Origin: Pseudanabaena sp. BC1403
GTDB taxonomy: Bacteria; Cyanobacteriota; Cyanobacteriia; Pseudanabaenales; Pseudanabaenaceae
Length of the DNA stretch: 64,000 bases
Direction of reading: 5' to 3'
NCBI RefSeq assembly: GCF_002914585.1
Contig: NZ_PDDM01000001.1
Location: 186,001 to 250,000, forward strand
The notes under the pieces were generated by a model, which saw only the letters and a program-made list of their open reading frames with translations, did no database searches and was not told the origin of the DNA. The position numbers and the translations under genes are program-made. Shown piece after piece: positions 1 through 64,000 of this stretch. Position 1 is the first letter of the stretch. The number at the start of each line of letters is the position of its first letter.

Positions 1-564
1 ATTGTTTTATCGTTGCGGAATTTTTCACGCATGGATGAAGCGAATTTAAAACCCGTAGATATTCATGATGGCATTGATAGTACCTTAATGATCCTGCAAT
101 CTCGTCTCAAGTCAAAACAAGATTACCCAGAGATTCAAATCGTTAAAGATTATGGGGATCTTCCTAATGTGGAATGCTATGCAGGGCAACTCAATCAAGT
201 ATTTATGAATATTCTCGCTAATGCCATAGATGCTATTGAGGATAATTATGACTCTCTCTCATCCATAGATATCAAAAAGAATATTGGTGAAATCAAAATT
301 AAAACGGAAGTAAGAGAATCTGATTATATCAAAGTTACCATTACTGATAATGCTAAAGGCATTCCTCCAGAGGTACAAAAAAGATTATTTGATCCATTCT
401 TTACGACTAAGCCAGTGGGCAAAGGAACTGGCATGGGTCTATCAATAAGCTTTCAGGTAATTACCGAAATTCATCATGGCAAGTTAAGTTGTCAATCTGA
501 GATCGGTGAGGGGACTAATTTTATTATCGAGATTCCCATTGAGCAATCAAATGTCAACATATAA
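1..564 (+). CDS. Sensor histidine kinase, C-terminal ATPase part (partial)
   Basis: The frame is open from base 1, so the gene begins outside the window and only about 187 C-terminal residues are visible. They form the HATPase_c domain of a two-component sensor kinase, which binds ATP and phosphorylates the upstream His. The segment just before it (SLRNFSRMDEA) resembles the end of the dimerisation helices seen in cyanobacterial kinases. The N box (NQVFMNILANAIDAIED), the F box (LFDPFFTT) and the G2 box (GKGTGMGLSIS) are clear. The G1 box reads DNAKGIP, with Ala where DNGxGI is usual. No receiver domain follows. The sensing domain and partner cannot be named from this fragment. Confidence 0.9.
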   Translation: MVLSLRNFSRMDEANLKPVDIHDGIDSTLMILQSRLKSKQDYPEIQIVKDYGDLPNVECYAGQLNQVFMNILANAIDAIEDNYDSLSSIDIKKNIGEIKIKTEVRESDYIKVTITDNAKGIPPEVQKRLFDPFFTTKPVGKGTGMGLSISFQVITEIHHGKLSCQSEIGEGTNFIIEIPIEQSNVNI

Positions 565-645
565 AGAAGCTGCACTTTGTGCCTAGTTTTGCCGACAATG
601 ATAGTTTTTTGGCTCAATAATAGCCACTTGATTTTGCCTTATACC

Positions 646-793
646 AAAACACAAAATGGCTACGCCATTTTGTGTTTTTAAAACCCTTACTGGGTTTTAA
701 AAAATGCAAAAGAGTCATGGCGACTAAGCGCCGCCATGACTCTTTTGCATTTTTTATATCCTAAACAAAACTTACATTGCTATAGCAATGTAA
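646..793. repeat. Cluster of four intergenic hairpins
   Basis: The gene-free stretch 565-827 holds four consecutive inverted repeats. They are a 15-bp perfect stem (646-660/664-678, loop TAC), a 12-bp stem (675-686/692-703), a 24-bp perfect stem (699-722/732-755) and a 22-nt perfect palindrome (772-793). Neighbouring stems share bases, so adjacent hairpins compete. They lie between convergent genes and could terminate transcription from both sides. Nothing else is visible in this gap. Confidence 0.85.
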
Positions 794-827
794 GAATCAC
801 AGTGCTAATGGCTATATCGATTTTTAC

Positions 828-1874
828 TTAAGCTTTATTTGCTGATCTAGGTGATTGCGCGAGATATTTTTGTAATTGCTCCATGGCAAGTATTAACTGC
901 GGTGTTGGATCGATCGCAACCAGTCCCTCTTGCATTTTTTGCCAGATCTCGAAATGCAGATGTGGCCCAGTCGCCATGCCAGTACTGCCAACTAAACCGA
1001 TCACATTACCCTGTTTGACCACCTGACCAGGCTTGACTAATACCTCAGACAAGTGTGCATAACGAGTCTCATGGGTGTCTCCGTGAGAAATGACCACGAT
1101 CAACCCATAGCCACCTAGCCAACCTGCAATTTCTACACGACCACTAAAGGCAGCGACGACGGGTGTACCTTCGGGAGCAGCTAAGTCAGTACCTTGATGA
1201 AAGCGCACCTGCCCCGTAACTGGATGAACGCGAGCGCCAAATAGAGAACTAATTACTGATGGAGAAATTAATGGGAACAGCATTTGCTTGTCGCCATTGC
1301 TAGGCAAGCTCATTGCGGCAATTTCTTCAGAAGTGAGGCGACGCACTTGCACAGCGGTTTCACCCGATGCGGCGGTGTAGAGAACATTGCCGTTTTGGTA
1401 ATAGTTTTGCGATCTATTTTTAGCGGCGATCGCTACTTCAGGATTACAAAGATCGGCATTGCGTTCGAGAAGGTTGCTAGCCTTGAATTTACAACCAGTA
1501 GATCGGTTCTCTAGGACGATTTCGACAGGTTGCCCAACAGGCTGCGATCGCTTAGCTGATGGTTTTGGTGATGGACTCGATCCAGTTTCAATATTGACTA
1601 GGACAGTTTCGCGATTCCCAGCATTATTTATAGGCTTATCTGCTGGAGCAGAATTCAAGTTGCTTTCGCTTTTAATCTCTACGTTGGCTGGTGCAGGAGC
1701 GATCGCAGGTTGAGGTTGCACCTGAGGGGCTGGTGTCGAAGGTTTTGATACTGCTACATCAGGAGAAACGGCAGATTTGGTCGCGGCATATGCTGAGCCA
1801 ACTAAAAAGTAGTTATTTGTGGAGAGGCAAAGCAGGGTTGCTAACGTAATCGTTGAAAGTGTTGATTTTCGCAT
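828..1874 (-). CDS. M23-family (LytM) metallopeptidase, exported
   Basis: Predicted zinc peptidoglycan endopeptidase acting outside the inner membrane. The 348-residue product starts with a Sec signal peptide (basic MRKS, hydrophobic stretch, GSAYAA cleavage region). A Pro/Ala/Ser-rich linker follows at about 45-75. The C-terminal M23 domain (about 210-325) has the expected zinc ligands: HxxxD in FHQGTDLAAP near residue 225 and HLHFE near residue 306. A lipoyl-like GxxVxxGxxIGxxGxTGxxTGPHLHFE run is also intact. The stop lies only 9 bp from the start of the upstream birA gene, so the two are probably co-transcribed. Whether it is an active hydrolase or a regulator of amidases cannot be told from sequence. 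Confidence 0.92.
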   Translation of the reverse strand: MRKSTLSTITLATLLCLSTNNYFLVGSAYAATKSAVSPDVAVSKPSTPAPQVQPQPAIAPAPANVEIKSESNLNSAPADKPINNAGNRETVLVNIETGSSPSPKPSAKRSQPVGQPVEIVLENRSTGCKFKASNLLERNADLCNPEVAIAAKNRSQNYYQNGNVLYTAASGETAVQVRRLTSEEIAAMSLPSNGDKQMLFPLISPSVISSLFGARVHPVTGQVRFHQGTDLAAPEGTPVVAAFSGRVEIAGWLGGYGLIVVISHGDTHETRYAHLSEVLVKPGQVVKQGNVIGLVGSTGMATGPHLHFEIWQKMQEGLVAIDPTPQLILAMEQLQKYLAQSPRSANKA

Positions 1875-1883
1875 AATTTGATT

Positions 1884-2600
1884 CTACTGATAGCCGACAG
1901 AGAAGTTTTGAGGCTGATAGATCGCTTCTTGGGAATTGCCCTCCCATCTTACTACCAGTTCGCCCATTGGTCTAATGTCGATTATTTTGCCTTGAAGTTC
2001 CCGCCCATTAATTGTTTGACGTACATTTTTGTCGCTAAGTAGCTCCAAATATTCCGCCAAAATGCTCATCATTCCCTCATTTTCGCTGCGAGTTTGACCT
2101 AGCTGGATGCCTTTTAGCACCACTTCGATCAGTTCATCCATGTTTGATAAAGTCGTTGGTAATTCCCCCAGTGCGATCGCGCCTTCAGGAACCTCGTTTG
2201 TCCAATTAATCCCGATCCCCACCACGGCATAGAGAACTTTACCAGCCTCGATCCTCGTTTCAGTGAGAATTCCTCCCAATTTACGGCGATCGATTAATAG
2301 ATCATTTAACCATTTCAGCTTTACATTTGCCCCCGTTTCTTTGAGTGCCTTGGCTATGCCCCAAGCTGACCAGAGCGTAATTTGATGAGCATTTGCTGCT
2401 GTCAAATTTGGCTGTAAAATCACTGACATAAATAATCCGCCCAAGTCTGACTGCCAACTATTACCGCGTTGACCTCTGCCTTTAGTTTGGCGCTTGGCAA
2501 TTAGCACCGTGTTTGATAGCGCTTCGAGACGATCAATTAGTCGCCAAGCTTCACTATTAGTTGAATCAATTTCGTCGTAACGAACAATCTGAAAACTCAA
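1884..2600 (-). CDS. birA: Biotin--[acetyl-CoA-carboxylase] ligase
   Basis: Forms biotinyl-AMP and attaches biotin to the carrier protein of acetyl-CoA carboxylase in the cytoplasm. The biotin/ATP-binding motif is GRGQRGNSW (about 42-50) and the catalytic KWLNDLL motif corresponds to the usual KWPNDL. RRKLGGILTE follows. At 238 residues there is no N-terminal winged helix, so this is the monofunctional form without the biotin-operon repressor domain. A short C-terminal SH3-like part (GRELQGKIIDIRPMGELVV) is present. It sits between the scramblase-like gene and the M23 gene with gaps of 15 and 9 bp, which suggests one transcript. Confidence 0.93.
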   Translation of the reverse strand: MSFQIVRYDEIDSTNSEAWRLIDRLEALSNTVLIAKRQTKGRGQRGNSWQSDLGGLFMSVILQPNLTAANAHQITLWSAWGIAKALKETGANVKLKWLNDLLIDRRKLGGILTETRIEAGKVLYAVVGIGINWTNEVPEGAIALGELPTTLSNMDELIEVVLKGIQLGQTRSENEGMMSILAEYLELLSDKNVRQTINGRELQGKIIDIRPMGELVVRWEGNSQEAIYQPQNFSVGYQ

Positions 2601-2615
2601 GGTAATTCCTGACTA

Positions 2616-3236
2616 TTAAGAAGCTTTAGTCTCAAAGTATAAAAGATCAACAAACACTGCACCAACGAGTAACAGCAACTTTTCATCTGCTGTTAATTTC
2701 GCATCGGTGAAGCGGACTCTAAAGTTATCAGCATCAGTGAATAGTTCTTTAGATAGCCCTGTCCATTTCTTTTCAATTACCGATACTTCCCTTTCAGATT
2801 TTTTGATGGGGAATGTCCAAATTTTCCATAATGGCGAAGTCATGCTCATGATTACCCTGCCCCTAGTATCCAAAAATTCAAATTTTTTGTTAAACCATGC
2901 AAATCTCTGTTGCAAACTTCCTACAGGGCGATCGCCTGCCCCAAAAATATCAAGGCGCTGAAAAAACCAGCGAAAAGGATGATGGGCGCGAAAAACCTGC
3001 TGATTAGCCATATCAGTTCCCACGATATTAAAAACTCGCCAATGCCCTAGAAACTGTCGCATGATCGCATCTAAGAAACCTAGCTTTGGCTCAGCACAGT
3101 AACCAAATTGATGACCATCATCGGTTTGGATTTGATAACGGTTGCGAGTTTCAAAGCCAAATATTTCTGCTAGTTCAAATTTTTGTTTGACATAAATTGC
3201 ATTAGCTTGGGCTAGGGTTTGCAGAAATATACTCAT
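2616..3236 (-). CDS. Phospholipid scramblase-related protein
   Basis: The 206-residue product resembles the LURP-one/scramblase fold family: a single domain rich in beta-strands with repeated aromatic and RxxxFxFF patterns (HHPFRWFFQRLDIF, NKKFEFLD). Bacterial members are uncharacterised and no calcium-binding site is evident. The open frame extends to 3296, but the first 20 residues (MRSPRKRHSVCW...) look non-coding. I placed the start at the ATG at 3236, giving MSIFLQTLAQAN. No strong Shine-Dalgarno decides this. It is probably the first gene of a three-gene run with birA and the M23 peptidase. Confidence 0.65.
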   Translation of the reverse strand: MSIFLQTLAQANAIYVKQKFELAEIFGFETRNRYQIQTDDGHQFGYCAEPKLGFLDAIMRQFLGHWRVFNIVGTDMANQQVFRAHHPFRWFFQRLDIFGAGDRPVGSLQQRFAWFNKKFEFLDTRGRVIMSMTSPLWKIWTFPIKKSEREVSVIEKKWTGLSKELFTDADNFRVRFTDAKLTADEKLLLLVGAVFVDLLYFETKAS

Positions 3237-3441
3237 AATTTTTTTGGAGAAAAACACTCCCCAGCATACACTATGGCGTTTTCTAGGCGATCGCATTCGA
3301 TCTTTAAAAAGTAGTGCGATCGCAAGTATTTATATAACGAAATATAAACTGTGACTATGGTGTCTGTGTCATCTTGTTGAGTGTGTTGTCACACTTTCGG
3401 GAGATGGTATAAGACAAATTTTCTAAACTGCTATTGCCTAA

Positions 3442-3484
3442 AACAAAAAGAGGGTGGGCGCTATGCGCCCACCCTCTTTTTGTT
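3442..3484. terminator. Perfect 20-bp hairpin terminator downstream of dnaK
   Basis: Arms 3442-3461 and 3465-3484 pair perfectly around the loop TAT. A GC-rich top (GGGTGGGCGC) and A/T ends give a rho-independent shape in either direction. It begins 6 bp downstream of the dnaK stop. The remaining gap, 3297-3441, shows no gene. Confidence 0.85.
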
Positions 3485-3489
3485 GTTAA

Positions 3490-5388
3490 CTATTTCGACT
3501 CTGTGAAATCAGCATCGATGACATCGTCATCGCCACTTGCAGCATCCTTAGTTCCGTCTTCAGGAGCAGCGCCAGAAGGGGCTTCGCCGCCTTGCTGATA
3601 GACAGAAGAGCTAAGAGCATATAAAGCTTGCTTCAACTCTTCAGTTTGAGCAGCGATCGCTTCATGATCGTCTTTAGCGATAACTTCACGCAAGCTCTTG
3701 ACAAGATCTTCGATCTTCGTCTTGTCTGCTTCAGGAACCTTGTCACCAAGATCCTTGATTTGCTTCTCAGCTTGGTAAGCAAGAGAGTCAGCTTGATTCT
3801 TCGCTTCAATGCGATCGCGCTTCTCTTTGTCAGTAGATGCGTTACGCTCAGCTTCGTTAACCATGCGTTCCACTTCATCCTTAGGCAGTGTGGAAGCACC
3901 AGAGATTGAAAGAGTTTGAATCTTACCAGTACCCTTGTCCTTAGCAGTTACTGACAATAGCCCGTTGGCATCGATGTCAAATACAACTTCGATTTGAGGT
4001 ACGCCACGAGGAGCAGGAGGAATTCCGTCTAGACGGAAGGTTCCCAAACTCTTGTTGTCGTTAGACATTTCACGTTCGCCTTGAAGAACATGAATCTCAA
4101 CATTGCTTTGTCCATCAACCGCAGTCGAGAAGACTTCGGACTTCTTGGTAGGAACAGTGGTGTTACGTGGAATGATCTTAGTCATTACGCCACCCAAGGT
4201 TTCAACACCGAGAGATAGAGGAGTTACGTCAAGCAAGAGAATGTCTTTGACTTCACCAGCCAATACGCCAGCTTGGACTGCTGCGCCGATCGCAACAACT
4301 TCATCAGGGTTAACACTTTGGTTAGGATCTTTGCCAAGAATTTTCTTAACAACTTCTTGTACCGCAGGAATACGGGTCGAACCACCAACAAGGACAACTT
4401 CATCGATTTTCGATTTGTCGATTTTGGCATCACGGACGGCTTGCTCGACAGGAATACGGCAGCGATCGATGAGATCGGAGCAGAGCTCTTCAAACTTAGC
4501 GCGGGTCAGTGTGGTGTCAAGGTGCTTAGGTCCATCCTGAGTTGCGGTGATAAAGGGAAGATTGATTTCGGTTTGAGTAACACTCGAAAGTTCAATCTTC
4601 GCTTTTTCAGCAGCTTCAGTCAAACGTTGCAATGCTTGCTTATCTTTGCGAAGATCAATGCCCTCAGCCGCTTGGAACTGATTAGCAAGGAAGTCTACGA
4701 TCTTCTTATCAAAGTCATCACCACCGAGGTGAGTGTCACCACTGGTAGACATTACTTCAAACACACCATCGCCAACTTCAAGGATCGATACGTCAAATGT
4801 ACCGCCGCCAAGGTCAAATACGAGGATGGTTTCATTGGTCTTGCTATCTAGACCATAAGCAAGAGCTGCTGCGGTTGGCTCGTTGATGATACGGAGAACT
4901 TCAACACCTGCAATTTTGCCAGCATCTTTGGTGGCTTGACGTTGCGAGTCATTGAAATAAGCAGGAACAGTGATAACCGCTTGTGTGACGGTTTCGCCTA
5001 AATATTTGCTAGCGTCATCAACTAACTTACGTAATACTTGAGCAGAAATTTCTTCGGGTGCAAACTGTTTGCTAACCGCAGGTGCGTCGATCTTGACATT
5101 TTCACCTACTTTCAAAACCTTGTATGCAACTTGCTTGGATTCCCCACTAACTTCGTCATAACGTCTGCCGATAAAGCGCTTTACTGAGTAAAAGGTGTTG
5201 TCGGTGTTCATGACAGCTTGACGCTTAGCAATTTGCCCAACTAAGCGATCGCCATTTTTGGCATAAGCTACAACTGAGGGTGTGGTACGGAAGCCTTCGG
5301 CGTTTGCAATCACCGTTGGCTTGCCCCCTTCCATGACGGCGACGACTGAGTTTGTCGTACCTAAGTCGATTCCAACTACTTTAGCCAT
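3490..5388 (-). CDS. dnaK: Molecular chaperone DnaK (Hsp70)
   Basis: ATP-dependent chaperone that binds hydrophobic segments of unfolded proteins with DnaJ and GrpE partners. At 632 residues it has the normal family length. The N-terminal actin-like ATPase shows [17 protein letters not shown], the phosphate-2 motif [17 protein letters not shown] and the adenosine motif [11 protein letters not shown]. The linker ([13 protein letters not shown]) and substrate-binding domain follow from about residue 385. The C-terminus is [13 protein letters not shown], close to the EEVIDADF ending common in cyanobacterial DnaK2-type proteins. No grpE or dnaJ is adjacent; the J-domain gene at 38.1 kb is far away. 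Assignment is secure, the paralogue number is not. Confidence 0.98.
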
Positions 5389-5668
5389 AAGGCTTCTAAC
5401 TCCTAAGTTTTATTAATCTTTAGTCTCATACAAGATTAACCACTTTTCCCGATTAGCACATCAGGGGGACTCTACCTAATCTGGTAGGGTTTCCCGTACA
5501 ATCAGCAGATCTATGCGTTGTTTGCTCGCCTTCGGTGGGGAAACAACGCCGTACTTTACTAGGCTGGGAAACGCTATAAGCCCCACACATTGATCTGAAT
5601 ATTCAATCCAAATAATTTTAATTTATTGGCATCTTAGAGAACTCCAAGGAAGAATGATCCCTGTAAAA

Positions 5669-5713
5669 CCCAAAAATGTTGCGGCGGGCGTAGCCCGTCG
5701 CAACATTTTTGGG
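5669..5713. repeat. 21-bp hairpin in the 5389-5736 gap
   Basis: Arms 5669-5689 and 5693-5713 pair with a single G-T mismatch around the loop GTA (centre GGGCGTAGCCC). The rest of this 348-bp gap is the dnaK upstream region. I see no gene in it and could not identify a CIRCE-type operator by eye. Confidence 0.8.
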
Positions 5714-5736
5714 ATCAATTATTTTGTGTAAGTCCC

Positions 5737-6441
5737 TTAATTGATTTTGTTGTCTGGCTGATTAAATTCGTGGGATTGATTGAAAATTGCATTCATTCTT
5801 AATGCTCCTGCAAGTGTAGCTAAACCGTAAAGGGCTAGACTCACAGAAACATTATAGAATGAAGCTTCAATTCCGATCGCATAGCTGAGTGGAACTAATA
5901 AAAATGTTTTTTGGACAGAGCGGACTAGTCTTCGATTCAGACTTTCATCAATCAAACGATTTTTTCGAGTTACATATTCCCAATCTAAATATTGAATTAC
6001 TCCAGTAACGAAGAGATTAATGCCATAAAAAGTAGTTGCTGAACGATGAGAAAGGTTTTCGCCTAACAATGATGCTGAAAAAGGAATTAATGAAATTGAC
6101 ATCAAAAATAATAGGTTAAGCCAAATATGAGCACGATCTGAGCCTGAAATATAATGCGACACTATTTGATGCTCAAACCACAGTAGCCCCAAAATCATAA
6201 AACTAAGAAAGTAAGTGAAAAACTTCGGGATAAGTGCAATTAGCTCCTGAGTCAATTCAATATCTGAATTTACATGAAATGTTTTGATATCTAGTACTAG
6301 CAGAGTTAATGCGATCGCGAAAAAGGCATCGACTAAAGCATCAATACGGTGATTGCTGATGTCAGCACTTCCATTTTCCGAAGGGATAGTATTCTTTGAG
6401 CCTCTGAATAGATTGACAAAATGGAATGAGGGAAAGCGCAT
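5737..6441 (-). CDS. TMEM175-family (DUF1211) integral membrane protein, putative K+ channel
   Basis: 234 residues with several hydrophobic helices. The first helix carries the family signature RIDALVDAFFAIALTLLV, matching the RxxxFSDxxxAIxxTLL pattern of TMEM175/DUF1211 proteins, with VDAFF in place of FSDA. Characterised relatives conduct potassium across membranes, and here the plasma or thylakoid membrane is possible. The N-terminal 30 residues are hydrophilic. The gene stands alone between hairpins at the left edge of a group of minus-strand stress-related genes. Function is known for the family only. Confidence 0.75.
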   Translation of the reverse strand: MRFPSFHFVNLFRGSKNTIPSENGSADISNHRIDALVDAFFAIALTLLVLDIKTFHVNSDIELTQELIALIPKFFTYFLSFMILGLLWFEHQIVSHYISGSDRAHIWLNLLFLMSISLIPFSASLLGENLSHRSATTFYGINLFVTGVIQYLDWEYVTRKNRLIDESLNRRLVRSVQKTFLLVPLSYAIGIEASFYNVSVSLALYGLATLAGALRMNAIFNQSHEFNQPDNKIN

Positions 6442-6464
6442 TTTCTGTCACCAGTGGTTATACC

Positions 6465-6556
6465 AATCCTCGAAAGTATGACTACACTTTCGAGGATTAA
6501 AAATCAAACCCAGCAAGGTTTTGGTAGCCTCAAAATGGCAACGTCATTTTGAGGCT
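6465..6556. repeat. Two intergenic hairpins
   Basis: A 13-bp stem (6465-6477/6486-6498) and a 12-bp stem (6526-6537/6545-6556, centre ATGGCAACGTCAT) lie between two minus-strand genes. Both are terminator-sized but lack a strong T-run. Confidence 0.75.
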
Positions 6557-6561
6557 TGGGA

Positions 6562-7071
6562 TTATTTTCTACCAAACCATTTAGCAGCGATCGCACCCAA
6601 CGCAGCTCCCACGAGAGGATTACTCAGGAATTTTACGAGTGCAGGTTGAATTGCCAAAACTTCTTGGAAAATATCAGGATGTGAGTGATAAGTAAAACTA
6701 GCCAATTTAGCGACATCATCTGATGTCATGCGGCTAGGATTATGGCTAGACAATCCTAATTGCTGTTCAAGTGCACGCTCACTCAGTCCACGCTTTTTCA
6801 GATGTTTGAAGAATTCTCTAGCTACATCATCTCGCTGGTTGGGTTGAATCCCTGCGACCGCTTTTTGTAATTCTGGCTCCATTTCTGCTGGAGTAATACG
6901 ATCTTTCTGAAAGAGATCGCTAAATAGATTATGGCGTTCTTCGCGGGAAGATCTTTGGGCAAAATCATCAAAATTTTGATGATTTTCTGATTCTTCAGAG
7001 AGAATTTCTTTGTCTCCCTCTGCCAAATCTTTCATGACTTGTTTTTTATATTCATCGCTAGTGTTTGGCAT
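6562..7071 (-). CDS. Hypothetical protein with C-terminal hydrophobic helix
   Basis: 169 residues, not recognised. The first 60 are acidic and polar (EGDKEILSEESENHQNFDD). The middle is helical and charged. The last 30 contain a Gly/Ala-rich hydrophobic segment (PLVGAALGAIAAKWFGRK) that could insert in or lie on a membrane. A similar Ala/Gly tail occurs in small stress-related proteins of other bacteria, but I cannot name a family. The setting among CsbD, PMP3 and ferritin-like genes suggests a general-stress role, which is inference only. Confidence 0.6.
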   Translation of the reverse strand: MPNTSDEYKKQVMKDLAEGDKEILSEESENHQNFDDFAQRSSREERHNLFSDLFQKDRITPAEMEPELQKAVAGIQPNQRDDVAREFFKHLKKRGLSERALEQQLGLSSHNPSRMTSDDVAKLASFTYHSHPDIFQEVLAIQPALVKFLSNPLVGAALGAIAAKWFGRK

Positions 7072-7143
7072 AGTTAGTTATGTTGATAAAGGATTCAAAA
7101 GGGCTAATACCAATTTTTGAGGATTTAAAAACCTCGCTAAGTC

Positions 7144-7289
7144 TTAGAAACTATTTAAGAATTACTTTCTGCGGTCAAAAACTCTAAGAGATCCCCCTCA
7201 ATCCCCCTTAAAAAGGGGGAGGAATTTAATTCTCCCCCCTTTTTAAGGGGGGCTGGGGGGGATCTAGACAATTCTTAAATGGTTTCTTA
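7144..7289. mobile_element. MITE-like nested inverted-repeat element
   Basis: The outer arms 7144-7163 and 7270-7289 match at 18 of 20 positions. Inside them is a G/C-rich imperfect palindrome (about 7184-7221 against 7230-7267) built from blocks such as GATCCCCCT and CCCTTAAAAAGGGGG. Elements with this GATCCCCC...CTTTTTAAGGGGGG core are widely dispersed in cyanobacterial genomes and have no coding capacity. The 3-prime edge is 2 bp from the stop of the gene at 7292, so it may have supplied that gene with a terminator. Confidence 0.7.
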
Positions 7290-7291
7290 TT

Positions 7292-7591
7292 TTAAGTAGT
7301 ACCTGCTTTGTCCCAAGCATCCCGTACTGCATCTATAACCTTGATCCAAGCTAATCCTGTCCCAGCTTTTTGGGCTAAAATTGCTTCATAGTCTAGTTTG
7401 AGTTCTGCTTCTGCTTCATCAAAGCTCTTGCCAAGATAGCGATCGTAGCCTTCATGTCCCGTTTGATAAGCGGGTTGATAGTCTGCATAGGGAATTTTTT
7501 TGTCAATGTATGAACGAGTACCATGATTCTCTTGCCAATAAGCATCATAGGAATCATTAGGATTAATGGAAGTTGTGTTTTGATTATTCAT
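7292..7591 (-). CDS. Small conserved stress-associated protein
   Basis: 99 residues. I chose the ATG at 7591 (MNNQNTTSIN) over the longer frame from 7705 because GAG lies just upstream, and the extra 38 residues would run through the hairpin 7623-7657. The pattern YDAYWQEN...YADYQPAYQTGHEG...RYLGKSFDEAEAELKLDYE...AWIKVIDAVRDAWDK matches a small domain of unknown function seen in many bacteria beside stress genes. It is mainly charged helix with no signal peptide. The molecular role is unknown. Confidence 0.65.
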   Translation of the reverse strand: MNNQNTTSINPNDSYDAYWQENHGTRSYIDKKIPYADYQPAYQTGHEGYDRYLGKSFDEAEAELKLDYEAILAQKAGTGLAWIKVIDAVRDAWDKAGTT

Positions 7592-7622
7592 AGTTATCTC
7601 AAGTAAAATATCAATCAAAATC

Positions 7623-7657
7623 AAGAAATATGAGGCGCAAAGCGCCTCATATTTCTT
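7623..7657. repeat. 16-bp hairpin
   Basis: Perfect stem 7623-7638/7642-7657 with loop AAA (centre GAGGCGCAAAGCGCCTC). It lies directly downstream of the lipoprotein gene (stop at 7662) and upstream of the next minus-strand gene, so it is a likely terminator of the 8454-to-7662 operon. Confidence 0.8.
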
Positions 7658-7661
7658 ACTC

Positions 7662-8099
7662 TTAACTTGCTTGCTGATAATCAATTTGCTGGGACTGAGT
7701 ATCATATCGAGCGGTTAAAATCAGCTTCTTATCAGGAGCATAGATCAAAATAGTTAGGTCTTGATTAGGAAAATTGTGTCGGAAACCTTGGACTAATGAT
7801 TTGGTCAAAGCTTTTACTTCAGTTGGTAAAACTTTAGGCGAAATCACGACTCCTAGCTTATTGCGATCGCGAACATAAGCATCCTTAATCAAGCCTTTAC
7901 CAGTCTTGATCACCCAATCGCCAAAATCCTGACCTGCGGCAGAATTGCCGCGCTCTAATTGACCATACTCCGAATTCTGATTCGTTACTATTGGGTTAGA
8001 AGTTTTAGTTTGAGAAGCCCCACAAGCAGTTGTGAAGGTCAAAATCAGCATTAGAGCTAAGACTAATCCTGTTCTCCGAACATTATAAAAAATGTTCAT
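7662..8099 (-). CDS. Putative lipoprotein
   Basis: 145 residues from the ATG at 8099. AGGAGT sits 9 nt upstream, inside the end of the preceding gene, whose stop (8101-8103) is one base away, so translation is probably coupled. The N-terminus is a type II signal peptide with lipobox TTAC (LILTFTTACGAS). Acylation at that Cys would anchor it in a membrane. The mature part has a segment near 50-75 (GQDFGDWVIKTGKGLIKDAYVRDRNKLGV) followed by an alpha/beta-looking region (EVKALTKSLVQGFRHNFP...LTILIYAPDKKLILTARYD). No family recognised. Confidence 0.75.
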   Translation of the reverse strand: MNIFYNVRRTGLVLALMLILTFTTACGASQTKTSNPIVTNQNSEYGQLERGNSAAGQDFGDWVIKTGKGLIKDAYVRDRNKLGVVISPKVLPTEVKALTKSLVQGFRHNFPNQDLTILIYAPDKKLILTARYDTQSQQIDYQQAS

Positions 8100-8100
8100 A

Positions 8101-8454
8101 CTAGCCGACTCCTTTCTCAGCAAAGTATTTGTTCAAGAATGTACTCACAAAAGATAGAACAATCGGAGCCAAAATCAAGGCTAAGAGTCCGTTCATCGTA
8201 AATCCAGGAACGATAATCGAAGCCAACCAGAGTAATATTCCATTTACCACAAACGAAAATAATCCTAAAGTAATAAAAGTGAGTGGTAGAGACAGAAGTT
8301 TAACAACTGGTCCAATAAAAGCATTGACAAATCCAATCACGACTGCTGCGATTAAAGCCGCTGGGAAATTCGCAATATCTACACCTGGCACAACCATATC
8401 GACAACTAGAAGTCCTAGAGCCGTTGCCAGTATCGTTACAAAGTATCCAACCAT
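8101..8454 (-). CDS. Phage-holin-family-IV-like small membrane protein
   Basis: 117 residues, almost entirely hydrophobic, with four transmembrane helices. It matches the four-TM superfamily IV holin-like family common in non-phage bacterial loci: GFVNAFIGPVVKLLSLPLTFITLG in the middle and a final amphipathic segment. There is no endolysin or other lysis gene nearby, so a true lysis function is unlikely. In chromosomes these proteins usually sit with envelope or stress genes, as here. It forms an operon with the downstream lipoprotein gene, 1 bp away. Confidence 0.8.
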   Translation of the reverse strand: MVGYFVTILATALGLLVVDMVVPGVDIANFPAALIAAVVIGFVNAFIGPVVKLLSLPLTFITLGLFSFVVNGILLWLASIIVPGFTMNGLLALILAPIVLSFVSTFLNKYFAEKGVG

Positions 8455-8524
8455 ATTTTTTCTCCTGAGTATAGACAGAGCGTTATGTCGCCCTGTTTAG
8501 TTGCTTGGTCAATTAATTATTTAT

Positions 8525-8692
8525 TTATGTTTCTTGCTTTTTAGAGATTGCCCAAATAGCATGAATAATGCCTGGAACCCAACCCAGTAGAGTTAGCCCA
8601 ATATTGATTAAAAAAGTAGAACTGAAGCCGTAAGTTAGGAAAACCCCAAGCGGTGGAAGTAGAATTGCGAAAACAATTTGGATTAGTTTCAT
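8525..8692 (-). CDS. PMP3/YqaE-family membrane protein
   Basis: 55 residues with two transmembrane helices and the family pattern ILLPPLGVFLTYG...NIGLTLLGWVPGIIHAIW. The yeast and plant relatives (PMP3, RCI2) are induced by salt and cold and influence membrane potential; bacterial YqaE is stress-induced. I chose the ATG at 8692 because the longer frame to 8809 consists of hairpin sequence. Gene order (channel, lipoprotein, holin-like, PMP3) supports an envelope-stress role. Confidence 0.88.
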   Translation of the reverse strand: MKLIQIVFAILLPPLGVFLTYGFSSTFLINIGLTLLGWVPGIIHAIWAISKKQET

Positions 8693-8763
8693 AGTTGAGT
8701 ACTCTTTGCAATGAAATGCAAATAATCTGATTAATCGATTACAATGCTTTGCGCTAAAATCAG

Positions 8764-8873
8764 AACTAATATTTTTGTTAAAAGTACTGCGAAGCAGTAC
8801 TTTTAACAAAAATATTAGTTGCTGGCTAATTGATTTAGTAGGGGTAATTCATGAATTACCCCTACTAAATCAA
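8764..8873. repeat. Two exceptionally long perfect palindromes
   Basis: Stem 1 is 27 bp and perfect (8764-8790/8794-8820, loop GAA). Stem 2 is a 44-nt perfect palindrome (8830-8851/8852-8873) with no loop. The second overlaps the last codon of the gene ending at 8870. Such lengths exceed ordinary terminators and would form cruciforms. Confidence 0.9.
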
Positions 8874-9637
8874 TGCTTAATGCCAACACCCTTACCTTCC
8901 CAAAGGTCTTGTAGCTGCTGTTTAACTTCTTGCTCTTTACGAGCAGCGGCTGAACCAAGCCCACCGATATTGGTTTCAATATCAGTAATTTTTTGTTGCA
9001 AAGGCATGGTATCACTTGCTTCTGCTTCGATCTTTTGCTTGCCATACCAAGTTTTAGCGTTTTCCCATTGTTGCTTAATCTCGTTGTAGCGATCGCCATA
9101 ACGAATGGCAAGTTTTTTATCTAAAGTGGCAAGTTGAGCTTTGAGCTTGAGGTATTGTTCTTGCAGAATTCCCGACTCGTGATGTTCTTGGACAGTATCG
9201 ACTGCTAGATTAATTGCCGCCGATTCGTCATCAATCAGATTAGTCGATTCTGAGGCTTTAATATCAATCAGGATTTCGCTACTTTCGCGATCCAATTGTT
9301 CCTGCTGCCAATCCAATTGAGATTGAATCTCTAACAATTTCTCTCGGCGTTGATTGAGTGCTTGTTGTCGATGATAAGTGCTTCCTTCGATAGCTCCTTC
9401 AATAGAAGCCGTGATTTTTTCAGCGTTGTCCTTTCCACCTCCTCTCAAGTCAGCAATTATTGTAGAAACAGCATCTTTGACAATCAAACCGATCTCATCA
9501 CTACCTTCTCTTAGCTCAGATACTGTCTGTCCGACCGCATCTTTGACAATTTTGCGAATGTGTTCAGCCCGAATCTTACCTTCTCCCTTTGCCTTGGTGA
9601 GATTGGTTGTAATCTTTTCTTTAACTGGATTAGTCAT
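8870..9637 (-). CDS. Coiled-coil protein of unknown function
   Basis: 255 residues, no signal or membrane segment. The first 100 residues have amphipathic repeats (KIVKDAVGQTVSELREGSDEIG, then LIVKDAVSTIIADLRGG), an internal duplication of about 30 residues containing IVKDAV...LR. The rest is heptad-rich coiled coil (REKLLEIQSQLDWQQEQLDRE, ALRQ-type repeats) ending in KQQLQDLWEGKGVGIKH. It may be a cytoplasmic scaffold. The neighbours are stress genes. I do not recognise a characterised family. Confidence 0.65.
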   Translation of the reverse strand: MTNPVKEKITTNLTKAKGEGKIRAEHIRKIVKDAVGQTVSELREGSDEIGLIVKDAVSTIIADLRGGGKDNAEKITASIEGAIEGSTYHRQQALNQRREKLLEIQSQLDWQQEQLDRESSEILIDIKASESTNLIDDESAAINLAVDTVQEHHESGILQEQYLKLKAQLATLDKKLAIRYGDRYNEIKQQWENAKTWYGKQKIEAEASDTMPLQQKITDIETNIGGLGSAAARKEQEVKQQLQDLWEGKGVGIKH

Positions 9638-9709
9638 AGTTAATGTTTCCCATGTTATATAAGAGTTTTGCCGTAGGTGCTATGTATGAATAGCACCTAC
9701 AGCTATTGC

Positions 9710-10555
9710 TTACCATAAACCTCTGACAGGTTCTGAAGGTTTGCTTGGCGTAGGAGTTGGTGTTTGAATAGGGGGTTGGGTTACATTTAAGATTGGAGAA
9801 ACTAAAGCAAGTACTTCATCTTTGGTTGCGTAACCATCAAAAGCATCAAGATTAAATGGGATAGGAGAGTCTATACGATTCTCGTTATAGATCACTTCAC
9901 TAGGACTTGCATTAGTCGCAATCCAAGGACGTACATCTGCGCCTAACAGCATCTGGCGTAAAAATCTGATGCCAGCAGCATGACGAGCTTCTACGCTATG
10001 GATTTCCAATGCTGCTGCTAAAATCGGTTTACCTGCATCACCTGCGGCAAGCAAATTCTGAACCTGTCCTTTATAAGCCGCCACACCTAGATCTTCCACA
10101 TATTGACCTGCCAATAGAAAATCAGTAGGATTGGCAAAAGGATCGCGTCCTAAGATCGCACTATAGTTGGGATTTGCAGGAATTTTAATTGCATCAGGTT
10201 GACCACCAATAGAAAGTAATGCAGCCGAAAGATCAGTTACATGTTTAGCTTCATCTTCGCCATAAGAAGCGATCGCATCCTTCGCCATTTGAGGTGCAGA
10301 GACTAAACCTCCATTTATAGCTGCATCGGCAGCACGGCGGTAAAAGTCTGCTTCGATCTTTTCTAAGGTGAGTGCATATTCTGCTACTTCTCTAGGGCTT
10401 AGCACTGCGTCCTGAGCATAAGCTGGCGCTGGTGGACTGAAGAACATGAATAAAAACAGTAAAGGAATAAGCACCAAGCTGAGCTTGATAGGACGCATGG
10501 CTCCACAAGCTAGGTTCTTAAGGCTCATTCTAAAAGTGGCGTAGTAAGATGTCAT
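9710..10555 (-). CDS. Exported ferritin-like (Ferritin_2) protein, Sec-type
   Basis: Four-helix-bundle ferritin-like domain, probably binding a di-metal centre outside the cytoplasm. A hydrophobic signal segment (SLVLIPLLFLFMFFSPPAPAYA) precedes the domain. The ligand pattern E...ExxH...E...ExxH is complete: LEKIEADFY, EDEAKHV, YVEDLGVAAY and SVEARHAAG. The last 25 residues are Pro/Thr-rich. Possible starts are 10555, 10528 and 10498; the last gives a compact signal peptide but has poor ribosome-site spacing, so I kept the longest. The neighbour at 10641 is a paralogue. Iron storage, peroxide defence or an oxidase role are all possible. Confidence 0.82.
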   Translation of the reverse strand: MTSYYATFRMSLKNLACGAMRPIKLSLVLIPLLFLFMFFSPPAPAYAQDAVLSPREVAEYALTLEKIEADFYRRAADAAINGGLVSAPQMAKDAIASYGEDEAKHVTDLSAALLSIGGQPDAIKIPANPNYSAILGRDPFANPTDFLLAGQYVEDLGVAAYKGQVQNLLAAGDAGKPILAAALEIHSVEARHAAGIRFLRQMLLGADVRPWIATNASPSEVIYNENRIDSPIPFNLDAFDGYATKDEVLALVSPILNVTQPPIQTPTPTPSKPSEPVRGLW

Positions 10556-10640
10556 ATCGTCTGCGACCTTCTGTATGAATATATTGCAACTGTATTTGGA
10601 AGTGAATGATTTGAGAGTTAACGCATGAGTAGCTCTTTAG

Positions 10641-11366
10641 TTAAGCAACTAGAGAACCGCCAATAGGGTTATTAAGTATATTTAGCGAACCAACAATGGC
10701 AACAATCTGTTTAGGAGTATATAGTTCGTCATAAGCTCGTCCTTTAAATGGATTGAGCGTAGAATTTAGATTGGCATCATTAACAAGGCGATCGCTGTCA
10801 GGTTCTGTGGTTGGTTTGCCGAGTAAAGCGCGCACACCAGCCGCATGTCGGGCTTCTACAGAGACGATTGAACCAGCAGCGAGAAGAAATACGGGGTTGG
10901 TTAGGCTTGGGCCTGCACCGTTATAAGCATGAACACCAACATCTTCTAATGTAACGGCAGTATTTAAAATACTATCGCGGCTAGCCAGAACGTTATTGAG
11001 GGTGGATTGGTTAAAACTTAAATCTTGAGTAGCAAATAGAACTTGGTCAGCTAAAACGCTACGTAAAAATGTGACATGGGCAGCTTCTTGACCACCCAAA
11101 TATCGCATATATTCCATTTCTTTGCTGTTGGTAATTTTGCCAGAGCTGACGACAGCTGCATAAAAAGCAGCTTCTAGTTCTTCCAATAGTAAGGCAAAGT
11201 TGAGAATGCCGATGTCATTAGCATTAAATGTGAGAGTCTGACCACGACTGTTTGTTTGGGCATTAATTGCTCTAGGCATAACTGCAATCGTTAGAGCACC
11301 AAGCCCATAAATCCCCCATTTGATGAGGGAACGCCGTGATGTAGAAGGTAGTTTCCTACTGTTCAT
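10641..11366 (-). CDS. Exported ferritin-like (Ferritin_2) protein, Tat-type
   Basis: 241 residues. The N-terminus carries a twin-arginine signal (SRRSLIKWGIYGLGALTIAV) ending near INAQ, so it would be exported folded and probably metal-loaded. The domain has the di-metal ligand set LLEELEAAFY, GQEAAHV, LEDVGVHAY and SVEARHAAG. The bundle and the final YTPKQIVAIVGSLN segment align with the neighbour at 9710, marking a tandem duplication that has diverged in export route. An AT-rich upstream region (11367-11603) holds the probable promoter. Confidence 0.85.
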   Translation of the reverse strand: MNSRKLPSTSRRSLIKWGIYGLGALTIAVMPRAINAQTNSRGQTLTFNANDIGILNFALLLEELEAAFYAAVVSSGKITNSKEMEYMRYLGGQEAAHVTFLRSVLADQVLFATQDLSFNQSTLNNVLASRDSILNTAVTLEDVGVHAYNGAGPSLTNPVFLLAAGSIVSVEARHAAGVRALLGKPTTEPDSDRLVNDANLNSTLNPFKGRAYDELYTPKQIVAIVGSLNILNNPIGGSLVA

Positions 11367-11603
11367 ATATTAAGATCTCCTAAATAATGACACATACAAT
11401 TTACGTACTCAAACGTATCGTTACAGATAGATGTTTGACATAATGTATATCTAGATGTTTAAGAATGATCGAACTGCTTGATTTGTATGAGAATGTCGTA
11501 AATCTTTATCAATAATTGATATTGCGATCAAGATATATGAGATTGTGCCCACCGACCTTGGCAGACACAATCTTAAACTGCAAAATGCTATGGCAAAGAA
11601 CTA

Positions 11604-11786
11604 TTAGTCAATAACTTTCTTGACTTCGTCTTTGACATCTTCAGCAGCATGACGAACTTTTGCTTCAGCTTGCTTTGCCTTGCCTTCTACCTGATTTTTA
11701 GTGTCTCCAGTCAGATCTCCGACTGCTTCCTGCACTTTGCCTTCAACATTTTTAGCAGTTGCTTTAGCTCTATTTTCTAAACTCAT
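11604..11786 (-). CDS. CsbD-family stress protein
   Basis: 60 residues, highly charged, helical and repetitive: ENRAKATAKNVEGKVQEAVG followed by GDTKNQVEGKAKQAEAK. This is the CsbD family, induced by general stress in Bacillus and abundant in cyanobacteria; its biochemical role is unknown. The start at 11786 is supported by GGAG 6 nt upstream, over the alternative start at 11798. It is followed by ferritin-like genes on the same strand. Confidence 0.92.
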   Translation of the reverse strand: MSLENRAKATAKNVEGKVQEAVGDLTGDTKNQVEGKAKQAEAKVRHAAEDVKDEVKKVID

Positions 11787-11803
11787 TATGAACTCCATAA
11801 ATT

Positions 11804-12132
11804 GGTTTTAGAACGCCAGAGTCAAATTGATAACTCTGGCGTTCTAAAACCACTGTGACAGGCGAGCGTTTGAATTTCTGAGTGAATTGAGTGAATATGA
11901 TACAAATTGTAATCAATAACTCACCTTCCGAAGATAGAATTCCTACAATAGCTGAAGTTTGGGGCTGGCAAGGGGGCACAGCCCAGACAAAACGAGAGAA
12001 TTTTTCAGATAGGGCAATCTCTCCGTGGTTGCCCTACCATGCAAGCTACGAGAGCTTCATCATCTTCGCTCTGCATCACATCAGTCACTAATAATAAAGA
12101 GTGATATGCATAGCACATCACTCTTTATTATT
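11804..12132. repeat. Hairpins flanking the 11787-12127 gap
   Basis: A perfect 19-bp stem (11804-11822/11833-11851) lies upstream of the CsbD gene. A perfect 16-bp stem (12090-12105/12117-12132) overlaps the end of the hydroxylase gene at 12128. Between them there is a weak stem near 12008-12036 and no convincing gene. Confidence 0.75.
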
Positions 12133-12931
12133 TCTTAGGAAATTGTTCATTAAATCTCTTCTCATAACTGATGTCTTGAGTATTTAACAACCGATCCCAG
12201 AAGGTAAAGTAAAGACCATAATGGAAAGTGTACTTGAGATGATGAATCGAATGATGAGCTGGTCCAATAAACCACTTACCCAGCCAATGATGAGGAAATG
12301 ATAAAGGAAATCGATCAACCCCTAGATGATTTAGCACTGCCCAGATCGTCATTGTCGTCAGTATGGCAATTAGAGTGATGAAATGTAATGGAATGATCAA
12401 GACAATACCGACTAAAAAAAGAGAACTAATGATCGCTTCTAAGGGATCAAATGCAAAGGATGTCCAAGGAGTGGGATAACGAGATCGGTGATGTCCTTGA
12501 TGTAACCAATGAAAAAGAGATGGGTGATGAAACAAGCGATGAGTGAAATAAAAATAGGCATCTTGCAGAATCAACACAATTCCATAACTTATACCTAGAT
12601 ACCAAAGTCCATACTGCTGAGGATCGCTGTAAATGCGGGTGAGATTCCAACCATATCCCGATACAATCAATGCTGATGCGATCGCAAACACAGCTGCGGA
12701 AAGTATAGAAAGCTCAATATCCCGTTTAATCGATTGCCAAGAAGGATTTGGCTGTAGCTTTTGTTCCTCTGAAGACTGACGCATTGGCAAATAAAAGCAT
12801 AAATACGTCCCTCCAGCCACCAGAAAATATCTGCCGAGAATAATTCCAAAAAAAGCAATACCATAAAACCAAAATGAGTGATCTAGCAATTTAGCCTCCC
12901 TATCTTTATATCTTGCATTCACACTCCTCAA
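12128..12931 (-). CDS. Sterol desaturase / fatty acid hydroxylase superfamily protein
   Basis: Integral membrane di-iron hydroxylase or desaturase. All histidine clusters of the superfamily are present: HRLFHH, HQGHH (in LHQGHHRSRYPTPW) and HHSIHH (in GPAHHSIHHLKYT), separated by hydrophobic helices. Relatives hydroxylate carotenoids, sterols or fatty acids; the substrate is not evident. 267 residues is typical. No ATG exists in frame near the N-terminus. TTG at 12931 or GTG at 12922 are the candidate starts, with GAGGAGT close by. It is the upstream neighbour of the stress group. Confidence 0.85.
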   Translation of the reverse strand: MRSVNARYKDREAKLLDHSFWFYGIAFFGIILGRYFLVAGGTYLCFYLPMRQSSEEQKLQPNPSWQSIKRDIELSILSAAVFAIASALIVSGYGWNLTRIYSDPQQYGLWYLGISYGIVLILQDAYFYFTHRLFHHPSLFHWLHQGHHRSRYPTPWTSFAFDPLEAIISSLFLVGIVLIIPLHFITLIAILTTMTIWAVLNHLGVDRFPLSFPHHWLGKWFIGPAHHSIHHLKYTFHYGLYFTFWDRLLNTQDISYEKRFNEQFPKK

Positions 12932-12960
12932 CAGAAGTTTTCTGTTAAAAAAATCCTAAT

Positions 12961-13092
12961 AACTTTATTGATGCTACATGGAATCATTATCGCTCAACTC
13001 TTCGTCCTGCAAGTGTATATTCAAACCCAAGTTATTTCTCTACTGGAGAGAGATAAGGCTGTTAGAAGCTTCCACGCAACATCAATAAAGGT
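12961..13092. mobile_element. Possible short MITE-like element
   Basis: Terminal inverted repeats 12961-12983 and 13070-13092 match at 19 of 23 positions (ACTTTATTGATG...TGGAA type ends). They enclose 86 bp without coding capacity. It lies between the hydroxylase and YggT genes. No target-site duplication was established. Confidence 0.45.
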
Positions 13093-13124
13093 ATTGATTT
13101 CTTCTAAATCGCGAAACGTTTTGC

Positions 13125-13541
13125 CTATACTCTATTATAAAAAATAAATCTGACTAAGGAAATCAGCAGATAGCTCAAAATCGCATAGGCGATAATTGCA
13201 ATTATGATATTCAAATCAAATATGTTCCCACCACTATTAGAAGTAGGGCTAATAAATAAAGTAGAAAATGGCGCAATAAATGGTGCGGATAAGTTATTAA
13301 TGAATCTAGCAAATTCATTTTGAGTATTTGCCCCAGACAAACGTAATACAAACCTTAACATCAGTAATATTTCTATTATTCCGACAAGCCAATAAATAGT
13401 ATTAACTATCCAATAATAAATACCACTGCGCTGCGCCTTACCTAAACGATCTTCCTCTTGTCGAAGACGAAAAGTTTCTTCGTCTTGTCTTAAATCTTGC
13501 CGTCTTTCAAGATTATTTTCATCCCGCTGGTTATCGTTCAT
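13125..13541 (-). CDS. YggT-family membrane protein
   Basis: About 138 residues from the ATG at 13541 (MNDNQRDENN). The longer frame to 13628 adds an improbable N-terminus. The first 50 residues are polar and charged (RRQDLRQDEETFRLRQEEDR). Two hydrophobic helices follow with the YggT pattern VNTIYWLVGIIEILLMLRFVLRL and APFIAPFSTLF. YggT proteins act in membrane organisation, division or osmotic shock and plastid nucleoid distribution in different lineages; the biochemical role is unresolved. The N-terminal polar extension is longer than in most family members. Confidence 0.8.
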   Translation of the reverse strand: MNDNQRDENNLERRQDLRQDEETFRLRQEEDRLGKAQRSGIYYWIVNTIYWLVGIIEILLMLRFVLRLSGANTQNEFARFINNLSAPFIAPFSTLFISPTSNSGGNIFDLNIIIAIIAYAILSYLLISLVRFIFYNRV

Positions 13542-13827
13542 TTTTTTACCATTAAATTTTTTATTAGTACTAAAGCTAATAGCTTTTATCCTAACTCTTA
13601 AAATCTTGACCATAATTTGGAGAATCAAAAATTAAATCCAGTAAGGGATTTTAATTCTCGAAAAACAGAAAACCATCTAAGAGTTTGGTATTTGTCCTAC
13701 GGTGACAGACAGATGTGTGATGCTACGTGTGAATTGATTGAGTTCGACACAAATCTTTATCTAATCCAACTTCATCAATATCTTGCTAATTTTTTCTTTA
13801 GAGCAATTTAGTCACCATGCCCCATAA

Positions 13828-14151
13828 AAGAAATTGGCAACTGAAATCGGTATTGAAATTAGAGTAGCCCATTATCCTCCCTATACATCGAAATTCAACT
13901 TCATTGAGCATCGTTTATTTCCTCATGTGACCAGAGCTTGTCAGGGAGCTGTTTTCACCAGTATTGAGTTAGTAAAATCCCTCATTGAACAAACTTCTAC
14001 CAAAACTGGCTTGAGTGTAGTTTTCAATCTTATGGATAAGGTCTATGCCAAAGGTAGAGTAGTCGCTGATGGTTTCAAGGAAAATCTACCCATCATTTTT
14101 GATGAAGTTCTTCCTAAATGGAATTATAGAGCCATTCCTCAAAATAACTGA
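13828..14151 (+). pseudogene. ISAzo13-type transposase remnant (C-terminal end)
   Basis: About 107 codons match the C-terminal third of ISAzo13-family DDE transposases: VAHYPPYTSKFNFIEHRLFPH (catalytic Glu in IEHRLF), VTRACQG, TGLSVV, KWNYRAIP. A stop codon at 13825 precedes the frame and the rest of the gene is missing, so this is a broken copy. The upstream 13542-13827 stretch shows no recognisable continuation. The relic is adjacent to the end of the NRPS/PKS cluster, consistent with past mobility at this border. Confidence 0.85.
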
Positions 14152-14188
14152 CATGCATAAGTTCTTTATTTTTCATTCCTTAGGACAT

Positions 14189-14243
14189 AAAACCCTAAAG
14201 ATGAATGGCGGCGCGAAGCGCCGCCATTCATCTTTAGGGTTTT
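14189..14243. terminator. Perfect 26-bp hairpin at the end of the NRPS operon
   Basis: Arms 14189-14214 and 14218-14243 pair perfectly with loop GAA (centre GCGGCGCGAAGCGCCGC). A/T tails on both sides make it a likely terminator for the minus-strand NRPS operon, whose last stop is at 14309. Confidence 0.88.
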
Positions 14244-14308
14244 GATTTGTCTTCGCTATCTCTACTGTAACTCGCTTGCTCGAAACTCGCTATAGACAGG
14301 GTGGAAGA

Positions 14309-17300
14309 TTATAATAAAATTTGATGAATCATTTCACCAATCTCCGAACAATAAGGCTCTTCCATTAACTCAAGATGATCGCACTTAATCTTGGAAACAT
14401 ATACTTTGCCCCGCAATAAATTACCAAAACCATTACGAGGAAATAACCAAAAAAGATTAAATCTCTTCAGCTCTTTTTGTCCAAAAACAATTTGTTCAGA
14501 GCCATCAATTAATAAAACTTTCCCATTATATGGTTTACGAGAATATTCACTGGAAGGTTTTTTAAGAAAATCAACGGCTATATTAACCTCCGTTTTATAA
14601 TTAGTTCCTTGAGAATCATTAAGATTACTTGCCTCATTATTAACAGCATTAGGAATGGACATCTTGTCTTTAACAATCTTAATGACTCTGGCAATTCTGT
14701 TGGCAAAGTATTGCATCTTCTCCTTAAGAGATAGCTTTGTTAAATTGAATAAATGCAATCTAAGAGCCCCGAGGTAAATTTCTGCCTCCATAATAAACAC
14801 ATAAATCCTAGATCCTCCTGAAACATCAATTAATGTAAGAAGCTCCACTTCTTTCCCAAGTTTTTTTAACTGCTGAGCCATTTCCATTGCAACTAAACCG
14901 TTATAACACCATCCGCCTAATGAATAAGGACCAGAAGGTTGCGCACTAATTAATTCATCAACTAATAAAGAAGCAATCACTGAAATGTAATCCTTGTGAC
15001 AGTTCATGGATGGTGATAAGCTTGCACCAGGCATAACGTAAACAGGCTGTTTTAATTTAAGCCTCTGTCCTGTTTTGACCTCTCCAATCCATACAAAAGG
15101 GTTAGATGAAACTTGAGACTCTGGCAAGACATTAATGATCAAACCTCGTTTACCAGCACGCAAACCAACTTTACCCATACTTTGGGCTAATAAGGCTCGA
15201 TAGTCTTCTATACTGAGACCTAGAGTAAGATCCTCAGTAGGTAAGTTTTCAGATGAGGTTTCACGAATCTTTTGGGCAATTTCGTCAATACTGTTGATCT
15301 GAAAAAATGACGACAAAGGAAGATGCCAATTAAACGTTTTCTCAATTTCCGCAACAAGGCGTATAGATAGAAGAGAATTACCTCCTAATTCAAAGAAGTT
15401 GTCATGAATACCGATAGATTGTCGCCCCAAAAGCTTCATCCAAATATCTGCTAGTTGGTGCTCCAGTTCATCACGAGGAGCAATCACTGCTTCGTCTAGC
15501 TGTTTTGCTGCATCTAGATCGAGCAAGGCTTTACGATCTACCTTCCCATTGGGAGTTAGTGGCCATTCATCTAAAACGATAAAACTAGAAGGCAGCATAT
15601 GGACTGGAAGTTTTTGACGTAAAAACTTCTCTAGTGCATCAATATCAAGCGTCTGATCCTGTTCTACACTTAGGTAGGAAACAAGAACCCTTTCTCCATT
15701 AGGTGCATCATGACATAGGACAATAGCTTGATTAACAGCAGGATAATTTTCTAATTGGGTTTCAATTTCAATTGGCTCAACCCGAAAGCCCCGAATTTTG
15801 ATTTGGAAGTCTGATCGACCAATAAATTCTATATTGCCATCGGGTAAATAACGAGCGACATCACCTGTCTTGTAGAGACGATCTTCTGAATTCCTTGAAA
15901 AAGGATTAGGGCCAAATCGTTTTGCAGTAATATCTGGACGATTTAAATAACCACGACTGAGACCCACTCCACCAATATATAATTCACCAACAGCCCCAAT
16001 AGGAGATGGCTGTAAGTTGCGATCTAGAACGTAAGTCTGAAGATTGGCGATCGCACGACCAATAGGAACTTCAGCGTCAGGATGGAGAGCTTCAGCAGAC
16101 TGGAGAGGATCGTAGATCGTAGCTGTCACAGTCGCCTCAGTGGGGCCATAGGCATTGAGCCATCTTGGGAAAGTACCCACTAGCGATCGCCATTTTTGGT
16201 ATGTTGATCTGGAAACCTTCTCTCCGCCCACAATCACGAGACGAACACTTCCAGAAAGTGGCTGTTTTAAAATGGATAAGCCATAAACCAGTTCGCTCCA
16301 AAAAGCAGTTGGCAAATTGATTACTGTGATCGCTTGTTGCTGTAGAACATCAAGAAAAGAAGTGACCGAGGTGTAGACCTCAGTCGGAGCCAAGACCAAT
16401 GTACCGCCGCTCAGCAAAGTGGGAAATATTTCTTCAATAGCGACATCAAAGCTGATATTAGAGAAATGCAAAACTCGATCTTGACTGTTTAGTTCATATT
16501 CCTTGCTAACTGCCACGCTATGGTTGACCATACTGCGATGGGAAATAGTAACACCTTTAGGTTGTCCTGTCGAACCTGATGTGTAAATGACATACGCCAA
16601 ATTATCAGAGGACACCGAGCTTGATGGATTATCAATACTATGCTGGGAAATCGCCTCCACTTCTAGGTCTAGAGACAACACTTTAGCTCCACAATCCGAA
16701 AGAGAAGAATTCATATCAGATAGGGACAAAATTAGGGCAACTTGAGCATTGCTTAATTTATCTTTGCGACGGTCATGCGGATAGCTAGGATCGAGAGGTA
16801 TATAGGTCCCCCCCGCTTTTAGGATGCCAAGTATGCCAACCAACATATGTACTGATCTTTCTACACAGATGGCTACTAGGGTTTCCGTCCCAACTCCCAG
16901 AGCTTGTAGATAGTGAGACAGTTGATTGGCTCGGCTATTTAGTTCTTGGTAAGTTAATTTCTCATCTTTGCTGACAACTGCGATCGCATCTGGCGTTAGC
17001 CCTACCTGAGATTCAAACAATTGATGAATACAAACTTCTGGGATTGGGGTTTGATTTTTATTCCACTCATACAAAATCCTTTCTCGCTCTGGAATGGTTA
17101 AAAGTGGAAGCTCAGAAATTCTCTGGTCGGGATTAGCAACTATCCCTTCAAGAAGATTCTCAAGATGTACTAACATTCGCGCAATTGTACTAGATTCAAA
17201 TAAATCAGCATTGTAATCAAACACCATGCCTAGTCCTTCGTCCTGCTCGCGCATGACTAAAATCAAGTCGTACTTTGTCTTGCCGTGATAGATGTAACCA

Positions 17301-18655
17301 AATAGAGACGTAATAGTCAAATCGGGCAGCTTGACTGATGCCATACCTCGTCCATTTGACCAAGGTGGATTGAGCGCAAATTTCACTTGAAATAAAGGCG
17401 ATCGGCTATTGCTAAGTTCTGGAGGTAATTCTTCTACTAGTTTCTCAAAAGGCAAGTCCTGATACGTATTAGCTTCTAGAGAGGCTTCACGAACTCGATC
17501 AAAGAGTTCTCTAAAGGTGGGATTGCCATCAAAATTAATGCGTTGCATTAAAGTGTTAGAGAAAAAACCGACTACGCCCTCAGTTTCCACCTCTCCTCGA
17601 CCTGCACTAGCAAAGCTGATCAGGATATCGTTTTTTTGTGAATACCGATGTAGCAGAGTTTCAAAAGCAGCAATTAGAGTCATGAATAGGGTTCCACCCA
17701 GCTTCTGACTCAAGTTGCTAAGGCTTTCATTTAAAGATTTTGGCAACATTCTCGCTCTGCGATCGCCTCGATAGGTCTGAACTATCGGGGGACGAGGATG
17801 ATCGGTTGGTAATGGAATGACCGATAAAGATCCTTCTAATTTCTGCTTCCAATAATTAATCTGTGCTTCTAAAACTTCGCCTTGAAGCCACTGGCGTTGC
17901 CAATGAGCAAAATCAACATATTGAATTGACAGCTCTTTTAAAGGAGAAGGCTTGCCATCAATAAAAGCAGTATAAATTGTAGTGAGATCCTGATAGAACA
18001 CATCGGAAGAAGCGCCATCACAAATAATACAGTGCATATTCCAAACCAGAAGATATTCATCATCACTCAACTGGATGAGCAGCACCCTCAATATCGGCCC
18101 TTTCGCTAGATTAAATGGACGGCGAGCTTCTTCAGTTGCTAGTCTTAGTGCTTCTGCATCACGCTGTTCAGGTTGAAGATTTCGCAAATCGATTACTGGC
18201 AAGGTGAGATCGACATCAGGTTCAATTACTTGCGTAGGCTGATCGTCAACTGATGGAAATCGAGTTCTCAGTACCTCATGGCGACGAGCCACTGCTTGCA
18301 GACTTTTCTCCAGTATTGGAATATTGAGAATTCCATTAAACCTAACCACAACAGGGACGTTGTTAGAAGAGCTGTCAGGTTCAAACTGGTGTAAATACCA
18401 AAGACGCTGCTGCCCAAAAGATAAAGGCAAAGATCCGCTGCGATCAATCTTGACAATTGGGGGGAGTTGGGAACTGTTAGTTCCCGTGGCTTGACGCAAA
18501 AACTTAACGATTTCGGCTTTGCGGTTTTTAATCTCAGTTAACAGCTCAGGCGTAATTGCGTCTTTAGCCGCACGATAGCGTAAGCGATCGCCATCTAACC
18601 AAAGATGAACATCTTTTTGACTCAATTCAAACAGTAATGCATCAAGTGCCTTCAT
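14309..18655 (-). CDS. Nonribosomal peptide synthetase, docking-C-A-PCP-TE (final module)
   Basis: 1448 residues. Domain order: a TubC-type N-terminal docking domain (about 1-56, ALDALLFELSQKDVHLWLDG), condensation (65-510), adenylation (535-1010, core YTSGSTGQPKG near 697, YGPTEAT near 836), carrier (GGNSLLS, Ser near 1093) and thioesterase (1170-1440). It would add the last residue and release the product. Two catalytic oddities are visible. The condensation motif reads HCIICDG, Cys replacing the second His (near 213), and the thioesterase nucleophile motif reads GGWCYNG, Cys for Ser (near 1248), while Asp (LIDVSGG) and His (CDHLEL) remain. By alignment with GrsA I read the A-domain code as D-V-E-N-I-G-A-V-T-K; the acidic Glu hints at a basic residue. 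The start overlaps the preceding stop by 4 bp (ATGA). Confidence 0.95.
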   Translation of the reverse strand: MKALDALLFELSQKDVHLWLDGDRLRYRAAKDAITPELLTEIKNRKAEIVKFLRQATGTNSSQLPPIVKIDRSGSLPLSFGQQRLWYLHQFEPDSSSNNVPVVVRFNGILNIPILEKSLQAVARRHEVLRTRFPSVDDQPTQVIEPDVDLTLPVIDLRNLQPEQRDAEALRLATEEARRPFNLAKGPILRVLLIQLSDDEYLLVWNMHCIICDGASSDVFYQDLTTIYTAFIDGKPSPLKELSIQYVDFAHWQRQWLQGEVLEAQINYWKQKLEGSLSVIPLPTDHPRPPIVQTYRGDRRARMLPKSLNESLSNLSQKLGGTLFMTLIAAFETLLHRYSQKNDILISFASAGRGEVETEGVVGFFSNTLMQRINFDGNPTFRELFDRVREASLEANTYQDLPFEKLVEELPPELSNSRSPLFQVKFALNPPWSNGRGMASVKLPDLTITSLFGYIYHGKTKYDLILVMREQDEGLGMVFDYNADLFESSTIARMLVHLENLLEGIVANPDQRISELPLLTIPERERILYEWNKNQTPIPEVCIHQLFESQVGLTPDAIAVVSKDEKLTYQELNSRANQLSHYLQALGVGTETLVAICVERSVHMLVGILGILKAGGTYIPLDPSYPHDRRKDKLSNAQVALILSLSDMNSSLSDCGAKVLSLDLEVEAISQHSIDNPSSSVSSDNLAYVIYTSGSTGQPKGVTISHRSMVNHSVAVSKEYELNSQDRVLHFSNISFDVAIEEIFPTLLSGGTLVLAPTEVYTSVTSFLDVLQQQAITVINLPTAFWSELVYGLSILKQPLSGSVRLVIVGGEKVSRSTYQKWRSLVGTFPRWLNAYGPTEATVTATIYDPLQSAEALHPDAEVPIGRAIANLQTYVLDRNLQPSPIGAVGELYIGGVGLSRGYLNRPDITAKRFGPNPFSRNSEDRLYKTGDVARYLPDGNIEFIGRSDFQIKIRGFRVEPIEIETQLENYPAVNQAIVLCHDAPNGERVLVSYLSVEQDQTLDIDALEKFLRQKLPVHMLPSSFIVLDEWPLTPNGKVDRKALLDLDAAKQLDEAVIAPRDELEHQLADIWMKLLGRQSIGIHDNFFELGGNSLLSIRLVAEIEKTFNWHLPLSSFFQINSIDEIAQKIRETSSENLPTEDLTLGLSIEDYRALLAQSMGKVGLRAGKRGLIINVLPESQVSSNPFVWIGEVKTGQRLKLKQPVYVMPGASLSPSMNCHKDYISVIASLLVDELISAQPSGPYSLGGWCYNGLVAMEMAQQLKKLGKEVELLTLIDVSGGSRIYVFIMEAEIYLGALRLHLFNLTKLSLKEKMQYFANRIARVIKIVKDKMSIPNAVNNEASNLNDSQGTNYKTEVNIAVDFLKKPSSEYSRKPYNGKVLLIDGSEQIVFGQKELKRFNLFWLFPRNGFGNLLRGKVYVSKIKCDHLELMEEPYCSEIGEMIHQILL

Positions 18656-21600
18656 AGCTCTCCCTCTTCATACAGATCCGATAGATTGTCTTGGGCAGCT
18701 TGTGCGCTTTGTTTCGCCCAATTTAATGTCACAATTCTCTCTCCTAAATCTCCTATAGTAGGGGCTTCAAAGAAAGTACGCAGCGATAGCTCAACAGTAA
18801 AAGCTTTCCGCAGTCGTGCAATTATTTGAGTTGCCAATAAGGAATGTCCTCCTAACTCAAAGAAATTATCGTGGATACCTACTCGGTCTAAATTAAGTAC
18901 CTGAGCCCAAACATCCGCGATCTGCTGCTCGGTAGTGTTTCGCGGAGCAACATAACTCTCTTGAAGACTAAGTGTTCCATCAGGAGCTGGTAGTTCTTTG
19001 CGAGCAATCTTGCCATTAGGGGATAAGGGCAATGATTCTAAACTAACAAAAGCGTTGGGAATCATATAGTCAGGCAACTTTTGCTTAAAGAAGCTACGCA
19101 ACTCAGTACCTGTAGGTTCTTGTCCTGGTATTGGCACAAAATAAGCCACTATACGCTTATCGGCAGGTTTGTCTTCGCGAACGATGACAACTGACTTTTG
19201 GATAGACGGATATTGGCTGAGAACTGCCTCAACTTCGCCTAACTCGATCCGAAATCCTCGAATTTTTACCTGATTATCAATGCGACCAAGGAACTCAATA
19301 TTACCATCTGGGAAATAGCGAGCTAAGTCGCCAGTTTTATAGAGTTTTGCACCTGGTTGACTACTATATGGATTAGGAACAAATCTCTCAGTTGTCAATT
19401 CAGGTCGATTAAAGTAACCCGATGCTAATCCATCTCCGCCAATGTATATTTCGCCGATCGCACCAATTGGCATCGGTTGCAACTGGGGATTCAATATATA
19501 AACCTCTGTATTGGCGATGGGGCGACCTATCGGTACGGAACTACCTAAATTCTTGGCATCTTCAATGGGGTAACAGCAAGTAAAGGTTGTACTTTCGGTT
19601 GGGCCATATCCATTAATCAACCGACAGTTGGGCAACGCTTCACGAAACCTTTGGACATGGTTTATTGAAAGGACATCGCCTCCTGCTAACAATTGTTGTA
19701 ATGGACGTAACGATTCAAGTTGTTCATCCACCATTAGATGAAACAGTCCTGCGGTGAGCCAGATAATGGAGACGTTATAACGGTCAATGATCTGTCCTAA
19801 TTCGTCAAGGGAAGGTTTGTCGGATGGGAACAGGACTAGCCTCGCTCCATTCAGCAATGCTCCCCAGACCTCAAATGTTGAAGCGTCAAAGGCAAGTGGC
19901 GCAAGTTGGAGAAAAACCTGACTGGCGCTAAAATCAGCATAGTTAGAGCTTTTTACAAGTCGCACGACTCCTCGATGGACGACACTTACACCCTTGGGAA
20001 TCCCTGTGGAGCCAGAGGTATAGATCACATAGGCTAGATTGTCTGGGGTAACATTACAGACTGGATTTGCTTGGCTTTCTAAGGCAATCGCTTCCCAATC
20101 AGTGTCCAAGCAAACAACGCGAGCATTGCTAGGTGGCAGTTGTTCGACTAATCTTTGTTGTGTAAGAAGCACAGATACCTGAGTGTCTGTCACCATAAAC
20201 GCTAAACGTTCTGAAGGATAAGATGGATCGAGTGGAACATATGCACCTCCAGCCTTCAAAATACCGAGAATACCAACAACGGTCTCTAGCGATCGCTCAA
20301 TGTAAATGCCAACTAAACTATCAGCAACAATTCCTAAGCCTCTCAAGTAGTGCGCGAGCTGGTTAGCCCGACTATTTAACTCCTGATAGCTAATTTGCTC
20401 ATTCTCAAAAATTAGCGCGATCGCATCTGGAGTAGCAACTACCTGTGCTTCAAACACCTCTTGGATTGAAGAATTACGAGGATAATCTACTTGTGTTTGG
20501 TTCCATGCCACCAGTAACTGCTGCTCGACTTCTGGTAAAAGCGGTAATTGATCGATAGTGGTATCAGGAGACTCGACAATACCTAGCAGCAAAGTCTCAA
20601 ACTCTGCCAAGCGACGGCGAATCGTCGCTGCATCAAATAAGTTCGTGTTGTATTGGCACTCTAGAGTAACTTTGCCACGCAACTCTGTGGCATTAATAAA
20701 CATTTCAAAATTTTCATAGCTGCGGGGATTTGTCGAAAATTCTACTTTTAGATCTTCAAACAATAGGCGATCGTTATCTAGCCCTTGATCGAGGTTGAAT
20801 GTAATCGGTACAAGTGGAATGCGACTGGTATCGCGAGGGATTGCTAATTTTTCTATTAAACTACCAAAGGTAAATAATTGATGATCGTAGGCATCCAAAA
20901 TAATTGGTCGTCGCAGTTGCAAATAATCGCTGAATGCTTGATTTCCGTCAACCCAACTGCGTAAAGGGAGCAAATTTACACAATGACTGACTAACTGATA
21001 GTTGCCCGTAGCCGCTTGACCAGCAGCAGGGGTTCCAACAATAATCTCGTTACTTCCAGTTAAACGATGTAGGAATACTTCAAAACTTGTAAGTAGCGTA
21101 GTTGTAAAACTGCATCCTAGCTTAGTTCCCAATTGCTTTAAGTTACTAACTAGGACAGGGCTTAGATCCCAATCTTCGCGAGCAGCCTCAAAAGTTCGTA
21201 CTGATGGACGAGGGCGATCAGTGGGGAAGTCTAAAACGGGAATGGAATCGGAAAACTGATTTAACCAATATGCTTCAGTAGCGATCTCTTCTTCATCACC
21301 TTTAGCCTCTTGCTGCGCGATCGCATATTCACTAAAATATTCTGGCTCCTCTAAATCAGGAGTTTCTCCATTTTTTAAGGCGGTATATAATTTACCGAGA
21401 TCCGTCATTAGCACTGCCCAAGACCAGCCATCACAGATAATATGATGGGCTGTTAAAAGCAAAAGATTTTCCTGATCTTGAGTTTTAATAAGCTGTACCC
21501 GAATCAATGGTCCATGCTCAAGGTCGAACGGATTCTCTACAGCCTCTTTTAGCAAATTCGCTAATTTAGTCTCTCGTTCCTGAAAATCCAATCCTGAAAG

Positions 21601-21921
21601 ATCGATTTCTGGAATTTCAAGATTGAGTGAAGCCACAATACAAAGGTTAATCCCATCTGGACTAAAGGTGGTCCTCAAAGCTTCATGACGAAGAACAAGC
21701 TCTTGCAAAGCTAACCGCAAAGCGTCAACATTAAGTATTCCTCTCAACCACAATTTTTGGGATTCATTGTAGGCACAGTTAGCATCGCTACCCATTTGTA
21801 CAGAAGCCCAAATTTCTTTTTGAGATTCAGTTGCAGGCGCTGTTAAAAGCAGTTCTCCATCGGCAAAAGGATTAAAGTCAACAGCAGTGAATTCGGATTG
21901 TGTGCCTGACAGATAACTCAT
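18652..21921 (-). CDS. Nonribosomal peptide synthetase, C-A-PCP module
   Basis: 1089 residues making one elongation module. The condensation domain (about 25-455) has an intact HHIICDG near residue 160. The adenylation domain (480-960) has YTSGSTGIPKG near 637 and GYGPTEST near 774. The carrier Ser is in GGHSLLA near 1025. The binding-pocket code read by alignment with GrsA is D-A-F-W-L-G-G-T-F-K, almost identical to the classic valine code DAFWIGGTFK, so Val is the likely substrate. The C-terminus is acidic (LSDLYEEGEL), a plausible partner for the docking domain of the next protein, whose start codon overlaps this stop. A 348-bp AT-rich gap (21922-22269) separates it from the upstream hydrolase; no gene is visible there. 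Confidence 0.95.
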   Translation of the reverse strand: MSYLSGTQSEFTAVDFNPFADGELLLTAPATESQKEIWASVQMGSDANCAYNESQKLWLRGILNVDALRLALQELVLRHEALRTTFSPDGINLCIVASLNLEIPEIDLSGLDFQERETKLANLLKEAVENPFDLEHGPLIRVQLIKTQDQENLLLLTAHHIICDGWSWAVLMTDLGKLYTALKNGETPDLEEPEYFSEYAIAQQEAKGDEEEIATEAYWLNQFSDSIPVLDFPTDRPRPSVRTFEAAREDWDLSPVLVSNLKQLGTKLGCSFTTTLLTSFEVFLHRLTGSNEIIVGTPAAGQAATGNYQLVSHCVNLLPLRSWVDGNQAFSDYLQLRRPIILDAYDHQLFTFGSLIEKLAIPRDTSRIPLVPITFNLDQGLDNDRLLFEDLKVEFSTNPRSYENFEMFINATELRGKVTLECQYNTNLFDAATIRRRLAEFETLLLGIVESPDTTIDQLPLLPEVEQQLLVAWNQTQVDYPRNSSIQEVFEAQVVATPDAIALIFENEQISYQELNSRANQLAHYLRGLGIVADSLVGIYIERSLETVVGILGILKAGGAYVPLDPSYPSERLAFMVTDTQVSVLLTQQRLVEQLPPSNARVVCLDTDWEAIALESQANPVCNVTPDNLAYVIYTSGSTGIPKGVSVVHRGVVRLVKSSNYADFSASQVFLQLAPLAFDASTFEVWGALLNGARLVLFPSDKPSLDELGQIIDRYNVSIIWLTAGLFHLMVDEQLESLRPLQQLLAGGDVLSINHVQRFREALPNCRLINGYGPTESTTFTCCYPIEDAKNLGSSVPIGRPIANTEVYILNPQLQPMPIGAIGEIYIGGDGLASGYFNRPELTTERFVPNPYSSQPGAKLYKTGDLARYFPDGNIEFLGRIDNQVKIRGFRIELGEVEAVLSQYPSIQKSVVIVREDKPADKRIVAYFVPIPGQEPTGTELRSFFKQKLPDYMIPNAFVSLESLPLSPNGKIARKELPAPDGTLSLQESYVAPRNTTEQQIADVWAQVLNLDRVGIHDNFFELGGHSLLATQIIARLRKAFTVELSLRTFFEAPTIGDLGERIVTLNWAKQSAQAAQDNLSDLYEEGEL

Positions 21922-22269
21922 GATTTAATATGTCCTATCAATAATTTAATGTAGCTAGAATTAGAGTTTAAGGCTATATTTTCTTACTGTAAATCTTCTA
22001 TTAATGTTCGACTAAGTTGTTCTGAAAACAAGTTTATTGTCTCTGTTTATTAGAGGTAATTACTTTATTGATAAAGATACGATTCACAGTTTTTCATATT
22101 TAATATTGTAGAGTGTAAATGGAAATTTGTATAACTAAAGTTATAAAATCTTTATCATAAAATTTGATTTCATAGTTGGAATTGATAGCATAAAGGAATC
22201 TCAAATAATTTGTGAGATTGAAATTAAATAAGTAATACTATATAAATGTCATACTTGTTAGAGGTTGAT
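21922..22269. other. AT-rich intergenic gap inside the biosynthetic cluster
   Basis: 348 bp with no ORF of note, strongly A/T rich. It may contain an internal promoter for the two downstream NRPS genes, but I see no clear -35/-10 pair worth naming and no hairpin. Confidence 0.5.
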
Positions 22270-23802
22270 TTAGTCGATTTTGGTTTCTCTCACTATGTGT
22301 GAGGATTGAGAAATATTTTCACCTAGACTATTGAATGCCGAAACTGCATAGATATCGTTTTCTCCAGTCGATTTATCTCGAAACTCAAGTACAACATGTG
22401 GATAGATTGGAGCATCACCGCCATCGCGTTCTTGTCCTTGTAGGGTAGCAATCAGAGAGTTGTTACGATAAATTCGGAATTTTGGCAATCCATTTTCAAG
22501 ATCTGGAGTGAAATTCCATGTTAAGACAACCTCATTAGCACCGATTCTGATAGGACGCACATCAGTTGGTGCATCAGGTTTCCGAGTTGGAGAAACTCTG
22601 TCTGGATAACAGCTTTCAGGTAAATGCGTTGCGCCTAAGAGAGTGAGAAGCCTTTTATTTGAACAAAAACTATACCTAGCTTTATCCCATAAATTTTGAG
22701 TAGTAACATATGCTTGCCATTTATATGCAGTTTCTCTATCAGGTAGCCACGCTGCTTGTAGAGTATCTCCTTTGTACTCTTTTATTGGGGCTATTTCATG
22801 GGTGACGGGATTAGCCAACCAGCCTGAAGCTTTATCAAGTTGACGGAGCTTTGTGCTATCCGTTGCCAGCCGAGCGGTCAAGATCGAGTCCAAGTAAGGA
22901 ATAGCGAGTAGTCTTGTATCAGTAGATCCATGCCCCATATCTGCTTCTACTGCGATCGCCCAAAGCGCACCAGCTTTTCTAAACCGAGAGAAAACTTTTT
23001 GGGGTATGTCAAAACCTTCATCAAAATAGACTGTCCCAACAGCTTCGGCTCCTCCCAATGCATACAGAACTGGCATTCCAAGAACGGCTGGATTTATATC
23101 TGATGTCAGGAGTTTAATGGGCTCTGAGGGAGAGATAACAACGCCGCCGCCTCGCTGCGCAATTAATGCAATCGTGCGATCGGGATACTTTTGCGACATT
23201 TGTACTGCCCAATCCGCTCCGCCAGAGTATCCCCATAACACCCACGGAAGATTATCTAATTCTGGATGATGGCTCTTTTGCCCAAATTCATAAAGAGCTT
23301 TTAGCAAAGCATTTTCAGAACCACGGTCGATAACAGCCCAGCTATTGCATGGATCATCAGGATACCTTCCAACTGTCTGATAGTCGGTTGGATATTTAGA
23401 GCCAAGAATAGCTAATTGATGCTTAATTGCTAGAGCTTGCCATTGCAAATCGTTAGCATATGCAAGCCCCATATCTGTAGCTTCATCGCCACCACATCCA
23501 TGCTGCTTCACAATCACGCCACGAAGCGTTGCCACTCCATTGGGAATCCATATTCGATAATTTGCTGAGATATACTTGGCTGAACCAGTCGGCGGGACAG
23601 ACATTTCGTAATAGTCACCAAGTTCAAGACTGCTTTTTTGTCCAGTAGAAATCGCTGACTTTTGTGGTAGTGGCTGAGGAATAGACAACAACCACTTTGA
23701 CCATCCTAAATGCAGCAAAAGCAAGATTAAAACGGTCAATAAGAAGATAAATATAAATCTCCACTTGATATTAACTCTAAATGGTAGTCTCATAATTATC
23801 AT
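22270..23802 (-). CDS. Membrane-anchored alpha/beta hydrolase with C-terminal fibronectin III-like domain
   Basis: 510 residues. An N-terminal transmembrane helix (WRFIFIFLLTVLILLLLHLG, about 14-33) would place the body outside the cytoplasmic membrane. The hydrolase part has a nucleophile elbow GYSGGA in LPWVLWGYSGGADWAVQM and an upstream IVKQHGCGGDE loop suited to an oxyanion hole. The last 100 residues (about 405-505) read like a fibronectin type III module (PDAPTDVRPIRIGANEVVLTW...FRIYRNN). It lies within the NRPS cluster between the methyltransferase and the second synthetase, same strand. A role in trimming or processing the exported peptide is inference. It could also be an unrelated secreted esterase or peptidase. 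Confidence 0.7.
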   Translation of the reverse strand: MIIMRLPFRVNIKWRFIFIFLLTVLILLLLHLGWSKWLLSIPQPLPQKSAISTGQKSSLELGDYYEMSVPPTGSAKYISANYRIWIPNGVATLRGVIVKQHGCGGDEATDMGLAYANDLQWQALAIKHQLAILGSKYPTDYQTVGRYPDDPCNSWAVIDRGSENALLKALYEFGQKSHHPELDNLPWVLWGYSGGADWAVQMSQKYPDRTIALIAQRGGGVVISPSEPIKLLTSDINPAVLGMPVLYALGGAEAVGTVYFDEGFDIPQKVFSRFRKAGALWAIAVEADMGHGSTDTRLLAIPYLDSILTARLATDSTKLRQLDKASGWLANPVTHEIAPIKEYKGDTLQAAWLPDRETAYKWQAYVTTQNLWDKARYSFCSNKRLLTLLGATHLPESCYPDRVSPTRKPDAPTDVRPIRIGANEVVLTWNFTPDLENGLPKFRIYRNNSLIATLQGQERDGGDAPIYPHVVLEFRDKSTGENDIYAVSAFNSLGENISQSSHIVRETKID

Positions 23803-23867
23803 AAAACCTATAGAATCCTAAATAGTTTGAGAGAGTACGCCGCTCTGAAGCGCTCTCTCTTAAACTA

Positions 23868-24647
23868 TTATTTTCTTGCCTTCACAATAAATGCCATATA
23901 TGGCCATTTGAGCTTTCCTCTGAACAACTTATCCAAAGCCTTGCTTATCTTTACTCGCAGTTGATCAGGAATTCTCGATTCCAAAAAATATGGAAATATA
24001 TTCAATCCAAAACGTATAGTGTTGATATTGTTTAATTGTTTTGATTTCAATAAAGCACAGATAGATTTCTCATCAAATGGTCTGCTCAAATCATCATAGC
24101 TCTCAGATTGAACGTCGCGACCTTTAATTTTCCGTAAAATTTCTCCTCTTAATCTTCTATGCCATGTAAAAAAACTGTTTTTGTTCATCAATGACATGAT
24201 GATTTGACCTTCTGGCTTCAGGACTCTAAGCATTTCTGCAAGAGCATTTTCAAGTTCGTCACGTTCAATATATTCTAACGCTCCCATGCAAAGCACTACA
24301 TCAAATGATGAGTCTGAGAATTCAAGCTTTTGAAGCTTACCAACAGAAAAATGGGTAGATCTTGCATGACCAAAATTATTGATACACTCTTCAATCATCT
24401 TTTCGGAAATGTCAATCCCAAAAAATTCAAATCCTTTCTCTATAGCATACTCCGCCATCATTCCTGGTCCACAACCAACATCTAAAATTGTGGCATGATC
24501 ATATTTATCTAATGATTCAAGAATGATTTCTAACCGTCGATTAAAAAAGTAGGAAAAAAAAGAACCATCTTTATAAGCATTAGCATAACCTCCTGCCACA
24601 GAATCGAAGTGCTTGGAAACCTGTTGATCGGTAGTTGAAATATCCAT
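23868..24647 (-). CDS. Class I SAM-dependent methyltransferase
   Basis: About 259 residues from the ATG at 24647 (MDISTTDQQVSKHFDS); the frame stays open to 24698 but the extra residues look unlike coding sequence. Motif I is ILDVGCGPGMMAEYA, motif II includes FEFFGIDISEKMIEEC, and the post-motifs are FDVVLCMGALEYIE and LRVLKPEGQIIMSLMN. This is the UbiE/Methyltransf_11 type of small-molecule methylase. It sits just downstream of the hybrid megasynthase and is likely a tailoring enzyme for O- or N-methylation of the product. The acceptor is unknown. Confidence 0.85.
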   Translation of the reverse strand: MDISTTDQQVSKHFDSVAGGYANAYKDGSFFSYFFNRRLEIILESLDKYDHATILDVGCGPGMMAEYAIEKGFEFFGIDISEKMIEECINNFGHARSTHFSVGKLQKLEFSDSSFDVVLCMGALEYIERDELENALAEMLRVLKPEGQIIMSLMNKNSFFTWHRRLRGEILRKIKGRDVQSESYDDLSRPFDEKSICALLKSKQLNNINTIRFGLNIFPYFLESRIPDQLRVKISKALDKLFRGKLKWPYMAFIVKARK

Positions 24648-24804
24648 TAATAAGTTGTATTTAATATTGCAATAGAAGAAATATTGGATGTCAGGCAAAA
24701 GAACTTCAGAAATCTATGATTGAGATTTTCAAGTTAGACAGACTGAAAACCTCAATGTAGATTTCCTTTAGGAACAAGAACCTCTGAAGTAATAAATGGA
24801 GTAT

Positions 24805-27800
24805 TTAAGCAACATTTCCAAGTTGTAAATATTTACCAGGATTGTCTAGATCGGGAATATACCACGCAGGATTGCCTTCTGGATCGCGGCCTAATCGAGC
24901 ACCAGGTTGTGGAGGACGATTGCGATCAAATCCTCCAGCAGCGCTTCCGTTAGAGCTATTTGTAGGTTGGGGTAAAAATCCAATCATTTGCATTTCAGCA
25001 ACACTGTCTTTAAAAGCTCTGATTACAAATTCGATATCGGCATCAGAGTGAGACAGGGTAAAGAAGCAAGGACGATGATCCCAAACATGGACACCTTTTT
25101 CGCGCAGCAAATAAAATATCAAGCTGGCATAAGGACTCTCATGAGGGTAGTTAATATAGAAATAGGAACTGAAGTGGGCAATCTCAATTGGTGCTTCGAT
25201 TTGCTTGAAGTACTGGTTCAAATGAGTTGCGAATTTGCTAACTTTATCTGCAAGCGATCGCTGCAATTCTGGCCCACCAGCCTTGAGCTTATTGAGAACA
25301 GCTTCGGCTGCGGCTAACGCCATGGGATGACGCACAAAGGTTCCTGCAAAGAAGGTAACTCCGACTTCGGGGATAGAGCTGTCACCATATTGCCAAAATC
25401 CGCCGTCGAGAGCATCCATATATTCAGCTTTACCTGCCACAATCCCAATTGGCAAGCCGCCGCCAACAACTTTACCGTAAGTTGCCATGTCAGCTTGAAT
25501 ATTAAAATAAGCTTGAGCGCCACCAGGGTGAACACGGAAACCTGTCACAACTTCATCAAAGATATATGCGGTTCCAGACTGTTCAGTTAAACTACGCAAA
25601 TCCTGTAGAAACTCTTTGGGCTGTAAGTTTGGATCTCGGCTACGAACTGGCTCTACTAAAATCGCAGCCAAATCATCTGCGCGATCGCGCAGAATCTGCA
25701 AGGATTCAGGCGTATTGTAATCGAGTACTAGTAGATTCTCAAACATTGAAGGCAGAATACCAGGAGCTGCTGGCAAAGTTTTCAGCTTTGGTCCTTGACG
25801 GTAAAGCACCTCGTCAAACGTACCGTGGTAATCTCCCGCAAAGGTAGCCACTAGATCCCTTCCTGTGACTGTGCGAGCTAGACGTAATGTTGCCATTACC
25901 GCTTCAGAACCTGTGTTACAAAATGCTACTCTTTCCATTCCCGTAAACTCGGCAATAAGCTTGGCAACTTTACCTGCTAGAGGAGTTTGTGGCCCAATCT
26001 CAATGCCTTTATCTAGCTGTGCTTTTACAGCTTCTGTAACAAAATCTGGTGACCAACCAAAAAAGTTGAGCCCAAAGCCATTGGTTATATCAACATATTC
26101 ATTGCCATCGACATCCCATAGTTTGGAGCCAGAAGCGCGATCAGTAACGATCGGATAAACCATTTCCTTTAGCAATGGCGTAAAGCCAGAAACTGTGCGC
26201 GGATCGGCAAGATACTTGCGATGCTCCTGCGTCTGCCGTTTTGACTCTTGAGTCCGAGCGATATACCTAGCCATGATGCGATCTAGAGATTTTTGCTGTT
26301 CCGCTGTTAAGGTCGCACTGACAGACTTCTCGATCTTAGCTCCAGGACCAAAGGATTTCTTGGGTTTGGGTTCTTCGATCTCAGGAGTGGTTGCGGCTGC
26401 GATCGGTACAGATATTTCGGTCTGGATAATGGGTTGAGGCTCTGATAATACAGGTGTTGCTGTCGCTAAAGGGAAGACTGGAGCAGATCCTCCAGCCTGA
26501 CCGAGCAGTTGCAATTGTTGCGCCATAATTTGTAGTTGCTGAGCAACCACAGCTTGCATCGTACCAGCCAATTCGGGGCTGATTGAAGGCAATACAGATC
26601 CATTGTTATATACAGTATTTGTTTGTCCGATGGGATTAGACATGGCTGGAGTATAGGTAGAGGGAGGTGTTGGAGTAGCAACTAAGGTCGCAGCAGGCAA
26701 AGTGGGAGATACTGTAGTTGGGATAGCCGCTACTGGAGTTGCTAATGGTGCGGGGAATGCATCGGCCGGTAGCGATCGCAGCACAAAGTCAGACAAAGTA
26801 TCGAGATTTGGATAATCTTCTAACAAATGACGAAAAGTGATTTTGACCTTGAACTTCTTTTTCAGAGCCATAGCAACTTGAGTTAGCGATAACGAATCTA
26901 AGCCCATTTCCAAGAATGTGATTGTTCCATCACTACCATCAATTTCTAGTCCTGAGGTGGTTTCTAGAACTTCTTGAAGTTGGGGGATTAGTTGTTGTTT
27001 GCGAGCTTCAGTCATGGTATGCGCTTTTACTTCTAGTTTGGGCTGAGAGTTGAGATTAGTTTGAGAGATTGGGAGTGATTGTGTTTCGGTAGTCTGAATT
27101 GGGATTGATTCAGTATTTTGTTGTAGAGCAAGTGTTTGTTCAATAGCAGGCTTCGGATCGATCCAGTAGCGCTTTCGTTCAAACGGATAGGTGGGTAATG
27201 GGATGCGATGTCGATATTCATCAGCATAAAACTGTTGCCTATCGAGATCAACTCCTGCCAGCCAAAGTTGCCCAACAGCTTGCAATATTGCTGCCCATTC
27301 GGCATCGTCATCGGCAGTGCTGCTCAAGGAGGAAATCGCAATTTGACGTTTGATGTCTTTTGCCTGTTGTCGCGCTAATGTTGCGGTTGTGGTACGAGGA
27401 CCAACTTCGAGCAGAACCCGTTCAGGCCGTTCCCATAGTTTCTTGGCTCCCTCAGCAAAACGAACGGTAGCTCGTAAATGACTAGCCCAATACATCGGGT
27501 CAGTTGCTTGAGCATCAGTGATCCATTCGGTCGTTACAGTTGATACAAATGGAATCTGGGGTGGTGATAACTGAATGGTTTTGACTATTTCAGCGAATGG
27601 TTCGATAATCGGGTCCATCATTGGCGAATGGAAAGCGTGAGAAGTATGCAGTGTCCGACAAACGATCTCTTCGGATTCTAGTTGTTGCTGCAAATTATCA
27701 ACCTGCTGAGTTGGGCCAGCTACGACACAGAGCGAGGAACCATTCACTGCTGCGATCGCTAGGTCGGCACTCAGTCGCTTTTGCAAGACATCTGTGGGTA

Positions 27801-30800
27801 AGCGCACTGAGAGCATGGAGCCACTGGGTAATGCGCCCATCATCCGAGCACGAGTCGCTACTAGTCTCAACCCATCTTCTAACGAAAATACACCCGATAA
27901 ACATGCTGCAACAAATTCGCCAATACTATGCCCAATCATCGCTGCGGGGCGAACACCCCAACTCTGCCAGAGCAGGGCAAGCGCATATTCAATCGTGAAC
28001 AAAGCAGGTTGAGTGTATTGGGTCTGGCGGAGCAAAGCCGTAGCAGCCTCGTCACCATCGTTGCTTTGGGGCGGATAAATGACTTGAAGTAGCTCTCGAT
28101 CCAGTAACGGTTTGAGAATCTCTGCACAGCGATCAACTGCATCTCGAAATACTATTTCATGTTCGTAGAAATACTTGCCCATGTGGAGGTATTGCGAACC
28201 CTGACCGGGAAACATGAACACTACATCTGGATTGCGAATTTCACTTAGTCGAGTGGCACTACGTTTTACATCCAGAGATTCTAGCGTTGTGATCGCTTCT
28301 ATGAGATCGCGACAAACAACAAAACGGCGATGATTGTATGCTTTCCTACCATGGTCAAGGGTATAAGCAACATCTGCCAAGTTCGACTCAACATTTTGAG
28401 TGAAGTAGTCCTTGAGGCTCGTCGTGGTCTGCTCTAGAGCCGTACTAGTTTTTGCTGACAATCGCAACAATTGATAGGGGCGAGAAGGGCTTGATTCCTG
28501 CACTGATGGGGCTTCTTCTAAGACCACATGAGCATTTGTGCCGCCCACGCCAAAGGAACTAACTCCAGCGCGTCTTGGAGTTTCACGAGCGCTCCAATCT
28601 ACGAGTTTATTGTTGACATAAAAAGGACTATTCGCAAAGTCAATTTCTGGATTAGGTGCTTCAAAGTTAAGACTAGGTGGAATCTTTTTATAATAAAGCG
28701 CTAGTGAGGTTTTGATCAGTCCCGTCACACCAGCAGCAGCAACTAAATGACCGACGTTACTCTTAATGGAGCCGATCGCACAGAACTGAGTCGCATCGGT
28801 CTGAGCGCGAAAAGCTTGAGTCAGGGCTTCAATTTCGATCGGGTCGCCTAAGGGAGTCGCGGTTCCGTGGGTTTCGATATAAGTGATGGTTTCGGGATGG
28901 ATACCAGCTGAAGCTTGTGCCATAGCGATCGCACCAGCCTGCCCATTGACGCTGGGTGCAGTGAAACTGACCTTGTCCGTACCATCATTATTCATGCCTA
29001 CGCCTTTAATCACGGCATAGATGCGATCGCCATCATCTAATGCTTCCTCTAAACGTTTAAGTACAACAATACCTGCGCCACTATTAAACATTGTTCCTTG
29101 CGCATTAGCATCAAAGGGGCGACAACGCCCATCAGGAGAGAGCATACTACCTTCTTGATGGAGATAGCCGCGATTTTGGGGAGTGGTAATAGAAATACCA
29201 CCAGCTAAGGCAATATCACATTGATTACTCATCAACCCCTGAAACGCTTGAATTACAGCAACCAGAGATGTTGAGCAAGCTGTGTTAATGCTGAGACTTG
29301 GTCCCGTTAGACCTAGTTTATAGGAGGTGCGCGTGGTCACAAATTCCTTCTCATTCGCTAGCATCGTCTGAAATTCACCCAGTCGATTGATGATTTCGGA
29401 ACGACCGCAGATGTGATGCTCAAAGTATGTGTTTTGCCCAGAGCCAGCATATAATCCGATCGCACCATCGTAAGATTCAGGCATATAGCCCGAATTCTCT
29501 AAGGCTGTGTATGCTAACTCTAGGAATACCCTTGCTTGCGGATCCATGACTTCAGCTTCTCTGGGACTAATGCCAAAGAACGCTGCATCAAATGTTTCGG
29601 CTCCTTCAACGATGCCTCTGACACGGACATAGTTAGGGTCAGAACGTAATTCAATATCAACACTAGGATCGATTTCTGCATCAGTGAAAGTAGTACAGGA
29701 TTCTATCCCATTACAGAGATTCTGCCAAAGAGCTTCAACACTATCCGCACCAGGAAAGCGCCCAACCATACCAACAATTGCGATGCCATCTGAGTAAAGC
29801 TTTGGCGATTTCTGAAGAAGGCGATCGCGTTGGTTAATTTTCGGCAGATGGGGCTCTGACTGTTTGAGATCTTCGCGATCGAGATATTGGGCTAACGTGC
29901 GGATGGTTGGATACTGGTAAAGCTTGACAGCACGAAATTCAGAACCTAATTGTTTTTGAACTCTTGTAACCATCTGTAAGCCCAGCAGAGAAGTCCCGCC
30001 AATATCAAAAAAGTTATCTTCGATGCCAACCTGCTCCAAGCCCAAAACGCTACACCAGATTTCAGCAAGTATGCGTTCTTTAGGTGTATTGGGAGCAATA
30101 AAGTTTGCGCCACCTCCCATAACTACAGGGGCTGGTAAAGCACGGCGATCGGCCTTGCCATTGGGCGTTAAGGGGATTTTATCTAAAACAATAATCGCCG
30201 CAGGAATCATGTAATCAGCTAACTGATCTTGCAAATAAGACTTAATTAGATTGACATTAGGCGAATGCTCCGCTCTCGGTGTTATATAAGCAACCAGTTT
30301 CTTGCTGCCAGGAATATCTTCACGTACTATCACTACAGCATCACGAACACTTTCATGCTGACTCAAAGCTGCTTCAATCTCACCTAGTTCAATGCGGAAG
30401 CCGCGAATTTTTACCTGATTATCTAGTCGCTCTACAAACTCAATCGTGCCATCTGGCAACCAACGCACCCGATCGCCAGTTTTATAAAGTCGTTTTGAAG
30501 AATCAGAGCTAAATGGATTGGGAATAAACTTCTCTGCCGTCAAATCGGGGCGATTGATATACTCGCGAGCCAGACCATCTCCGCCAACATGCAGCTCTCC
30601 CAATATACCAATGGGAACTGGTTGACCATTAGTATCGAGAATGTAAACCTGAGTATTAGAGATCGGTCTGCCAATAGGAACGGATGTCACTCGATCTGCT
30701 AATGGTCGAGGGATACGATAGCAGCATGTAAAGGTTGTATTTTCAGTTGGCCCATATCCATTAATTAACTGTGTCTTAGGGAGATGCTTTTGTGCCAGAC

Positions 30801-32454
30801 GAATAAAACTTGGAGAGAGTGCTTCGCCACCTGTGAGTAATTCTTTCACCCCAGAGAGAGCTTCTGGGGCTTCAGCAATGATCGCATTAAACAGAGCTGC
30901 GGTTAGCCACATGGTTGTAACACCATAATTTTGAATAACCTTTCTCAAATCTTGGGGATCGGGAATGCCATCGTTTGGGAACAAAACACAGCATCCACCA
31001 TGGAGCAACGCACCCCAAATCTCTAAAGTAGCGGCATCAAAAGAAATAGGCGCTAGTTGCAGCAAGGTTTGATTGCCATCTAAATCTGTAAAGTTTGTGC
31101 CACAGACTAGTCTAGCAACAGCTCTGTGAGGAATAGCAACTCCTTTCGGGCGACCTGTTGAACCAGAGGTATAGTTGATATACGCTAAGCTATCAGCATT
31201 GACCGTTGTTCCAATTGGAATGCCTGCTGTGCTCCCATCACCCCAGTTCGCTTCTAGACAAATAATATGTGATTGAGTAGGCGGTAAACGATCGCGCAGA
31301 CGTGCCTGCGTAATCAATACGGGAGCTTGAGTATCCTCTAACATAAATGCAAGGCGCTCTTGCGGATATGCTGGATCGAGCGGAACATAGACTCCACCTG
31401 CTTTGAGAATCCCTAGGATGGCAACAATTGTCTCGATAGACCTTTCTAAACACATTGCCACAAAAGTCTCAGCGACTACTCCAAACTGTTGCAGATCACA
31501 AGCAAGCTTGTTAGCTCGATCATCCAACTCCCTATATGTCAAACTTGTTTCAGATCCTGAGCCTAAGGATGGAAGGATGACTGCAATCTTGTCGGGCGTT
31601 TTCGCTACCTGTTCTACAAATATCTCATGAATTGTTCGATCCGAAGGATAGTCTACTTGTGTATTATTCCACTCAACTAGGATCTGATGGCGTTCGGCGG
31701 TCGCTAGGATTGGCAAATTTGCAAGGTTCTGATTGGGATTCGTGATTAGTCCTTCTAGTAAAGTTTGTAAATGCCCCAAAAGGCGAACGATCGTAGCTTC
31801 TTGAAAACGGTTGCGATCGTATCTAACTTGAAAAGTGAACTCTGGTTCTACCTTAACGACAATAGTTATTGGATAATTAGCTAATGGAGCAGCTCCTTGC
31901 TCTAGTTCATCAAGTACCAGCAAAGTCTCAAACATCAACATTACCGAGGGGATATTACTCCATTCTTGGATTTGACTTATTGATACTTGACCGTATGTTT
32001 GTAGAACCTTCCACTGCTCTTGAATACGATGCAGCCAAGGTAAAAGCAATGTCTCAGAACTAGTCTTGATGCGTAAAGGAATGAGACAACTATTATTATG
32101 ATCGATTTTTTCTGTCGCCTTAGTCCCAAACTGAAATCCAAAAACTACGTCTTCATCACCGCTATACCGATTGAGGAGCAGAGTCCAAATTCCTTGCAAT
32201 ACGGCTGAAATTTCTAGATTGTGTTCGCAAATAAAATCATTAAAAGCAGAAGTCAAAGATTCATTAAGGCAAACAAAATGAGTCTGATATTCAACCAATG
32301 ATGAATTGCTTTTAGACAGTACAGAATCACCACCTAAAAATGTGCTTGCACTGATTCCATTTAAAAACTCTGCCCAGAAAGGCTCTTGACTAGTAAAAGC
32401 AGTTTTTGTTATAGATTCTGTATGTTCAACACCAATTCCAGAGCTTGTTTTCAT
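24805..32454 (-). CDS. Hybrid NRPS-PKS with terminal aminotransferase (starter megasynthase)
   Basis: 2549 residues and first in the cluster. Order: a truncated condensation domain (about 1-235; C-terminal half only, no HHxxxDG), adenylation (250-770; YTSGSTGRPKG near 427, GYGPTENT near 566), carrier (GGTSLLG, Ser near 820), ketosynthase (885-1310; NTACSTS near 1060, ETHGTAT, KSNVGH), acyltransferase (1400-1700; GHSIGE near 1510, HAFH near 1607, so malonyl-CoA), ACP (GLDSLS near 1852), a Pro/Thr/Gln linker, and a class III PLP aminotransferase (2020-2470; ATYGKVVGGGLP Lys near 2326). The A code read against GrsA is D-A-L-W-L-G-G-T-F-K, valine-like. There is no ketoreductase. The logic predicts Val, one malonate extension, then conversion of the beta-keto group to an amine. 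Similar ACP-aminotransferase fusions act in microcystin, microginin and iturin pathways. Confidence 0.95.
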   Translation of the reverse strand: MKTSSGIGVEHTESITKTAFTSQEPFWAEFLNGISASTFLGGDSVLSKSNSSLVEYQTHFVCLNESLTSAFNDFICEHNLEISAVLQGIWTLLLNRYSGDEDVVFGFQFGTKATEKIDHNNSCLIPLRIKTSSETLLLPWLHRIQEQWKVLQTYGQVSISQIQEWSNIPSVMLMFETLLVLDELEQGAAPLANYPITIVVKVEPEFTFQVRYDRNRFQEATIVRLLGHLQTLLEGLITNPNQNLANLPILATAERHQILVEWNNTQVDYPSDRTIHEIFVEQVAKTPDKIAVILPSLGSGSETSLTYRELDDRANKLACDLQQFGVVAETFVAMCLERSIETIVAILGILKAGGVYVPLDPAYPQERLAFMLEDTQAPVLITQARLRDRLPPTQSHIICLEANWGDGSTAGIPIGTTVNADSLAYINYTSGSTGRPKGVAIPHRAVARLVCGTNFTDLDGNQTLLQLAPISFDAATLEIWGALLHGGCCVLFPNDGIPDPQDLRKVIQNYGVTTMWLTAALFNAIIAEAPEALSGVKELLTGGEALSPSFIRLAQKHLPKTQLINGYGPTENTTFTCCYRIPRPLADRVTSVPIGRPISNTQVYILDTNGQPVPIGILGELHVGGDGLAREYINRPDLTAEKFIPNPFSSDSSKRLYKTGDRVRWLPDGTIEFVERLDNQVKIRGFRIELGEIEAALSQHESVRDAVVIVREDIPGSKKLVAYITPRAEHSPNVNLIKSYLQDQLADYMIPAAIIVLDKIPLTPNGKADRRALPAPVVMGGGANFIAPNTPKERILAEIWCSVLGLEQVGIEDNFFDIGGTSLLGLQMVTRVQKQLGSEFRAVKLYQYPTIRTLAQYLDREDLKQSEPHLPKINQRDRLLQKSPKLYSDGIAIVGMVGRFPGADSVEALWQNLCNGIESCTTFTDAEIDPSVDIELRSDPNYVRVRGIVEGAETFDAAFFGISPREAEVMDPQARVFLELAYTALENSGYMPESYDGAIGLYAGSGQNTYFEHHICGRSEIINRLGEFQTMLANEKEFVTTRTSYKLGLTGPSLSINTACSTSLVAVIQAFQGLMSNQCDIALAGGISITTPQNRGYLHQEGSMLSPDGRCRPFDANAQGTMFNSGAGIVVLKRLEEALDDGDRIYAVIKGVGMNNDGTDKVSFTAPSVNGQAGAIAMAQASAGIHPETITYIETHGTATPLGDPIEIEALTQAFRAQTDATQFCAIGSIKSNVGHLVAAAGVTGLIKTSLALYYKKIPPSLNFEAPNPEIDFANSPFYVNNKLVDWSARETPRRAGVSSFGVGGTNAHVVLEEAPSVQESSPSRPYQLLRLSAKTSTALEQTTTSLKDYFTQNVESNLADVAYTLDHGRKAYNHRRFVVCRDLIEAITTLESLDVKRSATRLSEIRNPDVVFMFPGQGSQYLHMGKYFYEHEIVFRDAVDRCAEILKPLLDRELLQVIYPPQSNDGDEAATALLRQTQYTQPALFTIEYALALLWQSWGVRPAAMIGHSIGEFVAACLSGVFSLEDGLRLVATRARMMGALPSGSMLSVRLPTDVLQKRLSADLAIAAVNGSSLCVVAGPTQQVDNLQQQLESEEIVCRTLHTSHAFHSPMMDPIIEPFAEIVKTIQLSPPQIPFVSTVTTEWITDAQATDPMYWASHLRATVRFAEGAKKLWERPERVLLEVGPRTTTATLARQQAKDIKRQIAISSLSSTADDDAEWAAILQAVGQLWLAGVDLDRQQFYADEYRHRIPLPTYPFERKRYWIDPKPAIEQTLALQQNTESIPIQTTETQSLPISQTNLNSQPKLEVKAHTMTEARKQQLIPQLQEVLETTSGLEIDGSDGTITFLEMGLDSLSLTQVAMALKKKFKVKITFRHLLEDYPNLDTLSDFVLRSLPADAFPAPLATPVAAIPTTVSPTLPAATLVATPTPPSTYTPAMSNPIGQTNTVYNNGSVLPSISPELAGTMQAVVAQQLQIMAQQLQLLGQAGGSAPVFPLATATPVLSEPQPIIQTEISVPIAAATTPEIEEPKPKKSFGPGAKIEKSVSATLTAEQQKSLDRIMARYIARTQESKRQTQEHRKYLADPRTVSGFTPLLKEMVYPIVTDRASGSKLWDVDGNEYVDITNGFGLNFFGWSPDFVTEAVKAQLDKGIEIGPQTPLAGKVAKLIAEFTGMERVAFCNTGSEAVMATLRLARTVTGRDLVATFAGDYHGTFDEVLYRQGPKLKTLPAAPGILPSMFENLLVLDYNTPESLQILRDRADDLAAILVEPVRSRDPNLQPKEFLQDLRSLTEQSGTAYIFDEVVTGFRVHPGGAQAYFNIQADMATYGKVVGGGLPIGIVAGKAEYMDALDGGFWQYGDSSIPEVGVTFFAGTFVRHPMALAAAEAVLNKLKAGGPELQRSLADKVSKFATHLNQYFKQIEAPIEIAHFSSYFYINYPHESPYASLIFYLLREKGVHVWDHRPCFFTLSHSDADIEFVIRAFKDSVAEMQMIGFLPQPTNSSNGSAAGGFDRNRPPQPGARLGRDPEGNPAWYIPDLDNPGKYLQLGNVA

Positions 32455-33017
32455 CAGAAGTCTGCATATAGGGTTATTTGAAAATGAGTATGTAAAAATG
32501 AGTATGACTAATAATTTCGTAATACTCTCGATTTAAAATTAGAATTTAGCATTTTATACCGCATTTGTAAACCCATAGTTGTTAAGAAACTAAGAAAAAG
32601 ATGGTATATTTAAGTTATAGGAAAGTTATATAGAAAAGTTATATATTGATATACCTTAGTTATTTTTTTATTGGCTTCAGATTTATTAGAAGAAAAGCTT
32701 TTGGGGCTTTATTTAAATTGTAGACAAGTGAATTGATATACTTTTTTGAACTTTTACTTGACAGAGATCACAAACTGCATTGCAATCATCATTAAATCAA
32801 AAGCTAATACATAATTACATTTCAAGCTTTCTCCAAAAACGATTACTGAAAAGCAATAAAAGTCCCTATAATCGATGAATCAGGTGACAGCCTGAATATA
32901 GAATTTGTCAAAGACCTGCAAATAGAAAGGATAAAACTGCATAGAAAAAAAGCGATCGCCTATAAATAAAATTAATAGGCGATCGCTTTTTTATTGTTAG
33001 TTAAGTTAAATCAGAAA
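32455..33017. other. 563-bp intergenic region upstream of the NRPS/PKS operon
   Basis: Strongly AT-rich and without a gene. It presumably holds the promoter of the megasynthase (start 32454). Repeated AAGTTATAT-like runs occur near 32615-32650, and GGTATAT (32602) faces ATATACC (32649). The far end carries the ndhF terminator (32946-32992). Confidence 0.6.
32946..32992 (-). terminator. ndhF terminator containing HIP1
   Basis: Perfect 18-bp stem 32946-32963/32975-32992 with an 11-nt loop. It is built on the GCGATCGC octamer and flanked by an A-run and a T-run, which is a rho-independent shape. It lies 26 bp beyond the ndhF stop. Confidence 0.88.
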
Positions 33018-35030
33018 TTAAATCGAAGTAACAATTACGAAACCAAGAACTCCGATAAAAATGACAAGGGCATAAAATTGCGCTTTGCCATTTTCAAAGT
33101 ATTTCAAGCCTTCGCCAGTAACTACAGTCACAAAACCTGCAAGGTTAACCACACCATCAACGATTTTGGCATCTACCTCTAACACTTGACGTGCTAGACG
33201 GCGGGAGCCGATTACAAATACAGCTTCGTAAATTTCGTCAATGTACCATTTGTTTTTCGAGAGCTTGTAAAGAGGTTCGATAGATTTTGCGATCGCACTA
33301 GGATCGATCTTCTTTTGCATATACATCAAGATTGCCAAAGAAATTCCAATCAAACCAATACCAATTGAACTACCACCCATTATCAGGAATTCAGGAGTAA
33401 AACCTTCAACGGGAACTTCGGTGATTTTTTCCGATGGGGCATGGATAAAGTACTCGAAGTAATTGCCTAGAGGAGTACCAACTAGACCAATCAGCATCGA
33501 AGGAATTGCCAAAGCCATCAGAGGGAACGTCATCGTAATTGGCGATTCATGAGGCTTGCTGGCATGATGATGATCATGTCCTTCATCCGCTTTAGATTCT
33601 TTGCCAGCAGAATTTTCGGCTTTGACCATTGCTAGTAGTTTCTTATCAGTACCGCGAAAATCACCTTCAAAAGTAGTGAAGTACATACGGAACATATAGA
33701 AAGCAGTGATCCCCGCCGTCGCAAAACCAATCGCCCAGAGTGCAGGATTGGCTCTGAAAGTTGAAGCGAGAATCTCATCCTTTGACCAGAAACCAGCGAA
33801 TGGAGGAATACCACTAATTGCCAGAGTCCCAATGAAAAAAGTGATTGCGGTAATTGGCATGTACTTGCGTAATCCACCCATTACGCGCATATCTTGAGCA
33901 ACATCGGGATCATGTCCTACGACTTCTTCCATGCCGTGAATGACTGAACCAGAACCGAGGAACATCATCGCTTTGAAATAAGCGTGAGTCATTAGGTGAA
34001 ATAAGCCTGCACTATAAGCACCTACTCCCATACCCATAACCATGTAGCCCAACTGGGATACAGTGGAATAGGCCAAACCTTTTTTGATGTCATTCTGGGT
34101 GATCGCGATGCTTGCGCCCAAAAATGCCGTAAATGCTCCTGTCCAAGCGATCATATTCATCACCGCTGGAATTTCTTCAAATACAGGGAACATCCGCGCA
34201 ATTAGAAATACGCCAGCAGCAACCATCGTTGCTGCATGGATCAAAGCTGAAATCGGTGTAGGACCTTCCATTGCGTCAGGAAGCCATACATGCAGAGGGA
34301 ATTGGGCAGATTTGGCGGCTGGCCCCATAAATACAAGAATTGCAAATAGGGTAGCGAGACCAACACTCAATGCTCCTGACTCAACTAATTCGCTGAGCCG
34401 TTCTCCCATTTCGGTGAATTCAAATGTACCCGTAGCCCAATAAAGACCAAGCAGACCCAGTAGTAACCCAAAGTCGCCGACACGGTTAGTTACGAAGGCT
34501 TTTTGGCAAGCATCGGCAGCCCCTTTGCGATCAAACCAAAAGCCAATCAGCAAGTAGGAACACATCCCCACTAGTTCCCAGAAAATATAAATCTGTACCA
34601 AGTTTGGGCTAACGACTAAGCCCAACATGGAGGATGTGAATAAACTCAGGTAAGCATAAAATCTTACATAGCTGGGATCATGCGCCATGTAGCCATCGGT
34701 GTAAATTTGCACCAAAAAGGCAACGGTGGTGACGATCACTAGCATAAGAGCAGTGAGGTGATCGATCACAAATCCCATGTTCAGATGAAAGCTACCTGCT
34801 TGTGCCCACTCAAAGGTGTAGAGATAAGGATCATGTCCTTGAATCTGACTCCAGAGTAGATTGATAGCCATCACCATTGCGCCGCCTGTGGCGGAGACGC
34901 TGAGGACAGACCAAAGCGATCGCAGTTTGTTGGTGGATTTGTTAAAGGTAATCAGTCCTGTGCCGATAATCAGTGCTGCGGCGAGTGGCAGCAGGGGAAT
35001 CAGCCATGCGTATTGATATGCAAAGTCCAT
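33018..35030 (-). CDS. ndhF: NAD(P)H-quinone oxidoreductase (NDH-1) subunit 5 / NdhF
   Basis: Antiporter-like proton-pumping subunit of the thylakoid NDH-1 complex, used in respiration and cyclic electron flow. 670 residues is the usual length for NdhF1. It shows about 15 hydrophobic helices, starting MDFAYQYAWLIPLLPLAAA. The conserved core includes WELVGMCSYLLIGFW, the FVTNRVGDFG motif, HVWLPDAMEGPTPISALIHA and GLAYSTVSQLGYM. A His-rich cytoplasmic loop (GHDHHHASKPHE) and the long lateral C-terminal helix region follow. No ndhD is adjacent. The promoter is presumably in the divergent gap 35031-35196. Confidence 0.97.
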   Translation of the reverse strand: MDFAYQYAWLIPLLPLAAALIIGTGLITFNKSTNKLRSLWSVLSVSATGGAMVMAINLLWSQIQGHDPYLYTFEWAQAGSFHLNMGFVIDHLTALMLVIVTTVAFLVQIYTDGYMAHDPSYVRFYAYLSLFTSSMLGLVVSPNLVQIYIFWELVGMCSYLLIGFWFDRKGAADACQKAFVTNRVGDFGLLLGLLGLYWATGTFEFTEMGERLSELVESGALSVGLATLFAILVFMGPAAKSAQFPLHVWLPDAMEGPTPISALIHAATMVAAGVFLIARMFPVFEEIPAVMNMIAWTGAFTAFLGASIAITQNDIKKGLAYSTVSQLGYMVMGMGVGAYSAGLFHLMTHAYFKAMMFLGSGSVIHGMEEVVGHDPDVAQDMRVMGGLRKYMPITAITFFIGTLAISGIPPFAGFWSKDEILASTFRANPALWAIGFATAGITAFYMFRMYFTTFEGDFRGTDKKLLAMVKAENSAGKESKADEGHDHHHASKPHESPITMTFPLMALAIPSMLIGLVGTPLGNYFEYFIHAPSEKITEVPVEGFTPEFLIMGGSSIGIGLIGISLAILMYMQKKIDPSAIAKSIEPLYKLSKNKWYIDEIYEAVFVIGSRRLARQVLEVDAKIVDGVVNLAGFVTVVTGEGLKYFENGKAQFYALVIFIGVLGFVIVTSI

Positions 35031-35196
35031 AGGTCGCGTTTGAACGCAAAGTTTATTGTAGAGATCCTTTTAATAAGTCAGTTTACTACAGGGCGATCAG
35101 GTACGATGTGTTAACCATGAGCATTGTTACTTAATTAAGCCAAGACTTTAGAAAAATTTAATCCTTGACCAGTCATTGCAATTCCGCTTAGGATTG

Positions 35197-35227
35197 AGTA
35201 AAGGCGGCGCATCGCGCCGCTTTTACT
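35197..35227. repeat. Hairpin upstream of the aminotransferase
   Basis: Arms 35197-35210 and 35214-35227 pair over 14 bp with one G-T (centre GGCGCATCGCGCC), followed by TTTTT. It lies in the leader, which argues against the longer reading frame starting at 35176 and could act as an attenuator. Confidence 0.7.
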
Positions 35228-35250
35228 TTTTGAAGTTTAGAGATATTACC

Positions 35251-36408
35251 TTGACTACTGTTTCGCTATCACAACGCGCTATTCAAATTAAAGAGTCACA
35301 AATTCGCGAAGCTTCCCGCTATTGTGAAAAGTTTGGGGCAATTAACCTTGCTCAAGGGTTGCCCGATTTCCCTGCGCCAGAAGCGATCAAAGAATCCGCA
35401 AGAGCGGCTATCTCCCTAGATTTCAATCAATATGCTGATAGTTGGGGCTGGGACAAGTTGCGCGAGGCGATCGCTGAAAAAATGCAACGAGACAACCAAA
35501 TCACCATCGATCCTGATAAGGAAGTCACCGTTTGTTGTGGTGCGACAGAAGGACTAAATATTGCCCTGATGACGCTGATCAATCAAGGCGATCGCGTTTT
35601 AATTTTTGAGCCATTTTACGAAAATTACATCCCTAATCTGGCGACTGTTGGCGGTATTCCTGAATTTATTACGCTGCAACCACCTCAATGGGAAATCACC
35701 CAAGAAATCCTTGAGCCTGCATTTAAGAAGGGAATTAAAGCTGTAATCATTAATAGTCCAGCCAATCCCACGGGCAAAGTCTGGACTCGGACAGAACTAG
35801 AACTCATCGCTAAGCTCTGCCAGCAGTATGATGTCTATGCAATTACCGATGAGATTTACGAATACATCATCTATGAAGGCGAACATATTAGCTTGATGAG
35901 TATTGAAGGAATGCGCGATCGCACGATTGTAGTGAATGGATTCTCGAAAACCTTTTGTATTACAGGCTGGCGGTTAGGCTATACAGTTGCAAATTCTGAG
36001 CTGACCGCAGCGATGCGACGGATTCATGACTTTATTACGATTTGCGCCCCTGCACCTTTGCAACATGCAGCCTTGACAGCTATGGAGTTTGGGCGCGAAT
36101 ATTTCACACAATTGGCACTAGATTACAAACGTAAACGAGATATGCTTTACCCAGCCTTGGTAGAGCTAGGTCTATCTCCTGTAATGCCTAGAGGCGCGTA
36201 TTACATCTGGACTGATAGCTCCGCGATCGCGTTAGATGCAGAAAGTGCAGCCTTTCGCCTCGCCAAGGAAGCCTTAGTTGCGGCTGTCCCAGGCAGTTGC
36301 TTTATTCAACCTGATCGCGACAAGGTAAATGGTTTAAGATTCTGTTTTGCTAAAAAAGATAGCACGATTGAATCTGCGGTCGAAAACCTGCGCAAATTCG
36401 AGCTATAG
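35251..36408 (+). CDS. PLP-dependent aminotransferase, class I/II
   Basis: Fold-type I transaminase of the kynurenine/methionine aminotransferase type. Clear motifs are NLAQGLPDFPAP, GATEGLN, NSPANPTGKVW, DEIYEYI (PLP-binding Asp/Tyr) and the Schiff-base Lys in GFSKTFCITGWRLGY. The frame runs from 35176, but its first 25 codons cross a hairpin. TTG at 35251 (LTTVSLSQRAIQIKES) matches the normal N-terminus of the family and gives 385 residues. It is divergent from ndhF. The substrate is uncertain; methionine/2-oxo-acid or glutamine transamination are typical of relatives. Confidence 0.88.
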   Translation: MTTVSLSQRAIQIKESQIREASRYCEKFGAINLAQGLPDFPAPEAIKESARAAISLDFNQYADSWGWDKLREAIAEKMQRDNQITIDPDKEVTVCCGATEGLNIALMTLINQGDRVLIFEPFYENYIPNLATVGGIPEFITLQPPQWEITQEILEPAFKKGIKAVIINSPANPTGKVWTRTELELIAKLCQQYDVYAITDEIYEYIIYEGEHISLMSIEGMRDRTIVVNGFSKTFCITGWRLGYTVANSELTAAMRRIHDFITICAPAPLQHAALTAMEFGREYFTQLALDYKRKRDMLYPALVELGLSPVMPRGAYYIWTDSSAIALDAESAAFRLAKEALVAAVPGSCFIQPDRDKVNGLRFCFAKKDSTIESAVENLRKFEL

Positions 36409-36565
36409 CCTGAATATGAATTGATGAATTTAGCAAAACTTACGGCAGTTTGCGATCAAAAGAATTACAATGAATTTCTTAAAAGATTTATTGTTTCAGG
36501 TTTGAGGGCAAAGTGATGTAAGTCTTGCTAAATTCCATTTAATTGTGACATCAGGGAGTAAGGCT

Positions 36566-36997
36566 ATGATTGAAAATGGGGAAGATAATGCGACAGCTAA
36601 AGCAATTAATCTGATGCATGATTATCCAGAGTTTATGAATTTACAAACTCTTGATATTTTATTGTTTCAAGGCTTACGAGCATCAATTGGCGACGATTTA
36701 TTCTTTTCTGACTTAGTGACAACTTATCTTAATTCAGCCGAAAATATGATAGATGAAATTCAGGCTGCTTTTACTGACCAAGATGCTTGTAAATTTGCAA
36801 TTGCTTCACATACTTTAAAATCGACTAGTGCTAGCATTGGAGCAGCTAGACTATCTCTAATCTGTAATTATTTAGAAAAAGGTAGCAAAACCAAAGAAAT
36901 TACAGTTTCAGCTGATATTTTAATTCTTCTCAATAATGAATATAATGAGGTAATTAAAGTGATAAAAACCCTTATCCTTGAGTTTATGGCACAATGA
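36566..36997 (+). CDS. Hpt (histidine phosphotransfer) domain protein
   Basis: 143 residues. I chose the ATG at 36566 because AGGGAG lies 8 nt upstream; the frame begins at GTG 36545. It is a helical-bundle Hpt domain with the phospho-accepting His in ASHTLKSTSASIGA. It would relay phosphate between a hybrid kinase and a response regulator in the cytoplasm. The family pattern LxxxxxxDLFFSDLVxxYLxxA is also visible. No kinase is adjacent; the partial kinase at the left edge is 36 kb away. Its partner is unknown. Confidence 0.87.
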   Translation: MIENGEDNATAKAINLMHDYPEFMNLQTLDILLFQGLRASIGDDLFFSDLVTTYLNSAENMIDEIQAAFTDQDACKFAIASHTLKSTSASIGAARLSLICNYLEKGSKTKEITVSADILILLNNEYNEVIKVIKTLILEFMAQ

Positions 36998-37023
36998 TCA
37001 CAAATTAACTAGATTGCTAATCT

Positions 37024-38016
37024 ATGCAAGTTCCTGCGATCGCGATCACGCCATTTTCTCAAAAACTTAAAGCTCCGTTTCTTAAACATCAGATCTCCAT
37101 ATTGCAGATCAATTTAGGTAAAATTTGTAATCTAACTTGCACTCACTGTCATGTCGAAGCCAGTCCAACACGAACGGAAGAGTTAACGCCAGAAGTTTGC
37201 CAACAGTTAATAGAAATCATTCATAGGTTTCCACAAATTCAGACAGTAGATCTAACAGGAGGCGCTCCAGAGATGCTGTATGGATTTCGTTCATTGGTTA
37301 AGGCGGCGAGAAAAATGGGCAAAGAAGTGATCGTCCGTTCTAATTTGACAATTTATTTTGAAAAAGGATACGGCGATATCCCTGACTTCTTTGTTCAAAA
37401 TCAAGTGCGTGTTGTCGCTTCTATGCCTTGCTATCTTGAAGACAATGTGGACAAGATGCGTGGCAAAGGTGTATTTGATCAATCAATTCAGGCGTTGCAA
37501 TGGCTAAATCGCCTTGGCTATGGTTCTAATCCCGATTTAATTTTAGATTTGGTATACAACCCACCGCTTCCCAATTCTAATAAATTTGCCCTTGCTCCCA
37601 ATCAACAAGGTTTAGAAACAGCTTATAAGACCCATCTGCAAAAGCATTTTGGGATTGTGTTCCACAACTTATTTACAATCACTAATCTTCCCATTGGCAG
37701 AAGTAAATTTCATCTGCGTCATCGCAAATTAGAAGAAGAATATTCACAATTTTTAGAATCTCATTTTAATGCTGATACTCTTGATCGCTTAATGTGCCGC
37801 AATCAAATTTCGGTAGATTATCAAGGGAATATCTATGATTGTGATTTTAATCAAATGGAGAATTTGCCTGCGCGATCGCCTAATGGCGAATATTTGAACG
37901 TAGCAAAAGTTCTCGAACTAGACTCCTTAGATATCATCCAAAAAATTCAAACCGATGACTATTGCTACGGTTGTACAGCAGGAAGTGGCTCTAGTTGTGG
38001 TGGGGCATTACTATAA
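37024..38016 (+). CDS. arsS: Arsenosugar biosynthesis radical SAM protein ArsS
   Basis: 330 residues. The radical-SAM cluster motif CNLTCTHCH (CxxxCxxC) is near residue 35, and the C-terminal signature is CYGCTAGSGSSCGGAL with a second cysteine set. This pair defines the ArsS family, which attaches a 5-deoxyadenosyl group to dimethylated arsenic on the way to arsenosugars. DLTGGAPEM is the SAM-binding GGE-like motif. No arsM methyltransferase or arsenic regulator lies nearby. It starts 27 bp after the Hpt gene, so the two may share a transcript without a functional link. Confidence 0.92.
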   Translation: MQVPAIAITPFSQKLKAPFLKHQISILQINLGKICNLTCTHCHVEASPTRTEELTPEVCQQLIEIIHRFPQIQTVDLTGGAPEMLYGFRSLVKAARKMGKEVIVRSNLTIYFEKGYGDIPDFFVQNQVRVVASMPCYLEDNVDKMRGKGVFDQSIQALQWLNRLGYGSNPDLILDLVYNPPLPNSNKFALAPNQQGLETAYKTHLQKHFGIVFHNLFTITNLPIGRSKFHLRHRKLEEEYSQFLESHFNADTLDRLMCRNQISVDYQGNIYDCDFNQMENLPARSPNGEYLNVAKVLELDSLDIIQKIQTDDYCYGCTAGSGSSCGGALL

Positions 38017-38045
38017 CTGACCACAGTTGTGAATTGGTATTAAAA

Positions 38046-38129
38046 GGTCTATGAAAGTTTTTCCCGAAGATGAACACTTTCATAGACCATTTAATATAGA
38101 CGGTGCTTTGCACTGCCTATATTAAATGG
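38046..38129. repeat. Two abutting hairpins between convergent genes
   Basis: Stem 1 is 13 bp (38046-38058/38076-38088). Stem 2 is 13 bp (38087-38099/38117-38129) with an inner GTGC-TTT-GCAC extension. They share bases 38087-38088. Together they separate the convergent arsS and J-domain genes and probably terminate both. Confidence 0.8.
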
Positions 38130-38835
38130 TTTGTAAATTTTCCATTGCCATTTGAGCGCAATAACGCATTTCGTCTGCTCTGCGCCAGAGTTCTTGTCCA
38201 GTGTGCAAATGGCGATCATCAAAATTTAAAGTGAAGTAGTTTAATTCTTCAATCCCATCACTGATTGCATTGAGACAGTGATAAAGGTAGCTAGCAATCC
38301 CTGCTGCGGAAGCTGGATTGGGAAACGCACGGAAGAAAATCTGCGCCTTGGCATAGGAACCACGACATTCATCAATATAGTCCTCGAAGTCTTCCATCAG
38401 CCCATCATCGTAGGGATCAGCAGCGAGATCGTCAATTTTCTCGTCTAGACTATCGAGAATTACTTCGAGCATTTCCGAGATTGGTTCGTAAACTTGCTTA
38501 AACCAGCGATCAAGCTTCTGATCTTCATTAAGATGGGTTTCCCGACTAGAAGATGATCGCTTGAATCCCTCATGAGATGAAGAGCCATTAGGGGTATGTT
38601 TAATGCCAAGACTGCGATCGTAATGGGCGCGAGATTGGGGATTACTAAGAACCTCGTAAGCGAGGTTGATGGAGGCAATATCATCGTGATTATCGAGATG
38701 ATGATTGCAGTCGGGATGAAATTCTTTGACCAGCCCACGATAGGCAGTTTTGACTTCGGCAGGAGCAGCGTTGTAGCTAATTCTCAGAGTCTTGTAGTGA
38801 TTTGCTTGTTGAATGCGATCGCTTGTCCTAGCCAT
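38122..38835 (-). CDS. J-domain (DnaJ-like) protein
   Basis: 237 residues. The J domain (about 12-75, YKTLRISYNAAPAEVKTAYRG) carries the HPD triad in VKEFHPDCNHH and should stimulate an Hsp70 ATPase. There are no Gly/Phe-rich or zinc-finger regions, so this is a class C J-protein. After a Ser-rich linker the C-terminal 130 residues are acidic and helical (EMLEVILDSLDEKIDDLAADP) and unrecognised. The start at 38835 fits the J-domain position. It probably works with one of the cell's DnaK proteins; the client is unknown. Confidence 0.88.
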   Translation of the reverse strand: MARTSDRIQQANHYKTLRISYNAAPAEVKTAYRGLVKEFHPDCNHHLDNHDDIASINLAYEVLSNPQSRAHYDRSLGIKHTPNGSSSHEGFKRSSSSRETHLNEDQKLDRWFKQVYEPISEMLEVILDSLDEKIDDLAADPYDDGLMEDFEDYIDECRGSYAKAQIFFRAFPNPASAAGIASYLYHCLNAISDGIEELNYFTLNFDDRHLHTGQELWRRADEMRYCAQMAMENLQTI

Positions 38836-39307
38836 GTCCTTGTGATTAATCTACGTTTGCAGTATTTTTTTATGTTTTTCATGCTGAAGTTTTCAAGCTT
38901 ACGATATTCTCGAAACATTATTTTTAAGCAGCGCAAAACTTTTCTATTAAGCATTCTGTAGGGATATTCAGCCAGCGTCAACTACTTGACAAATAAAAAA
39001 TAGAGCCAACGATTATTGTCAACTCTATAAACAAAACCCAAAAGAGATTTGCGATACGAAGCTATGCGAATCTCTTTTGGGCTTTATTTGTGTCAAGACT
39101 ACAGCTATAACTGCAATTCCCATTATAAAAATTGGTTTTGAGGCAAGTCCGCCGACGGTAGAGTTGCCTCAAAACCAATTGTGGGATTTTCAACACCGCA
39201 GACGTTGAAAATCCCACAATTGGTTTCATAGCTAGAATTGTTGGATATTTAAGATAAATATTGCTAAAGTGCTCGCGTTTCTGCTACCATACCAAAGCAT
39301 TAAATTT
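38836..39307. repeat. Hairpin-rich intergenic region before tRNA-Thr
   Basis: 472 bp with no gene. It contains a 16-bp stem with one G-T (39037-39052/39066-39081), a perfect 17-bp stem (39130-39146/39164-39180) and a perfect 23-bp stem (39172-39194/39204-39226). The last two overlap at 39172-39180, so they cannot form together. Confidence 0.85.
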
Positions 39308-39380
39308 GCTGGTGTAGCTCAGTTGGTAGAGCAGCTGATTTGTAATCAGCAGGTCACGAGTTCGAGTCTCGTCCCCAGCT
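39308..39380 (+). tRNA. trnT: tRNA-Thr (anticodon TGT)
   Basis: A 73-nt cloverleaf without encoded CCA. D arm GCTC...GAGC, anticodon stem GCTGA/TCAGC around TTTGTAA (anticodon TGT), T arm ACGAG-TTCGAGT-CTCGT and discriminator T are all clear. The acceptor stem GCTGGTG pairs with CCCCAGC except for T6 against C67. A tyrosine recombinase gene begins 133 bp downstream, so the 3-prime end is the probable attachment site of the mobile element to the right. Confidence 0.95.
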
Positions 39381-39404
39381 TAATTTTCATATCTAGAAAC
39401 GCCT

Positions 39405-39431
39405 AAAAAGCCTTGCTATGCAAGGCTTTTT
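39405..39431 (+). terminator. tRNA-Thr terminator
   Basis: Stem 39405-39416/39420-39431 (AAAAAGCCTTGC, loop TAT) ends in a T-run 25 bp beyond the tRNA, a rho-independent terminator. Confidence 0.88.
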
Positions 39432-39512
39432 TAGTATGATGAAATTTCTGATTGTACCTAATTACACCTAATTAGACCTTATTGACCCCCATTTTTTAGT
39501 CTAGATTTAGTC

Positions 39513-40613
39513 ATGAGCCAAAATGAGATCGACGGGCGGATCTCCCAAGCAAACGGGAGATTAAAAGCGGCAAGTGTTGGGGTAAGCATTGAAAGACAGG
39601 GAAACTGTTTATATTTACGGGGTACTTTTCCACCAAAGCCAAATTCGCAATTTAAAACAGCCCGACAGCAAAAATTCGCGTTGGGTGTCCATGCGAATCC
39701 TCTTGGGGTGAAATTAGCTGAAGCCGAAGCCCGAAAAGTTGGAGCCTTGATAGATTGCAAAGAATTTTCATGGTCACCATACTTAAAAGATGCAGTTAAC
39801 TCTGTGACCTGCGGCGACTGGGTAGAAAAGTTTGAAAAAGATTACTTTGCAAAGCGCGATCGCAATCCCAAAACGCAAACCACATGGACTCGAAGCTACT
39901 GGGAAGTTTTAAAGCGATTGCCTTCTGATGAGGCATTATCCTCAGAAATTCTAAAAGATTTGATTCTGAGAACAAAGCCCGATTCTCGCAGTCGCCAAAA
40001 TTATGCAATGGTTTGCAATTCTCTAGCCAAATTCGCCAATTTAGATGCAGATTTCTCTCTTTACAGTGGCAATTATTCGCCACGCAAAGCAACACCCAGA
40101 GATTTACCAACTGATGAGGCAATTCAAGAGGTTTATTACAAAATATCTAACCCTGACTGGCAATGGGTTTATGGAGTAATTGCCACTTACGGAATAAGAC
40201 CTCACGAAGTTTTTTATCTAGATTTTGAAGATTTACCGATCGCAACCGTGACCGATGGCAAAACTGGCGCGAGACGTGTGTGGGCTTGTTACCCTGAATG
40301 GGTTGAAACCTTCCAAATAAAAAACGTTTGCTTACCATCAGTCACAGGTAAAGCAAACGTTAATTTAGGAGAGCGTGTGAGCAAGGCTTTTAAACGATAT
40401 GGAGTACCATTTGCTCCTTATGATTTACGCCATTGCTGGGCTGTGAGATCGCTTGAGTTCGGGCTTGATATTTCATTAGCCGCGCAACAAATGGGACATA
40501 GTACAAAGGTGCATAGCGATTTGTATCACCATTGGATTAGCGATCGCCATCATCAAAAAGCATACGATTTGCTCATGCAGAGAGCAGATCGCCCCAAGCC
40601 ACCAAATAGATAG
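39513..40613 (+). CDS. Tyrosine recombinase / phage-type integrase
   Basis: 366 residues. The C-terminal catalytic domain shows the Arg in GIRPHEVFYLDFED, the HxxR box in YDLRHCWAVRSLE, the later His/Lys region MGHSTKVHS and the nucleophilic Tyr in DLYHHW. The N-terminal 150 residues form the arm-binding and core-binding parts. Its position just downstream of tRNA-Thr, reading away from it, is the usual arrangement for an island that integrates into the tRNA 3-prime end. It should catalyse integration and excision with the attachment core in the tRNA. An excisionase was not identified; the ribbon-helix-helix gene at 58403 is one candidate. Confidence 0.93.
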   Translation: MSQNEIDGRISQANGRLKAASVGVSIERQGNCLYLRGTFPPKPNSQFKTARQQKFALGVHANPLGVKLAEAEARKVGALIDCKEFSWSPYLKDAVNSVTCGDWVEKFEKDYFAKRDRNPKTQTTWTRSYWEVLKRLPSDEALSSEILKDLILRTKPDSRSRQNYAMVCNSLAKFANLDADFSLYSGNYSPRKATPRDLPTDEAIQEVYYKISNPDWQWVYGVIATYGIRPHEVFYLDFEDLPIATVTDGKTGARRVWACYPEWVETFQIKNVCLPSVTGKANVNLGERVSKAFKRYGVPFAPYDLRHCWAVRSLEFGLDISLAAQQMGHSTKVHSDLYHHWISDRHHQKAYDLLMQRADRPKPPNR

Positions 40614-40696
40614 GAAAGGTTCATACTTAAATCAAAAATGTATAGATATCTATCTGTACATTTTGAATTTTGCGATCGCCCAAAACCACCAAACAT

Positions 40697-41071
40697 TTAT
40701 ATATTGCAATCACGCTTAATTATCCGTTCAAGCAGACCTTGCATATATTTCATTGATTCTTGAAAGCTATCAATCCTAGCCTCAACAATTTGCCGAACCA
40801 TTTCAGTGGTTACAGATGAAGAATTAACCCTTTCTCCTAACGCCTCATTATTGGCTAAGGTGACCTGATGAATTGCGCTAAGTTTCTCGTTTTGAGCCGT
40901 TTGATGCTTCTCCACATTATCTAAACGATTATCAACACCAGTAAACTTATTGTCCAGTTCATTCTCTAAGTCTGAAAAGCGAGTGTTAATCCTTTCAAAT
41001 TTAGTTTCTAGCCGATCGCGTTCTGAGCTAGCTGCCCAGCGTCTAAGGAGATTTACAAATTTGTCTAGCAT
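40697..41071 (-). CDS. Hypothetical coiled-coil protein of the mobile element
   Basis: 124 residues. Most of the chain is heptad-repeat coiled coil (DLENELDNKFTGVDNRLDNVEKH), ending in a basic C-terminus (ERIIKRDCNI). It is the last gene of a five-gene minus-strand run that starts at 42710. No known family. The shape would suit a structural or stalk protein, or a DNA-binding accessory. Confidence 0.65.
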   Translation of the reverse strand: MLDKFVNLLRRWAASSERDRLETKFERINTRFSDLENELDNKFTGVDNRLDNVEKHQTAQNEKLSAIHQVTLANNEALGERVNSSSVTTEMVRQIVEARIDSFQESMKYMQGLLERIIKRDCNI

Positions 41072-41109
41072 AATGCCATCCCAAAAACTTTAAATATCAT
41101 GGCGCTTCC

Positions 41110-41487
41110 TTATATCCCATAGGGATTTAGAATCGCGTTAAACCCTATCAGATCTAATTTTTTAGAAGTAGTAGGGGGAACCCATTGCCAGACCTCCACG
41201 AATAGCCCTTTGTGATACACAACAGGCTGAAATCTGAGATAGTAGCTACCCAAATCGGTTTGCATATCAAAATTCAACTGCTCATCAAAGCCAACAAAGA
41301 GCTTAACGCCCCTAACTCCACCCGTGAACTGTTGCCACAAGTCCCCAGCTTTTCGCCATTTGCGACGCTTTATATCGGTGACCTTAATAGCTATGTGAGC
41401 AGATGAAAGAAGGGAAGGAATAAGAATGGCATCAACGCGACCCACTCCAATATTGAAACTGGTCACGCTGACCCAACTCATTCCCAT
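41110..41487 (-). CDS. Hypothetical protein of the mobile element
   Basis: 125 residues, beta-rich, not recognised. Notable features are a basic patch (DIKRRKWRKAGDLWQQFTGG) and an aromatic C-terminal half (YYLRFQPVVYHKGLFVEVWQWVPP). It overlaps the end of the upstream gene (41478) by 10 bp, which supports a coupled operon. No signal peptide or membrane helix. Confidence 0.65.
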   Translation of the reverse strand: MGMSWVSVTSFNIGVGRVDAILIPSLLSSAHIAIKVTDIKRRKWRKAGDLWQQFTGGVRGVKLFVGFDEQLNFDMQTDLGSYYLRFQPVVYHKGLFVEVWQWVPPTTSKKLDLIGFNAILNPYGI

Positions 41488-41693
41488 GCTCCTTCTTCTT
41501 CATCATCAAACTCGTCATACTCGCCACCAAGGGCATACTCGATCGCCGCCTCAAAAGAAACAGTTTCGAGTAAACCCGATCCTGCACGCTGAACCACACA
41601 TTGAGAGCCGTCAAAGTCTACAGGCAAGGAGCCATTAAGAATCTCATGAAAGCCCTCATCCCAAGGGAGCATAATAAGGCGGCGCTCGATCAT
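41478..41693 (-). CDS. Small acidic hypothetical protein
   Basis: 71 residues from the ATG at 41693, which overlaps the upstream stop as ATGA. The longer TTG start at 41708 is less likely. The C-terminus is strongly acidic (EYDEFDDEEEGAWE). It is sandwiched between two larger genes with overlaps on both sides, so translation is probably coupled. Function unknown. Confidence 0.6.
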   Translation of the reverse strand: MIERRLIMLPWDEGFHEILNGSLPVDFDGSQCVVQRAGSGLLETVSFEAAIEYALGGEYDEFDDEEEGAWE

Positions 41694-42301
41694 ACGACGG
41701 TTGCCCAATCAGCAGCAGTAATAAGCCCTGCATATGTTCGGAATGTGTCAGGGATAGTATTTGAAGGATCGTAAAAAGTATTAGAGCTAACAGATGTAGC
41801 GCTAGCACCTTTACCACTTAGAGTCAACGATTGTACCCGTGGAGGTTTTGGAAAGCTTGCCCCAAATACTAGATCCTGTTCTGTTCCAGTAACTTCCTTA
41901 ATACCCAGTGTTGCGAAATTAGCCCCAAGCTTTGCTTTTTGGCTTTTCTTCATACCCCAAGCATATTTGACCCCGTTGACTGTGACGTAAACAGGGATTT
42001 GAAATGTAGATCTTGATTTTCTGCCATTGGATTTTGCTTTGACAATATCCCAACCAGCCGCGATCGCCGCAGCAATAGCCGCTGGTGCGATAAAGCTGGA
42101 ATTAGTACCAGTGGCAAAAGTTTTAGAAGCACGTTTGGGCTTTGGATGATTGGCTTTGAAAATCAGCCCAGTGACTGGAGTTGAAGCATCAAGGGTTTGA
42201 TGCCCTAATATAGTGCCTTTAGATTCCTCTAGCGTGGTACGAAAACCATATTTATGGTCTGCGTATGGCGCTTCGAGCGGCACAAAAACTAATCGAGACA
42301 T
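41690..42301 (-). CDS. Hypothetical protein, possible structural protein of the element
   Basis: 203 residues, not recognised. Basic and Ser/Thr/Ala-rich. A central Ala-rich hydrophobic stretch (SFIAPAAIAAAIAAGWDIV) is followed by a Lys/Arg-rich run (KAKSNGRKSRS) and a beta-rich part (FQIPVYVTVNGVKYAWGM...VFGASFPKPPRV). Low-complexity composition and gene context (next to similar 70-125-residue proteins) suggest a particle or surface component, but this is inference. It starts 58 bp after the 42360 gene on the same strand. Confidence 0.6.
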   Translation of the reverse strand: MSRLVFVPLEAPYADHKYGFRTTLEESKGTILGHQTLDASTPVTGLIFKANHPKPKRASKTFATGTNSSFIAPAAIAAAIAAGWDIVKAKSNGRKSRSTFQIPVYVTVNGVKYAWGMKKSQKAKLGANFATLGIKEVTGTEQDLVFGASFPKPPRVQSLTLSGKGASATSVSSNTFYDPSNTIPDTFRTYAGLITAADWATVV

Positions 42302-42359
42302 ATTAATTATTTCCCGTGAATAAAAGGATTAAGGAACTGGAATACCTGCGAAATTAGAA

Positions 42360-42710
42360 CTAAGCAGGGACAGCCGTTGTTTGAGCCTTGTTCAGAGGTG
42401 CACGGCTATTAAAGCTATAGGTCGAGGTGACATAGAAGCTATTAGCATCCGTATCAAAAGAGGGAACCCCAGAAACTGGTTGAGGATAGCTAGCAAGCTT
42501 AGTTGTATTAGCAGAATTCGCGTTAAAAGTATCTTGAGCATCGCTCGCAACATCAAGCAAAGCTGTCAAGAACTCTGCAACTTTTTCGTCAGTGAGTGAG
42601 ATCGCAGATTCACCCATCAAGATAGATAGATCGATAGAAAGGACTGCCCCTGTCGCACTAAAAGCAGTCGATCCAATCGCGGTATTTAAATCAGAAAATT
42701 TGAGATCCAT
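42360..42710 (-). CDS. Hypothetical protein, first gene of the leftward operon
   Basis: 116 residues, Ser/Thr/Ala-rich and acidic (ATGAVLSIDLSILMGESAISLTDEKVAEFL), ending PLNKAQTTAVPA. No Cys, no signal peptide and no known family. It is transcribed away from the palindromic operator at 42723-42787 and is the first of five minus-strand genes. A high-copy structural protein is one possibility. Confidence 0.6.
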   Translation of the reverse strand: MDLKFSDLNTAIGSTAFSATGAVLSIDLSILMGESAISLTDEKVAEFLTALLDVASDAQDTFNANSANTTKLASYPQPVSGVPSFDTDANSFYVTSTYSFNSRAPLNKAQTTAVPA

Positions 42711-42722
42711 GAGAATTGCTGC

Positions 42723-42787
42723 ACTGTATATAGTGTTGACATGACGAATTTAGCGCATTTGCAGGAAAAGTCAACACTATATACAGT
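42723..42787. promoter_or_regulatory. Divergent operator: perfect 18-bp inverted repeat with inward TTGAC
   Basis: Arms 42723-42740 and 42770-42787 (ACTGTATATAGTGTTGAC and its complement) are perfect and 29 nt apart. They sit between the divergent genes at 42710 and 42909. Each arm ends with a TTGAC -35 hexamer pointing inward. On the minus strand TTGACT is followed at 16 nt by TAAATT; the plus-strand -10 is poor. This looks like a repressor-controlled pair of overlapping divergent promoters. Confidence 0.75.
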
Positions 42788-42908
42788 TGCGAGTAACTTT
42801 AGAAAATGCTACGATCGTACCTATCAGTTTGTAGAGAACCCAATGGGTTCTTTCTTAGCACGCAAAATTTTCTAGACCTTTAGAAACCTTATGTAAATTA
42901 TTGTAAAG

Positions 42909-43112
42909 ATGATATTACGTGCATATCCACTGCTTAGCACACGAAGTAAACGCGCCATGCTCCGCACAGTTTGGCGATATGGCAGAGCGTACCAATACAT
43001 CCCAAGAAGCAATCTTTTAATGAGGCTAAGTAGAGTACTGGGATTGAGCAAAAGCGACGCTTATAACTTGTTGATGACAGAAAGAGAATATTTGCTAAAG
43101 CAACAAAAATAA
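42909..43112 (+). CDS. Small basic hypothetical protein
   Basis: 67 residues, very basic N-terminus (STRSKRAMLRTVWRYGRAYQ) and a helical C-terminus (VLGLSKSDAYNLLMTEREYLLKQQK) with a possible helix-turn-helix-like spacing. It could bind nucleic acid. It is first in the rightward operon and its stop overlaps the next start (TAATG). Not recognised. Confidence 0.65.
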   Translation: MILRAYPLLSTRSKRAMLRTVWRYGRAYQYIPRSNLLMRLSRVLGLSKSDAYNLLMTEREYLLKQQK

Positions 43113-43918
43113 TGGAATTACAACAGACTTATTCTCGGACACAGCAAATACTTTCAGCCTTTGCCGCTAATGATTCATCCATGAGAATCATTTACCAACC
43201 ATCGGCAATTTCGCCCTATGACAGGGTGCAAACTCTGCGCTTTTATGGGTTTATTACTTCTCTACGAATGAAGGTAGACATCCAAAGTCTCAATGAGGCG
43301 GATTTACCAGATTTGGAGGCGGATGCGACAAGGCTAGAGCGATTGACTGCATTGCGAAATATGGAATGGCGATCGCCACGGAAACAGATCACTTTCTTTC
43401 TGAGAACGGCAAATGTCTCTTGGCAACCCATATTTGATATCAGCTTAATCAATCGCTTGCCATACTATGCCGTGAACCTGCTGCCATACCTGACAGACAA
43501 CATTAGTTTTGATACATCAAATGATTGTCTGATTGGTGCGCAAATTACCAATGCGGGTTATGGACTTTTAGAGGGCGCTGATCGAGTAACTCTTTATGGT
43601 TCGGTTCGTGAAGAAATAACCACTTTGCCAACTGATGCAAAAGAAATTAGCTTTGCAACGCCTCACAGTTGGACGATAGATGATACCTCAAGCCTTATTC
43701 TTCCTGCTAATCCAAACCGCCAACAAGTGACCCTAGTTAATACCAGCTTGACGGATGAAGCCTTTATCAATTACGGGGGAATGGCTAGCCTTGGTCAAGG
43801 CATAACCCTTATGAGAGGCGGTGGCAGCTACGAGATAAATATGAGCAATTTGTATCGTGGGGCTATCTCTGCCATTTCTGCGAATCCACTTACACTGACG
43901 GGAATAGAGGCGGTCTAA
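43112..43918 (+). CDS. Hypothetical protein, possible structural component
   Basis: 268 residues, beta-rich, no signal peptide and no Cys cluster. It reads as two parts. About 1-140 is mixed and charged (DADLPDLEADATRLERLTALRN-like helix). About 150-268 is strand- and Gly-rich (LVNTSLTDEAFINYGGMASLGQGITLMRGGGSYEINM), which resembles receptor- or surface-binding beta domains. No family is recognised. Start and stop both overlap neighbours by 1 bp, so it belongs to a coupled operon. A role in a particle is inference. Confidence 0.65.
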   Translation: MELQQTYSRTQQILSAFAANDSSMRIIYQPSAISPYDRVQTLRFYGFITSLRMKVDIQSLNEADLPDLEADATRLERLTALRNMEWRSPRKQITFFLRTANVSWQPIFDISLINRLPYYAVNLLPYLTDNISFDTSNDCLIGAQITNAGYGLLEGADRVTLYGSVREEITTLPTDAKEISFATPHSWTIDDTSSLILPANPNRQQVTLVNTSLTDEAFINYGGMASLGQGITLMRGGGSYEINMSNLYRGAISAISANPLTLTGIEAV

Positions 43919-44103
43919 TGTTTGATTTAGATTCATGGGTTATGCCAGAAAATCGAGGCGATCGCCAAAAGGAGATTGAGGCGATCTACTTGCCTTACAA
44001 ATGCGGCAAAATCGAAGCCGAATTAATCGCCATGAGATTTTTTAATCATCAAACAATCGCAAACACAATCATCATTCAACCTAATCCCATGAGGCTGCTA
44101 TGA
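43918..44103 (+). CDS. Small hypothetical protein
   Basis: 61 residues (MFDLDSWVMPENRGDRQKEIEAIYL...). The start overlaps the previous stop by one base and the stop overlaps the next start as ATGA, which supports a real coupled gene despite its size. No known domain. Confidence 0.6.
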   Translation: MFDLDSWVMPENRGDRQKEIEAIYLPYKCGKIEAELIAMRFFNHQTIANTIIIQPNPMRLL

Positions 44104-45995
44104 GAGGCGCTGCAAGAATTGGGGGAAGAGCCTTTCGCCCAGCTCCCTCAAGTGCTCCCAGAGATGAATTTAATCCGCTTGAGGCGCTCGATCTGGTTGG
44201 AGATTTGCCAGTAGCTCCAACTTTGGAGCCAATTAATGATGAATGGTCATGGTCGTTAGGCGCTGAACCAGCCGATCCGCGTGATTGCTCTCGCTATCCA
44301 GCTTCGCCCTATTGTGGCGAGATTCCAGCCTCTACAATTCCTTTTGGCTACGAGCCTGAGATAAAAACCAATGGGTGTGAGACTTGCCTTTATGTTTACC
44401 CCGTGATTTTGTGGCTAAAAGTCACACCCCAAGTAATTTGCCGTCGCGATCCAAATTGCGATGTACCAAAGCCAACACTTAATAAAGATGAGCTATCAAA
44501 ACACGCCCCAAAGCCTTTTGATGAGAATGTTAGGGCAAGCGCATACAAATCGCCAGAATGTGCCGCAAGGGAGAGCATAACGAATTATTTTTACAATCGC
44601 CAGAACGAGCTGGCGATCGCGGCGCTAACTGGTGAAAACATCGGAGGGGATTCCTATGAGTTCAGAAACCAAAAAGTAGAGTATATGGGGACTAGAAACT
44701 TAACAGTTGGGACTGGGGAAATAGTTGATAGTGTTTCCTTAGAGCTGCATCTCGCTTATCCCATCTCTGTATATGATACAGGTGCATATATTTATCACTA
44801 TATTGGGGATCTACAACAAAGGATAGACTTTGTAAGATCTGGCGAAAGGAGGCGAAAAGGGAGCAATGATGAATGGACAGTATTTGGTAATAGTGTAGAT
44901 CTCAGGAACTGGAAGCCGATCCCATGTCCTGATAGACCTCGCCCCCCTAAGATTCTCCCCCCGCCGCCATTTGGGGGCGGTGGAGGTGGCTTTGGAGGTA
45001 GAAAAGACAAGGACAAAAAAAGAGGGAAAGATATGTGCTGTAATGATTGCGCTGATTCTAAAGAAAATACTGAGAAGCTATTAAGAGAACTCAAAGAGAT
45101 TAAGAAAGTTCTTGGCACTGGGAAGCTTGAGAAAGCTCTAAATGCTGCTGTAGGTATAGGTGATGACAGCATTACTGCAATCGTGAATCTAATTGCAAAG
45201 AGATTAGGGACTAGCGCTTATCCCATAGAAGTACCACAGAGCCTTTTGCAGGGCTTGGGGGATGGGACACAGAAAATGGAATCTAATGCTGAGTTTTTGC
45301 ACTGGCTAACCTATCAAATTGATAGCTTAGTGGGTCAATTTCCCGTTGATATAGATGTAAAAGATATTGATCCATTGAAAGAGGGAGAGCAAAAGAAAAC
45401 GATTCAAATACCCAATATTGCTGAGGCGATCGCAGAAATGTACGCGCTAACGCTCAAGAGTTCTGTTAATCAAGAGGTTGAGTTAAACATGTTGCTACGT
45501 CTTGCCGCTGAAATAATTGCGACAAAAAATGCTTCTGTTGTAGCGCAGGATTACGCCCGTGCTAACGCGACGTTTTTGGGATACAAAGCTAATTACAAAC
45601 CAAGGGAATTACAATACAATTTCGATTTTACTGGTGCAAGTTTAGACCCTAGATCGAAAGAGCCAATCGTATTAGAAAAGCTCTTGAAAACCGTGACTGG
45701 ATATGTTCAGGGCTGGGAGATTGCCGACAAAGAAACCGTTGTGGGTTTCCTACAAAAATTGATGTTTTCGGCTGGAATTATCAAGGCTGTATTTTTCCGA
45801 GGTAAAGGACAGCAAAAAGAATTGAATCGCGAAATATCGGCAATGACAGCCGATGAGACGGCACAAGAAGAGAAATTTGAGGCATTTATCAAAGAGATAA
45901 ATGATCCAAATTCTCGCTTTAATAAAAACGCTCAAGATAAGCCCGAAATAAAGGACGAAACCCCACCAGACACCAAGAAGGGAGGGGCAAAATGA
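44100..45995 (+). CDS. Large unrecognised protein of the mobile element
   Basis: 631 residues. The first 120 are Pro-rich with several Cys (DPRDCSRYPASPYCGEI, NGCETCLYVY). A mid part (150-260) is mixed alpha/beta. Then come a Pro/Gly hinge (PRPPKILPPPPFGGGGGGFGG) and a basic CC motif segment (KKRGKDMCCNDCADSKENTE). The C-terminal half is helical (ELKEIKKVLG, ALTLKSSVNQEVELNML), with a polar tail. The modular layout suits a minor structural or adaptor protein. No family recognised. It overlaps both neighbours by 4 bp. Confidence 0.65.
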   Translation: MRGAARIGGRAFRPAPSSAPRDEFNPLEALDLVGDLPVAPTLEPINDEWSWSLGAEPADPRDCSRYPASPYCGEIPASTIPFGYEPEIKTNGCETCLYVYPVILWLKVTPQVICRRDPNCDVPKPTLNKDELSKHAPKPFDENVRASAYKSPECAARESITNYFYNRQNELAIAALTGENIGGDSYEFRNQKVEYMGTRNLTVGTGEIVDSVSLELHLAYPISVYDTGAYIYHYIGDLQQRIDFVRSGERRRKGSNDEWTVFGNSVDLRNWKPIPCPDRPRPPKILPPPPFGGGGGGFGGRKDKDKKRGKDMCCNDCADSKENTEKLLRELKEIKKVLGTGKLEKALNAAVGIGDDSITAIVNLIAKRLGTSAYPIEVPQSLLQGLGDGTQKMESNAEFLHWLTYQIDSLVGQFPVDIDVKDIDPLKEGEQKKTIQIPNIAEAIAEMYALTLKSSVNQEVELNMLLRLAAEIIATKNASVVAQDYARANATFLGYKANYKPRELQYNFDFTGASLDPRSKEPIVLEKLLKTVTGYVQGWEIADKETVVGFLQKLMFSAGIIKAVFFRGKGQQKELNREISAMTADETAQEEKFEAFIKEINDPNSRFNKNAQDKPEIKDETPPDTKKGGAK

Positions 45996-47533
45996 GCGCA
46001 CTTAAGATCGTCAAGCAAACACTATACAGCCGTGAAATTCGGAAGAAGCTGACCCCAAACAAAGGAATAAGAACTCTAGATCTCTCACATGCAATCACAC
46101 GCCCTGATGAGAAAAACATCCTAGATAAGATTGGAGATTTCTTTAATAAATCTGGCTTAAATGGTTTCCTCTCAAGTGCTTTAAATATCTTGGGATGGGC
46201 TGGCGGTGGATTAGTTACGGGTATTTTCGGATGGCTACGTGACCGAACAGAACAAATAAAGTCCTTTAACTGGAATGCTTCAGACAAAGAATTAGAATCG
46301 CTAATGGAGAGCCAAAACGTTCGCATAGCATCGGCTTGGGGTTCGGCTTTGGGTAGCTCTTTTGGCTGGCTGGCTGGAATTGGGATTGGTTACGGTGTTT
46401 CCTTCCTATGTCCCGTCATCGGCGGGGCTGCCCTTGCGAAAACTGTCGCGGGTAATGTTGGCAAAGAGGCGATCGGAGAAATCACCAGAGGCATTAGCGG
46501 CGCGATAACTCAGACGGTTGGAGCTTTAGCTAATAACGCCTTGATTTCTGGCTACATCAATTACAGGAAGCTACTCAAATCAATCCCAAACAATGTCCTG
46601 ACAAGCATTTATGGGCAAAGCACGGCTGCTTTTATTCAAAAAAACTGGGGTTCGGAAGGGCAGCCCGTCATATCTTTCAATTCTAAAATGGATGAATTTG
46701 TAGAAAACATCCAAAACAATAAGCTGAGAGCCTTTACTGAGGCATTCTTAGAAGAATCTTGGGACTCATTCACTGAGGCGGGAATGATCGTCGCGATGGA
46801 GATAGATGCAGCTTACTCACAGGCTAAACGAGCTAATGAGTCTACGCAGGGCAAAAAGCGCACAGTAAGGCTCACACCTGATAAGCGCCGCCAAGAAGAG
46901 CAATTGATTTTGAGTGCTACTACTAATGATTTGGAAGCAAGCACACTCGAAACCCTGAACAATTACAGATTAATTTCTAATCGTGATGTAGGTCAGATCG
47001 TTGGGATGCCCGCTGATGATTTTGTCAGTGCGAAACCATTACGCCGCCAATTACAAATTATTTTCAAGGCGAAAAAAGAGCCGCCTTGGAGAATGCCCAA
47101 TGGGAAACAGGCTAAAAAATTCGAGGTGACCATACCCGATCCGATTATTGGCTTGACTTGGAGCAAAATAAAACTTGCTGCTAAACCCTATACATGGGGA
47201 AAATTCAGAGCTACTGCACATCTAGACAATGGTAGACAGATGGCTGTTTATGGCTCCTCTAAGAGTGAGGCTGAAAAAACTTTACGCAGGATGCTGACTT
47301 TATCCACGGCGAAACTTTTGAATCTCAACGTAACTGAAGAGGTAGAGAAGAAAAATATAGATTTAAAGAAAGATCCCACAGTTGCTTATCCAGCCTATGC
47401 AAACTTGCTAATTCGTAGAACTACTACAGGTGAAGGACGCAGCTTTACCGATGGCACGAAAGCCAGTGAGGATCGGATAAGAATCGATTTATGGACAAAT
47501 GAAGCACCGCAAGGATTACCACCACTCAAATAA
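45992..47533 (+). CDS. Unrecognised protein with glycine-rich membrane-active segments
   Basis: 513 residues. Residues about 50-190 carry several Gly/Ala-rich hydrophobic segments (LNILGWAGGGLVTGIFGWL; GSSFGWLAGIGIGYGVSFLC; VIGGAALAKTVAGNVG) of glycine-zipper character that could span or disrupt a membrane. The rest is soluble and charged, with a C-terminal domain from about 340 (YTWGKFRATAHLDNGRQM...). This layout recalls phage tape-measure, pore or DNA-ejection proteins, but no homology is established. It overlaps the previous gene as ATGA. Confidence 0.65.
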   Translation: MSALKIVKQTLYSREIRKKLTPNKGIRTLDLSHAITRPDEKNILDKIGDFFNKSGLNGFLSSALNILGWAGGGLVTGIFGWLRDRTEQIKSFNWNASDKELESLMESQNVRIASAWGSALGSSFGWLAGIGIGYGVSFLCPVIGGAALAKTVAGNVGKEAIGEITRGISGAITQTVGALANNALISGYINYRKLLKSIPNNVLTSIYGQSTAAFIQKNWGSEGQPVISFNSKMDEFVENIQNNKLRAFTEAFLEESWDSFTEAGMIVAMEIDAAYSQAKRANESTQGKKRTVRLTPDKRRQEEQLILSATTNDLEASTLETLNNYRLISNRDVGQIVGMPADDFVSAKPLRRQLQIIFKAKKEPPWRMPNGKQAKKFEVTIPDPIIGLTWSKIKLAAKPYTWGKFRATAHLDNGRQMAVYGSSKSEAEKTLRRMLTLSTAKLLNLNVTEEVEKKNIDLKKDPTVAYPAYANLLIRRTTTGEGRSFTDGTKASEDRIRIDLWTNEAPQGLPPLK

Positions 47534-47535
47534 TT

Positions 47536-47802
47536 ATGCCAATTAGCAACCCTCTCCACTCTCCTCCAAATCTACTGATAGAGTCAACCGATCCGATCGC
47601 AACGCCCGATCGAGATCGCACTTTTTGGCTAAATGCTCTAACTAAAAAGCTTTGGATTGCGATCGCAACTAATTCGCCTGCGGATTGGGTTGCGATCGGC
47701 GCTGATATGCCCGTAATTGATGCAGCTACCATCCTGAATAAGATTTTGGTTCAGGACGGACAGGTACTGACCACAGAAGATCATGTAATTTTTGAGGATT
47801 GA
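47536..47802 (+). CDS. Small fibre-like hypothetical protein
   Basis: 88 residues. The central segment (RTFWLNALTKKLWIAIATNSPADWVAIG) has the same pattern as the repeats in the next protein (T-x-x-V-Y-x-A...DWxEL). It starts 2 bp after the preceding stop and ends 6 bp before the next start. It is likely a small partner or split part of the fibre-like protein. Confidence 0.6.
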   Translation: MPISNPLHSPPNLLIESTDPIATPDRDRTFWLNALTKKLWIAIATNSPADWVAIGADMPVIDAATILNKILVQDGQVLTTEDHVIFED

Positions 47803-47808
47803 ATTGAT

Positions 47809-48765
47809 ATGGCCAGACACTCGAAATTGACAAATCCTGATGATTTGCACTATGCAAAAATTAGAACGTTTTCTGGGAATGTTGCTGATTTTGTGCCCGA
47901 TTTTATCGATCAATTGATAGCAGCAACTGACACGAATAGAGTCTATCGAGCTACTGGGCTAGCCGCTGGTAACTTGGTTGAGCTTTTGCCCTCTGTTGAT
48001 GGCGACGGCGGCAGCTCCAAAGTGAGATTCTTTAATGGAATTGCGATCGCCCCTGATAACCTTGAGCAATTGCTTATCGATACAACTACTAACCGTGTTT
48101 ACCGTGCGATTGGGCTAGATGTTGGTGACTGGCTGGAATTGATTGGGGGTAGTGATGGACAGCCTCCAGCAATCTCAATGGGTGGAGGCGCTCCAAATAT
48201 TGTCCCTGTAAAAATTGGACAGCTATATTTTGATTTTATTTCACGGATTCAGTGGGTATCTGTTCGTGAGGGCGCGCTCAATGGCTGGGTAGAGTTCAGC
48301 CCAATTCCTCAAAAATTATTTGCCTCATCTAGCAATAGTTCCAGTCAAACTATTAGCCAATATTTCAGGGTTTTCTATGCAGATATAACCGATCCTGCTG
48401 ATATCGAGGCGGGGGATTTTACCTTTACAGAGAAGCTGGGAGAGGTTTTCATCTCTGGGCAAACAGAAATAAGCGATCTGGTTTTTCCGAAAGGCAGAGG
48501 CGCGATCGCACTGGTTCCACAGATTGAAGCTATATATCCTAATTTAATTCAGCTAGACGCTGAAGAATTTTATACAGGTAGCAATTACGGGTCTCTATTT
48601 GTGATCCGAGAAACACCTTTCAGCCTTTTTGCTAATGATGGTGATGGAGATTTCGCGATCGGCAAAAAATATCTATGGTTGTCAAGCTACTGGTGGGATA
48701 CTACGGGCGGCTTCACAGGCGAAATTAAATTTGATATGCGAATAAATATTAGTGATGCACCATAA
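47809..48765 (+). CDS. Tail-fibre/spike-like protein with internal repeats
   Basis: 318 residues. Two N-terminal repeats of about 45 residues align: QLIAATDTNRVYRATGLAAG and QLLIDTTTNRVYRAIGLDVG. A third, weaker copy (LYFDFISRIQWVSVREG) follows near residue 140. The C-terminal 150 residues are beta-rich with many aromatic and Gly residues. Short repeated stalk units before a variable beta domain are typical of phage receptor-binding fibres. No named family can be assigned. It is the last gene of the rightward operon and is followed directly by a terminator. Confidence 0.65.
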   Translation: MARHSKLTNPDDLHYAKIRTFSGNVADFVPDFIDQLIAATDTNRVYRATGLAAGNLVELLPSVDGDGGSSKVRFFNGIAIAPDNLEQLLIDTTTNRVYRAIGLDVGDWLELIGGSDGQPPAISMGGGAPNIVPVKIGQLYFDFISRIQWVSVREGALNGWVEFSPIPQKLFASSSNSSSQTISQYFRVFYADITDPADIEAGDFTFTEKLGEVFISGQTEISDLVFPKGRGAIALVPQIEAIYPNLIQLDAEEFYTGSNYGSLFVIRETPFSLFANDGDGDFAIGKKYLWLSSYWWDTTGGFTGEIKFDMRINISDAP

Positions 48766-48802
48766 AAAAGGAGCCAGTCAAATTGACTGGCTCCTTTTTT
48801 AT
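48762..48802 (+). terminator. Terminator of the rightward operon
   Basis: Arms 48762-48781 and 48783-48802 (ATAAAAAAGGAGCCAGTCAA and complement) form a strong stem with an effective AAATT loop and a T-run. It overlaps the last codon of the fibre-like gene. Confidence 0.9.
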
Positions 48803-48810
48803 GCGATCGC

Positions 48811-48995
48811 TTATTCATTTGGCTCAATATGGGCTGTAATGGCTTGCCACTTTTCAGATTGATGTAAATTCTCAAGATTATGGCGATCGCTAATTTGGCG
48901 ATCGCCATAATCTTTTATATTGGCTCACTATTTCTCTCAGTTAGTACGGCAGTTCTTGAAAGTATTTCTTGCATCTGCTCAAATGTCATACTCAT
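48811..48995 (-). pseudogene. Small ORF, apparently split by a frameshift
   Basis: An ATG at 48995 has AAGGAG about 10 nt upstream, overlapping the end of the 49000 gene. It encodes MSMTFEQMQEILSRTAVLTE... and stops at 48915 after 26 codons. In the next frame the sequence continues without stops as KDYGDRQISDRHNLENLHQS...ITAHIEPNE to a stop at 48811. The junction lies at the edge of a perfect 17-bp HIP1-containing hairpin (48874-48890/48898-48914). One small coiled-coil gene disrupted at the hairpin is the simplest reading. A genuine 26-residue peptide is the alternative. Confidence 0.4.
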
Positions 48996-48999
48996 TTGC

Positions 49000-49422
49000 T
49001 TATTCTCCTTGGTTAGCCAACCACGCCTTAAACTCATTGTATTTCCCCCACCTTGCCGAAGTCGTAGAAAATTCGCCTCGATGCTGCGGCAATGTTCCCC
49101 ATGTGGCGCGTTGCGCCGCCTCAAACTGTTCTAATTTTTCGAGCAGTTCATCGCTAGACTTTTCAGGATTTTGGACAATGCTTAGAGATGGCTTACCAGT
49201 AATTGCGGTTAACTCTCTCTCTACATTTCCCCAATCAATACACATATTTTCTAAGTCTGTGGTTTTGACTTTACCCGAATTAATGGCAGTCGATAGACTT
49301 CTAAAAAGTGAGTGTAAAGACTCAGGTAATCTAATAGCTTTTGCCTCTCCTAAATTGTCCCAAAGTTTTTTGAAGTTGGGATTGCCGTTAGGGTTAGGCG
49401 GCGTTTTGCGCTTTAGTTCCAT
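49000..49422 (-). CDS. Hypothetical protein sharing the N-terminal motif of the ParB-like protein
   Basis: 140 residues, helical and charged. The N-terminal segment GNPNFKKLWDNLGEAKAIRL matches GNPNFKNKYFAGKTKPVRIP in the ParB-like product at 56337, both followed by a hydrophobic helix (PESLHSLFRSL / PIALVNQVQNYL). This points to a shared DNA-binding or partner-binding module. Its promoter region (49433-49494) also shares the 17-bp palindrome with the ParB-like gene. It is probably a regulator or partition accessory. Confidence 0.65.
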   Translation of the reverse strand: MELKRKTPPNPNGNPNFKKLWDNLGEAKAIRLPESLHSLFRSLSTAINSGKVKTTDLENMCIDWGNVERELTAITGKPSLSIVQNPEKSSDELLEKLEQFEAAQRATWGTLPQHRGEFSTTSARWGKYNEFKAWLANQGE

Positions 49423-49432
49423 AGAGGGTTTT

Positions 49433-49494
49433 AATAATGTAATGCTATTGACTTTAAATCCATATCGCTAGAAAGTCAATAGCATTACGCTATT
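49433..49494. promoter_or_regulatory. Palindromic operator/centromere-like sites upstream of 49422
   Basis: Arms 49439-49455 and 49472-49488 (GTAATGCTATTGACTTT and complement) are perfect over 17 bp. They include two copies of the palindrome AATAGCGTNACGCTATT: one degenerate at 49433-49449 and one with a single mismatch at 49478-49494. For the leftward gene, -35 TTGACT (49479-49474) and -10 TAAAGT (49456-49451) are 17 bp apart, so the sites flank and overlap the promoter. Confidence 0.8.
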
Positions 49495-49571
49495 GATTAA
49501 ATACTCACAGAACAAAGAGACAGCCTAAGTATTGTCAAATCAAGGATGAATTACAAAGGAAATTAAGTGGT

Positions 49572-49790
49572 GATCGCCCCACACCACCCACAAAACCCGA
49601 TCGCCTTTTCCCTCAAATCAAACAGCGATCGCCTCTCACCACCCACAAACCCGATCGCCTATTCCCTAAAATCAAACAGCGATCGCCTCTCACCACCCAA
49701 AATCACGATCGCCTAATCCCCCAACATCAAACAGAGATCGCACCCTCACTACTCATAAACCCGATCGCCTATTCCTTCAAATCAAACAGA
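49572..49790. repeat. Four tandem 54-55-bp repeats
   Basis: Units begin at 49572, 49627, 49681 and 49736, each opening with GATCGC and containing a second CGATCGCC, a CACCACCCA-like block and ATCAAACAG at the end. The gene-free gap 49423-49972 thus holds the operator sites, this array and an AT-rich promoter region. The array is iteron- or partition-site-like in form. It has no spacer diversity, so it is not a CRISPR. Confidence 0.9.
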
Positions 49791-49972
49791 GATCAGGGAA
49801 TAGCAGCATACTATGCTCTTTGGGACTATCGTGAATTCATCCTAAGTTTTTAATGATAAATATTGCAATTGTTCTAGATCATCATTATTTTAATAGCAAC
49901 ACTATTTTTTGTGGTATATGCTTGTTGTTAAGGTGTTACTATGAGAAATCTTGAAAAAAATTGAGGATGGGA

Positions 49973-52636
49973 ATGATTTCTGGGTTGTACAGCACGGTTT
50001 TGCAACTTACATCATCGGCATCAATACTGCCGACTACTGATCGTGCAAGAATTTTGAACGATTTTGCTCACAATTTTGGGTGGACTCCAAGTGATATTTT
50101 AGAAATCCCCTCAACGAATGAATTTGCAAATGCTCATTTAATAATCGAACATGGTCTGGAAAATCAAGCTGTTATAACTTTTCTTCAAAGAAGATATTCG
50201 GAGCTTAGTTATGAAGAGAGAAAACGTTTACTCAACATATCCTATAACAATTTAGTTGATTGGCATATTCAGATCGAGTCTGACCAAATTTCGTATATTT
50301 TTAACCGTTGCGATCCAGAGAAAATTGTAGAAACTCGTCGTATTTCTCATGATGATTTAGATAATTTGAGAAGTAAAGCATTTGAGCAAATTTCAGGAAA
50401 GAGACAAAACCCGAATCTTCCTGCTCTAGATGATGCCCTAATCGATACAATTTCATTTTGGAAGCGCAATTTATATTCTGAGATGGGAAACTCAATCTCT
50501 AATAGAGAGTTGTCTGCTCTGTTTAATGCAATTATATTTACTAGAGCGGTTGAAGATAATTTTCGTCGTCTTCACCCATTTAGGGCTGAGGAGTTTTCAA
50601 ATTCGCAAGCTTTGTTTGAGAACGTTATTCAATCTAGAGGTGAACAATTAACAATTCGCAAAGCAATTTTTAGAACTCTCAAATATTTTTATCAAAAAGA
50701 AATACCAGCATATCTAATAGATGAATCTTTACTTAGTGCTTTTGATAGTTTAGATGGACAAACCCTAGAAGTCCTTGTAAGAGATTTTTATAGAATCAAA
50801 TACGCAAAGCCATATAAATATGACTTCTCTCTCATATCCAAACATGCTCTGAGTCGTATTTATGAAAGATATACTAGTCTTTTAAGATTTACAGAAAATG
50901 ATGTCGATCAGCTTAGTTTCTTTCCACCTTTACCAGAAGAAATACCAAACAAAGCTCATGGTAGTGTTTATACGCCTCAATTTATAGCAGGTTTTTTTGC
51001 AAGATATCTACGTGAGCAAATGCCACCGATGGAGTTTAAGAGGTTGCGTACATTGGAACCTGCTATCGGTTCTGGTATTTTTTTGAGAACACTTTTGGAG
51101 ATTCAATGTGATCCTACCCAAGGTGGCATAACAACTGAATTTATCGAAACAGCATTTAGCAATGTAACTGGTCTAGATATTGATCCTAATGCATGTCATT
51201 CAGCTCTCTTATCACTTTCTTTGCTCCATTTAGTTCTTACAGATAAATTACCATCTAATCTTGAAATAAAAGTGGAGGAAGCTATTAAGTATACTCAAGA
51301 CCATCCAGAATTAAAAAATAGTTTTGGTGCTGTTATTGCTAATCCACCATTTGTATCATTGGGAGATCAAAATGAAGCAACAAGAGCGAGAGTTGCTGAT
51401 TTTATGGGAACTGCTTCTCAGGGAAAAGTAGATTTATCTTTAGCTTTCTTAAAGATAGCGATAGAATCCTTGAAACCTGGTGGATATGGTCTATTTGTTT
51501 TACCCCATAAATTCCTTTTGTCAAAAAGTGATTCTGGAATTCGCAACCTTATTTCTCAAACAGCTTGGATTCGTTGTTTAGTAGATCTTTCCGCTGTTCA
51601 AGTTTTCGGGGATGTCAATACTTATGTTATTCTTCTGATTTTCCAGAAACGCTATAGTTTTGATCAAGCTCAAGCACCTATTGCTACTATTGCTCAATGT
51701 CAAGAATTATTGGGGAAAGCGTTACAAGATATAGTCGAAGGTCGTCAGTCAGAAACCAAATTTTACAATATTTTTAATGTGACTCAAGATGTTTTTGAAT
51801 CTGATGAATGGATAATACAGACTCCTAAAACTGCTAGTATCGAACGCAAATTAAAATTACTCCCAACTATTGGTAAGTTTATGAATATTCGAGTAGGCGT
51901 TCAAACTGGTAGTAACAAGGTATTTATAGTTCCAAGAAGGCAAGTACCAAAAGGAGAAGATAGTATTTTTATTCCATTCCTTTCAGATCGTGAAATGGAA
52001 TCTTATACTACTCCTAAACAGACAGAAAGTTATTTGTTTTATCCATATGCTGAAGGTGAAAAGCTTAATGAAGATGATCTTAAACTAAGATATCCAAAAA
52101 CATGGGAGTACTTATTACAACATAAAGTAAAGTTAGAGACTCGTACCGCAGTGCGAAACAATCAAATTCTTTGGTGGGAATTAGAAAGATCTCGATTTGA
52201 ATATTTACAGCAAGCAAAAATTGTTAGTCCACACTTAGCGATTATGCCTAGATTCTCAATTGATAGTGAGGGTAAATTTGCTGTTGTTCGTTCTCCAGTG
52301 ATTTTTCCTAAGGAGCGCAATGTTGAAAGTGAGCTACTGCGCTACTTTGCTGCTGTCTTAAATTCGAGTGTTTGCTATCGTTACATATCCGAACATTCTC
52401 ATAAATATGGCAGTGGGTATTCTATGTTAGAACCTAAAAGCTTGCTTAAGACTCCTGTTCCAGATCCAACAAAAGTACATTCCTCTACCATGCACAACTT
52501 GCTACTTCTCGTTGATAAACGTCTCCTTGCTTCAGGCTCTGAAATTATAGATATCGAGACCGAAATTGACCATATTGTAGCCGATTTATACGGATTTAGT
52601 GAGGAAGAACTGGCTATATATGGCACATCAAGATAA
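49973..52636 (+). CDS. N6-adenine DNA methyltransferase (type II/IIG-like)
   Basis: 887 residues from the ATG at 49973 (GAGG 8 nt upstream; earlier starts at 49961/49967 are worse). The methylase core shows YTPQFIAGFFARYL, motif I LEPAIGSGIFLR (near 361) and motif IV ANPPFVSLG (near 456), defining adenine-N6 methylation of the Eco57I/TaqI class. A C-terminal recognition region includes GVQTGSNKVFIVPR (near 642) and LEPKSLLKTPVPDP. The N-terminal 310 residues are helical and unassigned; I saw no PD-ExK motif, so restriction may lie in the next gene. It is a likely defence or protection module of the element. Confidence 0.85.
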   Translation: MISGLYSTVLQLTSSASILPTTDRARILNDFAHNFGWTPSDILEIPSTNEFANAHLIIEHGLENQAVITFLQRRYSELSYEERKRLLNISYNNLVDWHIQIESDQISYIFNRCDPEKIVETRRISHDDLDNLRSKAFEQISGKRQNPNLPALDDALIDTISFWKRNLYSEMGNSISNRELSALFNAIIFTRAVEDNFRRLHPFRAEEFSNSQALFENVIQSRGEQLTIRKAIFRTLKYFYQKEIPAYLIDESLLSAFDSLDGQTLEVLVRDFYRIKYAKPYKYDFSLISKHALSRIYERYTSLLRFTENDVDQLSFFPPLPEEIPNKAHGSVYTPQFIAGFFARYLREQMPPMEFKRLRTLEPAIGSGIFLRTLLEIQCDPTQGGITTEFIETAFSNVTGLDIDPNACHSALLSLSLLHLVLTDKLPSNLEIKVEEAIKYTQDHPELKNSFGAVIANPPFVSLGDQNEATRARVADFMGTASQGKVDLSLAFLKIAIESLKPGGYGLFVLPHKFLLSKSDSGIRNLISQTAWIRCLVDLSAVQVFGDVNTYVILLIFQKRYSFDQAQAPIATIAQCQELLGKALQDIVEGRQSETKFYNIFNVTQDVFESDEWIIQTPKTASIERKLKLLPTIGKFMNIRVGVQTGSNKVFIVPRRQVPKGEDSIFIPFLSDREMESYTTPKQTESYLFYPYAEGEKLNEDDLKLRYPKTWEYLLQHKVKLETRTAVRNNQILWWELERSRFEYLQQAKIVSPHLAIMPRFSIDSEGKFAVVRSPVIFPKERNVESELLRYFAAVLNSSVCYRYISEHSHKYGSGYSMLEPKSLLKTPVPDPTKVHSSTMHNLLLLVDKRLLASGSEIIDIETEIDHIVADLYGFSEEELAIYGTSR

Positions 52637-53222
52637 GCGAATTTTAATTAATAATAAAACACTGCGAAATAGACATAAAGTCGTAAAGTCGTTACTTAGA
52701 CCTCTTGCCTTAAACTTCCAAAAATTAGTTGTATCACCTTATGGTCGTAGTACAACGGAATATATAGTCGTGGCAAAAGATAATATATCAAAGTCTGATG
52801 CTCGTTACGATGAGATGAGATTTAGGACTATTGGTGAATTACGTGCTATGTATTACGAAAGATGGTTCAAAATTCCTCAGAATAGAGAAGAATTATTCTA
52901 TCTAGATAGAGCATATCTTCATTTTTATACGATTGAAACATCTAAATCTGAAGAGAAAGAGTTTGCGCTTCTCCATTGTGATCCAAATGAACCAGATAAC
53001 GCTGCTCATGCAAAATACAAGCAAAGTTTGCATCTACATATAGAATGTTCAGATTCGTCTTGCTATCCACATTGTCATATTTGGCCACATGCACACATTG
53101 CTTTAAATACAGGCTATCTTAACCATGTGCTTAAAGATATAGATTCTCTAACACAAGCTGTAAAAGAAGCGATATATATGCTCAAGGAAGAGGTATTAGA
53201 CCCACTCAGTAAACATACATAA
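52620..53222 (+). CDS. Unrecognised partner of the DNA methyltransferase
   Basis: 200 residues from the ATG at 52620, overlapping the methyltransferase end by 17 bp with GAGG upstream, so the two are translated together. The N-terminal part is basic. The C-terminal part is rich in His and Cys (LHLHIECSDSSCYPHCHIWP, then HAHIALNTGYLNHVL), suggestive of a metal site. Restriction endonuclease subunit, antitoxin-like control protein or effector are all possible. No nuclease motif could be confirmed by eye. Confidence 0.65.
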   Translation: MAHQDKRILINNKTLRNRHKVVKSLLRPLALNFQKLVVSPYGRSTTEYIVVAKDNISKSDARYDEMRFRTIGELRAMYYERWFKIPQNREELFYLDRAYLHFYTIETSKSEEKEFALLHCDPNEPDNAAHAKYKQSLHLHIECSDSSCYPHCHIWPHAHIALNTGYLNHVLKDIDSLTQAVKEAIYMLKEEVLDPLSKHT

Positions 53223-53438
53223 TCGCCAATGCCCTTGCTATGCACGAAAAACTGATGCTCTATGGCATCCGCTATCGTCCCAATTACAAAAGGCTCAATA
53301 GGTGTTTCAGGGAGGTACTTTAGCTTAAATAGCTGAAATGCTTGATGTGCAATAGTTTTAGCCTCGGAGGGATTCGATGTTTGAAACACCTGTCATTAAA
53401 AGTACTGAGCCGTTTATCTTGTTTGACCTCCCCGAAAT

Positions 53439-55162
53439 CCTACATTCAGCAGGTTAAATTTAAAATAAGGTATTTTTAATTAAGAGCAATCAAAATAGCC
53501 AAATGCCTCAGATAGACGTACAAGACATAGACCATCTAGGTATAATTGCTGGGATAGTAGATGAAATCGGGATAGTAGAAATCATAGATCGGGAGCTAGG
53601 AAGCCATCCGCAAGAGAAAGTAAGTGCGGGGCAAGTGGTGAAAGCGATGATATTGAACTGCATGGGTTTCTTGACGGCCCCTTTGTATTTATTCAGTGAC
53701 TTTTTTTTAGGAAAAGCGACAGAACATCTAATCGGAGCAGGAGTAAAAGCAGAATATTTGAACGATAGTCGCTTGGGGAGAGTGATGGATCAACTATACG
53801 CATATGGCATCACGCTAATATTTGTGAAGATAGCGACAGAGATGTGTAAACGATTTGGAGTAAGCGTCAAGAATACGCATCTTGATGGCACAAGTATGTC
53901 AGTGCATGGGAAGTATCAAACAACGGAAACAGGAGAAGAAAATTTAGTCGAAGATGACTCAGCCGAGCCAGTAGCGATCGCAATTACGCAAGGATACTCA
54001 CGAGACCATCGCCCAGACTTGAAACAATTTACATGGCATTTACTGACTAGTGAAGAAGAAGGAATCCCCATATTCATGAATATTGCAGATGGGAACAAAA
54101 CAGACCAGAGCGCTTTTCCAGAGGTAATCAAAGCATTTCAGGCAGAATGGGAAGGAGAACAACCAGACTTGTACGTAATGGATGCAGCCTTCTATAGTGA
54201 AGCAAATCTGAGGGAATTTGGTCATAGCATCAATTGGATTAGCCGAGTACCAGCAACGATAAAAGCCGCACAGGAATTAATCCAAACTATATTGCCTGAA
54301 CAATTCAGTGAGCAGAAAGACCACAAAGGTTATCGTTTTTGCGTAGTCTGTAGTACTTATGCGGGTATCAAACAGCAATGGATTGTTGTCGAAAGCCAAC
54401 AACGCATGGAATCCGACCTCAAAACTTTATCGAAGCAGATAGAGAAAGCCTTAAAAGAGAAAGATAAAGGTCTAAAGAGCTTAATGAATAAAAGTTTTGC
54501 CTGTGAAGCTGATGCCCTCAGTGCGATCACGGACTTTGAGAAAACGCTGAATTACCACAGTCTTGATGAACCTAAAATCCTTGCTCAACCGCATTATTCG
54601 CAAAGAGGTCGTCCCAATACTGAAGCAACTCATCATTCCTTTCACATTCAGTCAACTTTAGTCGAGAACCCTGTAATCATTGCTGTTCATCGTCAACAGG
54701 TTGGGCGCTTTATTCTTGCCACCAATTCGCTGGATTCTGAAAAATGGACTGAATGCGAAATCTTACGGGAATATAAGGGACAGCAACCTACGGAACGGGG
54801 ATTTCGCTTTCTCAAAGACCCTCTATTCTTTGCTTCCAGCGTTTTTCTCAAAAATACGAAACGGATCATGGCTTTGGCGATGATCATGACTCTTGCTCTC
54901 ATGGTCTATAGTTTGGGGCAAAGACAACTCAGACGGGCTTTAGAGAACGCCAATGCGACTCTTCCTGATCAAAAAGGTAAGCCCTCCCCTCGCCCTACTT
55001 TACGTTGGATACTTCAGTGCTTTCTCTCTGTCCATTTGGTCTTTCTTGACCATCTTAAATATCAGATTAAGCTTAATGATAGACAAAATCTAATTTTGCA
55101 GTTTCTCGGAGCCTCTTCTCGTAAATATTATTTTTTGTCTTAAATAACCTGCTGAATGTAGG
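53439..55162 (+). mobile_element. IS1634-family insertion sequence, complete
   Basis: 18-bp perfect terminal inverted repeats at 53439-53456 (CCTACATTCAGCAGGTTA) and 55145-55162 bound 1724 bp. A 6-bp target duplication CGAAAT flanks it (53433-53438 and 55163-55168). It encloses one intact transposase gene. Perfect ends and duplication indicate recent insertion. It landed downstream of the methyltransferase partner gene without disrupting an obvious ORF. Confidence 0.93.
53503..55143 (+). CDS. IS1634-family transposase
   Basis: 546 residues, full length. It has the family N-terminus (DIDHLGIIAGIVDEIGIVEIID), the DDE catalytic segments HLDGTSMSVHGKY and YVMDAAFYSEANL, and the late Glu region YKGQQPTERGFRFLKDPLFF. 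It catalyses cut-and-paste movement of the surrounding element. It starts 46 bp inside the left inverted repeat. No frameshift is seen, so it may be active. Confidence 0.95.
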   Translation: MPQIDVQDIDHLGIIAGIVDEIGIVEIIDRELGSHPQEKVSAGQVVKAMILNCMGFLTAPLYLFSDFFLGKATEHLIGAGVKAEYLNDSRLGRVMDQLYAYGITLIFVKIATEMCKRFGVSVKNTHLDGTSMSVHGKYQTTETGEENLVEDDSAEPVAIAITQGYSRDHRPDLKQFTWHLLTSEEEGIPIFMNIADGNKTDQSAFPEVIKAFQAEWEGEQPDLYVMDAAFYSEANLREFGHSINWISRVPATIKAAQELIQTILPEQFSEQKDHKGYRFCVVCSTYAGIKQQWIVVESQQRMESDLKTLSKQIEKALKEKDKGLKSLMNKSFACEADALSAITDFEKTLNYHSLDEPKILAQPHYSQRGRPNTEATHHSFHIQSTLVENPVIIAVHRQQVGRFILATNSLDSEKWTECEILREYKGQQPTERGFRFLKDPLFFASSVFLKNTKRIMALAMIMTLALMVYSLGQRQLRRALENANATLPDQKGKPSPRPTLRWILQCFLSVHLVFLDHLKYQIKLNDRQNLILQFLGASSRKYYFLS

Positions 55163-55199
55163 CGAAATACCTATAGAGCCTTATTTATTAGGTGATCGC

Positions 55200-55254
55200 A
55201 CAGATGGACACAACAAAGCGATCACCAAGTCAGCGCTTTGTTGTGTCCATCTGT
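55200..55254. repeat. 21-bp hairpin
   Basis: Perfect arms 55200-55220 and 55234-55254 with a 13-nt loop. It lies downstream of the leftward gene ending at 55273 and is a probable terminator for it. Confidence 0.8.
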
Positions 55255-55272
55255 AACAATTCAAGGATGAAT

Positions 55273-55563
55273 TTACAAAACTGTAATGTGGTTTTCTGGA
55301 ACTTCTAGCACTTCACCAGATTGAGTTTTTATAGTGCAAATTTTGATAATTAAACCGTCAAATTCTTCTTTAGAGCGTTTAATAACCGTGCAAAGTTTAC
55401 CGTTATACCAAGCTTGAGAAGTGGTTAGAGCCTGTTTAGGTTTTGTGTCTGCGGGTACGGTTGCGATACTACCTAGAATGTTTAGAGTTAACTGTCTGCT
55501 AGCTGTCTGTTTTGGTGCTGTAGTTTGCGCTGGTACTAGATCGGGAATGAGTGATAGTTGCAT
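55273..55563 (-). CDS. Hypothetical protein of the mobile element
   Basis: 96 residues, no signal peptide. Thr/Ala/Gln-rich N-terminus (PAQTTAPKQTASRQL). The C-terminal half (AWYNGKLCTVIKRSKEEFDGLIIKICTIKTQSGEVLEVPENHITVL) looks like a small SH3-like barrel. It is the last of four minus-strand genes that start opposite the ParB-like gene. A hairpin (55597-55607/55617-55627, HIP1-based) separates it from the gene at 55834. Function unknown. Confidence 0.6.
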   Translation of the reverse strand: MQLSLIPDLVPAQTTAPKQTASRQLTLNILGSIATVPADTKPKQALTTSQAWYNGKLCTVIKRSKEEFDGLIIKICTIKTQSGEVLEVPENHITVL

Positions 55564-55636
55564 AATAGATTAATTCTGATTGTAATAATTTTGAGTGCGA
55601 TCGCCTAGTTATGAGATAGGCGATCGCTATTTGTTT

Positions 55637-55834
55637 TTAATACCAAGAAACCTTGGAGGGATCGTATTTTACTTGGCAAGGTAAAATAGACCTCTCAAGT
55701 GCCCATAAGTAAAGCTCTGTATCGATGTAGGGCAGATCGTAGCGTTCTGAAAACAGCCAATGCTTAGAGCTTGAGATAATCCATCTAACCCCAATAGACC
55801 AAGCCAAAAAATGTACCTTTGCAGAATGATTCAT
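55637..55834 (-). CDS. Small hypothetical protein
   Basis: 65 residues, rich in Trp and Tyr (AWSIGVRWIISSSKHWLFSERY). It starts 3 bp after the preceding stop in the leftward operon, which is the main support for it being real. No family. Confidence 0.5.
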   Translation of the reverse strand: MNHSAKVHFLAWSIGVRWIISSSKHWLFSERYDLPYIDTELYLWALERSILPCQVKYDPSKVSWY

Positions 55835-55837
55835 AGT

Positions 55838-56053
55838 CTATCCTTGATAAGTTTTGCCATCAATAGAAACTGATGTCACTATAGACATCTCTTCAAAAGG
55901 GAACGGCTTTGTATTGAAATGCTTGCCTAGAAAATATTCACAGATACTTTCATCAGTGCCATTAATAGCGGTTGACCATGTATAGCCGTTTTCCGTCGTA
56001 ACGGTTGCAAGGCGAAAGCCTTGTTTTTGGTAATGTTCAGTGAGACTCATCAT
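55838..56053 (-). CDS. Small hypothetical protein
   Basis: 71 residues, alternating beta pattern (FRLATVTTENGYTWSTAINGT...IVTSVSIDGKTYQG), perhaps a small beta-barrel. It lies between two genes of the leftward operon, with gaps of 3 and 8 bp. No known family. Start at 56053 or the next ATG at 56050. Confidence 0.55.
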   Translation of the reverse strand: MMSLTEHYQKQGFRLATVTTENGYTWSTAINGTDESICEYFLGKHFNTKPFPFEEMSIVTSVSIDGKTYQG

Positions 56054-56061
56054 TTATGCCC

Positions 56062-56247
56062 TTACTTGCTAAAGCTTGAAAGATCGAAAAGAGCGGAACC
56101 AAGAAGAGCTAGTTTCTTGATAGGTTTCCAAGTCTGTTCTTGAGAGCCATCCCATTGAATAAGAGCCATTTTGCCCTTAACTTCTAGTACTGTCCCGATC
56201 TGGTTTTCACGCTTACCAGTTCCCATAATGCGATCGTCTTTTTTCAT
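56062..56247 (-). CDS. Small KOW/SH3-like hypothetical protein
   Basis: 61 residues. The segment MGTGKRENQIGTVLEVKGKMALIQWDGS has the KOW-like pattern (basic, GTV, K.G.ALI.WDG) of small nucleic-acid-binding barrels. It is first in the leftward operon and is driven from the operator shared with the ParB-like gene. Confidence 0.6.
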   Translation of the reverse strand: MKKDDRIMGTGKRENQIGTVLEVKGKMALIQWDGSQEQTWKPIKKLALLGSALFDLSSFSK

Positions 56248-56264
56248 TGCTATACCTATGTTTT

Positions 56265-56326
56265 AATAGCGTAATGCTATTGACTTTAGAGCAGTAATCT
56301 AATATTGTCAATAGTGTAACGCTATT
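56265..56326. promoter_or_regulatory. Overlapping divergent promoters with two palindromic sites
   Basis: Two 17-bp sites, AATAGCGTAATGCTATT (56265-56281) and AATAGTGTAACGCTATT (56310-56326), flank a 28-bp core. Rightward: -35 TTGACT (56280-56285), -10 TATTGT (56303-56308), 17-bp spacer. Leftward: -35 TTGACA (56311-56306), -10 TAAAGT (56288-56283), 17-bp spacer. Each -35 overlaps the opposite -10, so one bound protein at either palindrome should shut both promoters. Confidence 0.8.
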
Positions 56327-56336
56327 AAATTAAGCC

Positions 56337-57533
56337 GTGAGTCAGCAATTACATTTTTTCAATCCATCACAAACGGAACTCGATCTAGAGTTGCCTAAAC
56401 GTGGAAACCCAAATTTTAAAAACAAATATTTTGCGGGCAAGACTAAACCTGTAAGGATACCGATCGCTTTAGTTAACCAAGTCCAAAATTATCTAGAGAG
56501 TCTTGAGATAGGAAATCAGCAAAGCTTTATTCCAGAAAATGAAGTATGCAAGATTAGCGTTACGCTATTAAAACTCGATCCTAAGAGGTTTCAATATAAG
56601 CTCGTTCATGGCTCTACAGGCTCTACAGGGAGTTTGAGAGAGATTAAGCAATGGGATAGCAATCTAGCGGGTTTAATTTTGGTATGGCGCGATCCTTTTG
56701 ACCGTAAAACCTATGTGGTTAATGGTCACAATCGCGTAACCCTAGCGATGAATTTAGGTGTTAGTGATTTATGGGTTAGATATATCAATGCTGATACAGA
56801 TATAGAAGCAAGGGCGATCGGTGCGCTTGCAAATATTGCTGATGACAATGGCACTGCGATAGACGCTGGTAAGTTCTTTCGAGACAGAAAGTTAAGCGCT
56901 GGGAACTTGCCTAAAAATATCGACATGAAAAAAACGATCTGCTCGCAAGGTTTAGCGATCGCCAATCTACATGATGATTTATTTGACTATCTAGTACAAG
57001 GTGAGATGAGTTTAGCGATCGCTGTTGCCATTGGTGAGACATTGCCAGATCGAGATCTGCAAGTTGATTTGTATGAACTACTTAAAAAAGAGAGACGCAA
57101 TATCAGCGCTGATGTAATTCGAGAGCTAGCTGATATCGTGCTAAATGCCTCTAGACAGAATAGCGTAACGCTATTTGATTTAGGTTGTTTTATGGCTAGC
57201 AATGCCTTACAACTTGCAGAATTACAGGCTTATATCAAACAGCGATTGTCACGCGATCGCCGCCTATTTCGCACCGTCGCAAAGTCTCGCAATGCGGAAA
57301 GTTTGAGCCGTGCTAATAACCACATTGACCGTGATAAATCTGCACAAATTGCTGATGAGAGCGATTATGTTTTGAGGTTATTTGATGAGTTAAAGGCTTA
57401 TAAAAATAGCGTTACGCTATTGCTTAATGAGTTTGCTGATAGGTTAGGCAATGGCGAAAATTGCAAGGATGATTGCTATACAGCTATTTGTGAATATCTC
57501 ACTAGCGTGACTTTGCGAGATTTGGCAGCATAG
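56337..57533 (+). CDS. ParB/Sulfiredoxin-fold DNA-binding-like protein
   Basis: 398 residues from a GTG start. N-terminal module GNPNFKNKYFAGKTKPVRIP (about 22-41), then a ParB/Srx-type nuclease-fold segment around residues 105-150 with NGHNRVTLAMNLG (GHxR box). Helical and HTH-like parts follow (GLAIANLHDDLFDYLVQGEMSLAIAVAIGE resembles ParB helix-turn-helix), then a charged C-terminus. The likely role is binding the surrounding 17-bp palindromes for partition or transcription control. Three further copies lie inside the gene (56553, 57159, 57405), read in frame as SVTL, NSVTLF and NSVTLL. No ParA is visible in the window. A 21-bp hairpin (57526-57572) ends it. Confidence 0.75.
   Translation: MSQQLHFFNPSQTELDLELPKRGNPNFKNKYFAGKTKPVRIPIALVNQVQNYLESLEIGNQQSFIPENEVCKISVTLLKLDPKRFQYKLVHGSTGSTGSLREIKQWDSNLAGLILVWRDPFDRKTYVVNGHNRVTLAMNLGVSDLWVRYINADTDIEARAIGALANIADDNGTAIDAGKFFRDRKLSAGNLPKNIDMKKTICSQGLAIANLHDDLFDYLVQGEMSLAIAVAIGETLPDRDLQVDLYELLKKERRNISADVIRELADIVLNASRQNSVTLFDLGCFMASNALQLAELQAYIKQRLSRDRRLFRTVAKSRNAESLSRANNHIDRDKSAQIADESDYVLRLFDELKAYKNSVTLLLNEFADRLGNGENCKDDCYTAICEYLTSVTLRDLAA
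56553..56569. repeat. 17-bp palindromic site, intragenic copy 1
   Basis: ATTAGCGTTACGCTATT, one mismatch to AATAGCGTNACGCTATT, inside the ParB-like gene, read as ISVTLL. Confidence 0.8.
57159..57175. repeat. 17-bp palindromic site, intragenic copy 2
   Basis: AATAGCGTAACGCTATT, a perfect match inside the ParB-like gene, read as NSVTLF. Confidence 0.85.
57405..57421. repeat. 17-bp palindromic site, intragenic copy 3
   Basis: AATAGCGTTACGCTATT, a perfect match inside the ParB-like gene, read as NSVTLL. Confidence 0.85.
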
Positions 57534-57572
57534 GAAGGCGATCGCAGATTTTGCGATCGCCTTCCTATGCTG
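57526..57572. terminator. Terminator after the ParB-like gene
   Basis: Perfect 21-bp stem 57526-57546/57552-57572 with loop GATTT, containing GCGATCGC on both arms. It overlaps the last codons of the ParB-like gene. Confidence 0.85.
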
Positions 57573-57634
57573 GTTTCCTCATTAGTGAGGTTAGTAAAAT
57601 TTATTTTTAGGTTCTGATGTTATAAACCGAGATC

Positions 57635-57931
57635 TTATATCTGGCTTCTCAGAATATTTAGCTCATCAGTTGCAGGATCTACGTCCTCGCAAAATTCAAC
57701 TGCAATCTTAATTCTAACTTTGCCTTTCTTCCAAGTCGAGCCAACCATCAGTACTTCACAGTCAGCCCCATCAATTACCCAAGTTTGCTTTGTTATTTCT
57801 TCGCTCAACATTAGCTGTTGGTAAGCTAGATCAATATAGTCTTTAACCTTATATAAACTGCCATAAGTTAAAGGCATCAGAGGATCTCTAGCAATAACAC
57901 TATCAGGGAGCAGCGTGCGAAATTCAGACAT
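57635..57931 (-). CDS. KGK-domain protein
   Basis: 98 residues. The C-terminal half STWKKGKVRIKIAVEFCED carries the KGK signature (Lys-Gly-Lys followed by VRI and an EF(x)D end) of a small family found mostly in cyanobacteria and of unknown function. The N-terminal part (LTYGSLYKVKDYIDLAYQQ) is typical of the same proteins. It lies 3 bp downstream of the XRE repressor gene on the same strand, so it is co-transcribed with it. Confidence 0.75.
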   Translation of the reverse strand: MSEFRTLLPDSVIARDPLMPLTYGSLYKVKDYIDLAYQQLMLSEEITKQTWVIDGADCEVLMVGSTWKKGKVRIKIAVEFCEDVDPATDELNILRSQI

Positions 57932-57934
57932 TAG

Positions 57935-58285
57935 CTATCTCCCTGTACTCTCCGCGATAGCTAACAACTTTTCAGACACAACATGATCTATGACGGCAAT
58001 TTGATTCAAGCTCATACGCATTGATTTAATTTTCCCTACAAGACTGTCAAACTCTGAAGCTGAAGCTTTATCACCCTTAAGGCAGTCGTGCAAATTATCT
58101 AGACTCATGCCCAAAACTTTGGCAATTGCTACTAAGTTTTGATGATCAGGCTCTGAGAGGCAATTTTCCCAACCAGTTACCGCAGTATGACTTACACCAA
58201 GCATCCTAGCAAAAGCAGATTTACTCATTGAGCCTCGTTTTTGCTTTATTAACTCTGCTAGTTTTTCACGCTCTTCAAGTGTCAT
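57935..58285 (-). CDS. XRE-family HTH transcriptional regulator
   Basis: 116 residues. The N-terminal helix-turn-helix (about 8-65) is classical: LAELIKQKRGSMSKSAFARM then LGVSHTAVTGWENCLSEPD and LVAIAKVLGMSLDNLHDCL. The C-terminal 45 residues are helical and probably dimerise. It is divergent from the ribbon-helix-helix gene at 58403, with an operator array between them. This is the layout of a phage- or ICE-type maintenance repressor controlling itself and the rightward operon. Confidence 0.88.
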   Translation of the reverse strand: MTLEEREKLAELIKQKRGSMSKSAFARMLGVSHTAVTGWENCLSEPDHQNLVAIAKVLGMSLDNLHDCLKGDKASASEFDSLVGKIKSMRMSLNQIAVIDHVVSEKLLAIAESTGR

Positions 58286-58307
58286 AGCGTTGATAGATAA
58301 ATGCGTA

Positions 58308-58389
58308 CATTCAAGATTACATTAATTCATTGAATTCATGCTTGCATTATTGAATATACTCATGCAATTATTGAATGTGTAAATTCAAT
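58308..58389. promoter_or_regulatory. Operator array between XRE and RHH genes
   Basis: ATTGAAT occurs at 58329, 58349 and 58370, spaced 20-21 bp (about two helical turns). It is bracketed by inverted copies CATTCAA (58308) and ATTCAAT (58383), with CATGC blocks between. The gap 58286-58402 contains the divergent promoters of the switch. Confidence 0.7.
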
Positions 58390-58402
58390 TTTGCAAGTAG
58401 AC

Positions 58403-58597
58403 ATGTCAGCCAAAGTACCTTTACAAGCACGGATTGATCAAGACATCGACATCAAGCTACGAGAAATAGCAGCAAAGCATCGCAAACGTCCTAACGTGAT
58501 TGTTGACGCAGCGCTTCGCCATTGCTTCTCAAGTCACCATTTCTTGACAAAACTCGAAGAACAACTCACCAACAAAAAAGAAGAGATCGATCGCTAG
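58403..58597 (+). CDS. Ribbon-helix-helix (CopG/Arc-like) DNA-binding protein
   Basis: 64 residues from the ATG at 58403; an upstream TTG at 58391 is less likely. The pattern VPLQARIDQDIDIKLREIAA then KRPNVIVDAALRHCF is the strand-helix-helix of MetJ/Arc repressors. The last 15 residues are charged. It is the counterpart of the XRE repressor in a divergent switch and could also be the excision or replication regulator. A hairpin with T-run (58574-58627) follows at once. Confidence 0.78.
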   Translation: MSAKVPLQARIDQDIDIKLREIAAKHRKRPNVIVDAALRHCFSSHHFLTKLEEQLTNKKEEIDR

Positions 58598-58627
58598 TTA
58601 CGAGCTAGGCAATCGACCTCTTCTTTT
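58574..58627 (+). terminator. Terminator after the RHH gene
   Basis: Imperfect long stem (AAAAAAGAAGAG...CTAG against CTAG...CTCTTCTTTTTT) with a terminal T-run, overlapping the 3-prime end of the RHH gene. Confidence 0.8.
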
Positions 58628-58665
58628 TTTTGCATTCAGTACCACAATTCAACGCCGAGGTAATC

Positions 58666-58863
58666 ATGCAATCAAATCATCTTAAAGCAACTTTCTATGT
58701 ATCTAACAACAGATACACATTCAGAACAAACGACGGTGTGCTTACAGGGCATTGCCATGCACCAAACCCTGCTCGGTTTCGCCGCGCCCTTGATGCACAG
58801 TACGCACTACTGATCGAGCAAGGCTACTCACCCGAAATCATCAATTCACCAATTGAAGGTTAA
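58666..58863 (+). CDS. Small hypothetical protein
   Basis: 65 residues from the ATG at 58666, with GAGG 8 nt upstream. Contains NNRYTFRTNDGVLTGHCHAP and a helical end. First gene of the rightward replication operon; its stop is 4 bp from the next start. No family recognised. Confidence 0.6.
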   Translation: MQSNHLKATFYVSNNRYTFRTNDGVLTGHCHAPNPARFRRALDAQYALLIEQGYSPEIINSPIEG

Positions 58864-58867
58864 ACCC

Positions 58868-59137
58868 ATGACAAACATGGTTAGTCTCAAAACTCGCACC
58901 GAAAACCCTGCGCTGACCTTCCATATAGATACCTATCTAGAAGCAACCAAAACCCAGCGCAAACCACACATCTCAATCCAAAGATTCATCGAACTGGATG
59001 TAGTTCGCGAAGCCGCCCTCATTCATGTAGCCATCACCGCAGGATTTATAGAGCGATCGCCCATCCAAATATTTCTCCCAACAGAAATCTGGAATCAATG
59101 CATAGACCTCATCAACCAATTGCGAGAAACACCATGA
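58868..59137 (+). CDS. Hypothetical protein
   Basis: 89 residues from the ATG at 58868 (GAAGG upstream). Mixed alpha/beta; IDTYLEATKTQRKPHISIQRFIELDVVREAAL suggests a small globular domain. It overlaps the next gene as ATGA. Function unknown. Confidence 0.6.
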   Translation: MTNMVSLKTRTENPALTFHIDTYLEATKTQRKPHISIQRFIELDVVREAALIHVAITAGFIERSPIQIFLPTEIWNQCIDLINQLRETP

Positions 59138-59382
59138 ACATAGCCACGATTTTGAGCGACCTTCCTTTACCAGTTTTAGAAGAAATTCTATCTCTATCCT
59201 CAAGCGCGAAAGCCTTACTCATGAACGAGTTAACCGATGAAGTAGCCGAAAGAATAGAAGGGTTTGAAGTTCCCAACCTCAGTGCAACTTCTACTCAATG
59301 GCTCAAATCTCTCAACACAAGGGAAACACTCGCAATCATCAAAGAACTATCCGAGCAACTGCTCTCAGAGGTGACTAAATGA
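59134..59382 (+). CDS. Hypothetical helical protein
   Basis: 82 residues from the ATG at 59134, overlapping the previous stop. Mostly helical and acidic (ILSDLPLPVLEEILSLSSSAKALLM). It overlaps the following signal-peptide gene as ATGA. No family. Confidence 0.6.
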   Translation: MNIATILSDLPLPVLEEILSLSSSAKALLMNELTDEVAERIEGFEVPNLSATSTQWLKSLNTRETLAIIKELSEQLLSEVTK

Positions 59383-59528
59383 GAGCAATCCTTCTCTCAC
59401 TACTACTCCTAGCAGCTCACTATCAACCCGCCCAAAGCTACAGCCAAGATCCTCGAAGCTGTGCCGATCCACGTACACAATACCCAAGTAATCCCCCATG
59501 TCAGAAAAACCCCGCGAACTTGAATTAA
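59379..59528 (+). CDS. 49-residue putative secreted peptide
   Basis: The ATG at 59379 overlaps the previous stop (ATGA) and the frame ends with TAA at 59526-59528, inside the next gene by 31 bp. The product MRAILLSLLLLAAHYQPAQS... has a clear signal peptide. The mature part is short, Pro/Asn/Gln-rich and has two Cys (DPRSCADPRTQYPSNPPCQKN). Overlap on both sides shows it belongs to the operon. It could be a lysis-, exclusion- or surface-related peptide; nothing decides. Confidence 0.6.
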   Translation: MRAILLSLLLLAAHYQPAQSYSQDPRSCADPRTQYPSNPPCQKNPANLN

Positions 59529-60334
59529 TTGAAGGCTTTTACAGCTTTGCCGACAAAGTTGCAACCCTAATCAACACAGAGATAGTCGCCGCCCTTGGCG
59601 AAGATGCAGATTGGGAGCATCATGCAGGGCGCGATGAGATCCCTCAATGTTTTTCAAAAAATTTCTCACCAGAAAGATTTAAACGCCTATCCGATCTCTG
59701 GACATTGCGCGAATCAGCTAGCGGTTACTCTTGCGATTTATCCGAGTACGACCCCGCCGAATGGGCTAAGGAGTTGAGCAAAACCTCCACAACAGAAAAG
59801 CCCCTGAACGCCTATGACATAAAGGAAATTGCTCTTTATGTTGCCTCGCTCAAGGTTGGTGTTGGAATTCCGTATGTATCGGAAGGAAAAACGTGGGAAA
59901 CAGATGCAGATGTGCAAAGAAATTTAGCGGCTCACTATGCCGAACACTGTTTCCGAGCGCAGGAATCATCTGAGAGATTGTACGCGGAGGTTCAAAGTCT
60001 CAAAGAGCAGATTTTGGAGTACGAAGCAACTAGGGAACAGCAACGAGAATTAATGATTGAAGCGGCTAACAATCACAGAGCCGCACAGTCACGAGTTGAC
60101 TCACTCACTCGCGACATCAAAGAACTTCAAGATAAATTTACCTGCTTCAAAGCCGATGCTGTCACCAGCTTAAAAGCCATTGACCTTTGCATCTTGGCAA
60201 CACTCCCAACAGAAAACCAATCCCTTACACACCGCGCTCGTAACTTCAGAATGAAGCACATTCACCAAATCATCTTGAACGAGGTAGCAAGCTTGAGCGA
60301 TCGCAAACTAATCACCTATGAGGATGACTACTAA
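59498..60334 (+). CDS. Hypothetical phage-like coiled-coil protein
   Basis: 278 residues. N-terminal globular part (about 1-150) with several Trp and acidic residues, then a coiled coil (about 150-215; ESSERLYAEVQSLKEQILEYEATREQQ, then RDIKELQDKF) and a short C-terminal helix region. No recognised family. Located in the replication operon; its stop overlaps the next start (TAATG). Confidence 0.6.
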   Translation: MSEKPRELELIEGFYSFADKVATLINTEIVAALGEDADWEHHAGRDEIPQCFSKNFSPERFKRLSDLWTLRESASGYSCDLSEYDPAEWAKELSKTSTTEKPLNAYDIKEIALYVASLKVGVGIPYVSEGKTWETDADVQRNLAAHYAEHCFRAQESSERLYAEVQSLKEQILEYEATREQQRELMIEAANNHRAAQSRVDSLTRDIKELQDKFTCFKADAVTSLKAIDLCILATLPTENQSLTHRARNFRMKHIHQIILNEVASLSDRKLITYEDDY

Positions 60335-60534
60335 TGCCCAAATACAGGCTAGACGAGTATCGCTTTCTTCGTGGCAAGCTCACTCGCAATATGCCAATTT
60401 GGCTAGAAGAAATCAAAATCCAACCCGATGGCGAGATTTATTACACAGAAAATTATGTACAAATCAGCCTAATCAAACTTCTCAAATATCTCAAACGTTA
60501 CAGCCCAAATATCACAAGCCCCTATGACAACTGA
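60334..60534 (+). CDS. Small hypothetical protein
   Basis: 66 residues (MPKYRLDEYRFLRGKLTRNM...), basic, mixed alpha/beta. The start overlaps the previous stop and its end overlaps the next gene by 11 bp. No family. Confidence 0.55.
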   Translation: MPKYRLDEYRFLRGKLTRNMPIWLEEIKIQPDGEIYYTENYVQISLIKLLKYLKRYSPNITSPYDN

Positions 60535-60718
60535 CACTGAGATTAGAGCAGATGAAGGAATTGAAGATAAATCTTGTCCTTCTTGTAAATCCGAGGATCT
60601 ACATACTTTTCACGATCCTGTTTTGCCCATCGCATATCTGACCTGCAATGTATGCGGTGCTGGTTGGGAAGAAGAAACCACTTCTTGGGCTGAACAAGAC
60701 AGACAAAAGACTAACTAA
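60524..60718 (+). CDS. Small zinc-ribbon protein
   Basis: 64 residues. Two CxxC knuckles (CPSCKSEDLH and CNVCGAGW) 27 residues apart form a classical zinc ribbon, with acidic ends. Zinc ribbons of this size in phages often mediate nucleic-acid or protein contacts. It overlaps the upstream gene by 11 bp. Confidence 0.7.
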   Translation: MTTDTEIRADEGIEDKSCPSCKSEDLHTFHDPVLPIAYLTCNVCGAGWEEETTSWAEQDRQKTN

Positions 60719-60724
60719 CCAATC

Positions 60725-61102
60725 ATGCGATCGCAAATTTACCCAGTGAAATTGCGATCGCCTAACTATTTTTTGAAATCCATGAAAAACATCAAAGGAA
60801 ACGCGAATCAACTCAAAACCATGCTGAAGCTTTGCAGTACTCACGGCTGGGAGCTTAAGAAGGTCATCAGCTCACGACAAAAAGAAGGGAGCCATTTATT
60901 TGTTGGCGAGGTTAGAGCTGAGTTTTACTGTCATCGCAACAAACCCACACACGCTAGAGGAAATGTCTACATCAATATCCGCAGTGATGGCACTGTAGAC
61001 CAAGGCTATGAAAGCGATCTTCATTCCGAGCTTATTCGGTACTTCCAAAAAGCAGATATCCCCACCGACCCCTCTAAAAATCTTGGCAAAGGACTCAGAT
61101 AA
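60725..61102 (+). CDS. Hypothetical protein
   Basis: 125 residues from 60725, or 106 from the ATG at 60782 (MKNIKGNANQLKTMLKLC), which looks more natural because the first 19 codons overlap a GCGATCGC-rich spacer. Beta-rich core (FVGEVRAEFYCHRN...GNVYINIRSDG). Function unknown; it is in the replication operon. Confidence 0.55.
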   Translation: MRSQIYPVKLRSPNYFLKSMKNIKGNANQLKTMLKLCSTHGWELKKVISSRQKEGSHLFVGEVRAEFYCHRNKPTHARGNVYINIRSDGTVDQGYESDLHSELIRYFQKADIPTDPSKNLGKGLR

Positions 61103-61135
61103 CCAACGCGATCGCCTAATTACCAAATCAAAACT

Positions 61136-61375
61136 ATGGATTTCAAGGAATTTTATGAAACGAGGTTTCCCCCAGAGCTAAAAACAGATTTTGAAGCATT
61201 TTTACTTGAAAAAGATGCACGTAAATCCTATTCAGAAGACATGAAATTTGAAATTGTAACCGCTTTTGTTGCTGGCTACACAGCCAACATGAGGCGCAAC
61301 ATCGACACCCGCCGAAAGGTGATGAACGCGATTGATAACCACATAGAAAAACTTTGTGATTTGCCATGCCAATGA
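61136..61375 (+). CDS. Small hypothetical protein
   Basis: 79 residues, helical and charged (MDFKEFYETRFPPELKTDFEAF...). It ends 10 bp inside the HNH gene, so the two are coupled. No family. Confidence 0.55.
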   Translation: MDFKEFYETRFPPELKTDFEAFLLEKDARKSYSEDMKFEIVTAFVAGYTANMRRNIDTRRKVMNAIDNHIEKLCDLPCQ

Positions 61376-61767
61376 ACCGCAAACTTTATCCACCTGACTG
61401 GGATGCGATCGCACTTCAAATCAAAGAGGCAGCTAACTGGCAATGTCAAGAATGTGGAAAGCCTTGCCGAAAGCCAAAAGTTGATTGGATTGACTTTGTG
61501 GAATGGCTAGTAAAAGAAGGGAATCTCAATTGGTATAACGAGACTTGTGACTATATTGCGTGTGATGAATCTGGGGAATGGGGATACAAAGAACGCCCAC
61601 ACAGATTTACTCTCACCGTCGCACATCTTAACCATCAGCCTGAAGATTGCAGTCCCGAAAACTTAAAAGCTCTCTGTTTCCCGTGTCATGCCAGATACGA
61701 CACCTCACAAATGCAACTCAAAAAACGGCTCAAAGCCGAGCGTCTAGGTCAAATGTCACTGCTTTAA
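61366..61767 (+). CDS. HNH endonuclease
   Basis: 133 residues. The treble-clef zinc site is formed by CQECGKPC and [10 protein letters not shown], and the catalytic His lies in [13 protein letters not shown] with Asn in PENLKALCF. This is the standard HNH fold of phage and mobile-element nucleases, which nick or cut DNA with a metal ion. It may support replication, packaging or homing. The second ATG (61372) is an alternative start. The primase gene begins 4 bp downstream. Confidence 0.88.
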
Positions 61768-61771
61768 AACC

Positions 61772-64000
61772 ATGCCCTCAACACAAATAATTGATGAACT
61801 TTCACAAGCTCACCTCAAAGAATGGGAGCAAACAGACCCAGATATAGTGCGGATGAATGTCCGCACTATATCTGATGAGCGAACAATCAGCTATCTACTA
61901 GGCTGGAAAACAGGACGCTGGAAAAGCGGATGGCAAAACGGGGGCGGGTGGGCTGTCTGGGGTGATAGCCTCGGACGTGACACCGCATATTCAGGATTTC
62001 AATTTAAGCCCGATAGTCCCCGAATTGTTGTCAATGGCGACAAAGAAAAAGCCCTTAAATACGAATCTCCCCTCAAATCTAGCAAAGAAGCCCCTCCTGA
62101 GCCTTTATTCTTAAAAGTGCCCGATCGCATTTGGGAGAGCATAGCCAAACGGTGGGAAGTGCCAATCTTACCCGACGATTATCCGCAGGGGTTTTGGTCC
62201 TGGGTAAAAAACAATACCCGTGTACCAATAATCCTGACTGAAGGAGCTAAAAAAGCAGGCGCAACTATTACTAATGGTTTCGTCTGCATCTCAATCGCGG
62301 GTGTGAGTAATGGTCAATTTCATGGGCGAATCTCTCCCATGATTAAAGATTTTGTTGGGACTGGGAGATCTGTTTACCTCGCTTTTGATAGTGATCTGCA
62401 CATCAAACCAGCCGTAAAACATGAGTTAGATCGCCTATCTCGACTCATTGCCAAACATGGAGCCGTACCAGAGCTATTAATCTGGGAACACAACGATGAA
62501 ACCAAAGGCTTAGATGACCTCATCGCCGCCAAAGGTGGACAGATATTAGATCTTTTAGTCGAGAAAGCTGTCACCTTTGAAGAATATCGCAAGCAAGAAA
62601 TACTACAACTTGAACGCGAAGACCCTGACGCGCCGCCCATCTCCGAACATTTCAACCAGATCGCCCAGAAAAAACTATTTAGCGATCGCCGTTGGGTTTG
62701 TATCCACGATACTTTGCACTATTGGACGGGCACTCATTACGAAGCAAGTCCCGACCCAGTAGAAAAGCGCCGCATAAGTGAATTTTGTAATAAATTTCTG
62801 GTTTACGATGAGCGCACCAACAGGCGGACTTATAAATATGCCGATGAGAAAAGCGTTAACGCTGTACTTAAATGGGCTAAAGTCCAATTCGGTATCGATC
62901 CGCAGACTGTCAACTCCACAGGCTTAAATCTTGCCAATGGTATTTTGACTATTGAATGGAAAGACAAAATACCAAGCTGGACACTTAGAAAACATCACCC
63001 TGAGCTAGTTTATACCTACTGCTCCAAGGTCAAATACAACCCAAAAGCCGATCCTGAACCATGCGATCGCCTATTAATTGCCCTTGATGATGCTCAAAGA
63101 GATGTATTTCTCAAAACCATAGCCGCATCATTTGATTTAAGGACTGTTCGTAAGTTCAACCCCTCTCGCTTGCGTGGATTATTACTGCAAGGTGACGGCT
63201 CAAATGGTAAAGACTCACTGCGATCGGCAATTTCTAAAATATTTGCCCTTGGTATTACTGGTTGCTCCTTGCGAGACTTCCAAGAATACGACAACGCTAA
63301 AAAATTCGCGCTTGCAAAACTAGAATTTAGCCGTATAAATTGGGCATCAGAAAATCACTCACGTTTAAGCCTTGATAGTCTGCAATCACTCAAAAACGTG
63401 CTTACAGGCGATCCGATCGATATCGAGCGCAAAACTGTAGATGATTACAGCGTGGAACCCGCTTGCATCGTGCTTTTGAATTGCAACGAAGCCCCATCAA
63501 TTGTCGGCGCACAAAAGGCTATTGAATCCCGATATGCGATCGTCAAATTTACAAAAAGTTTTGAAGAGAATCCCAACCATCCAGACCATTTACCCGTCGA
63601 TCCACGTTTTAAGAACGATCCAGATTTCCTACAAGATCATGTTTGCCCTGCTTTGCTCAATCGCTTGCTAGATGCCCTTGTCAGGCTCATGACAGAGGGT
63701 ATTGATTACAAGCCTTTATCTGGAGCAATCCAAGAAGCTAAAGAGGCAAGCTGCCACCTCATCCGATGGGCAGCAGATATCAAGTTAGAGCAAGGCAATG
63801 GACGGGTTAAATTAGGCGACCTGTTTGACAGCCTTACTGCTTGGTATGAAGAGCAGGGCATTTTAGAGATCGAAATTACCGATAAAGGAAACAAAAAGTA
63901 TCAATGGTTAGATGAAGGTAGCCGCTTCGATCCTTGGGTTAGAGCCTCAAGGTTAATGAGGCAAAGCTTAACCAAAATCTTTCCTAAAGTGCGTTTCAGC
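61772..64000 (+). CDS. DUF3854 + D5/P4-type primase-helicase (partial, runs off the window)
   Basis: A single frame of 743 codons from the ATG at 61772 is open to the last base; the stop lies outside. Residues about 130-270 form a Toprim-like DUF3854 domain ([12 protein letters not shown] near 155 and YLAFDSD near 204), as found fused to replicative primases of plasmids and phages. Near 474 the Walker A motif GDGSNGKDS of an SF3 D5-type helicase appears, followed by [21 protein letters not shown] and LNCNEAPSI. It would prime and unwind the element's own origin. It is the last gene of the 58666-61767 operon and the clearest replication gene of the element. Confidence 0.9.
61839..61874 (+). 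other. 15-bp perfect hairpin inside the primase gene
   Basis: Arms 61839-61853 (CAGATATAGTGCGGA) and 61860-61874 pair perfectly around TGAATG, within codons 23-35. It may be a translational control element or an origin-type stem-loop. Confidence 0.7.

Follow-up and report, generated by a model that had tools for sequence, protein, structure and literature searches.

The seven rightward genes at positions 42909-48765 probably encode the spike, membrane and fibre components, one half of the structural module, of a temperate phage-like (plasmid-prophage) element that is about 18-25 kb in size and has tRNA-Thr genes as its integration target. The genes lie in a 64,000-nt stretch of Pseudanabaena sp. 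BC1403 (GCF_002914585.1, contig NZ_PDDM01000001.1, positions 186,001-250,000 of the forward strand; hereafter the window) and encode proteins of 67, 268, 61, 631, 513, 88 and 318 aa. The element family is little known; most likely its members are temperate phage-like elements of a group not described before. If so, a temperate virus or virus-like group is spread through cyanobacteria and was missed by hallmark-based surveys because its particle proteins have no convincing match in the profile libraries searched; a recognised cassette would allow prophage finders to call such elements.

The boundaries of the integrated element were established directly. The cassette lies inside a 25,429-bp element between 57-bp perfect direct repeats of the tRNA-Thr 3' end: the integration target, tRNA-Thr(TGT), was located by ARAGORN at 39308..39380 (+); attL spans 39335..39391 (+); and attR, the second 57-bp copy, occupies window-equivalent positions 64764-64820, 764 bp beyond the window end. 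A tyrosine recombinase (integrase) encoded at 39513..40613 (+) matched PF00589 at E 6e-4, under the curated cut-off, and its relatives adjoin tRNA-Thr in loci L115, L116 and L119. The element also holds an excisionase-like gene, an HTH_3 repressor-like regulator (57935..58285, -) and a 903-aa primase-helicase with DUF3854, D5_N and DUF5906 (61772..64000, +, continuing to 64483 past the window). Thus the tRNA att repeat, a sub-cut-off integrase, a repressor-like gene and an own replication gene, all features of temperate or integrative elements, are present. We infer that on induction the element would excise, replicate by its own primase-helicase and build particles. In an empty-site search with the joined flanks (junction at position 301), none of the matches listed in another genome extended beyond position 376 from the tRNA side; the match in genome G386, at 155-376, covered only the tRNA and its terminator. 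A terminator similar to that of tRNA-Thr also stands within the element. As for a conjugative or mobilizable plasmid or ICE, no relaxase scored over the cut-off in the window proteins scanned with Pfam (a Relaxase_C match in a 124-aa coiled-coil-like protein fell below it, E 0.011), and both related circular plasmids were typed non-mobilizable by PLSDB.

The cassette consists of two halves, one leftward (42710-40697) and one rightward (42909-48765). The earlier note had described the rightward half as a tightly coupled operon, and its reading frames were found as given, overlapping or abutting (TAATG, TAATG, ATGA, ATGA, then gaps of 2 and 6 nt, in order) and followed by a strong intrinsic terminator hairpin (48761..48803, +; -31.3 kcal/mol, z -10.1, equalled in stability by none of 200 shuffles). 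That description omitted the leftward genes, which are part of the same module. The stated lack of detectable homology was borne out: the cassette proteins had no convincing match in Pfam, PHROGs or PDB sequences, and the PDB sequence search with four alignments gave interleukin-3 as its best hit (E 0.11). A scan for sigma-70 promoters yielded 8 sites versus 12.2 in shuffled sequence and was uninformative.

The first rightward gene (42909..43112, +) encodes a 67-aa basic protein with weak HTH similarity (E 0.1), a relative of which is present in 25 of the 73 other loci; it is divergent from the leftward half in the window and in most maps of related loci. The 268-aa protein (43112..43918, +; family 2) was predicted by AF2 to contain two beta domains of jelly-roll type (pLDDT 91.6). 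Structure prediction, proposed earlier as a check, gave the spike P1 of phage PM2 as the best solved match of this model (2vve_B, Z 10.2 over 85 residues); a second P1 chain, 2w0c_L, matched both domains at Z 9.4, but with an rmsd of 12.6 A. The margin was small; a Pseudomonas protein of unknown function ranked second at Z 9.6, Ena spore fibres also matched at Z 8.8, and a Z-score of about 8 may arise by chance. One domain of the model was also matched by small viral proteins (89-98 aa), the 98-aa one coming from an uncultured tailed phage. The predicted fold suggests that the 268-aa protein may be spike- or penton-like, and it would form a vertex or spike with a base domain and a head domain. 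The 61-aa gene that follows (43918..44103, +) is conserved in six genus loci and was not found in the 73 wider loci.

The 631-aa protein (44100..45995, +; family 0) has a variable N-terminal part, the Pro/Gly hinge near residues 275-305 that had been noticed before, and a conserved C-terminal domain. The 513-aa protein (45992..47533, +; family 1) combines a Gly-rich hydrophobic N-terminal half with a C-terminal domain, which several loci encode as a gene of its own. The Gly zipper ascribed to it proved modest, with seven GxxxG motifs in residues 51-200, a count reached by 52 of 1000 shuffles. The 513-aa gene directly follows the 631-aa gene in 42 of the 59 distinct loci and stands 2-6 genes on in 16. 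The Gly-rich half would lie in or across a membrane, and the 631-aa protein may link the spike layer to the membrane-seated 513-aa protein.

The last two genes encode variable fibre-like proteins of 88 aa (47536..47802, +) and 318 aa (47809..48765, +), neither of which was found in any of the 73 other loci. Relatives of the former showed 44-61% identity in seven genus loci, and those of the latter 42-53% in six, over only part of the length in four. Both proteins had been called repeat-bearing. One clear internal repeat was verified in the 318-aa protein (score reached by 0 of 500 shuffles), but a third copy was not significant (74 and 149 of 500), and the likeness of the 88-aa protein was weak to repeats 2 and 3 (16 and 1 of 500) and lacking to repeat 1 (307 of 500). 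These proteins could act as exchangeable receptor-binding tips.

The leftward half begins with a 116-aa protein (42360..42710, -; family 7, iterated HMM search), followed by a 203-aa protein (41690..42301, -; family 3), a 76-aa acidic protein (41478..41708, -; family 4), a small 125-aa protein (41110..41487, -; family 6, iterated HMM search and alignment) and the 124-aa coiled-coil-like protein (40697..41071, -). The last has homologues in four genus loci and matched PHROGs of unknown function weakly and coiled-coil Pfam models below cut-off. The 203-aa protein is an internal duplication of an approximately 100-aa domain, with a confidently predicted structure, and is a candidate major virion protein. 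Its model gave no fold match: none of 169 chains reached Z 2, and neither a PDB nor a BFVD match was obtained at E 1e-3; this absence does not prove that the predicted fold is new. A striking mutual exclusion was observed between families in the 59 loci: families 3 and 15 never occurred together (31 and 11 alone, 17 neither), nor did families 8 and 6 (24 and 22 alone, 13 neither). Fisher p-values were 7.7e-5 and 2e-7, respectively, figures that are not probabilities because the loci are related. The shell or another abundant component would come from the leftward genes, chiefly the 203-aa protein with its duplicated domain, or whatever replaces it. It is conceivable, though doubtful, that this domain, whose fold matched no solved or predicted viral structure, forms the shell in some of these temperate viruses, and the sequence-unrelated family 15 in others, in a virion lineage separate from both HK97 and jelly-roll capsids. 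Kinship of family 3 with 15, 8 with 6, and 6 with family 2 was considered, and profile comparison gave no relation.

Conservation of the cassette was likewise established directly. Relatives of the 631-aa protein occurred in 26 of the 386 phylum genomes and those of the 513-aa protein in 7 of 26 genus genomes (own genome counted in both); the 513-aa family was present in 41 named cyanobacterial loci. In all, 74 loci were merged to 67, and removal of 8 without one of the two large genes left the 59 counted. Neighbouring copy pairs stood 20,327 and 18,006 bp apart and were identical over the comparable 17,697 and 12,997 bp. Median dN/dS was 0.075-0.142 in seven of nine families with usable pairs (51 pairs, not independent); the low values among related loci support coding for the families covered, namely the 631-, 513- and 268-aa proteins and four of the leftward module, the 67-, 61-, 88- and 318-aa genes lying outside this set. 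Pattern scans of IMG/VR with five queries gave no relative, a weak absence because such scans detect only relatives with shared short peptides. Searches by tblastn with three queries in 50,697 phage records found none either, and in a CRISPR-spacer search of 38 family genomes, none of the three examined among seven short matches outside carrier contigs lay in an array. On two circular plasmids, of 20,757 and 20,803 bp, the 513-aa family was also found; two named strains, Tolypothrix sp. PCC 7601 (plasmid NZ_CP064893.1) and Allocoleopsis PCC 7113 (NC_019743.1), carry the element as a small circular plasmid, and the question is therefore directly testable.

The earlier note had likened the gene order to a phage late operon. 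Support came from the tRNA-integrated element with its integrase, repressor-like and phage-type primase-helicase genes, from the PM2 P1 match of the predicted two-domain protein, from the fast-changing, fibre-like last genes, and from endolysin-type genes: families 28 and 43 occurred in 9 of the 59 related loci, and in 6 of the 9 they were co-directional and downstream within 3.5 kb. Against it stood the narrow fold margin, and no capsid protein or packaging machinery was recognised in the window-element proteins scanned. When one member per family was compared with PHROGs, those of both families 28 and 43 matched endolysins; family 28, however, matched best a group of unknown function (E 8.5e-40) and an endolysin only second (E 1.2e-16). 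Family 39, which looked lysin-like, had no PHROG match and stayed outside the count. No lysis gene was recognised in the window element; lysis might be effected by an endolysin of the kind found downstream in these relatives.

Carried by a plasmid, the same genes could instead encode a surface appendage, an adhesin or a membrane-vesicle system, in which a fibre or vesicle coat aids the spread of an integrative plasmid and no virion is made. The membrane-type 513-aa protein, the beta-domain proteins, the Ena fibre match, the circular plasmids and the lack of a recognised capsid are consistent with it; however, the endolysin-type genes, the phage-type primase-helicase and the variable fibre-like terminal genes argue against it, and we regard it as unlikely.

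Virion genes were searched in 25 distinct window-element proteins, with small ORFs included in part, and no capsid, terminase, portal, HK97-fold or filamentous-phage protein was recognised by Pfam and/or PHROGs; general Pfam and PHROG scans of window proteins gave no Zot match. A 398-aa protein (56337..57533, +), ParB-like by eye, matched a PHROG 'portal' profile only at the profile end (positions 1017-1314 of 1362). Proteins with a P-loop that fit one ATPase profile were present in eight loci, after the profile had drifted (16 matches, 6 without the P-loop pattern, L069 and L100 not counted), and three of four tested passed the FtsK or HerA cut-off; neither the window element nor L113/L114 had a recognisable ATPase of this type. 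The FtsK/HerA superfamily is described as packaging DNA in double-jelly-roll viruses (PMC5894146).

A phage satellite that combines the head of a helper phage with its own spikes and fibres is a somewhat less probable explanation again. It would fit the size of 18-25 kb, the integrase, primase and cargo genes without recognised terminase or capsid, and a sub-cut-off Terminase_6N match (E 9e-4) in carrier genome G388. Yet none of the 20 genomes searched, which included the own and five further carriers, gave a Terminase_6N match above the cut-off, and the HK97 capsid (Phage_capsid, PF05065) was found nowhere in the own genome, while 4 of 14 control genomes matched; this test reaches resident Terminase_6N or Phage_capsid, a lytic or other-terminase helper being outside its scope. 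Moreover, to our knowledge known satellites have no large conserved spike and fibre module, which counts against this explanation. A decayed tailed-phage late operon, with only a tail fibre and baseplate part left, is very improbable: its support is the fibre-like last genes, the small tailed-phage protein among the fold matches, weak tape-measure matches in 3 of 27 family 1 members (2 + 1, E near 8e-4) and a weak minor tail protein match (E 9e-4) given by a downstream gene on the Allocoleopsis plasmid, whereas the cassette is conserved across cyanobacteria under purifying selection and no terminase or head gene was recognised in the window proteins scanned. One small TM protein also gave a weak tape measure match (E 0.007).

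As a temperate phage-like element, it resembles PM2 and other Vinavirales such as Jorvik in its circular or prophage state and membrane-type protein, in the P1 match (one protein, narrow margin), and in endolysin-type genes and FtsK/HerA ATPases, here in some relatives only. It differs in size, 18-25 kb against the 8,762 bp given for the Jorvik genome (PMC10589892), in having no recognised double-jelly-roll capsid protein, and in an ATPase that is not universal. Simuloviridae, as described in PMC12642351, have circular dsDNA of similar size (16-19 kb) and an extrachromosomal temperate state, but archaeal hosts and two single-jelly-roll capsid proteins, in contrast to one predicted two-beta-domain protein and the 203-aa protein without matching fold here. 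Tycheposons of marine picocyanobacteria, which with related tyrosine recombinases are reported near tRNAs (PMC10187409), are likewise cyanobacterial; the comparison concerns their integrases.

The family of a 98-aa protein (57635..57931, -) is present in 16 loci and may be the source of a 'KGK' Pfam match. The element further carries the transposase (DUF4277 + DDE; 53503..55143, +) of an inserted IS and, in the cargo slot, an accessory type II/IIG-like methyltransferase (49961..52636, +).

The seven rightward genes that the earlier note had described as a tightly coupled run were present, with their overlaps, by ORF coordinates, and a strong hairpin was found at 48761-48803, where a terminator had been claimed. 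This rightward run is real but covers about half of the module, omitting five leftward genes that extend from 42710 down to 40697 and encode proteins of 116, 203, 76, 125, and 124 aa. The two sets start back to back and travel together in relatives within the genus, and four of the five leftward genes belong to families found across the wider set of related loci. The data suggest that this cassette is probably a module for virions and receptor binding, belonging to temperate phage-like elements that make up an undescribed group in cyanobacteria and would form particles.

The cassette is located in an integrated element. A tRNA-Thr gene (39308-39380) lies upstream of a tyrosine recombinase gene, the Pfam match of which is below cut-off. 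A 57-base perfect direct repeat spans the 3' part of the tRNA, and because it recurs at the window-equivalent positions 64764-64820, just past the window, the element measures 25,429 bp. It encodes a methyltransferase, a repressor-like HTH protein, an HNH protein, a 903-aa primase-helicase, the transposase of an inserted IS, and an excisionase-like protein matching DUF1233 (E 0.021) and HTH_17 (E 0.0032), both below cut-off. The IS carries a DUF4277/DDE transposase at 53503-55143, and its ends show an 18-base inverted repeat by eye. The 398-aa protein (56337-57533) appeared ParB-like by eye; its match to PHROG 21 'portal' (E 2e-42) is confined to positions 1017-1314 of 1362, at the profile end, and is possibly a misnaming trap for automatic annotation.

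The 513-aa gene was carried by 7 of 26 genomes of the genus, including its own, and the integrase again adjoined tRNA-Thr in three related loci (L115, L116, and L119). In the related loci L113/L114, six regulatory and replication genes were 95-99% identical to those of the window element, with the HTH repressor at 46%, and the 513-, 268-, and 203-aa proteins demonstrated 83-88% identity. The 631-aa protein (59%), the 88-aa protein (58%), and the 318-aa protein (45% over 122 residues) were less conserved, so the outer genes evolve faster or are exchanged. A cargo slot sits after the fibre genes, and its contents differ among close relatives: the window element has a II/IIG-like methyltransferase (49961-52636), L113 a type IIG restriction enzyme (4967-7651), and L116 a CHAT/AAA_35 protein (9898-11490). 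The slot cargo is of defence type.

Among 386 genomes from across the phylum, 26 contained a relative of the 631-aa protein, its own genome being counted. An alignment of seven 513-aa relatives, searched against 84,980 species genomes, yielded 41 distinct loci, all titled cyanobacteria and some being the same records as in the 386-genome search. A set of 74 loci was reduced to 67 by merging records with an identical large protein, and 59 held both large genes. These loci were selected by the 631- or 513-aa gene, so that presence reflects selection and gene order does not; the 513-aa gene was directly after the 631-aa gene in 42, two to six genes further on in 16, and otherwise placed in one. 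The 268-aa family, or its C-terminal domain alone, was present in at least 41 of the 59, integrase families in at least 24, and primase families in at least 16, all lower bounds because loci were cut at ~10 kb. No relative of the 61-, 88-, and 318-aa genes was found in the 73 other loci (E 1e-3), their relatives being within the genus.

The cassette was also found on two circular plasmids typed as non-mobilizable, one of 20,757 bp in Tolypothrix PCC 7601 and one of 20,803 bp in Allocoleopsis PCC 7113, and further plasmid searches yielded no other. Two copies were present in Calothrix HK-06 (20,327 bp apart, identical over all 17,697 bp comparable) and in Goleter (18,006 bp apart, identical over all 12,997 bp comparable), which may represent tandem lysogens or the assembly of a circular form. 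The assembly names of two other cassette contigs (L065 and L072) give coverage of 235 and 360; these could be multicopy extrachromosomal forms.

The structure comparison proposed in the earlier note was run on one rightward and one leftward protein of the module; PM2 spike P1 was narrowly the best PDB match for the 268-aa protein, and no match in PDB or BFVD was found for the 203-aa protein. The 268-aa protein was predicted as two beta domains (pLDDT 91.6, pTM 0.63). Among 980 PDB chains compared, eight had Z ≥ 8. The highest score (Z 10.2) went to PM2 spike P1, the receptor-binding domain of which aligned over 85 residues with model positions 175-268; whole P1 aligned over both domains (Z 9.4, 163 residues, rmsd 12.6). 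Other matches were PA5104 (Z 9.6), a Helicobacter phage cement protein (9.0), the Ena2A fibre (8.8), and a nucleoplasmin-like core (8.0). BFVD gave 51 matches at E 1e-3; those with names include several tail-fibre, capsid, or other structural proteins, for which TM-scores were low, and two small proteins, of 89 aa (TMt 0.85) and 98 aa (0.79, uncultured tailed phage), aligned closely. A PHROG of unknown function weakly matched the C-terminal domain (E 0.025; E 2.7e-4 with a stand-alone relative). It is therefore plausible that the 268-aa protein is part of a virion or fibre and has two domains; the link to PM2 is a lead, and 'jelly roll' for both modelled domains is our reading of the strand pattern and matches.

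In the 203-aa protein a ~100-aa domain occurs twice (hhalign probability 98.9, E 1.2e-17), and the AlphaFold2 model is a good one (pLDDT 89.7, pTM 0.81). Its family (31 of 59 loci) and a ~205-aa family unrelated in sequence (11 of 59) never occurred together, 17 loci having neither; the same was observed for small families 8 (24 of 59) and 6 (the leftward 125-aa protein, 22 of 59), with 13 having neither. We infer that the 203-aa protein is an abundant particle protein.

Evidence against a virion came from several searches. Neither capsid nor terminase was recognized among 25 window-element proteins scanned, tail-type matches exist and are weak, and IMG/VR pattern scans and phage collection searches found no relative. 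PF05065 was absent from the strain's own genome, and PF03237 gave nothing over cut-off in 20 genomes, six carriers among them, with one weak match in a carrier genome (G388). A surface or vesicle system, with which the lack of a recognized capsid would agree, is unlikely; against it stand the endolysin-type genes of related loci, the phage-type primase-helicase, and the variable fibre-like terminal genes. Two endolysin-type families (28 and 43) were present in 9 of 59 loci; in six their genes were co-directional and ≤3.5 kb downstream of a large gene, and in three on the other strand. With one member of each family tested, the best PHROG match was to endolysins for family 43 (E 2.8e-50) and to an unknown-function PHROG for family 28, with endolysin second (E 1.2e-16). 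P-loop ATPases of one profile were found in eight loci, and of four tested, those of L115, L117, and L122 passed FtsK or HerA cut-offs and that of L026 did not; according to PMC5894146, the FtsK/HerA superfamily supplies the packaging ATPase of double-jelly-roll viruses, one group excepted. Neither a lysin nor an ATPase of this type was recognized in the window element. A phage satellite is slightly less probable than a surface or vesicle system.

The cassette was not named in the titles or the starts of abstracts that literature searches listed, with most subscription papers and all bioRxiv preprints outside reach. The Nostoc punctiforme prophages described in PMC12691664 have tail genes and differ from the virion module proposed here. 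Outside the element, very long ORFs (1448, 1089, and 2549 aa) were observed on the minus strand at 14309-32454.
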